From positions 19,436,382-19,500,381 of the forward strand of contig NC_052472.1 in NCBI RefSeq assembly GCF_009730915.1: 64,000 nucleotides of DNA, given 5' to 3'. The translations under genes were made by a program, and so were the position numbers. The notes under the pieces are model-generated. The model was not told the origin of the DNA and did not search any database. It saw only the letters and a program-made list of their open reading frames with translations. Origin of the DNA: Dioscorea cayenensis subsp. rotundata. Taxonomy: Eukaryota > Streptophyta > Magnoliopsida > Dioscoreales > Dioscoreaceae. Shown piece after piece: positions 1-64,000 of the stretch. Numbering within the stretch: position 1 is the stretch's first letter; each line of letters opens with the position of its first letter.

Positions 1-960
1 TAAAAGTTATGAAATAGTGTAAACCTCCGCGAGCCATCTTGTTGATCGGTCCACAAACATCAATGTGCACTAAATCCAAAACTTGAGCAGCCCTCTCAAG
101 ATGTCTAATGAAAGGGGACTCAGTCATTTTGCCAAAGAGATAAGACTCACATGTATGATAGGGATCTAATCCCAATGAACCTATGAGGTCATCTTTCTCT
201 AACTCGTGAATCCTTTGTTTTTCAACATGATCTAGTCTTAAATGGCATACAAGTTTTTGATTTATCTCATGCCTACCATGTCTTTTAGTTATAGCATTCA
301 CAATACATTCTAGATATTCAGATCACATAATCCATGTAGCAAAGAGACATTGCCGATTAATTTATATCCAGAATAAATATAACAACTAGTTTCACCAAAT
401 TTAAAAGCGTATTTCTTTCTGACTTAAATCGATAAAGAAATAATGTTCTTTGACCTATTTGGTGATACTAAATAATCCTTTGAAATGAAAAATATGTCCT
501 GAATGTAAGTGAATAGAAGTAGATCTTATGTGGGTTGCCATACACAATTTCCGGTTCCCATGTTGATCATCACCTCTCGTTCACCCAACTTTATTCTTCT
601 TTCTAGATTCCGAAACATAAGCACTAGCTCAAGAATAAAAAAATCCAAGAAGTACAAAATACATATATTGAACAATTAGTTTCCAAAACAAATCGTTCTG
701 CACCTATAAGGTTGTTTGCTCTTAGCTATGGGCATTCCAACTTCCACTGACTAGCATCGCCACAGTGAAAACACTTGTCACTTGCTTGGAGCTCTCACCC
801 ATACGAACCATGGGAGCCTTGCCTTTCTTCTTACTCACTCCTACCATAACCTTGAGTGGAGATGCAATAAGAATATTAGCCTTAAGAATGTGCTCAATTA
901 GCTCTACATTAAGGACTACTCTTAAATTCCTGAACTAATCTACAAAATTAGGCCCAATAA
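1..960 (-). pseudogene. Copia retrotransposon gag-pol remnant (5' part of pol)
   Basis: Read on the minus strand, the stretch carries collinear pieces of a Ty1/copia polyprotein. A degenerate gag zinc knuckle lies near 735-795 (CFHCGDASQWKLEC, with Q where the usual His stands). The GAG-pre-integrase/integrase start lies near 1-200, reading GLDPYHTCESYLFGKMTESP and then VHIDVCGPINKMARGGLHYF. These are hallmark copia strings. The frame is broken between them, so it is dead. The window edge cuts off the rest of pol. A degenerate primer-binding site for this strand may lie near 2398 (ATATCAGAGTC on the minus strand), which would put the 5' LTR to its right, but I could not define that LTR. Confidence 0.8.
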
Positions 961-2032
961 GGACATTATCTCAAGCAAATATTAAATGGGCTATTTGTCA
1001 CGTCGAGAAATAAATATACGAAAATAAAAAATCAGATTATTAGTTCATTTATATTATACCCTAGTTATATTAAGGTCTTTAAATAAAACTTAGCTCACAC
1101 TACATTTTTCCAAAATCTACACTCCCATTGTAGAATCGAAAATCCTCATTGGTAGGATTTCATAGTGAGTGATTGTGTTCTTTATTAAATCCAGTGGAGC
1201 TCAACCAATATAATATAATCACTCCACTAGAGTCAACAAAATGGCTTCTCATGCCAACCTATTCCATAGGTACTCCAATTAATCTTGGGTCATAGTTCAC
1301 CAAGCCTCAACCCATACAATTTAATCAGCCTGTGAACTATCTAAGTCAAGTCCACCAACTTTTGTCAACCTAACAATTGAATCCAACCCCACAACTCATA
1401 TAGTATAATTGGGGAAGAATTTCTTTCAACTGACAGCATCCAATGCACTAAAAGTTCTTAAAGTTATAAGCAAACCTCCTCATACAAGGACTTTTGTGTC
1501 GTTTGATTATATTTTTCTCTAAAATTTACAAATAATATATCCTAGATACAATTGATTTTTTGTAAAATTAAAGAAAAATTATATTGGATACAATAAAACC
1601 CAAATGCATAAACGCAAAATAAAATTTAAAAAAAAAACTCTAAGATTCATGATCTATCCATCTATTCAACACATTATATAAAAATAAAACAATCATAAAT
1701 TACATGGGTGGGATCCAATTTTATTAAAATAATAATAATAATAAAAATAATAAAAATAATAAATTAAAATTATATATACACACGCGTGGGCTGCCCAATT
1801 TTATTTAAAATAACAATAATAATAAATAATTAAAATAATTAAAATATATATATACATGCGTGGCCGCCCGCGCACTGTGCAGTACTCGGGCCACGCAGCA
1901 CTGCGCAGCATTGTGTTCAATTTATTTATATATTATTTTTTATATATATAAATTTTAAATAAATCAATTGTGCATACTGCTTGCCCATGCAGCACTGTAC
2001 AGTGCGCACCGTAAATTTTTAGGTGGGAGCCG
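961..2032. other. AT-rich intergenic stretch, no gene seen
   Basis: No coding sequence is supported. It probably continues the old copia remnant as untranslated leader. It holds an A/T-rich direct repeat (listed separately) and GC-rich words of the type GCAGCACTG(C/T)GCAG near 1889-1912 and 1998-2003. Confidence 0.5.
1709..1869. repeat. Two-copy direct repeat of about 80 bp
   Basis: Two adjacent, diverged copies (about 1709-1789 and 1786-1869) share the order: a CCAATTTTATT word, a run of AAT/AATA, a (TA)n ATACA(C/T) run, then GCGTGG and GC-rich sequence. This looks like simple tandem duplication of an AT-rich unit. Confidence 0.55.
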
Positions 2033-2041
2033 AGTAAATTT

Positions 2042-2234
2042 TTTTTTTTATTTTTTGAGAAAAACGACAAGCACTAGAACTCAGGGACGTGCATGTGTGG
2101 GGAGCAAAGCTCAATGCCGACCCACATGCCCTCATTTTGAGTAGGCTATGAGGTTCGATCCCGGGTCTTCCCTGAAATGAACACCTTACGCAAGAGACCC
2201 GATGCCAATTGACCCAAAGGCCGTTGGCGAACCA
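2042..2234 (-). mobile_element. SINE-like element, copy 1, with TSD AGTAAATTT
   Basis: A 193-bp element flanked by the perfect 9-bp direct repeat AGTAAATTT (2033-2041 and 2235-2243). On the minus strand it has a tRNA-like head containing GGGATCGAACC, close to the pol III B box GGTTCGANNCC, and ends in an A-rich tail (the T-rich stretch 2042-2056 on the plus strand). A second copy lies at 8539-8716 in the same orientation. Head, tail, size and TSD together indicate a non-autonomous retroposon. I do not recognise the named family. Confidence 0.75.
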
Positions 2235-2243
2235 AGTAAATTT

Positions 2244-3291
2244 ATATAAAAGTTTTAAATAAATCAATGGATCCTAATTAATAAAATAAGAAAAATTATC
2301 CATAAAATCTAATTTTATCAATATATTTTGATTTTACATAATTATCAAATTATAACCACCAATATTTAACCCTACTGTTCATTAAATAAATTAGCCTGAC
2401 TCTGATATGATTGTTAAGAAATAAGCAAAATTATATAACACCAGATATCATCTAATTGTTTTTATAAACACCTTAATTTAATTAAAAAATCTACAAAATT
2501 ATCTCTAGATGTTACAAACTGTTCCTTTTTTTGTCAAATTTGTCCATCGGATTGCCGTAGACCAGAATTTAAAAATAGTCTCCTCTTCTTCTTCTCAAGT
2601 AGCAACTACAGTTATATTGACAAGTTTATCTCTACACTCAAAGCAAGACTAATTTTTAATTTTTTTAAGCGTGACTACCTAGATTCGTTTCAATTGATAA
2701 TGAGAAAATACTAAAGGACATGGGGTAACACCTAGTCAGCCGCGTGGCCCAACATCGTAACCCAATTGAACATGAATCAGTAGATGATTACGAACCTTTC
2801 TGATTATGATTACCATATATGTATAAGTCCTTTATTCTTGTATCTCAACCGAGTGAGAGCCATGGTAATTGTCAAACTCACTAAACTTGATCATATACAA
2901 ATAATCATAGTAGAGTAAGATTACCAAATTACCTTTTGTGTTCCACATGATTAGTTTTACTACCTTGGCCAAGGTCTTATAATCTCATATGCTTATAATC
3001 ACATAGGATACTAACTCATTTACTTCCAAGATTATGAGTTTCTTCTTGGTGATCACTCACAACTACTACTTGCCTGATATAGCCGCACTTCGAGATCAAG
3101 CCCTCCAAAAGGTAAACTGAGTCTAATGACTCTAGTAACAGACTAAACGTCATAAGCACATTGTGATTATCATATCTCAGGTTTAAAATCCACTTATATG
3201 ATCATAACCAACAATCCCAATCATTGACTATCAAAGAGTAAAATCCGTGTGATTGGATTGTTGTGAGTTATGTTCAAATACACCCAAGTGA
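2244..3291. other. Intergenic, probable old LTR sequence
   Basis: No reading frame is supported. The segment after the degenerate minus-strand primer-binding site near 2398 starts with TGTTAAGAAATAAG, as the end of a minus-strand copia LTR would. I cannot find the other LTR edge, so this is an inference only. Confidence 0.3.
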
Positions 3292-3296
3292 TGTAC

Positions 3297-4640
3297 TGTC
3301 ACGCCTGAACCCCAGACTCGCCATGCCGAGTCTAACGACAAACGGCCGCACACCCTACAAGGCCGAAAACTAAGTAGGCATACAAGGCCTCAAAACCCCG
3401 ATTAACAACAGGATTATGAGCTTGGGAGCCCAAGAGTAACCACTAAAAAAATATCGGGATCACAAAATGTTCAATAATCTTTAAAACATACAAAATGTAA
3501 TATAATGAAATAAATATCAAAATGAACCCATGAATCAGAAATGGTTCAAAACAGATTTAATTTACCAAAATAACGAGCATATAAGTCCCCCAAACAACTA
3601 ATGCCAAAACAAAATATCATAACTCATTTATTTAAACTCGGTGACCCGAGTCGGATTTCAGAACTCATAGGTTTACCCCTTGGTGACCGAGCCGTAATAT
3701 CGTGGCCGCTATTCTTCACCGACTGAACGTGCGAAACTATAATTTCTATGTCGAAGATGCGTGTCGACACGGTCAATGTTTAACCCCAGATGATGGGTTA
3801 TTGCATTGTTAATCGGGGACTACGAATTTCTATACAAAAATATATATATGTACATAAAAAATTATTGTCAACGCAGAAACAGTAAAATTCTGTGATCCCA
3901 TTTTCTATCAAAAAGTATTCCAATTATATCAAATAATCTATTATTAACTAACATAATAATCCACACAAATAAAAAAAAATTAATTAAATATGGAAATAAC
4001 ACACTAAAACAAAAATATCATTTCCTAGTAATTCAAATAAATTCAATTAATCATGAATTAAACAAATAAACTAATTAAACAAATATACTAATTCAAAATA
4101 TATATATATATATATACACACCATGAATCCGTATTTTCCTAAAGTAAAAAATAATAATAAAAAATAACTAAAATAATATAGAAATGTTTATTTTCTAAAC
4201 AATAAAATCCAAACTAACAAAATGATTATATAAACCATTATCGAAAATCAGAATTTGCATTGATTATATTAACCATTATCAAAAATTAGAATTTGCATAT
4301 ACATATATTTATAGATTTATATGTGGTTTACTTACCTGTCGATCGCTCAAAAACCCCCAAAATCCTACGATATTTCTTCGAGACAAAACCCTTGACGGAG
4401 AGACCTATCCCCGTCCTCGCTGCCGGCAGCACACACCAAATCAAAAGAAAAAAAATAGGAGAAGAGGGAAAAAAAAACTAATCTCTCCCTCTTCTTAATC
4501 CAAACAAAGATCTATAACGAGAAAAACAAATAGACGACAACTAGGGTTTTGAAACCTAATTAAAAGATAAGTAAATAAAATTCTGTAACTGCCATCCATG
4601 CACAATAAATAAAATAATTAAAAAAACTATGGGGCCCACA
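3297..4640. mobile_element. Solo LTR (gypsy-type), copy 1, TSD TGTAC
   Basis: A 1,344-bp segment begins TGTCACGCCTGAACCCC and ends GGGGCCCACA (TG...CA termini). It is flanked on both sides by TGTAC (3292-3296 and 4641-4645), a 5-bp TSD typical of LTR retrotransposons. No internal coding region is present, so it is a solo LTR left by recombination between two LTRs. A related copy lies at 58161-59675. The shared GC-rich start (hexamers around CCGCACACCC and CAAGGC) and the shared block with ATCGCTCAAAAACCCC identify the family. Assignment to gypsy rests on length and general style, not on a coding domain. Confidence 0.88.
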
Positions 4641-4645
4641 TGTAC

Positions 4646-5929
4646 TTACTGTGAGAGGATTTTAAGAATGAAAAGACACTAATGTAATAAACATCACTTG
4701 TAATACAACTAATGAGAGCTTGTCATTTGTAATTTCATTAATTAATGAATGATTGTTTTATTTTATTTGAAAAGATGTCTAATTAATGAAATAGTGTCTC
4801 ATTAGTAAAGTGGTGTGTCTATTTAATGAAGTGGTGTCTCACTAATGAAATAATGTGTCTTTTTATTGAAGTGGTATAATGAAGTGATGTGTCTTTTTAA
4901 ATGACACTCATTATTGAAGTGGTGCGTCTCTTTACTAAACACCACTTCATTCTTATAAAAATAATCTCCTATCATCATTCAAGTCAATTGAATGAAAAAC
5001 AAACTCTTCACAAGTTCATTTGCTTTGTTCTTTGAGTGCACAAAAGATAGAAGCAAACTTTCACTTTGTAAAAACCATTGTTGTCTTTGCTTGAGTTTGG
5101 AAGTGCAAACCATACTCAAGCGTCTTCATTGTATCCTAAAGAAAATTCGTCATTCAATCCATTTTACATCGAAGGTTTGAAATTAGGTGGAGGCGAATTA
5201 AACCTAAAGGAAAATGTTTCTCACGCCTTGAAGACTTGTGCACTATTTTCTTTCTAATCTCTTCCTCTTTATTCCTCAAAGAACCATCCCCACCAACACT
5301 TACAACATATTCCCCGTTATCTCATAGTATTCAACTAGCACTCTTTATTAGAGTATATGTCATACAAATCCTTACGAATATTTTATGGCTTATTAAAGAT
5401 TCTCAGATTTGCGAACTATTTAAGTGTATAAATACTAAACCCTTATAGTGTTCTCTTTATCCCATAAAGTGTTGAAGGTTTAACTTAATACACATGGGTT
5501 ATTATGTTCAAAACTAATTAAAAATGTCATCACAAGATTTATATAAACATCACAATAAATGTCTATCAATAATGATAATAATTTATAATACAAATAAAAT
5601 GCCCTAATACAAGTATCTTTGTTAGTATTCAAGGGCATAATCCTAACAGTTACTACGTCTGTCAACGCCCACTTGAATATATGTCCACCTAACAAGAAGA
5701 ATGAATTAGCATACAATTTAGGCATTTGGCTGAAAAATGAATATTCACTAAAAATTATTCTTACCTACGAGCTAGAGGAAATAATACGTTAGATTGAGTT
5801 CTTACAGATGTGTTACAAATTCTATACCATGCCCACGAGTGAAGTAGTATCATTAATCCACTAATATTCTTCATATCATTGCTGCATGCACAACATAATA
5901 GACCGATATAGGTTTACTACTATGAATAT
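4646..5929. other. Intergenic, possible LTR-like segment with degenerate repeats
   Basis: No gene is seen. From about 4735 to 4975 a word of the form AATGAAGTGGTGTCT recurs with AATGAAATAGTGTCTC variants. TATAAAAATAATCTCC follows at about 4957 and then T/C-rich sequence, an arrangement reminiscent of the U3-R part of a plus-strand LTR. No TSD or partner LTR was found. Confidence 0.35.
4735..4975. repeat. Degenerate short direct repeats (AATGAAGTGGTGTCT type)
   Basis: At least five imperfect occurrences of (A/T)ATGAA(A/G)T(A/G)(G/A)TGTCT spaced 20-45 bp apart. Such arrays are common in LTR U3 regions, but no function can be read from the sequence. Confidence 0.5.
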
Positions 5930-6405
5930 TAATTAATCACCAACTATATCTTCCGGTTTTAGTGAAGTCCCACAAAAATAGTAACCACTTCAAATGAACT
6001 CTATTTTATGACATATCTGGCATTAGAACACAGCCAATGAGCCTTCGTATGTAAGCACGAGCACACCACTCAATTTGTTGGTGGCTTGCATTATATAACA
6101 CACCAAATGTTTCTTGGAGCCAAATAAGGGTTATTATTTGGCCTTTCATTTGCTGAGGAGGTGGGACAACATTGAGCAACTCCACACAGAGATCAATTCT
6201 TAAATCAGATGGTTGCCCAATAACTTCATTGCCATTAATGGGTAAGCCCAATAACAATGTCACATCCTCGAGTGTGACTATTGTTCACCACAAGTTAAAT
6301 GAAATGTATGTGTTTTTTTACTGCCATCTCTCTACTAATACACTAATAATTAAGACTGGATCAATCCAAAAATGAGGAATTTGGGTTGTATGCCAAAACT
6401 CATCT
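5930..6405 (-). pseudogene. Plant mobile domain (PMD/MAIN-like) fragment
   Basis: On the minus strand the translation contains FWIDPVLI, then TVTLEDVTLLLGLPINGNEV, then FGVLYNASHQQIEWCARAYI and, past an in-frame stop near 6004, VHLKWL and TGRYSW. These match, in order, the conserved blocks of the plant mobile domain found in MAIN/MAIL proteins and in many plant transposable elements. Stops and a frame change near 6270-6340 show it is not a working gene. There is no transposase or phosphatase domain next to it. It is probably a relic of a transposon-borne PMD gene; a decayed host copy cannot be excluded. Confidence 0.7.
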
Positions 6406-7936
6406 TCTCTTAAAATGCCCATGATTTAAGTAGATGGTTTAAAAATAAAAATATGTCTTGCACCTTAGAACTCAATCAGACTGTAAACATATAAATTAAT
6501 TAATTTAAAAATAAATTATGAAAATAAAAAATAAAATATGATTACGTGAAATAATTAGCAATGAACATTAAGAAAGAGCATGATTTTCATGAAGAAGATA
6601 TAAGGTATGAAACTAGGCATTCTATCAAAAAATTTGGTGGCAACGAATTGAACATCGAATTTAGTATGTTTAGACATTTAAAAATAAAATAAAAGGCATG
6701 ATTTTCATGAAGAGGATATAAGGTATGAAACTAGGCATTCTATCAAAAACATTCTTGTCATTCCATTAAAACTTTGTGGCATTACATCATTCTATCATAC
6801 ACTTTCTTTAAGCCATTCTATCAACTACTTTCTTTTAGCCATTCTATCAAATACTTTCTCTTAGTCATTCTATCAAACACTTTGTTGCCATTTTACAAAT
6901 TACTTTCTCTTAAATATTCTATCATAATCTACTTTGTAATGATATATCATAATATAACAACCATTAATTTATAAATGGTCAAACTAATAAAATAACATCT
7001 TTAGAAACAAACAAGCATAGCAATATCATCTCATCAATCTAACATGATAACATTACATATAATATAAATTTATCTAAAATAATTACATAAAATATTTACT
7101 AAAGCAAATGCCTCCTCGGATAAAATTAAAGAGATGTGCTCAGTTTGATTTCATAATAATACCATTCTGAAAAAAATAATAAAATAGGAGAAAGTAAAGA
7201 AGAGAGAAAGAGATGAAGAGATGACAATGTGATAAAAGTAAGTGGATGAGTCATGATATCTAAATAGAGTCGTGAGAAAAAGTTTGAATAAAAAAATTTG
7301 TAAAGACCAAAATGTAAATGTTTTATATGAAAAATTAAAAAAAAAAAACTGTGATTATAAAATTTTAAAAATAACAATAATAAAAGGTGAAACTTTTCAC
7401 CTTTTTGAATATGATGACAAACAAAAGTACATTTGTTACCATCTTTAAAAGTAAATAGGCGCTTTGGTAAATAACAATTAAAATGAGTATTTAGTAAATT
7501 TTTTGAAAAAATATATAATCTAAACAAATAAAAACCCCAAGAGTGAGCTGTCAACTTTTTTTAATATTATAAACAAAATAAATAATTACTGGCATGCACA
7601 TACTATAGATTAGTTACATAGATTAATTATAAAAATGTGCATCCATTGGTGGGGCTCTATTTTTTATTTAATTTTTAATCACACCTAGTTTTTTTCTCTG
7701 GTAAATTCAAAGTGTTTCCTAGATTTTTCAAACAGTGTATTATTTTCTAAACTCACCACTGTAAAAATATAATGAGTCACCATAGTAGTTCATACCAAGA
7801 GATATAAGCTGGGAAATCACTGTTAAAATTTCCGGTTCCCACGATGGTGATCCAAAATATGATGTACTAATGATCATCGAGTTTCAGTAAAAGTGGGGAG
7901 AAGTGAGGGGAAGTGGTTTGACTTCCTCCACTTCTG
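6406..7936. other. AT-rich intergenic region with local duplications
   Basis: No supported gene. It contains a duplicated block of about 55 bp (near 6583-6640 and 6691-6755) and a short minisatellite (6770-6930). The rest is low-complexity AT-rich DNA. Confidence 0.5.
6583..6930. repeat. Direct duplication followed by a minisatellite
   Basis: The block containing GCATGATTTTCATGAAGA and ATATAAGGTATGAAACTAGG occurs twice about 108 bp apart. It is followed by at least five tandem copies of a roughly 27-30 bp unit of the form CATTCTATCA(A/T)(A/C)(T/C)ACTTTCT. The last word of the first block (CATTCTATCAAAAA) resembles the satellite unit, so the array may have grown from it. Confidence 0.65.
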
Positions 7937-8260
7937 GTGTTCATTTGTCTATCGAAATGGGAAGTAGACTTTTCCCACTCGATCGAAGTGGATTTTTGAA
8001 CTAAACCCACTTCGAGTATTTTTTTCTTACCCGAGTGAGTGAAGTGAATCAATCTATAAAAAAACTAATTTATTTTTCACTTCTAAAGTATTTTTTTGAA
8101 CTCATAGAAACTTCATCCAACACTTAAATCCTTCTGCTCTATTTCTCACTTTCTCGACAAATGAACACGTAAGTCCCAGAGTGATATCACTTCCCCCACT
8201 GTGAAAGTGGCGACTTTCCTCACTTTCCCGACTTCACTTTACGATGAAATGAACACCCTC
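7937..8260. mobile_element. Possible MITE with GGTGTTCATTT ends
   Basis: GGTGTTCATTT at the left and AAATGAACACC at the right form terminal inverted repeats (TIRs) about 320 bp apart, and inner sequence rich in AAGTGG/CCACTT adds to the symmetry. A clean TSD was not found, so the call is tentative. Confidence 0.4.
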
Positions 8261-8538
8261 TAATAGACTGATATCCTGCTGCCGAGAGACAATAGAAGCA
8301 CATGGCCTATTTATGCTGGAGATAAAGTGTTGTGGCCGTGAAAAGCAAGGGAAGAAAAAGAGTGGGATCAAAAAAATTAATTAAAAACTAGGGGGCCACC
8401 AATTGAAGGTTTGCATGCGCATTTTCATAATTAATGGACAAAATAAGCATTTTATAATTATTTATTTTTTTATTTAAATAAAAAGCCTGAGCCTGTCTTC
8501 TCACCATGAAGTTAATTATTCTGTTTTCTTCTCCATAA

Positions 8539-8716
8539 TTGAGAAAGGTGACAAGATCGTAACCTCGGGGACGTGCAGACGTATAGGAGAGAAAGTCTCA
8601 ATACCGACCCACGTGCCCTCACCTTGCATAAGCTATGAGGTTCGATTCCGGGTCCTCCCCGAAACGAACACTTTAGCAAGGAATCCGATGCCAATTGATC
8701 CCAAAGCCGTTGGCCC
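8539..8716 (-). mobile_element. SINE-like element, copy 2, with TSD TCTCCATAA
   Basis: Same family as 2042-2234. The minus strand has the same head (CAACGGC, then ATTGGCATCGG) and the B-box-like GGAATCGAACC. It is flanked by TCTCCATAA at 8530-8538 and 8717-8725. The 3' tail here is very short. Independent TSDs on two diverged copies show separate retroposition events. Confidence 0.72.
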
Positions 8717-9308
8717 TCTCCATAACTGTCTGTAGCATAGTATTGTTAATATTTTTATTATGTTTATATATATTTATGTTAGAAAATAATATATATATAT
8801 ATATATATATATGTGGCAATGCCGATAAATCACTTTAAATACAAGTATACAACCTTAGTCACTAGACTATTGAAAGCGGTGGTAATATATAGACTTTATA
8901 AACATATAAATTTATTTTTTGTTCCCGAAAAAATAAAATATAAAGGGTAAAAAAAATCTAGTGTATTTATAAAATATTTTATTTGATTTTTTATGACAAA
9001 AACATATAAATAAATGAGTAAATATGATTAATAAAAATCGATAAAAATAAATATTAATTTTTAGAGGAGTATATAAGTAATTCTCATTTTTGGATGGTAA
9101 AAAACCTATGAGGGAACAAAGTGAAGCCTTGCAGGGTTAAATTCCTACTTAAGAGAGCCACAACACCTTAATTCTTGGATCCTTGTCAGGAATCATTTAT
9201 TATTCAATATGCAGGGTTGCAATAGAAAACTTCTTATAATATTACCAACTATAATTATGTAGTAACTAAGCTACTAAAACCAGCTAATATGACTGATATC
9301 CTCATAAA

Positions 9309-9378
9309 AAAACAAATGTTAAGGGGAGTATTAGTTCTAAATTAAACAAATGTTAAGGGGAGTATTAGTTCTAAATTT
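9309..9378 (+). repeat. 34-bp tandem duplication at a copia-like polypurine tract
   Basis: Two adjacent, near-identical copies of a 34-bp unit containing ATGTTAAGGGGAGTATTAG. AAGGGGAGTATTAG resembles the polypurine tract and LTR start at the 3' end of plant copia elements, so this may be the last trace of such an element on the plus strand. Confidence 0.55.
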
Positions 9379-9496
9379 AGTCTAAATGCAACACGTCATA
9401 TGATAATGCAATGTAGTCGGTCCTATCAATAATTTGAATGACAATAAAGATAATTATCTCGTAGAATGAAACTTTTAGAAAAAGATAAACAAACCC

Positions 9497-9845
9497 TCCA
9501 CTTGTAGAAGATAGAGTTCAAATTTGCAATTTCTCAACAAGACTGACTTTTGTTTTTTTTTTATGACAAATGTAAATAACTAATGTGTCAGTATCAAAAA
9601 TGAGCACAAAAACAAACACAGAAACTGAGTTTTACAACATTTGTACTTTTCACTTGTGTAAAACTTATATCCAAACCTTCTTTCTCAACAAGACAAACAT
9701 CTTTATAAAAAAAACCCAGTACTAATAGACCAAACATATGTGTCAATATAAAAAATGAGCACAAAAACTACGTTAAACCACACATGTACCTTCCACTTAT
9801 ATAAACTAAAGTTCAAACCCACTTTCTTAACAAAACAAACACTCT
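9497..9845. repeat. Degenerate tandem repeat, about 150-180 bp, three partial units
   Basis: The word CACTTGT(A/G)...A(A/G)TTCAAA...TTCTCAACAAGAC recurs near 9497-9545, 9650-9700 and 9790-9845. AATGAGCACAAAAAC and AC(A/T)TGTAC sit between the copies. A similar word appears far away near 49570-49615, so this is probably a dispersed family that multiplied locally. Confidence 0.55.
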
Positions 9846-10185
9846 CTGCAAACAATAAAAAAATTAAAATTTAAAATTAAAAATAAAAAAAAGTGGTAAT
9901 AGACCAAATAAGTGTTAGCTAGAGGAAAAGAGTTTTTCAGCACATTAATCTAATACCCAACCACAGCTTAACTAAAAACAGCTCTCAATGGCAATGATTA
10001 TTAGTAATAAAGCATTAATCTAATACCAACTTTAACGGCCAGCCAATCCCTAAAAAGAACAACATTTTCTTTCTCTTGGGTAAAATAAAAAGGATGATGA
10101 CATTAAATCAAAATGAATTTAATAACGCAACAATTTCTTCAGCAACAAGCCAAAAGGCCTCTGCTGTTACAACGAATAAAACTGC

Positions 10186-13100
10186 TCAGCGAGCCTCATA
10201 CTCAAAATGATCTCCCATGGGCTGAACGTAAGGGACATTAAACCCATAACCATCGAAAATTCTATCATCACCGCCGCCATGGCCAAACTCTGCTCCTCTC
10301 AACCCGACCAACTGTGGAGCAGCCCACGGCACTGGGGCCAAACGGCTCCGCAGAGGCTGAGGGGTCGTGATTCAGGCCAGACAGCAATGGAACCGTAGGG
10401 TTCTGAGGCGAGTTCCCTGTCGACCTTCGGTTGTTGGAACTCGTAGATGACATGAGGGGAATGGGCTGCTGCTGCTGGTTCTTTGGCGGAGGTGAACGCG
10501 GCCGTAGACTTTCTATCTCCGATGTGGTTTGCACTAGATGAGGTGCATCAGGTGGCGGATTTCGTCCACCACCTCCTTGCCAGACCTTTCCATCCTTGTC
10601 GCAGAAATTCCTTGTGTAAGACTGCAAAATACAAATGCTTTATACTGCAGGGAGAAGGCCATGCAGAATTGAATTGGTTTATAACCGGTTGCTTTGGGCT
10701 ATAGAGTTTACCTCTGAATTGAAATTTGAAGATGATAATCCTTTTCCCACAGTAAGCCAGCCTGCACGAATATTATGGTCCTCGCCGAAAAGCTCAAGCC
10801 GCCTTCGGCCCAGTGAGAAATGTTCAATGATCCTATACATATCTTCAGGTTTTTTTGTTGAACCTGTCTTGAAACACAGGCACAAGTGGCCACACACAAA
10901 TATTAAGCTGAGCGCAGTCTTTTAGATAAAAAGATTTTTTCAGCAATATCAAATAGCGCTTTCAATGAAAGGGGATGTTTAGAAGACAAACAGTTATGTA
11001 TGATGGGAACAGTCTTTGTCACTGAGGTGTTCCTAGGAAGACTTCAAAAGCAGGCAAACTATGAGAGTATAGAACAAAGAGCGTACATAGGAAGGCTTCA
11101 AAGTAAGCAAACAAGAAAACTATGTGAGGATGGAAGAAAGAATGGCTATAACATTGCAGAAAGACATGTTATACAATTAAAATAAAATGATAGAGCAATT
11201 AAGCTTAAGCTCCACCAGTCTGTTTATTATGACATTTGTGTCTACAGGATTTTTGAAAGTGTTAGATAAGATGCCTCTCTAATGAGCGCTCCATTTGATC
11301 ATGGTGAGTGTTTACGGCAACTAGGAATATGACACAAAAAACCCAAGCGAGAGCATACATTCATATATAGACAATCACATCATCAAAATCAATCTAGATT
11401 ATAACAGATACTGACCATCAGTAGGCTCTTCTGCTATAATTATATCTGTATCTATATTAGCATGAATAATATGCCCATCTGTGCTTCGGCGAACCGTTCC
11501 TTTTATGCCCATCAAACAGTGTTCCTGTCAGAAAAATGATAGTTTACATAGAATATAAGCATATCAACAATAAAAAATTGTTACGAATATATAGTAGATG
11601 AAACGAGAGGAATCCATATTTTGTTACCTTAGAATGCTGAAATAATGTGTTAGAATCATGCCGTAAACCTGAAGTTGTATTTTTCTTGTTGGTTTTCACC
11701 CAACAAATATCCTCGCACCTCCGAAATCCCCACTGGACAAGAAGGATTAATGTCAGAAGGCTGAGAGGACCCCAGGCTCAGAACAATGTAAGCTTTAACA
11801 TTTAGATGAATATGTGCTTGTTTATGCATGCAATAACATTTCCTCAGAAGTATATGTGAGGCATGGATAATTCAAAAGGCTGAGCTGAAAAATCACTGCA
11901 CATGGAGCACTTTAAGCCTGTCATATTCCCTACAAATGCTCATACAGCACACACAGACCAGAACCTCACAAAATTGCAGTATTAACCAGGTTCACAATGT
12001 TCTTGTTCCAAAAACATTACCAGAAATTGGTGCCAAGTATGCCATCCATCTCAATGACAAAATTCAGAAGGATTGAAAGAAACCAGTCATGTGCATAAAG
12101 ATCAAAAGTAAGAAGATCAACACTGGAATTGAGTGAAGTACTCAAACAAAAGCACAAGATACAAATAGAAGTTCACCTTTTTTAAACATTGTCGGCCCTG
12201 TTCAAGGCCCGCACCATCACCAACCCAGAGGAAGATAAAAGATGGAGTATCAGCAATTGCCTGCAAAGAAAGATACTTGATCATGAATTTCATTTCAATA
12301 TACAAGAGAAAGTATAGGGAACCATGCAAAGCATACAAGACAGAAAGGGGAAGGCAAACCTCAATCTTTAGGTTCTGTATCTCCTCAAATGTCCAGCAGT
12401 CAATGTGGTCAGTGACACCAGGAGCACGATGAGCATATTCCTCCCAAGGGGGATCCACTAGAATAACATCAAACTTGGCACCAAAAAATTCAGGAGAGAG
12501 TACATGCTCCTTTAGGTCACATTTGAAGTACATAGGTGGGGAGGCAGATTTACTCACAATCTCATCTTTCCTCTGAATAAGTTCCCTCAGTTTGGGATAG
12601 TCCTCCACAACACTGGTGATTTCAAGTTCTCTAATGAAATTCTGGGGTCTCATCCCTGTGTCAACAAAATTTTGAGAGTAGTCATTCTGCTCCCCCCTTG
12701 AAGGAGCTTTACCAGAAGGTCCACCGGTTCTGTGTTGCCCCCAATTTGAGGGAGTTTTATCATGCTGTAGTCCACGACCTATCGGTCCAGCACCATTGAA
12801 GCCAGAATCTGAAATGTTGGCAGAGACTCCTCTTCCTGCACCAGCTTGATTGAAGTACATACCATGAGCTGGGGCAGTACCCATATTAGGTACAAACCGA
12901 GGTCCTCCAGGCCCAGGAGGGGGAATTGGAGGAAGGTTGGGTGGTACAGGAAGCATATTCATATCTATGCCTCGAGGACTTGGCCAAACAAGTGGTGCTC
13001 CAAATGGAGGAAGGAAAACACCAGGGCCAATTGGTGGGCCTGGTGTGTGAGGAATATTAGGTCCAATAGGCTGCATTGCCCCTGGAGGCAGGCCAAGATG

Positions 13101-15091
13101 ACTAAAAGGGGGAGGTGCGATCAATGGCAGTGGCATTCCAACACGTTGGGCATCCCTCCCATTAGTCCTCCCTCTTCCCCCTCTAGCAGGTCTGCCTCCT
13201 TTCTGCCCTTGTTGAGGAGTCCTACTGAAAGAACTTGACCCCTGGAAATTCCCAAATGAAGGCTGGAGACCACCACTAGAAGTCTGACCTGCCCCTGAAC
13301 GACCAGAGTTTATATCCCCTTTCTGCCCTCTCCCCTTGCCAGCTAGGGAGTTTTGATCCATAGATGAACCATCATCATGGTATCTTTCCTGCAAATCATC
13401 CCCATAACCATAAGCCATTTTACCCTTGTCCTCAGGAGGATTGCCCCATTCATCAGCACTAGGCCCAGTAGCAAAATCCTGTTGGGACAACCCCTCACTT
13501 CTCCTTCCAGGAAATGTGGAAACAGACTCCTCTTTTCCAAAGTCAAGATTTTTATTGGGTCTGATTTCAATAGAATCAGTGTACTCACTTCGCACACCAT
13601 CAGACCTCATTCTAGCATCTTTTCTATAACCAGGTCGACCATGAACCTTCTCCCTGTCTGTCCTATCTTGCTCACGCCTCTGTGAATCCCAATCTCTCAG
13701 ATGATCAACATCTTTCTCCCCATCTTTTAAATCATGCCTTGTCTGACTTCTCCTCCAGTAATCTCTAGAACCTTCACGCTCCCTGTTTTTATCATCCCAA
13801 CCACTGTCTTTTCCTTTGGAAGCTCTGTCATCTCTATAACCGTCTTCCCACTCTTTGTTTTTTACACTTACACCTCTTTCATTGTCAGACTCAGAAAATC
13901 CTCGATCCCGCTCATCAGACTCCCTTCGATGCTTTGAACTTCTCTCAGGAGTGTGTGATCTATCATGCTGTACATCCCTCCCGCTTCGGTCCCTCATCCG
14001 TGCATGTCCATCTTCATCCATATTGAACGACCTCTCACAGGTTTCAACCTCATCACGACTACCATATGCAGCGTCCCTGTCCTGTCTATGTTTCTCACCT
14101 TTGTCCCCATGTGGCTTTGTCACTATGCTGAATGGCATTAGGCTCCACAGGCTCAGTCAAACCTGGTGATCTCTCTCGAGCTGATTTCTGTTTATCATCT
14201 CTGGCAATGTCTGATCTGGTATAACGATAACTTGCACCTTGTTTATGGTCTTCATCTTGCACTTCTGATCTGCCCCGGTTTCGACTGCTTTCTCCATCTG
14301 CCCTTCTGTCATCCCTGTTAATGGATCTACCACCCTTTTCATAACTCAAGTCTACCCTACTTCTACTCTCTCCCAATTCATTTCTAGAATCCACGGTGCG
14401 ATCCCTGCTAGGCCCATGCCTATCATGCTCAGAAGCTTTTCCACCCCTTGGATCAGACTTGTCCCTGTAACTACTTTCTTCAGCTTTTCTACCAATCTCC
14501 ACCTCATCCCATCGCCTACGAGACGGATTTCTGTCCTGCTCCCGGTCTTCATGGCCTTTTGTCTCTTGAACTCTCCTTCCTATCTGAATACTTTGAGTCT
14601 CTATCCTGAATCTTCTCATGATCGATATCATGAGAGCTCTCTGGTCTGCTTCGAACCTTACTTTGTGAGCTCTCACTAGATTTCAATCTCTCTTTCCTTG
14701 AGGAGCTCCTCTCAATTTCATCATCTCTGCCCCTGCGGCTACCTTCTTGGTCTCTATCACGATAACTGTCACCTGATCTGCGCTCTCCCCTATCTTCTGT
14801 TTCCTTACTCAGTATCTTGGAGCGAGAATCCCTTCTGGCTTCATATTCATCCTCATCTGCACTGTCCACACGGTTTGAGCCACCTGACTTCTTCCGGGTA
14901 TCATTCCTTTCTCCAGAACTTTTTCTTCTTCCATTATCATAATCATCTACTTCCTCAGGATTGTCATACTTCCTTGTCTTAGCAGATCGATGCTTCCTCT
15001 TTTCCCAATCCTCATCTTCATCATTCCTTACATCCCTACTGTCCTCAAGACTACGTTTACTGCGACTCCGACTTGATTCTGAGGTTTCCAT
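10186..15091 (-). CDS. MTB: N6-adenosine methyltransferase non-catalytic subunit MTB (METTL14-like)
   Basis: MTB is the plant METTL14 homologue that pairs with MTA in the nuclear complex placing m6A on mRNA. Coding exons, set by GT-AG borders that keep phase: 15091-12360, 12260-12177, 11732-11628, 11524-11416, 10863-10712, 10621-10186. The N-terminal half is Arg/Asp/Glu/Ser-rich, followed by a Gly/Pro-rich stretch with RGG-like [11 protein letters not shown]. The MT-A70 core starts near [16 protein letters not shown] and has [52 protein letters not shown] and [14 protein letters not shown]. It ends with FDGYGFN and a short tail. Three +1 frame changes (near 14557-14560, 14116-14118 and 10334-10337) break the frame. 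Without them it would be about 1,204 aa, longer than Arabidopsis MTB. Each lies at a short homopolymer, so assembly error is as likely as a real lesion. Identity is very secure; integrity is not. Confidence 0.93.
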
Positions 15092-16096
15092 GGCACAACA
15101 AAACCTTGAATGGTAATTTAATACGTTTCCGAGCTTTTACTCCTTATACCAATTAGAGAAATCAAAGAATGTGAATTCCTCACTCCCCTGAAACAAGGAG
15201 AAGTGATGAGCTAAGTAACTACATATCAGATGCAAATTACCCTTCCCCATAAGTAGCAAAAATCAAGACACAAGATCAGGCAAAGAGAGATCCTATAATT
15301 CCGAAATTGCAAGTAAATATTATCAACACACAAAAGCCAAACCACAAAAAAGCAAATAATTCATACTCACAAACAGAAAAACTCAAAGAATGACGCATTC
15401 TAAGCTATCGTTGTAAGCAAACCCTAATAAAAAAAACAAAAGCAACAAAATTTACAAGCAGAATTAGAAAAAAGAAAAAAAAAAGGCACCAAAACTCAAT
15501 GAAAATTAGATATTCTCCAGAAGACGCACTAAAACAAACACAAAAACTTTACACGCCCAAGTTCAATCTAACCATGCAAAAATCCCAAACTCTTCAATCA
15601 CTGTCCAAAACCCTAGATTCCGCAAGCATGGGGCACCTAGTTCATCATTCAAATCAGGATCACTGAGACAACTACGAAATTCCGAAACTATAGTCCACAT
15701 CTCAAAGTTCAAAATCACAAAAGATAGAAAGAAATAGAAAGAAAGAGAAAGAAGGAGAGATGGGATCACCAGAAGACAAGTTCAGCTAGGGTTCCGCATC
15801 AAGCCAACACCATGGAGGGGAGACCCATCGGATGAATCAATGGATCGCTGAAGAAATCCACGTGAGGAGATTGAGGAGAGAATGGAAACCCTAGAAAGGG
15901 AGCCCTGGAGGAATCCCAAGACCAAGAGAGAGGGCTCCGAAGGGGCGGGGGAGGCTGGGGCTGGAGCCGGAGCGCGTTTCCAGACGTTTCCTTAGCATTT
16001 TACGATATTTGTTGCGGAAGCGGTGACTCATAATGGGTCGGGTCCACTTCGACCCGATCCGAAATCCTTAATTTGGATTTGGATCCGAATCTGTTA

Positions 16097-16145
<49 letters not shown>

Positions 16146-16240
16146 ATAAATAAATATAATACTGTAGTGAAATAAAATAACATATAATATAATATAATAT
16201 AATAATATAATAATAAAATTAAAAACAGCCACCGGATGTG
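15092..16240 (-). promoter_or_regulatory. MTB promoter and 5' leader with probable leader intron
   Basis: Directly upstream of the MTB start codon. On the minus strand a leader intron is plausible: donor GTGATCC at 15769 and acceptor TTGTTTCAG before 15187. The upstream leader exon (about 15770-15960) is GC-richer and contains AACCCTAG words common in plant 5' leaders. The whole block is repeated at 25480-26575 in duplication unit B, with the same intron borders preserved, which supports it as one promoter/leader unit. Confidence 0.6.
16093..16143. repeat. (TTA)n microsatellite
   Basis: About 16 uninterrupted TTA/ATT triplets. The unit B counterpart (26468-26482) has only about four, so the array has changed length since the duplication. 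Confidence 0.9.
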
Positions 16241-16534
16241 ATGGAATGTTATGAGAATCAGGGGATGTGATTTTTCTTCTCTCCGTAATTATATGTCAAG
16301 AAGATTTATTAATTCAATTTGATTTTTAAAATATTTTTTATATATACATGATAAGACTATAATCATCTATATGTTATTTGATCGAGTTAAAAATTTCTTG
16401 GAAGTAACTAATACATCATTGTACCTACTTGTCCTTTGACACTTCTAAGCATGTATATGGTAGGACTATAGCTGTTTATACTTGTATGTCCCTTAACATA
16501 TTTTTGTAGGGTGGCACTTATCCTTTTGTAAAAA

Positions 16535-16582
<48 letters not shown>

Positions 16583-16706
16583 TCCAGAAAATATTATTCT
16601 GATCCTATACTTTTATTTATTTCACATCGATAGTGATGTGATCAATAAATTATTTTAGTTTTTAACTCAATTAGAGCATTTTTAAAGAATCAAAATAAAT
16701 GTGTTG

Positions 16707-17952
16707 ATGTAGTCCACCTTTGTAGTCTATTGATTAAAATTAGCACACTCACCATTAGAGGGGGCACGGGCCATCATTTGGCCCGGCCCAGTAAACCTCG
16801 CCGGATCATTTGATCAGGAGAGCCGGGCCGCAATACCGTAACCGGCCGCACTATAGCGGGTCCCGACCTGTAACAAACAAATGTAATGCTCTAACCAACT
16901 CCACCAACATTTGTTGGTTGTTTATTAAATTATATATATATATATATATATAACATACTTATTTGTATTTTGTGCCTACAATAAAGAATAAACATACATT
17001 TAATACAAGTAAATACATATTGGACTTAACAAATTCTTAATTATTTTTATTAAAATATAAATTTATATAAATAATTAAAAGTGCGTTTTAGTATTATTTT
17101 TTTAAAAAAAAAAAGGCGACAAGTATCTTTTTTTATGGCTCGTGAATGTGGCCTGCAATATCACTCGTGAATTATTTCCTTCAACTAGGATTAGAACCCT
17201 CACCACTCCGCACATCACACAAAAAACTTATTTTTTTTCTTCATCAACAAACATAATGAGCATAAAAAAAATAATACTTTAGAATTCAAGACTAAAAGTA
17301 AAGCTTAGATACATCTAAATAGATATAAATAAATAAGTGGGTGATAACTTTAATAAAAAAATTAAAAAATTAATATTTATCACATAAAAAAAATTTATAT
17401 ATCGTTTAATCAAATAGATAAATGAATTTAGTGCAATGCTTTCTTTTTTCTAAAATTATTTTCAAATTTTTTAAGTTGTTTCAATTTTATCTAATTCATT
17501 AGAATTAATTTTTTTTATTTTTAAAAATTATTAAAAAGAAACTTAATATGAAATATAGTTTTATATTTTTTTAACATTGAGCATAAAAATTGTGGAGAAG
17601 ATGGCTACCTTTTGGAAATGACCCCGGTTCGATTCTCACCAAATTTGTTTTTGCGTTTTTAATATGATAATAGTTTAATATAACATATAAAAAAATAAAA
17701 AACTGCCTGGCCTAGCGGGTTGGGCCCGAACCCGACAAGTTTGAGTAACTGTCTGGCCTAGTCCGGGTCTCTTTCGGTAGACCCATGACCCGCCGGGTCA
17801 ACCCGGCTCGGCGGGTTAATCCTGTTGTACGGGTTTGTTATGAGCCAGTCAAAAATTGACCCGGACCCACCGGGCCTGATTAACCGGCCCGTGCCCACCT
17901 CTAATGTAATCCACCTTTGTAGTCTATTGATTGAAATTAGCACACTCACCAT
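16707..17952. repeat. 49-bp direct repeats flanking the hAT-like element
   Basis: The 49 bp at 16707-16755 and at 17904-17952 (beginning ATGTARTCCACCTTTGTAG and ending CACACTCACCAT) match at 47 of 49 positions. They abut the two ends of the inverted-repeat element exactly. This is far longer than the 8-bp TSD of hAT elements. Confidence 0.88.
16756..17903. mobile_element. Non-autonomous hAT-like DNA transposon
   Basis: A 1,148-bp element with TIRs: left TAGAGGGGGCACGGGCC, right end inverted TAGAGGTGGGCACGGGCC. TAG(A/G)G-type ends with GGGCACGGGCC are characteristic of plant hAT MITEs. Subterminal sequence is rich in GGCCCGG/CCGGGCC. No transposase is encoded. A tRNA-like word GGTTCGATTC near 17630 may be a captured fragment. 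It is unusual in lying between 49-bp direct repeats instead of an 8-bp TSD. Confidence 0.72.
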
Positions 17953-18968
17953 AATCAAAATAATTTTTTTGATTCCAAAACAAAAAATTAAGGTATAATT
18001 CATTGGATATTCACCTTAAAAATAACTCAATTTTAATTTATCCTTTTTTTTAGTTTCCTAATTCTTAATCATCAGATACTTTTATGTCATCAAGAAACAA
18101 GCCTAACCCTTGTTTTCCTCTGACAACTATTTAATAATTCTTAAACACATATTTTATTGGATTCATAGACATGACTAATAATTTTACAACAACCACAAAG
18201 GACTTGTTAGAAAAATTCTGACCCTTTACGTGACTCCTTGTACTTTATCTAAAGAAACCAATGGTTATACGAGTAGTTGTTTTGTAGCCGAGTCTCCATT
18301 AAAACTCTTCATAAGTGGTGAGCGTTCAAATTATCGGTGAAAACATATTTTTGAGAGAGTGAACAATGACTGTGTCCAGATGGTCCTCAACGCCCACATC
18401 TACACGGGCCATACTCAAAATTTGTGCAACCCCTACCTTTCTTAGCGACATAGCCACTCATCTTGGGGAAAAAAATCAATGGCTCAATGTCCAATATATA
18501 TATATATAATCTTAGAACAGTTAATTAATAATTAACTTATTAATATATAAGCCAGATTTCTCTTCATAATAGATTAAGCTTTTAAATTAGATTAAGCCCA
18601 TGTGTTCTTCTTAGCATCTTAACAAGCAGAACTCCAGTAACATCTCCCCACCAACATTAGATGTTACATAATACATATGTCAGCACTCATGCTTGGCCAA
18701 ATAAGGCAAGTTCCATTCATCATAGAAGTCTTACAGTAAGATTTATGCTTCAATCCAAATCTGGTTATTCATTCAACATGGTTGACAATTACAGAAAAGT
18801 GATTTAAGGATTGAATAAAAACTGGAGTAACAAAGTATTCAATGTTTGAATTGTGAATCTTAATCATGAGATTGTGTTTACTGCAAATAAACCAGTGAAT
18901 ACTGTGCAAAAAAAGGGAGGAAAAAGAAGATCAGGGCGACATTTATGTGCCGAATTGAGACCAGAGAA
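17953..18968. other. Spacer downstream of HAD copy A
   Basis: Part of this should be the 3' untranslated and downstream sequence of HAD copy A. It belongs to the roughly 2.7-kb block absent from unit B. No other gene is seen. Confidence 0.5.
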
Positions 18969-21900
18969 CTATGCCAGTTTACTGCTGAAGTCAGGCAGAT
19001 CCAGCATTCGAATCCTCGAAATGCTCTCAGCCTCCTCTCTTTCTTTCTGTGTGTTGTACCCCCATCTTCCTGTTAAATCAAATTTACTTCAGAAACAAAT
19101 TCTTGAAAAGAATAAGCAATCATGGAAATATTTTTAGAAGAGAGAAGACAACGATACCGAGGTACAAATTCCATGCATCCAGAGCAGGCTCTTTGATAAC
19201 ATTCTTCAATGTAGCTAGTCGATCTTCTACAAAGCTAAGAAACAGCAGGCACAAGAAATTGGAATTTGATGGAAGTTTATCAAGTACATAATTTCGTAGA
19301 AAATATATTATTGAAGGCCACATGGATTGTGGTAGATAATGAAAATGCTCAGTTGTTTTAGTTCTTTATCATGATTTGCATGCATGAAATGTTAGTTCTC
19401 ATGGATGGCTGATGGTTTCTTAGAACTCGTAAACATTAGATGGCCGCTGAAAAGTAGAGAATTTTACTGTTCTGTTGTATTGCCTTAAGATGACTTTTAT
19501 CTTTAGGAAGTTCCATGGAAATTCAATGCTCACATTGTCACTATGTCAAACAGATAACAGAACATATAGATCTGAAAGGAGAAACACTGATGCAAGTAAC
19601 AAATAGGTGATACCTAAACATGGATTAACTGCAGAACCTAAGTAGAATATTGTAAAAACTTCTATTAACTGGCTTGAGTCTCAATCAATCTGCTGAGGTT
19701 TTGGGTAAGAATCAATATGATATCTTTAGAAATTGCTCAATTAATCTGTTATACTTTCAGCAAGAATTGATCTGCTATCTTTACTCTTTGTCTAAAAAAT
19801 AGATTGTTGTTAGCCTCTATAGGCCATTGAACTTGATCAATTAACAAAAGAGAAAACAAAGAGGAATCAGATGTTGACAACTATATTGTACGTTTAGTTG
19901 CTTCAAAAACCATACTCAATGACTGAAAATGAAAAAAAAAAACATACTATAAAAGAAAGAGAAGAACTAAATAAAATATTTCCTGTGAAGACTGAAGTTA
20001 ACCCCATATTTACGACAAGAGCTTACTGAAGTGTTAAACCCTCGTTTTCAGGTTTTGTTTGGAGCTGCTTCAGCACTTCCACCTTTGGTCTGATAAAAAC
20101 AAATAAAGATTATGGTCAAAAGAATAATTTATGTAAAGATTACGGTCAAAAGAAAAATACATATTAATATTTCAGAAAGAAAAAGCATGCAGTTACAATG
20201 CACTAACCCAGTCCCTAAACCATATATCCTGTCAGTTGGGATGACTATCCCAGCCAATTCTCTCAGCAATGCATCTGCAAAACGGCTCTAGCAGACGAAA
20301 CAAGAGCTAATATGTAAAACAGTTGGTGAAATGGATCGAAGCTTAACATAGCCATGGCAGATTATCTAAGTTGACATATTCAAAAAAAAAAGGCAAGAGA
20401 AATCGCATTATCGGCAATTAAAATGTATATTTCCAGATAAATCCAGGCAAAACACCAAAAAGAAAGACCATCATACTTTTACCCGATATGTATTACATGA
20501 TCAGCTGTATTTTTCATGCAGAGTAGTTACTTCTAATTATTTTTATATTTGATGTATCATTGTCTTCGTGTCCCTAGAAAGGAATGCATGATTTAGAAGC
20601 TTGGTCAATCATTCTTTCAGCAGAAATTTTGCACAAGGGTCTGCACCTGTTTTGTTGTAACAATGTACACTTGTGAACTTGAAAATCTCAAGGCATCTGC
20701 TACTCCTGGGTAAAATCTGCAGGTCAAATGGAGCATTTAGATACAAACAAAACCTGACACTGCTCTATTTATAATTCACAGATAAACTTTCACACCCCAT
20801 AAGAGTTTATAATGCATGAATAAAAATGTTCAATTAGTAAAAGGCTATGGTAAATTTGTGTCTTATGAGTAAGAACATATGCAGTGTACCCAATAAGCAG
20901 GGAGTTTAACAATGCAATCACGCATGCATTTGCACCACCACCCTGAAAAATCATTACCCCTGAAATGGTAGAAGCTGATGATATAGGAACTTCCATAAAG
21001 CTTAGTCACTTGCCAACACAACAGCTTCGTTTAGTGTTTCAAGCACATGATCAAAATGCATATGCTAATCTCATCTTCTGTCAGAGCATACTACTCATAA
21101 GAGCAAAACAACAAAGAAAAAGAATTGACATATGACAGATGGTGCCAAAGAAATCTAATATCTATAAATGGATAGGTAGATAAATTAACTGAAAGGCACT
21201 CAATTTCACAGTACCTGTTAGCACTAATCCAACCTGATAAATCATTTTGAATCCCATTCATCTCTGACTTTCCCAAAAAGATCAATCAGAGGTTCTCTAT
21301 GTTCATTCCATTCCTTCATAATTATGGATTTAAGCTCCGCCCAATTCTCCAATATTCCTTCAATAGAAAGGCCATCTGCAACCTTGCAGTCATGAAATGG
21401 AAATATCGAGTGACAATGTTCAAATTCCTTGATAAATGATCATATGTCACTGCTACCAATATCGCACTAACAATTATGCAAATGAAAAGTTGCAGGAAAA
21501 AGAACAATTTGGTTATTTACCGAGGATTTTTTTGAATAGATGGTACTCGAAGTTCCACTAGCAGCCTAACCAGCAATAAATTCTCATATCCTGTTTCGAC
21601 CACTGGACGAAGCTGCAGCAATGAAAACACCATCACTTTTTAGTGTTATAACTAGCTAAAATCATTCGTTGTGAAACCTCCCAAGTTTCTTTCTTTTTTT
21701 TACTTCGGCGTGCAACTAGATAGTTTTGTGCTTATGAGGTAAAATGAATTAACTTCAAAAATAAAAAAATGTCCTGCTCAAGAATAAACATGATCTACAT
21801 GATGAAGAATGGTAGAGCGCTGGATCATGGAAAGAGAGTAGAAAATCTCTTCATTCCAAATAGAAATTTGGGGAAATTTGGATAAAACTATAGATACATT

Positions 21901-23139
21901 AAGATTTTAGGGATTTCTAAATTTATATGGTTTATTAGAGATGGAGCCTGATCAACAAATAGAAATGAGAAGAACAATATACAAGGATATATAGCCTAGG
22001 AAAAGAGCATTACTCTAACACAGTAGTAAAGTAATAACATACAAAACAGTATTCTAGCCCAAATTAGAAGCATAAACCAAAAAAATTTTAATCACCCATT
22101 TCCAAATAAAGGAAGTCTATATGCTGGTAGGTTCTTCGGAATCACAGCTCGAAAACTAGTATTTGTACCAACTTTCTCATAAAAGAGTTGGCCAGACAAT
22201 ACAGAAAATGAAAGTTAGAGGTTCAGGATTAAAGGTGCATCAATGCCAAAAAAGAGTGGTTCGTCTACATTACTCAAATAACATAAAAAAAATAATAAAA
22301 AAAATTCTATTGATCTTGCTAAAGAGATTCTTCTCATGTTCAAATAGAAGAAAGTTTGGCATGATGTTATCATGAGGGCTGATTGCTATGACAGAAAAAA
22401 AGATAAAAAACATTGGAGACGAATGGAATTAATATTCAACAGAGGGTTAAACTTCGGTTTCCAAGAGAGTTCATATTTCTATTTGTTTACATTATAGCTG
22501 AGAATCAAAACACTAACAGAAAAGAAAAATTTTGAAATTTATATTACAAAATTATGCAATTTACTTAAAAACAAAAGAGTTAAAAGAAACCTCACAAACC
22601 CTACTTCAAAAAGCTGCTTATTAGCATAAGCACCACATCAATCTCAAGTTATGAACTTTAATGAAGAGTCATACATCCAAACTCATGCACAAACCTACAA
22701 ATCTATTTTATCACACATTGGTGCACGACCTCCATAATTAACTAAAAGCAAAGGAAAAAATGCCAAGATTGACAAACAAATCATCAAAATTAAAATTTCT
22801 CAATGCAAAACATAATCAAAAGAGTGAAAGCAGAGATTTTGGGTACTAACAACGTGCATCTGGTCAATGATCCAGTCCTCCATGCCTGAATCAACTTGGT
22901 CAAAGAGCCACGGCCATCTAATTTTAGCAGCCTGCAAAGACAGAAACAAATTACAAACCTAGCAACCAAATTCCATCTAATCAAATGAATCAAAACATCA
23001 AACAATCAAAAAGAACAAGAAACAAATGAATCACCGATGAAGTTGAGCATATACATACTTTGAGAGCTGAGAGGGAGCTCTCTCCGCAGCTATCGCATAG
23101 CACTCCGTCGAAATCCAGCGCGTATAAATGGCCTCCCAT
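18969..23139 (-). pseudogene. HAD-like hydrolase gene, copy A (two frame breaks)
   Basis: Nine exons with GT-AG borders: 23139-23059, 22931-22851, 21612-21521, 21382-21215, 20716-20647, 20287-20208, 20089-20027, 19234-19158, 19069-18969. The product would be a plant HAD-superfamily protein of about 269 aa starting MGGHLYALDFDGVLCDS. HAD motif I is DFDGV (Asp9, Asp11), motif II is VYIVTTKQ, motif III is the Lys in GPKVEVLKQL and motif IV is FVEDR. No transit peptide is obvious and the substrate is unknown. Relative to copy B, exon 3 has two extra T (21527-21533) and exon 4 one extra C (21253-21255), so translation would stop shortly after exon 3. Either the gene is dead or these are homopolymer errors. 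It lies upstream of MTB on the same strand. Confidence 0.85.
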
Positions 23140-24599
23140 CTCTCTCCCTCCCTCCCTCCCTCCCTCTGTCTCTCTCTCTCTGCGCTCGCTTTGTGAGGAG
23201 GAAGTGTGCGGAGGGGTTCGTTTTATCGAGGGAAAGTATGTGGAAGGTAAATTATGATTTAGGATTCTGTCATGATCACAAATGTTTGGATTTTATAATG
23301 TTATGGCCAAAAAAAAAATTTTAATATAAAAATCACTTAATTTTTCTCTGATTGTGCATAAAACCAATAATTTCCGGTGCCATACCAACACCATATCAAC
23401 ACCACTTTGTCAGCACCACTTCTAAACCACATCAACACACTCACCATAAACAACTTTAAAAAAAACCATTATAGCCTCACGTGTAACCGAAGAAAAGTTA
23501 AATAGTTTTTGGGTTACAAAAAAAAAGTTTTATGGTCACAGCGTTATAAAGTACAAACATTTATAGTAGTGAGTGAAATGACCCCTAAATTAGGGCCAAC
23601 ACCCACAAAACTTTTGGAATTATAATACTATGACATATATAATAATAATTTAAAAAAAAACTTGTTTCCTTAACTCAAAACCTATAAAACTTTATTTTGA
23701 ATACAAGTAAAGCCAAAATGAACTATTTATGATGAACAAGCACATATAGCACTCCCAACGGTAAATGAGCTCATGTGTTTGAGATAAATAAAATGGTATA
23801 AATTACACCCATAGCCACAAAAAGTTCTAGATTTATAACAATATGACCAAAAATATATTTTTTTTCTAACACAAGACCTATAGGTCACTGGTGCAATATT
23901 TGTAAAAATAATAATTTGATTCAGCATACACGATAGCGCCACAAGTACTCACTCATTGGAAATAAACCCATTTGTGCTTACATGCTCTCAGAGTGAAGTT
24001 TTATCGGTTTTGTATTTGAAAAAAATAATTTTTTTGGCCATAGTGTTATCAACCCAGGACTGTCCCTGAGCATAGGTGACCAAGGCCTATACCCCCATAA
24101 TTTTCTAGGTCCCCATAATTCATATATTTTTTTTAAAAAAAAAGTTATATTTAACCAAGGCCTATACCACCATAATTTTCTAGGTCCCCATAATTCATAT
24201 ATTTTTTTAAAAAAATATATATATTTAACATTTTTATTCAGTATTATCCTATCCATATAATTATCATCTTGAAGATTCTAACTCTTTTTTCAACTATAAA
24301 ATGTGTAGCAAATTTGGCCTTATAATAGGACCCCCGCAATTTTCCAAGGCCTTGCAATTCATTTTTTTAAAAAAAATTATATTTTAAATTTTTATTTACT
24401 AAAGGTGTCGACATCATCAAGAGTATAGCGAACCCAAACAAAGGATTCCAGAAGAAGACGAAAGTTATGAGGCTAATGCAGCAAAGTAAGAGATGACTAG
24501 CGTTTTTAAGAGGAGATATCTTTATCTTTCTCGGAATATCCCTCTTTTTACCCGAAAGTAGCGGGATTTCTAATAGGAACAAGCAATTAAAGGATTAGT
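23140..24599. other. HAD copy A promoter side and repeat-rich spacer
   Basis: Next to the start codon is a CT-rich leader (TCCCTCCC and TCTC runs, 23141-23182) that would be the 5' untranslated region. Further out is AT-rich DNA matching unit B and a 75-bp tandem duplication (24080-24229). No gene is supported. Confidence 0.55.
24080..24229. repeat. 75-bp tandem duplication private to unit A
   Basis: 24080-24154 and 24155-24229 both begin CCAAGGCCTATACC and contain ATAATTTTCTAGGTCCCC. Unit B (33385-33470) has a single copy, so the duplication arose in unit A after the segmental duplication, or one copy was lost from B. Confidence 0.85.
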
Positions 24600-25337
24600 T
24601 AGCACCACCTCAGATCCAAAAGGAAAGGAAGGAGAATAAGGGAAGGTGCCAAGCCTGATTGCAGCACGAGTAAGGGATTAAGCTGATTGCCCATTGGTTA
24701 AAGCCATTGGTCTCACTTCAACCCACTTGATGAAGTAGTCTGTAGCAGTGATAATAAAATAGTGACCATGACTAGAGGAAGAATTGGACAGTCAAAACCG
24801 GGTGTGAAAGAAAGACGTTGAAGGAGCATGGATGAAATCTCCATGTAAAATCCCTTCCTGCCACCTGAGCCCTCCTAAAAATACATGGGTGAAGAAAGGG
24901 AGGAAGAAAGAGGCTGGTGATAGAAAGCAAAAAGAGAAGCCACCGGCTAAAGACAACCACTTTTTTATACTCGAAAAAATACTGCTCAGTCTGTCCACCC
25001 CTACCCTTGTTCATGCAACCTCTGTGGTACCCAATCCCATGGAAGTCAGAGAAATCCTCGGAGCATCGAGAAGTTTTTTAGGAAAATCAGATGCTTTATG
25101 AGTTACGAACGTCTTCTTCACTATTTTCATCAGCGTCTTGTTTATAGCCTCTGTTTGACCATTGTAACATCACTGAGCCACACCCAGAAATACCAACTAA
25201 TAAAGCCCTGAAACAGTTACCAGTTCCAAAGAGGCTAGGTGATAGGATTGGAGGCCTATACCAAATAGAGCTGAATTTCTTCAGCATTACATCATAATCA
25301 TCCTCCTTCATTCTACAGTGTCTTTCACTCTGAAGTG
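24600..25337 (-). pseudogene. Scrambled gypsy integrase remnant, copy A
   Basis: Minus-strand translation contains HGDFIHAPST (near 24825) and ATDYFIKWVE (near 24740), typical of Ty3/gypsy integrase (zinc-binding region and core). NGQTEAINKTLMKI, normally downstream of these, lies upstream at about 25100-25160. The block order is therefore permuted relative to a standard integrase, with stops and frame changes throughout. It recurs in unit B. Confidence 0.65.
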
Positions 25338-25341
25338 CTAG

Positions 25342-25420
25342 CAGGTTGGATTAGTGCTAGCAGGTACTGTGAATTGAGTGCCTTTCAGTTAATTTATCAA
25401 CCTATCCATTTATAGATATT
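25342..25420 (-). other. Inverted HAD exon 4/intron 4 fragment at the duplication junction
   Basis: About 79 bp, from CAGGTTGGATTAGTGCT to TTTATAGATATT, is the reverse complement of the exon 4/intron 4 border of the HAD gene (copy A near 21161-21236, copy B near 28877-28947). It sits between the end of unit A and the start of unit B and carries the exon's splice donor as CAGGTACTG. It looks like templated filler DNA at a rearrangement breakpoint. Confidence 0.85.
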
Positions 25421-25437
25421 TTGATTCAATTTACTTA

Positions 25438-26575
25438 ACTACGTTTACTGCGACTCTGACTTGATTCTGAGGTTTCCATGGCACAACAAAACCTTGAATG
25501 GTAATTTAATAGGTTTCCGAGCTTTTACTCATTATACCAATTAGAGAAATCAAAGAATGTGAATTCCTCACTCCCCTGAAACAAGGAGAAGTGATGAGCT
25601 AAGTAACTACATGTCAGATGCAAATTACCCTTCCCTCCAAGTAGCAAAAATCAAGACACAAGACCAAACAAAGAGAAATCCTATAATTCCGAAATTCCAA
25701 GTAAATATTATCAACACACAAAAGCCAAACCACAAAAAAGCAAATAATTCATACTCACAAACAGAAAAACTCATAGAATGACGCATTCTAAGCTATTGTT
25801 CTAAGCAAACCCTAATAAAAAAACAAAAGCAACAAAATTTACAAGCAGAAATAGAAAAAACGCACCAAAACTCAATGAAAATTAGATATTCTCCAGAAGA
25901 CGCACTAAAACAAACACAAAAACTTTACACGCCCAAGTTCAATCTAACCATGAATAAATCCCAAACTCTTCAATCACTGTCCAAAACCCTAGATTCCGCA
26001 AGCATGGGGCACCTAGTTCACCATTCAAATCAAGATCACTGAGACACAACTACGAAATTCCGAAACTATAGTCCACATCTCAAAGTTCAAAATCACAAAA
26101 GATAGAAAGAAAAAGAAAGAGGGAGAGATGGGATCACCAGAAGACAAGTTCAGCTAGGGTTCCGCATCAAGCCAACACCATGGAGGGGAGACCCATCGGA
26201 TGAATCAATGGATCGCTGAAGAAATCCGCGTGAGGAGATTGAGGAGAGAATGGAAACCCTAGAGAGGGAGCCCCGGAGGAATCCCAAGACCAAGAGAGAC
26301 GGGCTCCGAAGGGGCGGGGGAGGCTGGGGCTGGAGCCGGAGCGCGTTTCCAGACGTTTCCTTAGCATTTTACGATATTTGTTTCGGAAGCGGTGACTCAT
26401 AACGGGTCGGGTCCACTTCGACCCGATCCGAAATCCTTAATTTGGATTTGGATCCGAATCTGGTATTTTTTTTATTATTATTAAATAAATATAATACTGT
26501 AGTGGAATAAAAAAATATATAATTATAATATAATATAATAATAAAATTAGAAACAACCACGGGTGTGGTGGAATG
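25438..26575 (-). pseudogene. Orphan MTB promoter, leader and first 14 codons (unit B)
   Basis: Near-identical copy of 15050-16240. Start codon at 25479, 14 codons retained (METSESSQSRSKRS), then the frame runs into the junction filler. The leader-intron borders and GC-rich leader are conserved. If transcribed from the minus strand, RNA would read from an MTB promoter into unit A gypsy remnants. No MTB body follows. Confidence 0.88.
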
Positions 26576-26667
26576 TAATGAAAAAAGTAAATGGACAGAC
26601 TTAGAATTGAATCTCTGGGGTTAATACTACTACTGTATTAATCTCAGTTTACTATCTCAGTTTTGAG
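26576..26667. other. Short filler replacing about 2.7 kb in unit B
   Basis: About 90 bp unrelated to unit A joins the MTB promoter block to the HAD 3' end. ATCTCAGTTTACT occurs here and again inside HAD exon 9 (26691-26703), where copy A reads ATGCCAGTTTACT. This suggests local copying during the deletion event. Confidence 0.6.
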
Positions 26668-26688
26668 TGCCGAATTGAGACCAGAGAA

Positions 26689-29600
26689 CTATCTCAGTTT
26701 ACTGCTGAAGTCAGGCAGGTCCAGCATTCGAATCCTCGAAATGCTCTCTGCCTCCTCTCTTTCTTTCTGTGTGTTGTATCCCCATCTTCCTGTTAAATCA
26801 AATTTACTTCAGAAACAAATTCTTGGAAGGAATAAATAATCATGTAAATAATTTTAGAAGAGAGAAGAAAACAATACCGAGGTACAAATTCCATGCATCC
26901 AGAGCAGGCTCTTTGATAACATTCTTCAATGTAGCTAGTCGATCTTCCACAAAGCTAAGAAATAGCAGGCACAAGAAATTGGAATTTGATGGAAGTTTAT
27001 CAAGTACATAATTTTGTAGAAAATATATTATTGAAGGTCACATGGATTGTGGTAGATAATGAAAATGCTCGGTTGTTTTAGTTCATTATCATGATTTACA
27101 TGCATGAAATGTTAGTTCTCATGGATGGTTGATGGTTGATGGTTTCTTAGAACTCGTAAACATTAAATGGCCGCTAAGTAGAGAATTTTACGGTTGACTT
27201 TTAGTTATCTTCGGAAGTTCCATGGAAATTCAATGCTCACATTGTCACTATGTCAAACAGATAACAGAACATATAGATCTGAAAGGAGAAACACTGATGC
27301 AAGTAACAAATAGGTGATACCTAAACATGGATTAACTGCAGAAGCTAAGTAGAATATTGTAAAACTTCTATTAACTGGCTTGAGTCTCAATCAATCTGCT
27401 GAGGTTTTGGGTAAGAATCAATATGATATCTTTAGAAATTGCTCAATTAATCTGTTATACTTTCAGCAAGAATTGATCTGCTATCTTTACTCTTTGTCTA
27501 AAAAATAGATTGTTGTTAGCCTCTATAAGCCATTGAACTTGATCAATTAACAAAAGAGAAAGCAAAGAGGAATCAGATGTTGACAACTATATTGTACGTT
27601 TAGTTGCTTCAGAAACCATGCTCAATGACTGAAAATGAAAAAAAAAACATACTATAAAAGAAAGAGAAGAACTAAATAAAATATTTCATGTGAAGACTGA
27701 AGTTAACCCCATATTTACGACAAGAGCTTACTGAAGTGTTAAACCCTCGTTTTCAGGTTTTGTTTGGAGCTGCTTCAGCACTTCCACCTTTGGTCTGATA
27801 AAAACAAATAAAGATTATGGTCAAAAGAATAATATATGTAAAGATTACGGTTAAAAGAATAATACATATTAATATTTCAGAAAGAAAAAGCATGCAGTTA
27901 CATTCCACTAACCCAGTCCCTAAACCATATATCCCTGTCAGTTGGGATGACTATCCCTGCCAATTCTCTCAGCAATGCATCTGCAAAACGGCTCTAGCAG
28001 ACGAAACAAGAGCCAATATGTAAAACAGTTGGTGAAATGGATCGAAGCTTAACATAGCCATGGCAGATTATCTAAGTTGACATATTCATAAAAAATAAAG
28101 GCAAGAGTAATCGCATTATCGGCAATTAAAATGTATATTTCCAGATAAATCCAGGCAAAACACCAAAAAGAAAAACCATCATTCTTTTACCCGATATGTA
28201 TTGATCAGCTGTATTTTTCATGCAGAGTAGTTACTTCTAATTATTTTTATATTTGATGTATCATTGTCTTCATGTCACTAGATAGGAATGCATGATTTAG
28301 AAGCTTGGTCAATCATTCTTTCAGCAGAAATTTTGCACAAGGGTCTGCACCTGTTTTGTTGTAACAATGTACACTTGTGAACTTGAAAATCTCAAGGCAT
28401 CTGCTACTCCTGGGTAAAATCTGCAGGTCAAATGGAGCATTTAGATACAAACAAAACCTAACACTGCTATATTTATAATTCACAGATAAACTTTCACACC
28501 ACATAGGAGTTTATAATGCATGAATAAAAATGTTCAATTAGTAAAAGGCTATGGTAAATTTGTGTCTTATGAGTTATGAGGCAAGAACATATGCAGTGTA
28601 CCCAAAAAGCAGGAAGTTTAACAATGCAATCACGCATGCATTTGCACCACCACCCTGAAAAATCATTACCCCTGAAATGGTAGAAGCTGATGATATAGTA
28701 ACTTCCATAAAGCTTAGTCACTTGCCAACACAACAGCTTCGTTTAGTGTTTCAAGCACATGATCATAATGCATTTGCTAATCTCATCTTCTGTCAGAGCA
28801 TACTACTCATAAGAGCAAAACAACAAAGAAAAAGAATTGACATATGACAGATGGTGCCAAAGAAATCTAATATCTATAAATGGATAGGTAGATAAATTAA
28901 CCAAAAGGCACTCAATTCACAGTACCTGTTAGCACTAATCCAACCTGATAAATCATTTTGAATCCATTCATCTCTGACTTTCCCAAAAAGATCAATCAGA
29001 GGTTCTCTATGTTCATTCCATTCCTTCATAATTATGGATTTAAGCTCCGCCCAATTCTCCAATATTCTTTCAATAGAAAGGCCATCTGCAACCTTGCAGT
29101 CATGAAATGGAAATATCGAGTGACAATGTTCAAATTCCTTGATAAATGATCATATGTCACTGCTACCAATATCGCACTAACAATTATGCAAATGAAAAGT
29201 TGCAGGAAAAAGAACAATTTGGTTATTTACCGAGGATTTTTGAATAGATGGTACTCGAAGTTCCACTAGCAGCCTAACCAGCAATAAATTCTCATATCCT
29301 GTTTCGACCACTGGACGAAGCTGCAGCAATGAAAACACCATCACTTTTAGTGTTATAACTAGCTAAAATCATTCGTTGTGAAACCTCCCAAGTTTCTTTC
29401 TTTTTTTTACTTCGGCGTTCAACTAGATAGTTTTGTGCTTATGAGGTAAAATGAATTAACTTCAAAAATAAAAAATGTCCTGCTCAAGAATAAACATGAT
29501 CTACATGATGAAGAATGGTAGAGCGCTGGATCATGGAAAGAGAGTAGAAAATCTCCTCATTCCAAATAGAAATTTGGGGAAATTTGGATAAAACTATAGA

Positions 29601-30845
29601 TACATTAAGATTTTAGGGATTTCTAAATATATATGGTTTATTAGAGATGGAGCCTGATCAACAAATAGAAATGAGAAGAACAATATACAAGGATATATGG
29701 CCTAGAAAAGAGCATTACTCTAACACAGTAGTAAGTAATAACATACAAAACAGTATTCTAGCCCAAATTAGAAGCATAAACCAAAAATTTTTTAATCACC
29801 CATTTCCAAATAAAGGAAGTGTATATGCTGGTAGATTCTTCGGAATCACAGCTCGAAAACTAGTATTTATACCAATTTTCTCATAAAAGAGTTGGCCAGA
29901 CAATACAAAAAGTGAAAGTGAGAGGTTCAGGATTCAAGATGCATCAATGCCACAAAAGAGTGGTTCGTCTACATTACTCAAATAACATAAAAAAAATAAT
30001 AATAAAAACTTCTATTGATCTTGCTAAAGAGATCCTTCTCATGTTCAAATAAAAGAAAGTTTGGCATGATGTTATCATGAGGGCTGATTGCTATGACAAA
30101 AAAAAAGATAAAAAACATTGGAGACGAATGGAATTAATATTCAACAGAGGGTTAAACTTCGGTTTCCAAGAGAGTTCATATTTCTATTTGTTTACATTAT
30201 AGCTAAGAATCAAAACACTAACAGAAAAGAAAAAATTTGAAATTTATATTACAAAAATTATGCAATTTACTCAAAAACAAAAGAGTTAAATGAAACCTCA
30301 AGAACCCCACTTCGAAAAGCTGCTCATTAGCATAAGCACCACATCAATCTCAAGTTATAAACTTTAATGAAGAATTATACACCCAAACTCATGCACAAAC
30401 CTACAAATCTATTTTATCACACATTGGTGAACAACCTCCATAATTAACTAAAAGCAAAGGAAAAAATGCCAAGATTGACAAACAAATCATCAAAATTAAA
30501 ATTTCTCAATGCAAAACATAATCGAAAGAGTGAAAGCAGAGATTTTGGGTACTAACAACGTGCATCTGGTCAATGATCCAGTCCTCCATGCCTGAATCAA
30601 CTTGGTCAAAGAGCCACGGCCATCTAATTTTAGCAGCCTGCAAAGACAGAAACAAATTACAAACCTAGCAACCAAAGTCCATCTAATCAAATGAATCAAA
30701 ACATCAAACAATCAAAAAGAACAAGAAACAAATGAATCACCGATGAAGTTGAGCATATACATACTTTGAGAGCTGAGAGGGAGCTCTCTCCGCAGCTATC
30801 GCATAGCACTCCGTCGAAATCCAGCGCGTATAAATGGCCTCCCAT
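26689..30845 (-). CDS. HAD-like hydrolase gene, copy B (one frame break)
   Basis: Nine exons matching copy A: 30845-30765, 30637-30557, 29320-29231, 29092-28926, 28420-28351, 27993-27913, 27794-27732, 26954-26878, 26789-26689. Exons 3 and 4 are in frame here (90 and 167 bp; SIQKSS, then VADGLSIE). Motifs are as in copy A: DFDGVLCDS, VYIVTTKQ, GPKVEVLKQL, FVEDRLATLKNV. Exon 6 has one extra C (27933-27935) relative to copy A, which breaks the frame after roughly 165 residues. Without it the protein is 269 aa. The last codons differ (KLR against KLA in A), because the end of exon 9 was altered together with the adjacent deletion. Biochemical role unknown. The CT-rich leader upstream is shared with copy A. 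Confidence 0.85.
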
Positions 30846-31158
30846 CTCCTTCTCTCTCTCTCCCTCTCCCTCCCTCCCTCTGTCTCTCTGTCCCTCTCTG
30901 TGCTCGCTCTATGAAGAGGAAGTGTGCGGAGGGGCTCGCTTTATCGAGAGAAAGTATGTGGAAGGTAAATTACGAGGTTCAATCGGGCCACAAATGTTTG
31001 GATTTTGTAAACTGTGGCCAAAAAGCCAAAAAAATTAATATGTTAACTTTCTCCGATTACAAATAAAAATACTTATTTTAAGACGATTTTTTGCGCCATA
31101 TCAGCCCACGTCAACACTACTTTATCAGCATCACTTCAGAGCCACATCAACACACTAA
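30846..31158. other. HAD copy B 5' leader and upstream sequence
   Basis: CT-rich leader (30846-30900), then AT-rich DNA aligning to unit A 23140-23443. It ends at the TAA target of the PIF-type element. No gene. Confidence 0.6.
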
Positions 31159-32400
31159 GGGCGTGTTTGGTTCATGGTAGTGAGCCCAGAAGTGATGGAA
31201 GTGGCTCACTTCTGAACACTTCCATGAGTTTGGTTCATGGTAGTGAGATTAGAAGTGGGAAGTCACACTTCTAAAAAAGGTTACTTCCGGGTTTTGACTT
31301 CGGAGAAAAAATCTCAGAAGTCCAACTTCCGTGATATTTTTAAATTTTTTTAAATATTTATTAAAATGACACCGAACTCCCACTTCCGTAATATACGTCA
31401 TTGCGATAACCCTAAAAACCCTAATTGCGTCGTTGTCTCCTGATTGCTGTCTTTTTCTTCCCATCTTTTCATGGTTTCTCAAAGGTTAGATCTACTTTTA
31501 AACCACCATTAAAGTCTTCTTTTTCTGTATTTGAGCTCCTGAAAGAGTTAAAAAAATTTCTTTCTTGTTTATCAGGTTTTGACTGAATTTTTCATCCGGC
31601 GGTGGAGTGCAGTTAGCTCAACCTTCTCTTCGTAGGTGAGTTTTTTCCCAAATCTAAAAACCCATAGCCAAAAGTGTTATTTTCATTTTTTCCCCTTTAA
31701 TTCCTTGAATTTTTTTTTTAAATTTCTGTTTCTCTAATAAGAAAATACTTTATCTACATTTTTTTATATTTAATTTGTATATTGTTGAGATATTGATATG
31801 GTTTTGTTTTACTAATTTTAACTCAAATCCGTAATTTTTTTAAAAAAATTTAGATCATGTACATATTTCATATTTTATGAGGGTTTTTATGATTATTTTT
31901 TAATTATATGGATATTTCATTTGTCTGAATATATCTCATCAAATCTTATTAGATCTAAAAGTTTGTGATGATTCTGTGTTCATATTGTTGATTTTTTTAA
32001 AAATAATGTTATTGGATATGATAATGATTGTTAGGATGCTTAGATATTTCATTTGTAATTGTCTGAATAGATTTCATTAAACTTTAAGTTATATCTTGTG
32101 TTGTGATGATTTGGTATATTAAAATTGATGTTGATGATGCTTTTATATATATATTTTTTAAAACAATACTGTTAGAAGTTTTTCAGTCATATAAATGGAG
32201 ATTATCATGTATGTTCAAAGTGAGAGTTCCAAGCTTTCACTTCTATAAACCAAACATGAAAAGTGGGATAGAAGCGCATGAACTTTAGTGAGCAACCAAA
32301 CAGCAGGAAGTGACACTTCCATATAGAAGTAGGACTTCTACAGAAGTGGGAGCTCCTTACTTTCTCACTTCCATCCCACTTCTATAAACCAAACATCCCC
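31159..32400. mobile_element. PIF/Harbinger-type non-autonomous element, TSD TAA, unit B only
   Basis: 1,242 bp with TIRs (left GGGCGTGTTTGGTTCATGG, right end inverted GGGGATGTTTGGTTTATAG) and TAA on both sides (31156-31158, 32401-32403). A 3-bp TWA TSD with GGG..TGTTTGG ends is typical of PIF/Harbinger and Tourist-like elements. Unit A has the unoccupied site near 23440-23447 (CACACTCACCATAAACAAC). No transposase frame is seen. The interior holds AACCCTAATTG and splice-like CTTCGTAGGTGAG words. Confidence 0.88.
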
Positions 32401-32447
32401 TAACCGTAAATAACCTTAAAATAGACTATTATAGTCTCACGTGCAAC

Positions 32448-32822
32448 TAGGGATGATAAGGGGGCGGGGCGGGGCGGAGGTGGGGGCAAGGCACGCCTCT
32501 ACCATCCTCGCCCCGCCCCATCCCTTTTTTTTTCATAAACCGCCCACGTCGTCTGTCCTGCCCCGCTCATAGTTACAAATAAGTAACTAAAATTCTTAAA
32601 AACATTTTTAAAATAGTTTTTTTTTATAAAACATATACTTATAAAAACAAACTCATAAGAAATTTAAAAAAAAAATCATTTACCCCTACACTATATAATA
32701 TTTATAACAAGTTAAATTAATAGCGGGGTGAGGCGAGGCATGGAAAAACCAAACCCGCCCTACCCCGCCCAAAGCTGCCCCGTTCGGGGAGGATCGGGTC
32801 GGTTTGGATTTTGCCATCCCTA
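32448..32822. mobile_element. hAT MITE, TSD CGTGCAAC, unit B only
   Basis: 375 bp with ends TAGGGATGATAAGG and, inverted from the right, TAGGGATGGCAAAATCC. The perfect 8-bp TSD CGTGCAAC lies at 32440-32447 and 32823-32830, the hallmark of hAT insertion. Unit A has the empty site CTCACGTGTAACCG near 23478-23490. The interior is unusually rich in GGGGCGGGGC/GCCCCGCCCC near both ends. Confidence 0.93.
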
Positions 32823-32830
32823 CGTGCAAC

Positions 32831-33829
32831 CGAAAAAAAGTTAAATAGCATTTGTGTTATAAAAAAAGTGTTATGATCATAATGTTATAACAATGAGTGA
32901 AATGACCCCTAAATTAGGGCCAATGCCCACAAAACTTTTGGAATTATAATACTATGATAAAAAAATAAAAAAAAAACTTTTTTCATCAACTCAAAACCTA
33001 TAAAACTTTATTTTGAATACAAGTAAAGCCAAAATGAATTGTTTATGATGAACAAGCACATATAGCACTCATGACGGTAAATGAGCTCATGTGTTTGAAA
33101 TAAATAAAATGGTATAAATTACAATATCCACAAAAGTTTTAGATTTATAACATTATGACTAAAAAAATATTTTTTCTAACACAAACCCTATAGGTCACAT
33201 GTGCAATATTTGTAAAAATAATAATTTGATTCGGCATACACGATAGCGCCACAAGTACTCACTCATTGGGGAAAAACCCATTTGTGCTTTACATGCTCTT
33301 AGAGTGAAGTTTTATTGGTTTTGTATTTGAAAAAAAATATTTTTTTTGGTCATAGTGTTATCAACCTAGGACTCTCCCTAAGCATAGCCGACTAAGGCCT
33401 ACACCCCCATAATTTCTAGGGCCTCATAATTCATATTTTTTTTAAAAAAATTATATTTAACATTTTTATTTAGTATTATGCTATCCATATAATTATCATC
33501 TTGAAGATTTTAACTATTTTTTCAACTATAAAATGTGTAGCAAATTTGGCCTTATAATAGGACCCCGCAAATTTCCAGGGCCTTACAATTCATTTTTTTA
33601 AATATATTTAAAAATTTTTATTTACTAAAGATGTTGGCATCATTGAGAGCATAGTAAACCCAAACAAAGAATTCCAAAAGAAGACGAAAGTTATGAGGCT
33701 AATGCAGCAAAGTAAGAGGTGACTAGCGCTTTTAAGAGGAGATTTCTTTATCTTTCTCGGAATATCCCTCTTTCGTACCCAAGAGTAGCGGGATTTCTAA
33801 TAGGAGCAAGCAATTCAAGGATTAGTTAG
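32831..33829. other. Unit B spacer, no gene
   Basis: AT-rich sequence aligning to unit A 23490-24600. It includes the single-copy version of the 75-bp motif that is duplicated in unit A. Confidence 0.6.
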
Positions 33830-34562
33830 CACTACCTCAGATCCAAAAGGAAAGGAAGGAGAATAAGGGAAGGTGCTAAGCCTAATTGTAGCATGAGTAA
33901 GGGATTAAGTTGATTGCCCATTGGTTAAAGCCATTGGTCTCGCTTCAACCCACTTGGTGAAGTAGTCTATAACAGTGATAACAAAATAATGACTATGAGC
34001 AGAGGAAGAATTAGATGGTCGAAACCGGGTGTGAAAGAAAGACGTTGAAGGGGCATGGATGAAATCTCCATGTAAAATCCCTTCCTGCCACCTAAGCCCC
34101 TATAAATACATGGGTGAAGAAAGGGAGGAAGAAAAAGGTTGGTGATAGAAAGCAAAAAGAGAAGCCACCGGTTGAAGACACAACCACTTTTTTATACTCG
34201 AAAAATATTGCTCAGTCTGCCCAACCCTGCCCTTATTCATGCAACCTCTATGGTACCCAGTCCCTTGGAAGTTCGAGAAACCCTCAGAGCATTGAGAAGT
34301 TTTTTGGGAAAATCAGACGCTTTATGAGTTTTGAACATCTTCTTCACTATTTTCATCAATGTCTTCTTTGTAGCCTTTGCTTGACCATTGTAACATCACT
34401 GAGCTACACCTAGAAATACCAACTAATAAAGCCCCGAAATAGTTACCAGTTCTAGAGATGATAGGTGATAGGATTGGAGGCCTATACCAAATAGAGCTGA
34501 ATTTCTTCAGCATTACATGATAATCATCCTTCTTCACTTTCCAGTGTCTTTCACTCTTAAGT
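33830..34562 (-). pseudogene. Scrambled gypsy integrase remnant, copy B
   Basis: Aligned to 24600-25337, with the same permuted order of integrase-like blocks and the same kind of stops. It was already decayed before the segmental duplication. Confidence 0.62.
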
Positions 34563-34639
34563 GCCCGAACACTCAGCCTAGTGGGCGAGCATGACGGACT
34601 CTGTATTTGTGCACCTGCTGACACCTTTCAAAGCACTTT

Positions 34640-36130
34640 CACATGTGAACCGAGTCGTCTCGCGTCACTAATTTTTAGGGGCACTAGCACAAGCAAAAAT
34701 GGGTGAAAAGTCTACTTTTTGAAAATGAGTAAAAAGACAGAAGCGAAAAGTACAAGCCTATGGGGTCGCTTCTGCAAATGGATAACTAGCACTAGATCTA
34801 AAGGATCTTATCCAGTGGGCATTAGCAGACTTTTATTCTTCGCTAGGTCCTTAGCTTTTGAAAAGCACTCGCAAGAGGTAGATGATTCCCTTTGGGGAAG
34901 AAGAATTTTTTTTCACTGGAGAAAGCTTTCTGCTTCCCAACCATGAATCTCTCCCTGTTAATGGTGACTGGAGGTTCAGTCAAGCAAGAATGAGGAAACT
35001 TTGACCTTGGAACAAGCACACTTGAAGAGTGTAGTACGATGGAGAGTTGTATGTTGTGTTCGGAAAGATGAATCACTCCCGAAAAAGAATTCTTGATTCT
35101 CTCCTAATTGGTTGGATCGTAGGTGTGATGATTTACTTCACATGAGAGGGGATGGAAGGAGCATTCAAGACTCTTGAGGTTGGCCGGAGGCCCCTCTTAT
35201 TAGCCGGTAGCAAAACGAATAAGATGGCTCAAACCAAGTCGACTAGAATTACAAGAGGTCTAGCACGATTTTGCTTTCCTTATCTACACGCGCACTATGT
35301 TAGCACTGGTGAAAAAGAGGTCAAATTTACAGAATAATAAGGGGTGGGCCAGGTGCTTGTGGCCCCCCTGTGCAATAACTGCTTGTTGGACCCCACCCCT
35401 GTTTCCCTATAGGAGGCGAGGCTGTGTTTTTTCCTACCAGCCACCTAGTGGTGGCAGAAGACAAACTAGGATGGGCCCACATGGTTCGTGTTTTATTGCA
35501 AAGGAAGAGCTTCTCATTCTCTTATAGAAGCCCATGTCCACACGGGTTAAGCCCAGCAAAGCTGTAGGGAACTGGTCACTTGTAAAAGGCTATATGAGAT
35601 CACTGCTTAGCCTGGCTATTATGCCAGCTTTGCTGTTCGAAAAGGGATTTATTTCAACCTATTAGTATTAGTATTAGTATATAAGTCGGCTGGCGACTCT
35701 TTACTTCAAGTTGAGCCCTTGTTAATGGGCCAAGGCATAATAAGGAAAAAAATCAAGTGATACTCTGAGATTTTGCACATGTCTACCTATGGTCCATCCA
35801 GTTGTTCCATATCTAGTCCCAAGCCGAAGAGGAGTAGTCACTAAAGTTTCAGCTCTCCCTTTGACTCCTTCTCCTTTCCCAACATCATCTTTAGGGGATT
35901 CAGGATAACACAAGTGCTGGTTAGTTCACTTGGGAGATCACCCTTCCATTTCGAAGTTTTTTCCTAGAAATCTCAACGTTGTCTAGCTTCACAAGTTGCC
36001 CCGCCCCAAGGAAGGCCTCTGGGCTAGTTTCAAGAAGGGTTGTCCTTCCCTCATCGCCACCTCTCTACCTACCCTCTCTGTCTATAAAGCCAAAAGCAAA
36101 AGCTCCCCGAGATGCCCTGATGACTACTAT
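34640..36130. other. Possible organelle (mitochondrial) DNA insertion
   Basis: Base composition is visibly GC-richer than the surrounding AT-rich DNA, with homopolymers few and short, and the style resembles plant mitochondrial non-coding DNA (for example GTCGGCTGGCGACTC near 35683). The boundary with unit B is sharp. No mitochondrial gene was recognised, and the open frames (for example 34719-34946) match no family I know. The assignment rests on composition and style only. Confidence 0.35.
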
Positions 36131-36760
36131 ACTAAAAAAGGGGCCACCAACTAATTTTAACTTTAATTCCATCCTATAATTCTATCCATATAATAATTTT
36201 AAAAATTTCAACTATTTTTTTTTTAACTATAACACTTAATTTATTATGATATCAATGCACAACAAATTATCTTGAGAAATTTATTTTTTTTTAAAACTAT
36301 AAAACTTATAATAGGGTCCCGCAAATTTCTAGGACCTTACAATTCATGTTTTTTTTAAATTATATTTAAGCTTTTTATTTACTATCATATGATCCTATCC
36401 ACATGATTATAATTTTAAAAATTTGTAATTGTTTTTTAAACTCTAAAATTTACCTTATTTAATTTGTTTATTTGATTTATGATAATATTTTTTTTATTTT
36501 TCTTATATAATTTATTATTTGATAAAAAATAATTTAAAAATATTTAATATAAATTTTTCCTATGGCCTCATTTTCTCTAAGACCGGCCTATATAAATTCA
36601 AAACTTATGTACCCATACGTGTAATTTACCAATGTGGAGAGATACAAGCCTTGGCTTCCTCCGCCTCTCCACCAATCACATTTGTGACACGAGTATATAA
36701 ATTGGTAGGTAAATTACTAATTACATACTTTATAATGGTGAAAAAATAGAGGCAAGTCAC
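36131..36760. repeat. Dispersed AT-rich repeat related to both duplication units
   Basis: Words such as TAGG(G)TCCCGCAAATTTC followed by CCTTACAATTCAT and (TTTTAAA)n, and ATCC(A/T)...TATAATTAT, recur here (near 36160-36230 and 36310-36420). They also occur in unit A (24240-24400) and unit B (33470-33640). A decayed transposon family is likely. No coding sequence. Confidence 0.5.
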
Positions 36761-37990
36761 TTGTAGAACATCGTTGAGCGGATGGATTTGTGGGGACGAA
36801 CCATTGGTCGGGAATCTTCTCAGACTGCTGAACATCAGTTGTTATGGGCTGGAGGCTAGAGAGGCCGGTGTGTCGAGCATGGGATGGATCGTGCATTGAC
36901 CGAGGAAGTTGCAGGTCTGCTGGCACTTGGAAAGGAGGTGCGGGATGTGATGTCCGAGGTTTTGGGCAAGTCTTTATTTCCCTTGGAAGATGAGAGCAAT
37001 CCCCCATTGGTGTCGCCCTGTCTTTGGTTTAATTACGGGGGTGTTGAGCTCTCATTGGTTAAGGATTCTTCCTCATTTTATCCACCTACTAATGTGCCGC
37101 CATGTGGGGTTTCTTTAATAATCTGGAATGTCGCGCCCGAAGTGAGCCTTGTGAAGAAGTCTTGGACGTTGGGCTACCATGTGAAAAGGGTTATGTGGAC
37201 CTTATTATTTATTCTACGTGGGTGGGTTGCGATCCGATTGAATGGTTGGAGAGACTTCAAGTTGGAATTGGGTATGGTTGGCTTTGCGTTGGTATTTGCA
37301 CTGGTTGGGACCGTGTTAACATCCTCAAGCAAGCCCAGAAACAAGAATGTGTTTCTGGAAGTGTTCGTCACTAGCGTTCGTTGCACTCTGGAGCTGATAG
37401 AGCCTCATGTCGACATCCCCTGTGGTTGACAATTCAGTGAGAGAGATCCGGGGCATTAGGGGGATTAGGATTTAGCTCTTCCGCTCCAGTCGACGGGAGT
37501 GCTTTTTTTCGTAGTCGCCTTATCTTATCCTTATCTTTATCGTTTCCTCTGTGTCTGTTTGTGTTTTCCACATCTAGTGGATTTTTTGTACCCTTTATCT
37601 TTTCTAATATTAGTGGTTTATCCACCTTTTCAAAAAGCCACTCGTAGAACAATGGCATTGTCATAAAATAGTAATGACAAGGTGCATGGTTTCGAAGCAT
37701 TGTAGTTGTGTTGTTCATCATTGTTATAGGTATTGTTCATGGTATTGTTTAATGGGGTCGATGGGTCCTATATAGGATATGTTGTCTTTCTTCCCTCCAG
37801 AGTTACATGGCAAGAGGGATTTATTAGCTTGGTTTGGTAAATTTTTTATTTTCATTGCCCCATGTAATTCTACTTAGATTTATAAATACCTACGCTGGTG
37901 CATTGATGTATTTGCTTGTCTTTTAACAACCCCTTAATGAGGTGGCACTTGTAGCCTTTACCTGTAAAATATAAAAAATAAAAAAATAAT
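36761..37990 (+). other. Gene-like segment, possible retroposon 3' end, function unknown
   Basis: The only sizeable open frame is 36884-37429 (181 aa). It begins MDRALTEEVAGLLALGKEV and has two hydrophobic stretches near its middle (GVSLIIWNVAP; VGFALVFALVGTVL). I do not recognise it and overlapping frames are also open, so coding is doubtful. The right part ends CCTTAATGAGGTGGCAC and then an A-rich run (37962-37990), resembling the 3' end and tail of plant LINE retroposons. No reverse transcriptase is present. It may be a 5'-truncated LINE or a low-copy gene fragment. Confidence 0.35.
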
Positions 37991-38968
37991 TGAAGATCAA
38001 CAAATATTTTTGAAAGATATATTTTTTAATTAATTTCTTGATATTTTCCCCAACATCCCTGCTATTCAAAATCTCAGTTGTGTGGTTAGATGAAAAGGAT
38101 TGAGGAAAAAATCCCACCTAATAATATGAAAAAGAAAAGTCCTGACCTCTACTGCAAAGTAGTTTTTTTAAAATTATTATTAAATATTTATATACGAAAA
38201 TTAATAGATAAATAATGCATTGAAAGGTTATAATTAATTTTATAAACTTGTTAACTCCAGCATTAACAAGTCATATATTAATTGTTTATTTTTTTTCATT
38301 TGTCAAAAACAATTCTTAAACCAAATGCATTGGAAAATAAATGACTCGATAAAAATATATATACATAATTAATCTTGTAAATTACAATTTTTTTAAATAA
38401 ATAAATAAATTACATTAAAAAACATGCACGGAAGAAGTTAATATTCTAATCCATTCTATTTGTATCATTTTTTTTTTATATAAATCTGAAATTTAAACTT
38501 ATATTTAAACAAAAATATAAATATTTTATACAAAAGATCCGGTATCAATTCACTAGTAGGGTGTTGGCTACAAGTATAGACTTTGACACTTTGTTTGGTA
38601 TTATATGCAAATCATATATTAATTACTTTTTCATGAAAACATTTCTTTAAATTAGATGGGAATTAACGGCGCACGTTAGTACCAACCCTTGTAAGCATAG
38701 TCACTCAAAAGCGATCGTGCACCGCCCCGGCCTTTTTCCCTCTTCCTCTCTTTCTCTCTCGCATCGTCCCCTCACTCTCCCAAAGCTCTCGATTTGATCC
38801 ATTTCCGCCATTAATCTCGATCTTTGAGCTCCATGGAGAGATTCCATGGCCAGAACTTGTGATCCCCCTTGAGCAATTCCACTTTTTTAGGGCCTGGTTT
38901 GTGTATCTTTTAACTGGTTTTGTCTTTGCGGGGGTTTGAAATTTCGAGCTCGGAGTTTGGGGGGCAAG
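37991..38968. other. Spacer and promoter of the FAR1-domain gene
   Basis: AT-rich to about 38640. From about 38700 it is CT-rich (CTCTTTCTCTCTC) and GC-richer, as expected for the 5' leader of the gene starting at 38969. No other gene. Confidence 0.55.
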
Positions 38969-41832
38969 ATGGAGGGTTTCATGTTCTCCACGCCCATGAT
39001 CATTTCTCCAGGTTGGTTGCATCCAGACCATAGTTTTTACTAGGATTCAGTGCGATTTGTGCTGTTTTGGCGTTGGGTATTGGAAAAGTTGGTATTTTGG
39101 CTGGATTTTTGGTTGAAATGAAGGAAATGGTGGTGCTTTCCTTCATGTGTTTAGTTAGATTGCCTATATAGAACCTCTTTTTGTTTTCTTTTCCCCTTTT
39201 ATTATCATAGTTGTGGTTTTGATTTTGTTTGTTTTCTCACCATATGTGAAGAGTAGTGTAGAGTTATTTTTAATGCTTTGATGAATTTGAGTTTGTGTGA
39301 TATTCAAATTCCATGGATCAATACTTGAGAAAGTTTCAATTATTTCATAGTTTTTTTTCTTTCTCAATATCATTTTTACAGTTACTTGTGTGCAAGGAGT
39401 AGAGAAGAGTCATGTTAACTTATGAATTTTCTCAGTCTTTGATAAGTTTGAGTGACTGTGATTTTGAAATTCCATTAATCAATATAATAGAAAATTTTAG
39501 TTGCAAGTGAACTTTAAGATATACACATATCTTTGCTATGCCTGAAACTGATCTGTATATCACCATATTATCTTTTGTGGAAGCCTTGATAAATTGAATA
39601 ACCAGGATTTCTGATAAGTGAGTTGATATTAATGGAATCTTGTTTAAATTGTTTCTGATTTTGTGCATATTGTTGTAAAGAGCTTTTGGTCTGTGAAGTC
39701 ATCAAATCAGTGAACTATTCAGTTGATCAAGCTTGTTCCTTTAAAATTTGTGTTATCATATGATTTGAGATAATTTTCTTTTATTGTATATATATATGTT
39801 TTATTTTTTAAAAACAAATGCTATTTTATATTCTCTTGCTTAGTTTTGCTTTCTGGACACTGATGGGAAAATTTCTTAGCAGTTAATGTGGAAGCTCATT
39901 TAGGTGATGTTGAGGAGATGATAGAAAATTCTGTGTCAAGGGAGTATTTTGTCCCTGATCGTGAACCAATACTGGAGCCATATGAAGGGATGGAGTTTGA
40001 ATCTGAGGAGGCTGCTAGAACATTCTATACTACCTATGCTGCTCAGACTGGCTTCAAAGCTCGTGTTAGCTCATTCATTCGTTCGAAACGTGACAAGACA
40101 ATTATTTCCCGTCAACTTGTGTGTTCTAGAGAAGGTTTCCGTTCAACTAAAGATCCGTGTGATGAAAGCAGAACCAAGAGGCCCCGAATGATAACTAGAG
40201 TGGGATGTAGAGCGATGATTATGGTGAAGAAACAAAGCTCTGGGAAATGGGTGGTTTCAAAATGTGAAAAGGTTCATAATCATGTTCTTGGTACACGAGG
40301 GAACGTGGTCATGTTAGATTATGACCCTTATGCACGTGAGGATGAAGAAATGATAGAAAATCCACTTGGAAGGGACTCTATTTTGCATGAAGGAGTAGGG
40401 AATGGGCTTGAAATGGTGGTTATTCCACCTGAAGGAGAACCGGGGCTTGAGCCACAGGTTGGAATGGAGTTTGAGTCTGAAAAGGATGCACAATCATTCT
40501 ACAAGGAATATGCCAGGCATGTAGGTTTTAGGGCACGAGTCAGCTCATACTATCGATCAAAGCGGGACAATTCAATAATTTCTCGCTTGATGGTATGTTC
40601 CAAAGAAGGATTTCGTGCGAAGAAAGAAGAAGGTGTCGAAGAACGGCTTCAACGCCCTAGAGCTATTACGAGGGTTGGTTGCAAAGCTATGCTAATGGTG
40701 AAAAAGAGAAATTCAGGTAAATGGGTTGTTTCCAAACTGGTAAAAAATCATAATCATATGCTGACTCCAAGAACAGCATCAGATGATGAGCGATCTGAAG
40801 CTGAGGATGAAGATGTTGTGGAAATTGAGAAGGCATTAGATGTGCATGAAGGAGATGCAGTTTCAGAACCGCACGAAGGCATGGAATTCGAGTCTGAAGA
40901 GACAGCAAAGATATTTTACTTTGCATATTCGAGGAGAGTGGGCTTTAACATGCGTGTTAGTACATACTACCGTTCAAAAAGAGACAGATCTATCATATCT
41001 CGGCTGTTTGTATGCTCTAAAGAGGGATTCTATGTGAAGAAAGATGCAGGTGATGAAGGGAAGATTAAGAGGCCTCGAGAAGCAACAAGGGTTGGTTGTA
41101 GAGCCATGCTGATGGTGAAGAAAAATAATTCAGGTAAATGGGTTGTTTCAAAATTTGAAAAGGAGCATAATCATCCACTAGGATTTTTAAGAAAATCACG
41201 AAAATTGCGTAAAAGAAACCACCTTGGTGCTAATGCCAACACACAAAAGGACCAGATTGAAATGCAAAAAATTGGTGAGGAATCTCCAATCTCAAGATAC
41301 AACAATCTTTTTCGTGAAGCCATTAAATATGCAGAAGTTGGAGCAACTTCTGAAGATGTCTATAATGTTGCCATGCGTGCTCTTCGAGATGCTGTGAAGA
41401 AGGTTACTGCTATCAAGAAAAATGTTGCAGTTCCCAAAAAAGGGATGCTTGCCAATGCAGATAATCTGGAGGTTGGTGACCACACGGATGATCAAGTTCA
41501 AGGCGCTTCACCTCTTATTCAAAATTCCCAAATGAGAACACAGCCTTCAAATCCTCTTCCAAAGTTAAGCCAAGATAAACTAACTCAAAGGTTGAGAAAA
41601 TGCAATACATGCAAGCAGCCTAATGATAATACTAGCAGAAATTGTCCAACAAAACAGGTTACAATCTCCATTTGCCTGAGGTGTGTTTTTCAGATTTCCT
41701 TTCTTTTGCTTATTAGTTGTAACTTATCATTCTTCTCTGATATTGCAGCGGGTGAATGTTGTTCAAAATGCACCCATAAACATATCCTCTGATGAACCAG
41801 TTGGTCAGCTACTCAAGGATGTAGATCAATAG
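38969..41832 (+). CDS. Triple FAR1 DNA-binding domain protein (FAR1-related, no transposase domain)
   Basis: Three exons: 38969-39011 (MEGFMFSTPMIISP), 39883-41657 and 41749-41832, joined by GT-AG introns that keep phase; 633 aa. A start at GTG 39888 would be wrong, because exon 1 gives an ATG and the split Val codon restores the frame. Three FAR1-type (WRKY-GCM1) zinc-finger domains lie near residues 46-150, 204-307 and 344-447. Each has GMEFESEE, RSKRDxxIISR, VCS(K/R)EGF, a VGC(R/K)AM cysteine, SGKWVVSK and HNH. The C-terminal part has CNTCKQPNDNTSRNCPTK, a cysteine cluster. FAR1/FHY3 proteins are nuclear light-signalling regulators derived from Mutator-like transposases. This one lacks MULE and SWIM domains, like the FRF class, so it probably binds DNA without transposase-type sequence. 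The frame is intact. Confidence 0.92.
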
Positions 41833-42566
41833 CATCACCAGCAACTGTAGCAGATGGTATGCATTTAATACAACTGAGACCAAAATGTCTGTACATGGGT
41901 CAAATGTCAGCCTGTATTCATGAACTAGTCTGTTATGGTTGCAGGTATGTAGTAGTTATAACTCAACTTATACTTTTTAAGATTTTATGGTACTCAAATT
42001 GTGTTCTTTGTATTTTTTATCAAACTTGGTTACAGAGCTGACTGAACCCTGTTAAAATGGCGGTCAAATTAGCTTTTGGTGCACCTCTGTAAATATGTGA
42101 AGGTGATATTCTTATTTCATAAGGCCAGTGACTTTAGAGAATTTTTCTTCCTTTTATGTTTATTAGATTATCTTAAATTCTCCAAGTTGATTGTTTGAGT
42201 TTGAAAGTCGTAGAAGGATGACCAATCCATTTGTATTCTTTGCAATTATGAGAATTTCCATTACAAATTTGCTTTCACATGTCAAAAGGCCTCTTTTACG
42301 ATCCATAACAAAATCTATATTACTGCTAATTAATTATGACTGTATCCACCTTGAATAAAACTCTCTAGCCTGAACCAAAAGTTCTACGTTACAATGACTG
42401 CCATTGACATTCAATTATTGATTTCATCATGGAAAAACTGCAAGAGTGCTAATTCAATTCGCATTACTGTAGAAGGTTCATGGGCCTTTGTTTCTCTTAC
42501 TCCAAATTCTTTTTCTAAATTCTTTTAATTACAAGTTAGAAACTTGGGAATCAGAATAGGAAACAT
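41833..42566 (+). other. 3' flank of the FAR1-domain gene
   Basis: Follows the stop codon; likely 3' untranslated and downstream sequence, T-rich, with AATAAA-like words (TTGAATAAAAC near 42351). No independent gene. Confidence 0.5.
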
Positions 42567-42569
42567 TAA

Positions 42570-43770
42570 GCCCCTGTTTGGATGACACTAAATTTTATAA
42601 GAACGGTGTTCATTCCTATGGAATTTAGTATTACATAGGAAATTGTAGAAATGGGTGTTTGGACATTCTTTTTATAGGGTAAAATTACTATGAAAACATA
42701 GGATTCCATAGAAATTTTTTAAAGTGGTGGGAACCAAAATATTTTGGTTCCTTTGTTTTTCGGGTTGGGGGTTGGGTTGCCATTGTGTGCTTGGGCCATT
42801 TGGAGAAAGGAAAGGGGTAGGGCGTTTGGGGCTGGCCGCCAAGCCTCCGGTTACGGCACCTCCGGTCACCACACGCCTCCAGTCGCCTCCGGTCACCACG
42901 CCTCCGCCACCACGCTTTGATTAGTGGACTGGTATGGTTTCCTTTGCTTCTCTAAATCCTAGTTTTTTTCTCTGCTTCTCTGAATCCTAGTTTTTTTTTC
43001 TCTTTGATCCGTTTCTTCCTTTTCTCAATCAAAGATCTCAACTTTTCATTTCAAATTTGTAAAAAAATCCAATTTTTTTTTCCCTTTTGTATAATCAAAG
43101 GCATCAGATTCTGAGAAATGAGTAGCATGAGGTTGGCATGGAAGATTTTTGTTTGTCTCTATGAGGTGAGTTTCTAATCATGACTCTCATACTCTTCATT
43201 TTCTTCCTTTTTTTTTTAGTATTTTGGATAGATTTGAGCTTGGATTTTTTCTCGGGAAAGTAGAGAATGTTTTTTGGATGTTTGGCGATCAATTGTTATT
43301 GAGTGAAGGAGGAGCTTTGGAGGTGTTGCTTGTTACCTTTCTTGAAGATGATGGCAAGATGAAGCTCAAATTATTTTTAAACTCACAAAAGCTTCATATG
43401 ATATCAAGTCCAATTATTGATGCACTCTATTCCTGCAATGAAACTGGAGCCATATATATTATTGAAGAAAAACAAAACATTGAGAAAAATAAAAACCTTT
43501 TTTATTTTCTTAAAAATAACTGAATTTTGTTATACCTGTTAGATACTATTAAACAAAATCCAATTATGCCATTTTTATTAATTAGGGGAAAACAAGATTT
43601 ATCTATTAATTAGGGAAAAACAAAATTAAAAATTCCTATGAAAAAATTCCTGTGCACTCCAAACAACATTTTGTAGGAATTTTTTCTATAGAAAATTCCA
43701 CAGGAATCATTTTTGAATCCTATGGAATAAAATTTCTGCGGAAAAATTTACTATGCATCCAAACAAGCCC
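42570..43770. mobile_element. PIF/Harbinger-type element downstream of the FAR1-domain gene, TSD TAA
   Basis: 1,201 bp with left end GCCCCTGTTTGGATG and right end inverted GGGCTTGTTTGGATG, flanked by TAA (42567-42569, 43771-43773). Subterminal AATTTTATAG/CTATAGAAAATTCC symmetry adds support. The interior has a GC-rich patch (about 42770-42920) of CCTCCGGTCACCACGCCTCC repeats and a TTTTTTTTCTCTTTGAT stretch. No transposase seen. Confidence 0.82.
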
Positions 43771-44355
43771 TAAATGAAGATGGTAAAACTGTTCGGAATC
43801 GGATTCTCATCGATGATCGAGAGAGAAAAATAAAGTAGAAAACAATTACAAGTAAGACAAGACGATTTATGTGGTTCGGCAAGATTGCCTACATCCATGA
43901 TCGCACTAGGGTTTTATTTCAATATCTAAAGCACACTTACATCTTACAAGGGGCTACCTATATATAGAAGAAATTTAAGGTATATCTGGATTTGAACTCT
44001 GAGGCATATCTGGGTTAGAACTCTGAGGTATATCTGAAAGAAAGTAAATCCTATCTGGGATTCTGGGTCCTAAACCTATATGGATACAAATCCTATCTGC
44101 GTATAATTTACAAGATTATCAAACTATAATCCTAACCATATACAAATTACCCTGGTATCCTACTGCAAAGCATTGTCCCCACACATCCAACCTAAACTGT
44201 TGCTCTCCCGCACCCCCTGCAGGGGGTGTCACACAATCAGGCTCCATATACCCAACAATCTCCCACTTGGAGACTGATCTTCTAGTATAAGCAGCCTCTT
44301 ACAACCCTCATCTCTGTAGCTCAGATAATGCTCCTAGTGCGGTGCCTCCTCTTCA

Positions 44356-44730
44356 TCAAGTAACTTGGAGGCCTACAGAGGCTATGCATAGCCTCAGTTT
44401 CTGGATGGTTACACTTTTTGTCAACATGTCTGTTGGATTCTCTACACCAAGTATCTTCTTCAGTGTTAGTGTCTCATCCTCAATCAACCACTGAAAAGCC
44501 TTCACCACAAGTTTGGCCTTGTACCTTTTCTTGTCATCATGATCTTCTTTGAAACGGTACACCCACTTGTTCTGTAAGGCTTTCTTTCCATCTGGCAACT
44601 TAGTCAACACCAAAGTTCGATTCTTCTCTAGAAAGTTCATTTTTTCTTTCATGGCTAACTTCCACTTGACAGAATCTTCCGCTTGCATAGCTTCTGCATA
44701 GTGCTCTGGCTCACCACCATCTGTCAACAA
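44356..44730 (-). pseudogene. Copia reverse transcriptase N-terminus fused to RNase H tail
   Basis: The frame reads AEAMQAEDSVKWKLAMKEKM, ...NKWVYRFKEDHDD, YKAKLVVKAF, typical of the start of copia reverse transcriptase. It then passes directly to DETLTLKKILGVENPTDMLT, the end of the RNase H domain. The catalytic YVDD region and most of RNase H are deleted, with the join near 44490. The reading frame was kept across the deletion. Confidence 0.85.
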
Positions 44731-44776
44731 TAAGTAGTACAGTATAGGAGAATAACTTCGTGTAGGTTTGGTTACT

Positions 44777-45749
44777 CTAGCAGTCCTTCTGATCAGTGTT
44801 GGTTACTAGTTCAGGGTCCTCATCTGGATTCTCTGGATTACCTTGAACTCTACTAGCAATGACCTCTTCATTGTTTTCTTCTAACACAACCTTTTCACTC
44901 CTTAGAATGTTTCTCCCTGCACTGTCATATTCTATTGCGAGCCTGTCTTTATACAACATGGTTTCATCAAAAGTATCGTCCTTATGCCTTATGATCTTTT
45001 TATTCTGGTCATCCCAAAGGCGAGAGCCAAAATAATTAGAACCATAACCAATTAGATAGCACTTTCTAGCTTTTGCATCTAATTTGTCTCTAGCATCATG
45101 ATGTACATGTACATATGAAACACAACCAAATACCTTCAAATATGAAAGGTTTACATCCTTTCCTGTCCACTGCTCTTCAGGGATCTTGAAGCCTAGCGGA
45201 ACTGAAGGTCCTCCGTTGATCAAGTATGCTGTCGTGTTGATTGCATCTGCCCCAAAAGGTTTTTGGTAGCCCTGCGTGTAATCTCATGCTTCTTGCCCTT
45301 TTGTTCAAAGTCCTGTTCATCTACTCAGCAATGCCATTCTACTCAGGTCTTCCAGAGACTGTTCTAATCATTCTGATCCCTTTCTCTGCACAGAACTCTT
45401 TGAACTTTTGGTTGTCATACTCTCCACCATTATCTGTTCTCAGACTCTTCATACTCAAGCCAGTTTGATTTTCCACCTCTGCTTTCCACTTCTTAAAAGT
45501 AGCAAGCACAACAGATTTATTCTTAAGAAAATAAACCCATATCTTTCTAGTGGAATCATCAATGAAGGTGACATAGTAGTGCAAGCCTCCATGAGATCGT
45601 ACTGGAGCTGGTCCCCATACATCACTGTTCACCATTTGTAGCTTTTCTACCTTTGATACTCTCGCAGACTTTGGGAAATTGATTCTTTTATGCTTCCCAT
45701 AAATACAGTCTTCACAAAGGCCTACATCAACCGTCTTCAAATCTAGCAA
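44777..45749 (-). pseudogene. Copia integrase remnant
   Basis: Shows the zinc-finger end (CEDCIYGKHKRINFPKS), the core (NSDVWGPAPVRSHGG, FIDDSTRKIWVYFLKNK, LRTDNGGEYDNQ) and the C-terminal part (YLKVFGCVSYVHVHHDARDK, KCYLIGYGSNYFGSRLWD). A stop and frame change near 45230-45340 separates core and C-terminal part. It cannot make a working enzyme. Confidence 0.88.
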
Positions 45750-46532
45750 TTTTTCCTTTTGATGCTAACAGTTTCATTCCTTTCTCGCTCATTTGCCCAA
45801 GTCTTCATGCCATAACTCTGAATCAACTGAAGAATATGCAACTGATTTTGTATCTTTGCTCTCTGAAGTCATGTATAATATTCACACCTTCCTACCTCGT
45901 GCCACAGTCATTGCATCCTTGGTTACTTTCCATGATCCTCCTCCAAACACGGTAGTGTATCCAGCATTATCAATTTGACTCATGGAAATCAAGTTCCTTT
46001 TCAGGCCTGGGATATGCCTGACTTCTTACAGCTTCCACTGTGTTCCATTGGCAGTCTTTATGTGAACTTCACTCTTCCCTGCAATCTCCAAAGGTTCATT
46101 ATCAGTAAGATAAACCTTTCATATTTTCCTGCAGCATAATTATGTAGCAATTCTCTACAGAGTGTTGAGTGAAACAACGCACCTAAGTCCAGAATCCACA
46201 ACTCAATAGGACTGTCAACACAACAAACAAGAGCATCATCAACATCTTTGCGGGCTGAATTTGCAGAATCGTTATCTTCTGATTGATTGTTTTTATACTT
46301 CTTTGGTGCCTTGCACTGCCTACTAAAGTGGCTTTGTTATCGCAATTCTAGTAGACAATATTTTTGCGAGCCTTTTTTTGACCATTCTGTTGACTCCTTC
46401 CTCTGCTTTGTATGCTCAAAGCTAATCCTGACGATTCTCTTGATTCTTTTCATCGAATATGCTCGCTCATAATTAAATCTCAGATATCATCCATCTTCAA
46501 TTTCGCACTTCCTTACGAACTGCTCACCGCAG

Positions 46533-47006
46533 TTACTGTCGTAGATAACTCTCCGATAGGGATGATAGCAAAATCAGTGCCTTTACCACATCCTTAAACG
46601 TGATCTCCACAGAACTCAATTGAGTTGTAATCACATTGAACTCATTGATGTGATCTGTAACAGACGCACCTTCTACCATCTTCAAGTTAAATAGACAACG
46701 CATCAAATATACCTTGTTCGAGGCAGATGGTTTCTCGTACATATTTGATAGTGCCTTCATCAGATCCGCAGTTGTCTTTTCCTTGACGATGTTGAAAGCC
46801 ACGTTCCTCACCAATGTCAGACGAACCACTCCAAGCGCCTGGTGATCAAGCAGATCCTAGACCACCTACTTCATCCTCTTTGGCTTCTTCCCTGATAGCG
46901 GTTCATGCAACTTCCTTTGGTAGAGATAGTCCTCTATCTGCATCTTCCAGAATTCGAAGTTCTTGCCATCGAATTTCTCAATTTGAACCTTGCCTTTTTC
47001 CACCAT
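46533..47006 (-). pseudogene. Copia gag remnant
   Basis: Starts MVEKGKVQIEKFDGKNFEFW at 47006. A frame break near 46830-46866 follows, then the gag core TTADLMKALSNMYEKPSASN and LKMVEGASVTDHINEFNVI. The region between this and the integrase (45750-46530) holds a protease area with several breaks. Confidence 0.85.
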
Positions 47007-47503
47007 TGCTCCCACTCTTCTTCTCAAACTTAGGCTCTGGTACCAATTGTTGTGAATTGGATTCCCATTGATGATCGAGAGAGACAAATAACGTAGAAAA
47101 CCATCATAAGCAAGACGAGACAAGATTTACGTAGTTTGACAAGATTGCCTACGTCCACGGCCACATTAGGGTTTTATTTCAATATCTGAAGCACACTTAC
47201 ATTTTATAAGGGGCTGCCTATATATAGAAGAAATCTGAGGTATATCTGGATTTGGATTTTGAGGCGGATTAGAACTCTTAGGCATATCTGAAAAAGTGTA
47301 AATCATATCTGGATCCTAAACCTATATGGGATACAAATCTTATCTGGGTACAATTTACAAAATTATCAAACTATAATCCTAATCATATAGAAATTACTCT
47401 TGTATTCTATTGCGGGGCGTTGTCGCTGCATCTCCAACCTAAACCGATGCTCTCCCGCACCCCTGCAAGGGGTGTCACACAATCAGTCTCCACATACCCA
47501 ACA

Positions 47504-50500
47504 AAAACGACTTCAATCAGAATTGTGTAGTGACCAGATTGATACATGTAGGTTCCACTCCTCCATGGTGACTTTCCAGGAGCATGTATTGTATTTCACA
47601 GTCTTGATCTGAAAAATGCATGAATGCATTTGCTGCCAAATGATTTCTCAAGGAAATGTTCAATCTTGGTTCTAGTTTGGATTTCTATATGCCTTGTGCA
47701 CGCCTTGTCTGAGTTAGATGAATAATCTAGCAAGAGAACATATACATCCCAAAAGTAGACGAATAATGAAATTATTTTGTGTCCATCTTTAGATATAACA
47801 ACAATAGGTTCTTGTCACCAGCTAGAGCCTTGATATTTGGTAATGGTATATATCCAATTAAGTAATTTGGTTTGGAACTATAAGTGGAGGTTCACTTTGA
47901 AGAATGAGATGTATGACAGTGCTTGTTAGTTGCTTGTTTTCTGTATGTGATACTGTCAATTTCTGAGCTTTAGGGGATGATTGTCATTGCCATTTGAATC
48001 CTTTAAAAGGCTTTACAGTCATTGAAAGCTTTTTTTATTCTATTAGATGAGTGATTGGACATGTCAAGGAAGAGTAGAGCTTTTACAACCCGTACTGTCA
48101 TGCAAAATTCCATCTGCTTTTCTTTGAGATTATCATTAATACTCAATGAACACATTGAACACTTCATCACAATCATCAAATTGTACTCTGCTCTGCCTGC
48201 AGGCTGCTTAAAGTACGTGGGACAGTCAAGGATGCTCGGAAGTCTGTAGAGTAAGTAATTTGTTGAGTTAGCTTGAAAGAAGAAAGGTATATTTGCTGTA
48301 TTCAGTATCTCCTTTCTCTCATGCTATATGTAAGATAAAGAAGACATCCTTATACCATAGGCCACTGTTTTTACGGCGCAACATTGATCATTTCCAGTGA
48401 GTTAGTAATCCATCTTTGTGTTGTCCCCTGTATATAAACTTGGTTATTGTTTTATTTGGCATAGTTTTGATAACATTAGCACATCAGCAGTTGCAGGTTC
48501 TTCAATATATTTTGTGTAATGTTTGTTTCTTAAGTCTTTGGTGTGATAATAATATTTTAGAGCATGGCATCCGCTAGAAACGAGGGAAAGATGAGTCACA
48601 AGAGGCAAATAATCTCACTTGAAGTTTATATGTATGTATGTATGTATGTATGTATAATTGTTAATGTATTGAGAATTCACAACAAAGGGCGAAGATGTTA
48701 ACCAATTTTTAGATGCTAAATCTGAAAATAATAAGTACAAAATAGTTTTGGAATCTTAAAAATGGTTTTTTGTTTTTGATTATTGGTAGTTGCAATTATT
48801 TATTTGGGTTTTTATCTTTTTATGTCCTCAAAAAAGAAATTATGTGTATTTTAATATAACTTTTAGCGACATACCATCTTCTTATTTTATTAAAATAATA
48901 ATTTTTTGTGATTATAAAATCTATTTTTAAATTATTTTCAGTATAATTTAAAGCTCATATGATATAAAAGAAACTTATTTTCTAGTCCGTCATAATTCAA
49001 CTAAGTCATGAGTAAAACTCGAGTCCAAATTTGAACTTGGACTCTCATCTTTCAAGGAGAGAAATAAAATATCAATTATCAATCATCTTATTGCAAGGGG
49101 GGTTTTAATTTTTTTTTTCCAAGTTTACACATATTGCTAAAAATTACAAAGAGTGACAGTGTTACTTTTTTCCTCTGTCAATATGATAATTTAATGTTTT
49201 TGGTTTTTGGTTTTTTTTTAAAAATATTCTTGGCATATCTGCATGCTATGGTTTAGATCTAATGGGGTAGGAACGGAGCTGAAACGAAAATTGAAGGAAA
49301 GATGAGAGGAAAGGGTTATATGAGTTAATTTGGAAAAGTGAGAGGTTGGCATTAATTCCAATATTTTTAGGGGGTGGCAGGCAGGTAAGTAGCCTACTAT
49401 TTTTGTTTCTGATGCTGCTCTTTTGCATAAAGCTGACTGAATTACTGTCGGATAAACATATACCTAACTAATATGCTATTATTTTTTTTTATAAAAATAT
49501 GAATAAATCTTGCATGAGGGATGGGTACACGTGAGGAGTTGAGCTCTTTAACATCTGTATCCTCCACTTATGAGAACTGGGATTCAAACTCATTTTCTCA
49601 ATTGAACAAATATTTTATGCAGATGATCTGATACTAGTTGTTAGCAATATGACATTTTTATATTTAAAAAATTACGTATATTTTCATTAATGTTAGACAC
49701 ATTTTCATCAAGATATAATACAACTTTAAATTGCTTTATCGTGTTGGAATTCACTCTTTTTATGTACATTTTATGTTTAAAGGAATTCTAGATTTAAATG
49801 CATAAATTTTATAACAGCTTATCCGTTACATTATTTTTATTTTTATTTATATATAATTTCTAAAGTTTTTCAAGGTTTGAATGAAATTTTTAATAATCAT
49901 TTAATCAAGAAAAAAATATATTTTTTTCATATTCACATTTTATAAATTTTTTTAGTTAATATTATAATAATTCAGCATTAATCCCCTTGACTTCTATGAG
50001 AAAGTCAACAAGTTGACTCTTTCCCTAATGTATGATAAAGACATACTAGTAAAAAAAATATGTGTCCTGTCTTGTCCTCATTGTTAATAATCATATAGAG
50101 AATTACGAAAAACTATTTTTTTGCTGCAAAGTCTTAAAAAATCATATTACTTACTAGAATTATATAAATTTTACTTATTTCAAGAAAAAATATATTCAAA
50201 TAAATAATGCAGATAAACATTGGCATCTATGCAGAAGATTATTCTTTTTTTCTTTAAAATAGATGCAACTAAAAAAGTTCAGACAATTTTCTGAAGAAAA
50301 GGAAATTTTTAGAATATGCACAAAAAAAAAAACAAAACAAAAACAAACAAACTAAAGACTAAACATTGTATAACGGCGTAGAGATGACACCAAAGAGATC
50401 CACTGCTATTTTCACACCCCAAATCTTCAATTCATTTGAATCCAACCGTTACAATTTGATAACCAAGGGGTGGAATTAGAAAAATTAAGGGTGTAAATAG

Positions 50501-50560
50501 AGAACCCCGGAATATCAAAAGCCATGACAGACCTCCATAAAAAGCTAGAGTTTTGGTTGT
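47504..50560. other. Intergenic, no gene seen
   Basis: Holds a (TATG)n microsatellite at about 48629-48656, TA-rich sequence and a repeat word shared with 9497-9845 near 49570-49615. Short frames are not supported by any recognised family. Confidence 0.5.
48629..48656. repeat. (TATG)n microsatellite
   Basis: Seven uninterrupted TATG units. Confidence 0.9.
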
Positions 50561-51396
50561 TGGAGAAACAGAGCTTGAATTTCTCCGCTGTTTGCTTGAG
50601 AGGTTGATAAAGTTAGAGCCTTTCCATTGCCTCTTGGATCTCAGAATCATAAAGTCATGAGCTTGAAGAACATTGTAAGCGCTCTGTTGATCTCTTGATC
50701 TTTGTTCAATCAAAACCTTTCCTTTATTTATTTATTTTTTTTTTTGGTCTTTTTTGTATAATTAGGATGATCATTCTGTGTTTCTCTTTTTATTTCTTGC
50801 TTATAATTCAATCTATGTTGCTTTTCTCTTGCAATTTTGGACATGAGAGACAATTCAATCATGAAAATTCTGCATATTTGCTTTTCTTCTTTTCTCTTTT
50901 TTGATTATGAGATAGTTTCTGTATTTTTGTTTTTTTTTTCAATCAATTCAATACATCTTCAGATCTGGGAAGTCTGGACGAGCAAGATGTTTTTGTACTT
51001 TCCTGCTTTCTTGGAGAAAGTTCAAGTTTTTAATCTGTTAACATTAGTGTAAGATCTTCAGATTAATATTTGTTATGAAAAAAGCTTCAGATCTGTATTA
51101 CTTTTGCTGGTTTTTCAGCCAAGTGTAGAGATTTAATCACTCCCTCATTTCAGAAATCATCAGTGCATTAAGATGCTCAAAGAATTCTATTCTTACTAGG
51201 CAATTATGAGTCTTTTTAATTTTTTCTTTAGGAATTTGAATTTTGGTATTACATTAGTTTTTGATCATGTACATAACTCAACACTTTGGATTCTGCATTT
51301 TCCTGATTATTTAATTTTCGTAGAGCTTTCCATATAATATCTGTTTCATGGAGTTGCTAAGAATCTGAGATCTCAATGCCAAATGAAGATAAATGA
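50561..51396 (+). promoter_or_regulatory. 5' leader of the TIR-NB-ARC gene, with abutting uORF
   Basis: GC-richer transcribed-looking sequence (about 50570-50680) followed by T-rich, intron-like DNA suggests a leader with an intron. I could not fix its borders. A 7-codon uORF (ATG at 51376, MPNEDK, stop TGA at 51394-51396) ends immediately before the main ATG at 51397. A second upstream ATG at 51383 opens an out-of-frame 25-codon frame overlapping the main start. This layout suggests translational control by re-initiation. Confidence 0.5.
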
Positions 51397-54273
51397 ATGG
51401 AGTTTCAACAAGGAAACTCCGAGGTTGAGAATGAAGCATTATCAGCAAAATTTGTGAGAAATGTATCATCATCTTCTTCAGCATTTTTTTCTGCAATTCA
51501 ATCCCCTTTCCTCTCTCCACGAACCACAAAATTTCCAATATGTGAAATTGTCCAACCGAAGAGTTCAAACTCATCAAACTATTACACTAAAAGAAGCGTC
51601 GATCCTCTTGTTTCACAAGCTTTTGCCAAACAATTAGAATCTTCATCAAATGCCGACATTTTGGCTTCAGATGATTTTGGAACACCGAGCGCAGTTGTAG
51701 AAAACTTTGAGTTCAATGTGCCTTCAAATTGTTTCTGCCATGGTGGCAGCTCATCAGACTGCAGCAATGGGACTAGTGCTGAAAATTTACTTAAAAATGG
51801 AAGCCAGGTGAAATTCAGTAGGAGTCAACTAACAAATTCATTTGATCAATCTTCGGCATCAATTTCTTCGTGTAGCAAAACATTTAGTTATGATGTGTAC
51901 ATAGGCTTTCATGGCCGGAACCCTTCTTTGCTCAGGTTTGCTAATTGGCTTCGTGCAGAATTAGAGGTTCAAGGAATTCGGTGTTTTGTGTCAGATAGAG
52001 CTCGATGCAGAAATCCTCGAAGTCATGATACAGTGGAAAGAATAATGAATTCTTGCGCTTTAGGAGTGGTGATCCTCTCAAGAAATTCTTTTAGCAATCC
52101 TTACAGCATTGAGGAGCTAAGGAACTTTTTAGGCCGGAAAATTCTGGTTGCCATTTTCTTTGATTTGCGTTTCAGTGATTGTCTTGCAAGAGATGTGATT
52201 GAGAAAAGGGGGGAATTGTGGGAGAAAGATGGTGGTGAATTATGGTTGTTATATGGTGGTGAAGAGGAGGAATGGAGTGAAGCTGTTGATGGGCTTTCCC
52301 GGGTTTCAGATTCACATTTAGAGGCAAATGATGGCAATTGGAGGAATTGTATATTCGAGACGGTGATTCTTTTGGCTACAAGATTAGGCTTGAGGAGTGT
52401 AGTTGAACGAATAAAACGGTGGAAGGAAAGAGTAGAAGAAGAGGAGTTTCCTTTTCCTCGAAATGAAGAATTTGTCGGGCGGGAAAGAGAACTCTCTGAA
52501 CTTGAACTTCTTTTGTTTGGGTATGTCAGTGGAGATGGCGAAAGAGAACTGCTTGAAGCCAAATCAAAGAGGAGGAGAAAGAGCTTGAGAACACATCAAC
52601 AGATAGAAGACGGCAATAAAAGTAAAGAAATATTCAGAAATGTTCAGCGGAAAAGATATACAAGGATTGTTTATGGTAAAGGCATTGCATGTGTGGCAGG
52701 AAAATCAGGAATCGGAAAAACAGAGCTTGCTTTAGAATACGCTTACAGATTCTCGCAAAGATACAAGATGGTTTTATGGATGGGAGGTGAAGCAAGATAT
52801 GTGAAGCAAAATTTTTTGGATCTTCGAAATTTTCTTGATGTTGATCAGAGTGATGAAAATTGTCCTACTAAAAACAACAAGGTAAAGAGTTTCGAGGAGC
52901 AAGAAAGAGCGGCAATTGATCATGTAAGAGAAGCACTCATGCAAGACATTCCCTACTTGGTTGTAATCGACAATTTGGAGAACGAAAAGGATTGGTGGGA
53001 TCAAGAACTTGTTATGGACCTTCTCCCACAATTCAGAGGAGAAATTCACATTATTATTACAACCCGTCTTCCACGGGTTATGGATTTGGAGCCGATCAAA
53101 CTTTCGTATTTGTCTGGTCTTGAGGCAATGTCGTTGATGAAGGGAAATGTGAAGGATTATCCCGTCATGGAGATCAATGCGCTCAGAGTAATAGAAGAAA
53201 AACTTGGCAGGTTAACACTTGGTTTGGGAATTGTAGGAGCTATACTTTTCGAGCTTTCTATAACCCCAAGCAAACTTCTTGACACTATAAACAGAATGCC
53301 GATAAGAGATTCGATATGGTCTGATGGAGAAGCTCATATACTAAGACAACACCCATTCCTCATGCAACTATTCGATGTTTGCCTTTCGATATTTTATTAT
53401 GCAGATGGTTCCCGGAGTTTAGCAGCTCGAATGTTTCTTGTTAGTTCTTGGTTTGGTCCTACTGCTATTCCAATTCCGCTTCTTGCCATGGCTGCACACA
53501 AGGTCCCTGGAAAGTATCATGGCACTGAAAAGTGGCAGAAAATTTTTCGGGCATTAAATTGCATCATCAAATCAACTAAAATAAAAAAATCAGAGATTGA
53601 AGCATCATCGATGTTAGTAAGATTTGGCATTGCAAGATATTTAACCAAATACGACGCTATTCATTTCCATGAAATCATTAAGATCTACGCTCGCAAACGA
53701 GGATCAATTGCAATAGCTCAGGCAGTTGTTCAAGCAATCTCTCATAGAAGTTTTGCTTCTCAATATTCTGAGCATCAATGGGCAGCCTGTTTCTTACTAT
53801 TCGGCTTTGGCACCGATCCTATTACAGTGAATTTAAAACCGCCGGAGTTGCTTTTGTTCGTGAAACACATTGCTTTACCTCTTGCAGTTCACACATTCAT
53901 CAAATTCTCTCGCTGTAATGCTGCATTAGAACTTCTTCGGCTTTGTGCTGATGCTTTAGATGCCGCTGCAGAAACAATGTTATCGCGAGCCGACAAATGG
54001 CTTGGCAGGTCATTCTGCTGTCAAAAGCCGAATAATTCAGTTACTCAATACACATACATTTGGCAAGAATTGGCTCTCCTGAAAGCTGGAGTATCAGAAG
54101 TTAGTGCAAAACTAATGCTTCAAGGTGGAGAATATCACATTGCTGAAGATTTGATTCGGCAAACTATTTACATAAGAAAATCAATCTATGGTGAGTATCA
54201 TGCAGATACAGTATCAGCTCAGGAAACATTGAACAAGTTAGGAAGTGTTTTCATGAACATGCAATTGAACTGA
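51397..54273 (+). CDS. TIR-NB-ARC-TPR protein (conserved plant TNP class)
   Basis: A single uninterrupted exon of 958 aa; the in-frame stop directly before 51397 fixes the start. A Ser-rich N-terminal region (about 1-160) precedes a TIR domain (about 163-290; SYDVYIGFHG, RCFVSD, then SIEELRNFLG with the Glu at 239/240 near the position of the NADase catalytic Glu of plant TIRs). An NB-ARC-type ATPase follows (about 355-640) with NEEFVGRERELSEL, P-loop GKSGIGKTE (435-443), Walker B LVVIDN (521-526) and IIITTR (552-557). The C-terminal 250 residues are helical, lack leucine-rich repeats and end in a TPR-like unit (AEDLIRQTIYIRKSIYGEYH). This architecture matches the TNP group, which is kept across land plants including monocots that lack TIR-NLRs. 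Known members influence cell death; its signalling partners cannot be read from sequence. Confidence 0.9.
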   Translation: MEFQQGNSEVENEALSAKFVRNVSSSSSAFFSAIQSPFLSPRTTKFPICEIVQPKSSNSSNYYTKRSVDPLVSQAFAKQLESSSNADILASDDFGTPSAVVENFEFNVPSNCFCHGGSSSDCSNGTSAENLLKNGSQVKFSRSQLTNSFDQSSASISSCSKTFSYDVYIGFHGRNPSLLRFANWLRAELEVQGIRCFVSDRARCRNPRSHDTVERIMNSCALGVVILSRNSFSNPYSIEELRNFLGRKILVAIFFDLRFSDCLARDVIEKRGELWEKDGGELWLLYGGEEEEWSEAVDGLSRVSDSHLEANDGNWRNCIFETVILLATRLGLRSVVERIKRWKERVEEEEFPFPRNEEFVGRERELSELELLLFGYVSGDGERELLEAKSKRRRKSLRTHQQIEDGNKSKEIFRNVQRKRYTRIVYGKGIACVAGKSGIGKTELALEYAYRFSQRYKMVLWMGGEARYVKQNFLDLRNFLDVDQSDENCPTKNNKVKSFEEQERAAIDHVREALMQDIPYLVVIDNLENEKDWWDQELVMDLLPQFRGEIHIIITTRLPRVMDLEPIKLSYLSGLEAMSLMKGNVKDYPVMEINALRVIEEKLGRLTLGLGIVGAILFELSITPSKLLDTINRMPIRDSIWSDGEAHILRQHPFLMQLFDVCLSIFYYADGSRSLAARMFLVSSWFGPTAIPIPLLAMAAHKVPGKYHGTEKWQKIFRALNCIIKSTKIKKSEIEASSMLVRFGIARYLTKYDAIHFHEIIKIYARKRGSIAIAQAVVQAISHRSFASQYSEHQWAACFLLFGFGTDPITVNLKPPELLLFVKHIALPLAVHTFIKFSRCNAALELLRLCADALDAAAETMLSRADKWLGRSFCCQKPNNSVTQYTYIWQELALLKAGVSEVSAKLMLQGGEYHIAEDLIRQTIYIRKSIYGEYHADTVSAQETLNKLGSVFMNMQLN

Positions 54274-55665
54274 ATTTGTATTATTTCTGAAACAAATAAT
54301 AATGTATTTATTCATTGGATTTCCTTTTTTTTTTGTTAATTAGAAAATCATGAAAAATATGAAATGATGCTTACATAGAGAGATTAACCAAAGCCAAAGG
54401 ACCTTTTATCATGCAGCACTAGCCCCTTTGATTTGCAACTCAATCTCTATGCCGCCGGATGAGACTAAATGATTGGACGATCAATTTTTACTCGTATGCA
54501 TTCCCCTTGTTGTATATGCTGTTATCGTATTTATAAAAAAGTAAAAATAAAACAAAATAAAAATTAACCGTGGATCATGTGGACCAATGGTCAATGCTGT
54601 CATACATTATAACCATCTCAATCACCCAACAACTTGTGATGACTTTAGGAAGCAAACTTTAATATTTTTGGTGCTATGATTGAGTGACACTCTACCAAAC
54701 GTCACAAGGGCATCATTGATGAAAGAAGGTGATTTTCTTTTTTTAATATATAAACCCTCTCTCTCTCTCTATATATATATGTATTATTGAAAAAACTACT
54801 ATCATCCCTGATAATACAAAATATATTGTTCCATTACTTCAGGATCTTTGAGCAAGGAAGATTTTATTGCTTCAAATTTTTTATATCTTATAAGGAAGAG
54901 TTCCTCCTTATTCCTTAAGGATGGAAAGCTCAAAACCACTTGAATAAAATCAAGTGTGCCTCTAGTTTTATTGAAGTCCAACCTAGATGCCAAAAAAAAA
55001 AACTTGTCATTTGTACATAATATAAAGACCAAGATTAGATGTTAGAGACAACTGACATTTTTACATAAAATAATTAACGTCTTTACATAAAGACCAGGAC
55101 TAGATGTCAGAGACAACTGGCATCTTTACATAAAATAATATCTTTACAAAAAGATTAGAATTAGAAGACAGGAACAATTTGAAGCAAAATGATGCAAGAC
55201 CTTCGCTTTTATAGGCTTCTAATTAGTTTTATTTCTGTTTTTAATTTATATATTTTATTTTATTTTAAGAATTTTTTTAGTATTTTAGGATTTTTTTTTT
55301 AGGGTTTCCATTATAACAAATGCTTGTAATTTTCAAGCAATAAAGGTATTGATCGGTGTATTCACTACGTCATAGTTGCCATTTTTACAAAAGGTAACAT
55401 CTTTACATAAAAATCGTTAACATTTTTGTGCATGTTCCAAGTTATGTTATTTTGGGTCCACTAAAATATCAACATTCTCGTATATTAAAAATAACAAATT
55501 GATCCCATTTTAATAATTTTTTTATTTAAACTATTGACATAACTTACCAAATTGAAACCTGGCAACACTATCCCTTTATTTTTTTAATAATATTTATTTA
55601 AAATATTCATATGTCTTCCAGTTTGCATATGAATAATTTCTGTTGTTTCAACTAATTACTCAAAA
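54274..55665. other. Intergenic between the TNP gene and the tRNA gene
   Basis: Contains TNP 3' flanking sequence, a (CT)n(AT)n microsatellite at about 54757-54781 and a tandem repeat (55024-55165). No further gene. Confidence 0.55.
55024..55165. repeat. Two-unit tandem repeat, about 65 bp
   Basis: Two units, near 55024-55088 and 55089-55150, share AAAGACCA(A/G)GA(T/C)TAGATGT(T/C)AGAGACAACTG and then TTTACATAAAATAAT. A degenerate third start follows. The words TCTTTACATAAA and AACATCTTTACATAAAAA recur out to about 55420. Confidence 0.7.
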
Positions 55666-55749
55666 GTCAGGATGGCCGAGTGGTCTAAGGCGCCAGACTC
55701 AAGTTCTGGTCCTCGTGAGAGGGCGTGGGTTCAAATCCCACTTCTGACA
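55666..55749 (+). tRNA. tRNA-Leu (anticodon CAA)
   Basis: 84 nt folding as a class II tRNA. The acceptor stem GTCAGGA pairs with TTCTGAC and is followed by discriminator A. The D-arm holds GGCCGAGTGGTCTAAGG (A box). The anticodon stem CCAGA/TCTGG encloses the loop CTCAAGT with anticodon CAA at 55700-55702. A long variable arm (CCTCGTGAGAGG) follows, and the T-arm has GGTTCAAATCC (B box). No intron; the CCA end is not encoded. A T-run (about 55761-55767) lies downstream as a pol III terminator. A nuclear cytosolic tRNA reading UUG. Confidence 0.96.
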
Positions 55750-56781
55750 TTCTATAACATCTTTTTTTATATTTATTTATGTAATACATAATAAATGGAT
55801 AACTTTTTACTAGTCCAAATAATAAGTAAAATTTTATTATTATTATTTTAAAAATGCAATTTAGTTAATATTAATTAAAATTAGATTTTTTTTTTAAATA
55901 CATATGTGTATATATATATATATATATATATTCAAAGCCAATTCCAACACAACCAAACAAACGCTGCCCTGCCACACTTGAGTTGGTTCGGTTTTAAATT
56001 TTCCTCCCTAATATAAATAACACTTTTATTTAGTTATCAATTTTCCCTCACTCTTTTACATAAATTCAGAACCAACAACTGTTATGTTCTAAACAAGATA
56101 TATGAACTTACTTTTTGAGGAAATATATGAGCCTTATCAAATAAAAGTGAAGTAGAAAAATTGTAAATTCATAATCAAGAAGAAAAAGGTATGAGTAGTT
56201 GTATAATGTATAAACAAAAATCCAAAAAATTGAATTGAAACTTTTGATTAACCGGTTCGGATGGTATAAAAATGTTAGAGTTTGTTGGGATCCGTCCCTA
56301 AATGAAAAATATACAAATACTCAATTCCATTATATTAGTGGTTCAGATAGTATAAAAATGTTCAAGTTTTTTGATCCGCTCTTCAATGATATATATACAC
56401 AGTCCCATTATATTAGTGGTTCGGATATTATAAAAATGTTCAAATCTGGGATTCACCCTTGAATGATATATATATACACACACACAAATTCTATTATATT
56501 AGTAGTTTGGATAGTATAAAAATGTTAAGTTTGGGATCCATCCTAAATGATATATACACACAATTCCATTATTTTAGTGGTTTTACAAATGTTCAAGTTT
56601 GGGACTAGTGAAATGTATTTGCAAATCAGTGAAACGTATTTGCAAAATAAGTTAATTGGAAAAGTGACAAAGTTATTGTAAAATTTAAAATTCATTTGAA
56701 TTAAATTTCATATTTAGTTGGTAAAAATTAATTTAAAACTATATAAGAAATAATCGATTCATATATTGTGTACCCAATTAA
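55750..56781. other. Intergenic with (TA)n and a minisatellite
   Basis: (TA)n at about 55910-55931, then AT-rich DNA and a minisatellite of about 85 bp per unit (56250-56605). No gene; the open frame inside the minisatellite is a by-product of the repeat. Confidence 0.6.
56250..56605. repeat. Minisatellite, about 85-bp unit, roughly four copies
   Basis: Each unit contains, in order, GGTT(C/T)(G/A)GAT(A/G)(G/T)TATAAAAATGTT, a (G)GGATC/GGGATTC word, AATGATATATAT(AC)n and TTCCATTATATTAGT. Units begin near 56252, 56340, 56418 and 56508, with a truncated last copy near 56580. Each unit carries an inner (TA)n(CA)n tract of different length. Confidence 0.85.
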
Positions 56782-58019
56782 TGGGGCGTTTGGTTGGATG
56801 TAGTTGAAAATGCAATGGATTTGTATTTATAAATTCTTGTATTTAAAAATTCAAAAAAGTCAAATTCAGTGTTTGGTTGAATGTATTTGTAATGTTGGAT
56901 CACAAAATTTGGTGTTTGGTTGCAAGGATTTGTAAATTTGGATTTATAAAACATGTATTTGGTTTGATGTGTTTTTGCCTGAATTACATGTTATAGTTAC
57001 CCATGGTGAGGTTACTCTCATCCAACATGATATTATAAATAATTAATATATATTATAAAATATACATTTTATTTTATGTAAATATGCATTCAAATTTTAA
57101 ATATTATAAGTAATTAATATAATTATTATATACTTGATTTATTATAATAAAATATAATATATTAATTATTTATTCAAATAATTAATTTAATATAATATAT
57201 CAATTATATATTATACTACTAGTATTAATTACACTATACTTATATTTTATTTAATATTTTATAAAATAGTGATTAGTTTTATAAAATTAATATACACTCA
57301 AGCAAAAGCAAAATAGGGATGAAGCCACATGGTACTTTTTGCTGTATTTGTTTTTGTTTGGATAGCCAGAAATTATGCCATAATCCGTACAATATTACAT
57401 AATTTAACATTTTCTAAGAATTACGTCATATTGGCTGTTTGGGTACTTATTTTAGAGTATAAAATTATGGCATAATACAGGTATTATGGCAAAAAAGAAT
57501 ATTTTCTCATTGTAAAAAGTCTCTCTCTTCCTTTCCATCTAGCCACCAGCCATGGGTCTACCGACGGTCCGGCCAGCCTCCGGCGACCAGCTGACGGTCC
57601 GGCTGACCTCCGGTGACCGGCCACCGGCGGTCCGGCAGGCCTTCGGCGACCGACCGCTGATCCGGCAGACCTCCAATGAAAAAGAGAAAATATATTTTAA
57701 AAAATAATAATACGGAAAGACTAAAATGCTGAAGTTGTATATGATGGGAATGGGTGTATAAGCAAAATGCTGAAGTTGTATATGATCATTAATAATTTGA
57801 GACGAATATATTTTAAAAAATAATGACTTGTTGTAGTTCCAAATCATGGAGTTGGAACTACGTCCAATTTGGGTGTAGTTCCAAATTCACCCAAAACCAT
57901 AGATAAAGTACTTCAAACTACAACACTTTTTTTAAATCCCCCAAACCATACACCTGATTTGGATCAATCATGTAATTCCAACTCTAATGACTTTCAAATC
58001 CACCAAAACAAACACCCAC
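56782..58019. mobile_element. PIF/Harbinger-type element, TSD TAA
   Basis: 1,238 bp with left end TGGGGCGTTTGGTTGG, right end inverted GTGGGTGTTTGTTTTGG, and TAA at 56779-56781 and 58020-58022. A second symmetrical set of words (TTATGCCATAAT, ATTATGGCATAAT; near 57372 and 57462) suggests a smaller element nested inside. A GC-rich patch (57540-57670) repeats (C/G)CGGTCCGGC(A/C)(G/A)GCC. No transposase. Its right TSD lies directly against the LTR of the next copia element. Confidence 0.72.
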
Positions 58020-58160
58020 TAAATGTTGAGTCTAGCCCATTTGTGGGTTGGATGGAATAAATGGGCTCCAAGCCTATGATGCAAAAATAAGAAGCTATGC
58101 CAATTAATGGAATGCCAAGGGCAAAAGGGTAATCTCATGTGAATGTCCTATTTGTGTAAA

Positions 58161-59675
58161 TGTCAAGCCCCGAACCCGGCTTAACAGACCCGGTGCGCCG
58201 ACAAACGACCGCACACCCACAAGGCCGAGACCCAGTAGGTGTGCAAGGCCTCAGAATCTAATCACACAATGGGAAACACAAAGTTTAGAATTTCAACATC
58301 CAATAGAAGCTAGTGTCATATACATAAATCTTATACTCACACAACTAGACAGTTAACTCAAATTTAGAAATGGAAACATAATAACTCACTAGCCCACTTA
58401 GATGCATGTTGCACTATTCACTTCGGATCTGAAAAAAAAATAACAACAAGATTATGAGCTTGGGAGTGCAGTAAATAACCACTAAAAATATCGGGATCAT
58501 AAAATGTTCAATAATCTTTAAAAACATACAAAATGTAACATAACGAAACAAATATCAAAATGAACCCAAAAATCAGAAATAAATCAAAACAGATTTAATT
58601 TACCAAAATAACGAGTATATAAGTCCCCCAAACAACTAATGCCAAAACAAAACATCATAACTCATTTATTTAAACTCGGTGACCCGAGTCGGATTTCAGA
58701 ACTCATAAGTTTACCTTCGGTGATCCGAGCCAGAATATCAGAAGCCGTTATTCTTCACCGACGGAACGATGCGAAACTATAGTTTATATGTCAGAAGTAT
58801 GTGTCGACACGGTCAGTGTTTAACCCCCAGTGACAGGGTTATTGTACAGTTAATTGGGACTACGAATTTCTATACAAAAATATGTCAGGTCCAAAATTAT
58901 ATCGTCAGTACAATAACACTAAATTTAGTGATCCCGTTTTCTAACAAAAATTAATCCAATTATATCAAATAATCAACTATTAATTAACAACATATTCCAC
59001 ACAATTTAAAAAAATTAATTAAATCTGAAAATAGCATTAAAACAAACATAATTAATCAGGAAAACAATATATATATATATATACACTTTTCCAGCAATCC
59101 AAAGCAAATAAAAAAAAATCATAAATTAAACAGATAAGCTGATTCGGAACCCAGCATTTCAAAGAATAATACCATAATAATCATAAAGTAAATAAATAGA
59201 ATAAATTAGAAAAGGTGTCATGAATTATTCCCGAGCCTTTGAATAATTTAACAGTAAAACCCACGTTAATTAAATAATTACGTAGATATTTATCGTAAAT
59301 AAAAAAATTGCATATACATATATGTACGTATTTATGTATGGTGTACTTACCTGTCTATCGCTCAAAAACCCCCAAAATCCTACGATATTTCTTCGGTAGA
59401 ACCTCACAACGTAAGAGACAAAACCTTGACGGAGAGACCTATCCCCGTCCTCACTGCCGGCACCACACACCAAATCAAAAGAAAAAGAGGAGAAGAGGGG
59501 GAAAAAAAACTAGATCTCTCCCTCTTCTTAATCCAAACAAAGATCCATAATGAGAGAAACAAAGAGGCGGCGGCTAGGGGTTTGAAACCTAAATAAAAGA
59601 TAAATAAATAAAATTCCGTAACTATCATCCATGCACAATTAATAAAGTAATTTAAAAAAATGTGTGGGGCCCATA
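58161..59675. mobile_element. Solo LTR, copy 2 of the 3297-4640 family, TSD GTAAA
   Basis: 1,515 bp starting TGTCAAGCCCCGAACCCGG and ending GGGGCCCATA (final CA mutated to TA). Flanked by GTAAA at 58156-58160 and 59676-59680. Extended similarity to the first copy includes the block around ATCGCTCAAAAACCCC and the CGTCCTC(G/A)CTGCCGGCA word. Inserted into the copia 5' LTR, so it is younger than that insertion. Confidence 0.9.
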
Positions 59676-59930
59676 GTAAAACTCTCATTCTTGGGATAAG
59701 AAAGCAAAGGTGAAAGATAGTGGGAAAAAGTTGAATGAGAAGAAAAGAAAGAGAGTAAAAGATAGAGCTCAAGAAGAAGGAGGAAGTGATTAGGACAAAC
59801 TGGCAAGAAGATCCCGACGATCGGCGCTAAATTTCATCACATTCGTAGGAAGAGCAACCTTGCTATGCAGGTAACCCTCACAAATGGTATCAGAGCCTCA
59901 GGCTGTCAGAAATGTTTCTTGTAATTTAAC

Positions 59931-61640
59931 ATGGAAGGGCAGAATGCATGTGGAATGATAAAATTAACCCAATCGAATTATTCGATTTGGAAGCAAAAGA
60001 TGCAAGACTTGCTTATGATAAAGGACATGTATTTGCCAGTGATGGGCAAAGAAAAGCTAGAGAAGATGACTAAAGAATAATGGGAAATACTACATCTAAA
60101 GGCTGCTACAGCGATGAGGTAATGGGTAGATGTTAGTATATTTCATCATATCTCTAAAGAAGTCAAGGCCGATGAACTCTGAGAGGCCATGTATGAGAAG
60201 AATACATTTAGGAACAAGTCCACAATCATTCAAAGGCTTGTAAACTTGAAGTACATAGATGGAAAAAGTATAACAGAGTATACTAGTGACTTCCATAGCT
60301 TAGTAAATTAATTTACCTCCATGAAGATGCCTCTTAGGCCCTGTTTGGCTTACGGAATAGGAATGGGAATAGGGGGAATGGGAAAAGGAGAGGAATGAGA
60401 ATTTGAATAAGAGGAATGTGGATAATGTGTTTGGTTTGAGGGAATAAGGATTGAGAATAGAAAAAGTAAAAATGTAGAATGTAGTAAAATTACATCAATA
60501 CCCTTGTAGGTAAAAAAGTATGATGTTATATAAGATAATGGATTATGTTTAATGATAAATATTTAACATTATTTATTATTAATATTTATGATATAAATAC
60601 ATATTTCAATATATTATAATTATATAATTAATGTTAATAGTTTATTTAGCTATTATATATTTATTAAATCAGTTAATATCATGAACTACGTTTAATTAAG
60701 TTAATTTCATTTATTGATTTTAATTTTAATTTTTCAAAATAATTTAATTGCATTATTTAATAATTAAAGTTAAATATGTAAATATGTTGTAAATATGTAA
60801 ATATTTAATTATATTATTTAAAGTATTAATTTAATATTTTATTTTAGTTATTTGTATTAATTTTAATTATTGCACTTAATTATTTACGTTAATAATATTT
60901 TTAATAAAACATAAAAAAAAACATAAAACTTTTATTTATGAAAAAATTTAATAATAGTACTTATTTTAAGTATTATATCTAATTTTAAGTTATTATAATT
61001 TAATACATTTAATTAATACAGAATGACCTACTTGAGGTATAATAGTAATTATATAGCTCAGGAATACTTCTCCCCCCATTTTTGGGTGGAATACAATGCC
61101 TCTCCAAAGAGTAATCCTTTTTCCCATGCATGAGGGTAACCCATGTCTTTCCTGGTTACCAAATAAGGGCTTGGAAATGGGATTCCCATTCCCAAGCCTT
61201 CAATCCATGATCGAAACGCCCCCTTAAAGATGAGTTGCAACTCCTAAGCTTCTTGCTAGATAGTTGGAAAACTTTGGTGGTATCTCTGAGTACTTCAACA
61301 CTAGGTGGAAAGTTAACCATGGAAATGGTTAAGGAAAGTCTATTGGGTGAAGAGGCTAGGAGGAAGGAAAAAGGTAATACTTCCTTGGGTGTTCTTGTTT
61401 CAAAAAAGCCAGCAGGTCGTGGTAGAAGCAAGAGCAGGTATCCTCAAGGTTATCGCAACAAAGATACATCCAGAGGCCGGATGAAGAACAAGAAGAACAT
61501 CAAGTGCTTTTTCACTGTAACAAGATGAGCCACATGAAAAAAGAGTGTAGGCTCCTTAAAAGAGAATAGAGTGATGGAAGTAAAGAGGAGAAGGAGACTA
61601 ACACAGTAGCCACAAAGGGTGACATCAGTGTCATTTGTTG
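59931..61640 (+). pseudogene. Copia gag remnant split by a MITE
   Basis: Begins MEGQNACGMIKLTQSNYSIW and continues through KMQDLLMIKDMYLPV, with in-frame stops, to SMKMPL at 60336. The PIF-type element interrupts here. After it gag resumes as KDELQLLSFLLDSWKTLVVS, then a basic Gly/Arg/Lys stretch, then the zinc knuckle HCNKMSHMKKECRLLKRE (about 61515-61565, with a small frame change just before it). Several stops make it non-functional. Confidence 0.88.
60337..61223. mobile_element. PIF-type MITE inside copia gag, TSD TTA
   Basis: 887 bp flanked by TTA (60334-60336, 61224-61226). Left end GGCCCTGTTTGGCTTACGG, right end inverted GGGGGCGTTTCGATCATGG, with subterminal GGAATGGGAAT on the left matched by ATTCCCATTCC on the right. 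Removing it together with one TTA rejoins the gag frame (MPL then KDEL), which fixes both boundaries. The interior is very AT-rich with no coding capacity. Confidence 0.9.
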
Positions 61641-62180
61641 TGATGATTGTCTTAATATTGTGAGCCAAGAGAGTGACTAGGTGTTTGATTCAGAAGCTTC
61701 ATTCTATGTCACTCCCATGGTAGCTTCTTTTCTACCTACTCTAGTGGTGATTTTGGAAATGTCAAAATGGGTAACAGTGGTGCATCTAAAATAGTGGGTA
61801 TCGTAGACATTTTCTTGGAGACCAATTAGTTAGGGGCTCAAGCTAGTACTCAAGGATGTTAGGCATGTTCCATACATTCGCCTAAATTTGATATCTACAG
61901 GTTAACTTGATGATGATGGGTTTATCAGTTGGTTTGGTAAGAGCAACTGCAAGCTCACCAAAGGTTCCTTAGTGGTTGCTAGAGGGAAGAAGGTAAACAC
62001 ACTCTATGATATGAAAGCTAAATTACATATAGGAGAGTTGATGCATGACATTTATTCACATTACCAAAGATCAGAGGTCCAAGCTTGATGCATGACAAAG
62101 CGAAGTAGTGCATTTTCTTGGGTTATAGTCATGAAGAGTTTGGGTACAGATTGTGGGATTAAGTAAACAAAAAGGTTGTC
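61641..62180 (+). pseudogene. Copia protease / shortened integrase region
   Basis: A protease-like segment (VFDSEASFYVTP; Glu where copia protease has the catalytic D(S/T)G context) leads into the pre-integrase segment (KVNTLYDMKAKL). It then jumps to the integrase C-terminal string CIFLGYSHEEFGYRLWD. Most of the integrase core is missing, so there is an internal deletion near 62050-62110. Confidence 0.75.
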
Positions 62181-62550
62181 AGGAGCAGAGATGTTATATT
62201 TCTGGAAGATCAAATGGCTTAACTTTGATGAGCAAGGAAAGACCTCTAGTTCCTCAGTTAAGATTCTTGTTAGTGTTGATCCAGTTCCCTCTCTTGATCA
62301 TAGTTCAACTCAAGGGGGAGATGCCCAAGAAAACGGAATGATGTTATTCCTGATGAAGTTATCCCTGTTGAAGATATAGAGCCAATCTTCAACACAGCCA
62401 GTTGAGCCCCAAATGAGAAGGTCTACTAGAGATTGCCATCCCTCTAGTAGATGTAGTGTTAATGATTATGTTATGCTCAGGAATGGGGGAAGGCCAAATA
62501 CATATGTTGAAGCCATGGAACATGAGAAGAAGTAGGAGTGGTTTGGAGCT

Positions 62551-63840
62551 ATGCAAGAGGAGATGAAATCCTTGTGTGAGAACCACACCTATGATTTGGT
62601 AAAGTTGCCAAAGGGCATGAAGACACTCAAGAACAAGTGGGTGTACAAGTTGAAGATTGAAAGTAATAGCTCACAACCAAAGTACAAGGCGAGGTTAGTT
62701 GTGAAGGGATTTAGTCAAAAGAAAGTTATTGACTTTAAAGAAATAATTTCTCTAGTTGTGAAGATGTCATCCATTAGAATTGTTCTTGGTTTAGCTTCTA
62801 GCCTAAATCTGGAGGTGGAACAACTTGATATGAAAACTGCATTCCTTCATGGTGATTTAGAGGAGAAAATATATATGGAGCAACCATAAGGGTTCAAAGT
62901 CAATGGCAAAAAAAATCTAGTGTGCAGATTGAGAAAAAGCATGTATAGACTCAAACAAGCACCAAGGCGGCAGTGGTACAAGAAGTTTGATTCCTTTATG
63001 ATGACTCAAGTAAACAATAGAATATCTGCTGATTGAAGACTTGAAGAGACAGTTGATTAAGTCATACTTTGATATGAAGGACTTGAGCACAATGAAACAT
63101 ATTCTTGGTATAAAAATTTCCAGTAACAGGATGAATGGGAAGTTATGGTTGTCTGAAGAAGCCTACATTGAGAAAGTTCTTGAGAGGTTCAACATGAGTA
63201 CCACCAAGGCTGTTGATTCTCCATATGCAAGTCATGTCAAACTCAGTTCAAATTATTGTCCCTCAAGTGACAAAAGGAAGGAGGAGATGAACCGAGTTCC
63301 ATATGCATCCACTGTTGGTAGTTTGATGTATGCCATGGTGTGTACAATGCCAGATATCGCTCATGCTGTTGGAGTTGTGAGCAAATTTCTCTCAAATCCG
63401 GGGAAGGAGCTCTGGGCTGCATTGAAGTAGATATTGAGGTATCTTAGAAGTGCTTCCCATGTATGTTTGTGCTCTGGTAAAGGTGAACCTATTTTGCATG
63501 GGTACATAGATTCGGACATGGTAGACGATGTGAACTCTAGAAAATCAGTTTTAGGGTTCATGATGACTTTTGCAGGGAGAACTGTTTCTTGACAGTCAAA
63601 GCTACAGAAGTGTGTTGCACTATCCACCATAAAAGCTGAGTACATTTCAATTATTGAGGGTTGCAAGCAGGCTTTGTGGATGAAGAAGTTCCTTGAAGAA
63701 CTAGGTATGCAACATGAGAAGTGCACGGTTTATTGTGACAGTCAGAGCGTCATCCATTTTTTCAAGAATTCAACATTCCATTTGAAGCCCAAGTATATCA
63801 ATGTTAGATATCATTGGATTCGAGATGTTTTTTAAGCCAA
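62551..63840 (+). pseudogene. Copia reverse transcriptase / RNase H remnant
   Basis: Reverse transcriptase start MQEEMKSLCENHTYDL and core NKWVYKLKIESN, YKARLVVKGFSQKK, QLDMKTAFLHGDLEEKIYME, then, after a stop, SMYRLKQAPRRQWYKKFDSF. The sequence skips the YVDD catalytic block (deletion near 63005-63030) and resumes at LKRQLIKSYFDMKDLSTMKH. RNase H follows (GYIDSDMVDD, ALSTIKAEYISIIEGCKQAL, VYCDSQSVIHF) with stops. Confidence 0.9.
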
Positions 63841-64000
63841 AGAGTTAAACTTGGAGAAGATTCACACAAGTGAGAATGGATCTGATATGTTCACTAAGGC
63901 ATTATGCAAGGAGAAGCTTGAGGCATGTTGGGAAAGAACAGGGTTTATAAAGCCCCCCAAATGCTACCGAGAGGGAGAATTATTGAGTCCAACTCATTTG

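Follow-up and report, generated by a model that had tools for sequence, protein, structure and literature searches.

A yam (Dioscorea) contig carries a segment of roughly 10,000 bases as two adjacent, collinear copies in the same orientation, and the sequence at their seam suggests that the copies probably arose by repair of a chromosome break with an inverted template switch, followed by independent decay. Each copy contains one HAD-like gene and the start of the neighbouring MTB gene. The analysis covers a single assembly and a window of 64,000 nucleotides, the whole stretch of DNA under study. The duplication is young and appears to be a clear but ordinary kind of event. No account of the locus or of its seam was found among the open-licence PMC papers listed in the searches.

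Comparison of the window with itself by BLAST returned 22 non-self alignments, 11 of which span 150 bp or more. Four collinear direct blocks, with identities of 86.6-94.7%, connect unit A (15050..25338, forward strand) to unit B (25438..34564, forward strand): 15050-16257 with 25438-26584, 18947-23441 with 26667-31156, 23479-24155 with 32822-33461, and 24154-25338 with 33391-34564. Altogether, 7,319 sites could be aligned, and the longest block, of 4,541 columns at 94.7% identity, lies far above chance. A preliminary description, which had proposed two direct tandem units with common gene order and exon borders and had suggested this self-comparison, is thereby borne out, its unit ends being correct within two bases. 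Unit B begins inside MTB exon 1 sequence and ends in flanking DNA absent from A. The end sequences indicate that the left flank (MTB) runs on into A only and the right flank into B only. Self-matches of 150 bp or more revealed no second MTB body in the window, which contains no Ns. The sequence gives strong support to a real tandem segmental duplication. At Rfam gathering thresholds, nothing was detected inside either unit; the sole match in the window is a tRNA (55666-55749).

The two units are separated by 99 bp, which the preliminary description had left undiscussed and which are mostly an inverted HAD copy. Eighty-two of these bases (25339..25420, reverse strand) reproduce the HAD-like exon 4/intron 4 border in inverted orientation. 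In BLAST against the window and in a three-way alignment, this filler is 95.2% identical to the stretch of HAD copy A where exon 4 passes into intron 4 (21157-21239, reverse strand; E 6e-33) and 93.9% identical to the corresponding sequence in copy B (28869-28950, reverse strand; E 8e-32). The remaining 17 bp (25421..25437), between the templated filler and unit B, have no credible source in the window by BLAST or with up to three mismatches: the 18-mer 25421-25438 has three such matches, itself included, against a shuffle mean of 0.55, and 3 of 100 shuffles reach three. Across the 82 compared columns, private substitutions number three in the filler, two in B, and none in A, where our own arithmetic predicts about 1.3 for each lineage at K 0.033. 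This star-like pattern, which rests on five substitutions, including one at the filler's outermost edge, suggests that all three sequences split at about one time and hence that seam and copies are of similar age. Such an age speaks for break repair with a template switch and against an uncollapsed haplotype. Within the window, the 11-mer GTGCTAGCAGG is confined to two copies at the seam, spaced 19 bp apart. The pair may mark a template hop; both copies carry the same A-to-G change, which implies an extra step with no unique reconstruction.

Under the proposed mechanism, a chromosome break would have been repaired by end joining or replication restart, duplicating the segment. Before sealing, the 3' end may briefly have used the HAD gene, some 4 kb distant, as an inverted template, and would then have dropped off, re-annealed on short matches, and been joined into MTB exon 1. 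Such a footprint would be expected of polymerase-theta-type end joining or microhomology-mediated template switching. For theta-mediated joining, an 82-bp filler with its source some 4 kb off may be long, so replication-based switching is equally possible. Microhomology-mediated break-induced replication and template switching likewise yield direct duplications whose seam holds a short, inverted, templated piece; the yam seam differs in having only one clearly sourced switch and no triplication. In Arabidopsis, fillers are a hallmark of theta-mediated joining (PMC10923293). Those junctions share with the yam seam a filler copied from nearby and the joining of unrelated ends, and the repeated 11-mer may correspond to their short matches at the hops. 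The yam filler is distinguished by its length of 82 bp, its inversion, and its origin about 4 kb away, and it lies between the units of a 10-kb tandem duplication in an assembly, whereas the Arabidopsis fillers lie at a CRISPR break or T-DNA border (PMC10923293). Tandem duplicates in Dioscorea gene families likewise reflect local gene duplication; the papers listed on them are mostly gene-family or genome surveys.

Other origins of the tandem arrangement must be weighed against this footprint. That A and B are two alleles of one locus, assembled end to end as uncollapsed haplotypes, is highly improbable. Introns of two haplotypes in an outcrossing plant could differ by about 3%, and the window bears signs of consensus error in the three MTB frame switches described below, but an allele would not start at MTB codon 14 with a second, truncated MTB start. 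Nor would a seam made through an inverted HAD piece with private substitutions of its own be expected between alleles, and the absence of Ns and the one-sided continuity of the flanks also speak against this origin. Indirectly, the three substitutions private to the filler, together with the lack of Ns, do not fit an ageless assembler join.

More improbable still is non-allelic homologous recombination between repeats already present where the units end. It is presented as the prevailing model for tandem direct duplications in a maize study (PMC3744419), and repeat DNA related to 36305-36449 is found close to the right unit end. At the seam, however, the MTB exon 1 end and the right end, which is repeat-like, lack homology; no shared repeat was seen by eye and no end-to-end BLAST match was obtained, which counts against homologous recombination, and the 99-bp filler stands between the units. 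The least probable of these origins is relocation of the unit by alternative transposition or transposon capture. Transposon-like elements do lie in A (16756-17903) and B (31159-32400 and 32448-32822), and, in the maize work, transposition involving reversed Ac ends offers a precedent by generating duplications that are tandem and direct, as in yam (PMC3744419). Yet the yam breakpoints have no recognised transposon ends: by eye, no terminus was discerned at 15050, 25338, 25438, or 34564, and the B elements, flanked by duplications and matched by empty sites in A, thus arrived later. Break repair with a template switch is the most probable origin.

After the duplication, the units would have decayed independently. 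The 2.7-kb segment at 16258..18946 of A, which includes the native HAD 3' flank, is indeed absent from B, where 82 other bases (26585..26666) stand in its place and likeness to A ends 22 bp past the HAD stop codon. Within the B scar, ATCTCAGTTT occurs at 26641 and again at 26654, repeating the region of the HAD stop codon at 26691; with these local repeats, a loss from B rather than a gain in A is favoured from the A/B comparison. Inside the A-only segment lies a transposon-like element with similar inverted termini (16756..17903), with a 49-bp direct repeat immediately on either side (16707-16755 and 17904-17952; 95.9% identity, 2 mismatches). Owing to the mismatches, no exact flanking duplications of at least 5 bp were found around it. 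The two insertions reported for B were recovered at 31159..32400 and 32448..32822. The former has a TAA or CTAA target-site duplication, beside which other 3-bp matches also arise by chance, an empty A site near 23441, and termini that we take to be PIF/Harbinger-like. The latter has an 8-9 bp target-site duplication (CGTGCAAC), an empty A site near 23478, and termini that are presumably hAT-like. Both look like DNA transposons with target-site duplications. Self-alignment likewise upheld the change in the 75-bp tandem repeat (24079..24229), with two copies in A and one in B, and the TTA microsatellite tract is longer in A (34 bp), as had been described. Accordingly ordered, the later history would comprise a probable loss of 2.7 kb from B with the HAD 3' flank, the gain of two transposon-like insertions in B, the orphaning of its MTB promoter, and a change in the number of 75-bp repeats.

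MTB, a METTL14-type m6A writer subunit, has a coding region of six exons in our own model (10189..15091, reverse strand), based on a match to P0121 and a tblastn frame map. The joined reading is 95% identical to P0121, and PF05063 (MT-A70) was found in the largest open frame; the frame map contains three switches, near 14558, 14116, and 10334-10362. By block comparison, the MTB 5' flank or promoter side adjoins the MTB start in A (15092..16257, reverse strand) and recurs in B (25480..26584, reverse strand). Unit B keeps a 5' coding fragment of only 14 codons (25438..25479, reverse strand), read by hand as METSESSQSRSKRS followed by an immediate stop, so its MTB promoter is an orphan. The statement that the units carry the MTB promoter thus holds for about 1.1 kb upstream of MTB, but the B copy is severed from coding sequence after those 14 codons. 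A chimeric MTB-promoter gene across the seam is ruled out by the stop directly after codon 14. Divergence of the promoter-side block (15050-16257 versus B) is K2P 0.033, about the intron rate, and no conservation of the B promoter copy was seen at that divergence. The preliminary description had placed the duplication beside an RNA-modification gene; apart from adjacency, no link between the event and RNA modification was found. It is very unlikely that promoter capture gave copy A of the HAD gene MTB-like expression while copy B kept the old promoter, in a division of labour. If true, the captured sequence would comprise the orphan MTB promoter, its 5' leader, and a 14-codon upstream frame, oriented like HAD copy A and lying about 2.3 kb upstream of it, and copy B, lacking the native HAD 3' flank, would be on the old promoter.

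The HAD-like gene has nine exons in both copy A (18969..23139, reverse strand) and copy B (26689..30845, reverse strand), in an exon model of our own, checked by a tblastn comparison with P0003. At all nine exons, the copies agree in their borders and splice dinucleotides. The joined reading of 269 aa is 97% identical to P0003 and matches 1267 proteins at E <= 1e-3, with full-length plant matches among the 120 listed. PF00702 is present in 10 of these 120 listed homologues, and in a Pfam search of the joined reading no family reached 0.001. The reading fits a plant HAD-like protein by its full-length plant homologue match and its N-terminal YALDFDGV, presumably the DxD motif of such proteins. 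Two double-length Glycine soja proteins outscore P0003 in bits in the HAD search; across the three protein searches, the closest named match by identity is from Dioscorea, among the matches listed.

Substitutions between the HAD copies (dS 0.028, dN 0.005, w 0.17; binomial p 0.016) show purifying selection, and differences are fewer in exons (8/810) than at non-exonic sites (95/3410; p 0.002), 54 splice-flanking sites belonging to neither count. HAD coding sequences would thus have stayed under constraint after the duplication. The exons had been described as having only scattered differences, which overlooks frameshifts: compared with each other, copy A carries two extra bases in exon 3 and one in exon 4, and copy B one extra base in exon 6. 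That both copies are true pseudogenes, broken separately after the duplication, is a possible but less favoured reading, and one compatible with the break-repair explanation. Apart from the frameshifts in A and B, it draws on the frequency of 1-2 bp indels, which is similar in exons (3/810, leaving out a 6-bp indel at 23139, the exon 1 start, taken as 5' leader) and non-exonic sequence (12/3410; p 1.0), as if frames were unguarded. Elsewhere in the window, a TIR-NB open frame of 958 codons (51397-54273) is unbroken against P0241; consensus error would consequently need to be patchy. Conversely, HAD substitutions are constrained (w 0.17), and MTB, which is essential in Arabidopsis, has three like frame switches despite its 95% protein conservation. 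All six frame switches, three seen against the other HAD copy and the three in MTB inferred from the frame map, are net gains of 1-2 bases at homopolymer runs. This shared character suggests consensus error, and the six frameshifts are probably of that kind.

Divergence between the units is uneven: 3.3% on the promoter side, 2.8% at HAD non-exonic sites with a tract of about 1%, and 8.7% in the repeat-rich third. Block K2P ranges from 0.025 (18947-23258) to 0.087 (24154-25338), a spread that rules out a single molecular clock for the whole unit; a value of 0.21 across 160 aligned sites (23259-23441) comes from a doubtful alignment. The low-divergence tract within HAD (20903..21977, reverse strand) has 8 differences in 800 non-exonic sites where 22 are expected (p = 0.005, 10,000 shuffles, 800-site window size chosen by hand), which rules out uniform differences across HAD; by itself, the longest identical run in HAD is not significant (p = 0.07). 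Gene conversion between the copies is a possible source of this tract. The repeat-rich right third of A (23259..25338) has diverged strongly from B with an excess of CG/CHG transitions (rates of 0.30/0.27 in 24154-25338 versus 0.076/0.031 in HAD), and its fast divergence is probably due to cytosine methylation. Decayed gypsy remnants had been reported in the units, but in the right third Pfam gave no match to integrase, reverse transcriptase, or gag: none of five fragments matched any family at E <= 10, in another search one of four fragments had an irrelevant match at E 0.11, and by eye only a short integrase-like motif is visible.

The locus had been called a datable record, to be read through Ks or divergence. 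That is only partly right: genic sites suggest an age of roughly 4-5 My, but one date for the whole unit would mislead, since divergence is as low as about 1% at 20.9-22.0 kb and as high as 8.7% in the right blocks, where there is also a CG/CHG transition excess. For comparison, median Ks between D. alata and D. rotundata is 0.064 (PMC9010478); if K of about 0.033 is right, closely related sequenced species may lack the duplication, and D. sansibarensis would be expected to lack it. The seam is the new element here, as its templated filler, with substitutions of its own, can be used as a third copy in dating. In an assembly, homopolymer frameshifts may mimic pseudogenes. More broadly, the duplication shows the uneven decay of one 10-kb unit, with constrained exons, a possible conversion tract, and fast-mutating repeats, and serves as a worked example of why one divergence figure is unfit to date such a unit.

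The feature proves to be a tandem duplication of known kind, whose repair seam can still be read. Comparison of the 64-kb window with itself places unit A at 15050-25338 and unit B at 25438-34564, as direct, collinear copies that align in four blocks of 86.6-94.7% identity. The two direct units claimed in the preliminary description are thus real, and its coordinates are correct to within two bases (≤2). The common exon borders that it reported for the HAD-like gene were also recovered, since nine exons align with identical splice sites in A and B. All of its unit differences are present, namely 2.7 kb absent from B, two insertions in B, a longer microsatellite in A and an extra copy of a 75-bp repeat in A. 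A repeat at 36305-36449, approximately 2 kb past the end of B, is related (73-80% identity) to 24174-24401 in the right third of A, which places the right breakpoint close to a cluster of repeats.

The 99 bp that separate A from B (25339-25437) bear on how the units were joined. The first 82 bp are an inverted match to the border of HAD exon 4 and intron 4, with 95.2% identity to A (E = 6e-33 in a search against the window) and 93.9% to B (E = 8e-32 in that search); a source for the last 17 bp of the seam was sought in the window, and none was found. The two unit ends share no homology. Two occurrences of the 11-mer GTGCTAGCAGG lie at the seam and none elsewhere in the window. The form from which it probably derives, GTGCTAACAGG, has two minus-strand occurrences and can be seen in both HAD copies. 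Across the 82 compared columns, private substitutions number three in the filler (one at its very edge), two in B and none in A, with one additional indel column. About 1.3 per lineage are expected from the A-B divergence (K 0.033), and the seam therefore looks about the same age as the copies, unlike what an assembler join would show.

According to PMC10923293, fillers in Arabidopsis are a hallmark of joining mediated by polymerase theta, and arise through rounds of microhomology-primed extension and release; the anatomy of the seam fits this description. A priming end would have copied, slid back along a short match, copied once more and then been joined, a course that the doubled GTGCTAGCAGG fits. 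Replication-based template switching would account just as well for the 82-bp inverted piece from approximately 4 kb away. A scar in B (26585-26666) holds short local repeats, ATCTCAGTTT at 26641 and 26654, which match the HAD stop-codon region (26691). These repeats suggest that a repair like that at the seam took place a second time, and favour loss of the 2.7-kb segment from B over its gain in A. Similarity of B to A ends 22 bp past the HAD stop codon, leaving B without the native HAD 3' flank.

Both insertions in B have empty sites in A. The one at 31159-32400 is flanked by a TAA or CTAA duplication, in a scan where other 3-bp matches also arise, and that at 32448-32822 by an 8-9 bp duplication around CGTGCAAC. 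By terminus type and duplication length, we take their ends to be PIF/Harbinger-like and hAT-like, respectively. A transposon-like element in A (16756-17903; termini TAGAGGGGGCACGGGCC and TAGAGGTGGGCACGGGCC) lies directly between the two copies of a 49-bp direct repeat that differ by two mismatches (16707-17952), a repeat that far exceeds the usual length of hAT-type target duplications. Elsewhere in the window, 43787-47504 is probably a 3.7-kb copia-like element, in which direct repeats (43787-44258 and 47045-47504; 82.7%) flank open frames with copia-like text, as judged by eye. A dispersed repeat family is represented by two pieces (3403-4638 and 58441-59673), which lie 55 kb apart in direct orientation and are 83-85% identical. 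An open frame at 39864-41792 carries three stretches of FAR1 DNA-binding domain (PF03101), with internal repeats approximately 70% identical at the DNA level.

Divergence between A and B (K2P) is 0.033 on the MTB-promoter side, 0.025 in the HAD block (18947-23258), and 0.086 and 0.087 in the right blocks. Differences at non-exonic HAD sites are uneven (variance/mean 2.5 in 200-site bins), and a low tract at 20903-21977 has 8 differences in 800 such sites (p = 0.005 by shuffling, with a hand-chosen window size), as gene conversion or local constraint would produce; the longest identical run in the HAD comparison was not significant (p = 0.07). Non-exonic HAD sites differ at 95/3410 (2.8%) overall, and those outside the low tract (87/2610) concur with the MTB-promoter side at approximately 0.033. 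On the right, transition rates in 24154-25338 are 0.30 at CG and 0.27 at CHG (0.076 and 0.031 in HAD), and transversions are up 1.9-fold there and 3.6-fold in 23479-24078; methylation-driven decay may account for most, not all, of the excess. For D. zingiberensis, PMC9010478 gives a median Ks of 0.389, with '~60 My old divergences', and it puts the D. alata-D. rotundata Ks at 0.064, about twice the A-B value. On that calibration, rough ages of the duplication are ~5 My from 0.033 and ~4.3 My from the coding dS of 0.028.

The HAD reading joined across frame switches is 97% identical to P0003, a Dioscorea sansibarensis protein; two double-length Glycine soja proteins outscore it in bits at 63-64% identity. 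Gap columns aside, the readings of A and B are the same except at residue 93, where A, B and P0003 each differ, and residue 269, where B matches P0003. All other differences from P0003 are common to both copies, which makes the duplication probably younger than the D. sansibarensis split, unless gene conversion wiped out older differences. The Glycine soja protein P0001 (466 aa) is a single predicted protein that contains two HAD copies, as would result from a merged gene model or from an independent tandem duplication of this gene; by name and length, P0002 and P0005 resemble it. Exonic substitutions between A and B are scarcer than non-exonic ones (8/810 vs. 95/3410, p 0.002), and, with gap columns left out, dN is 0.0048 (w 0.17, binomial p 0.016). 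For much of their history, then, the two copies evolved under constraint. Indels of 1-2 bp are no rarer in exons (3/810 vs. 12/3410, p 1.0), a count that leaves out a 6-bp indel at 23139, treated as 5' leader.

The claimed link to the MTB promoter stands as adjacency and as an orphaned promoter copy, which diverges at about the intron rate. Of the MTB coding sequence, B has no more than the opening 42 bases, 14 codons that run into a stop (METSESSQSRSKRS-stop, as read by hand). That HAD copy A captured the orphan promoter is very improbable.

MTB itself (10189-15091), a subunit of the m6A writer, shares 95% identity with the D. sansibarensis protein P0121, against which it has three frame switches, at 14558, 14116 and 10334-10362. 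The HAD exons carry frameshifts of +2 and +1 in A and +1 in B. MTB is essential in Arabidopsis. Each of these six changes adds a net one or two bases in or next to a homopolymer run; the three in HAD emerge from direct comparison of its copies, and the three in MTB are inferred from its frame map. Consensus error is the more likely cause. Such error would have to be patchy, because the 958-codon TIR-NB frame has no break against its database match P0241. That TIR-NB-ARC gene (51397-54273, single frame) is 89% identical to P0241; within the best 120 of 472 matches, the protein from D. cayenensis subsp. rotundata reaches only 62% identity. If the MTB frame switches are consensus errors, as is likely, they concern users of the assembly.
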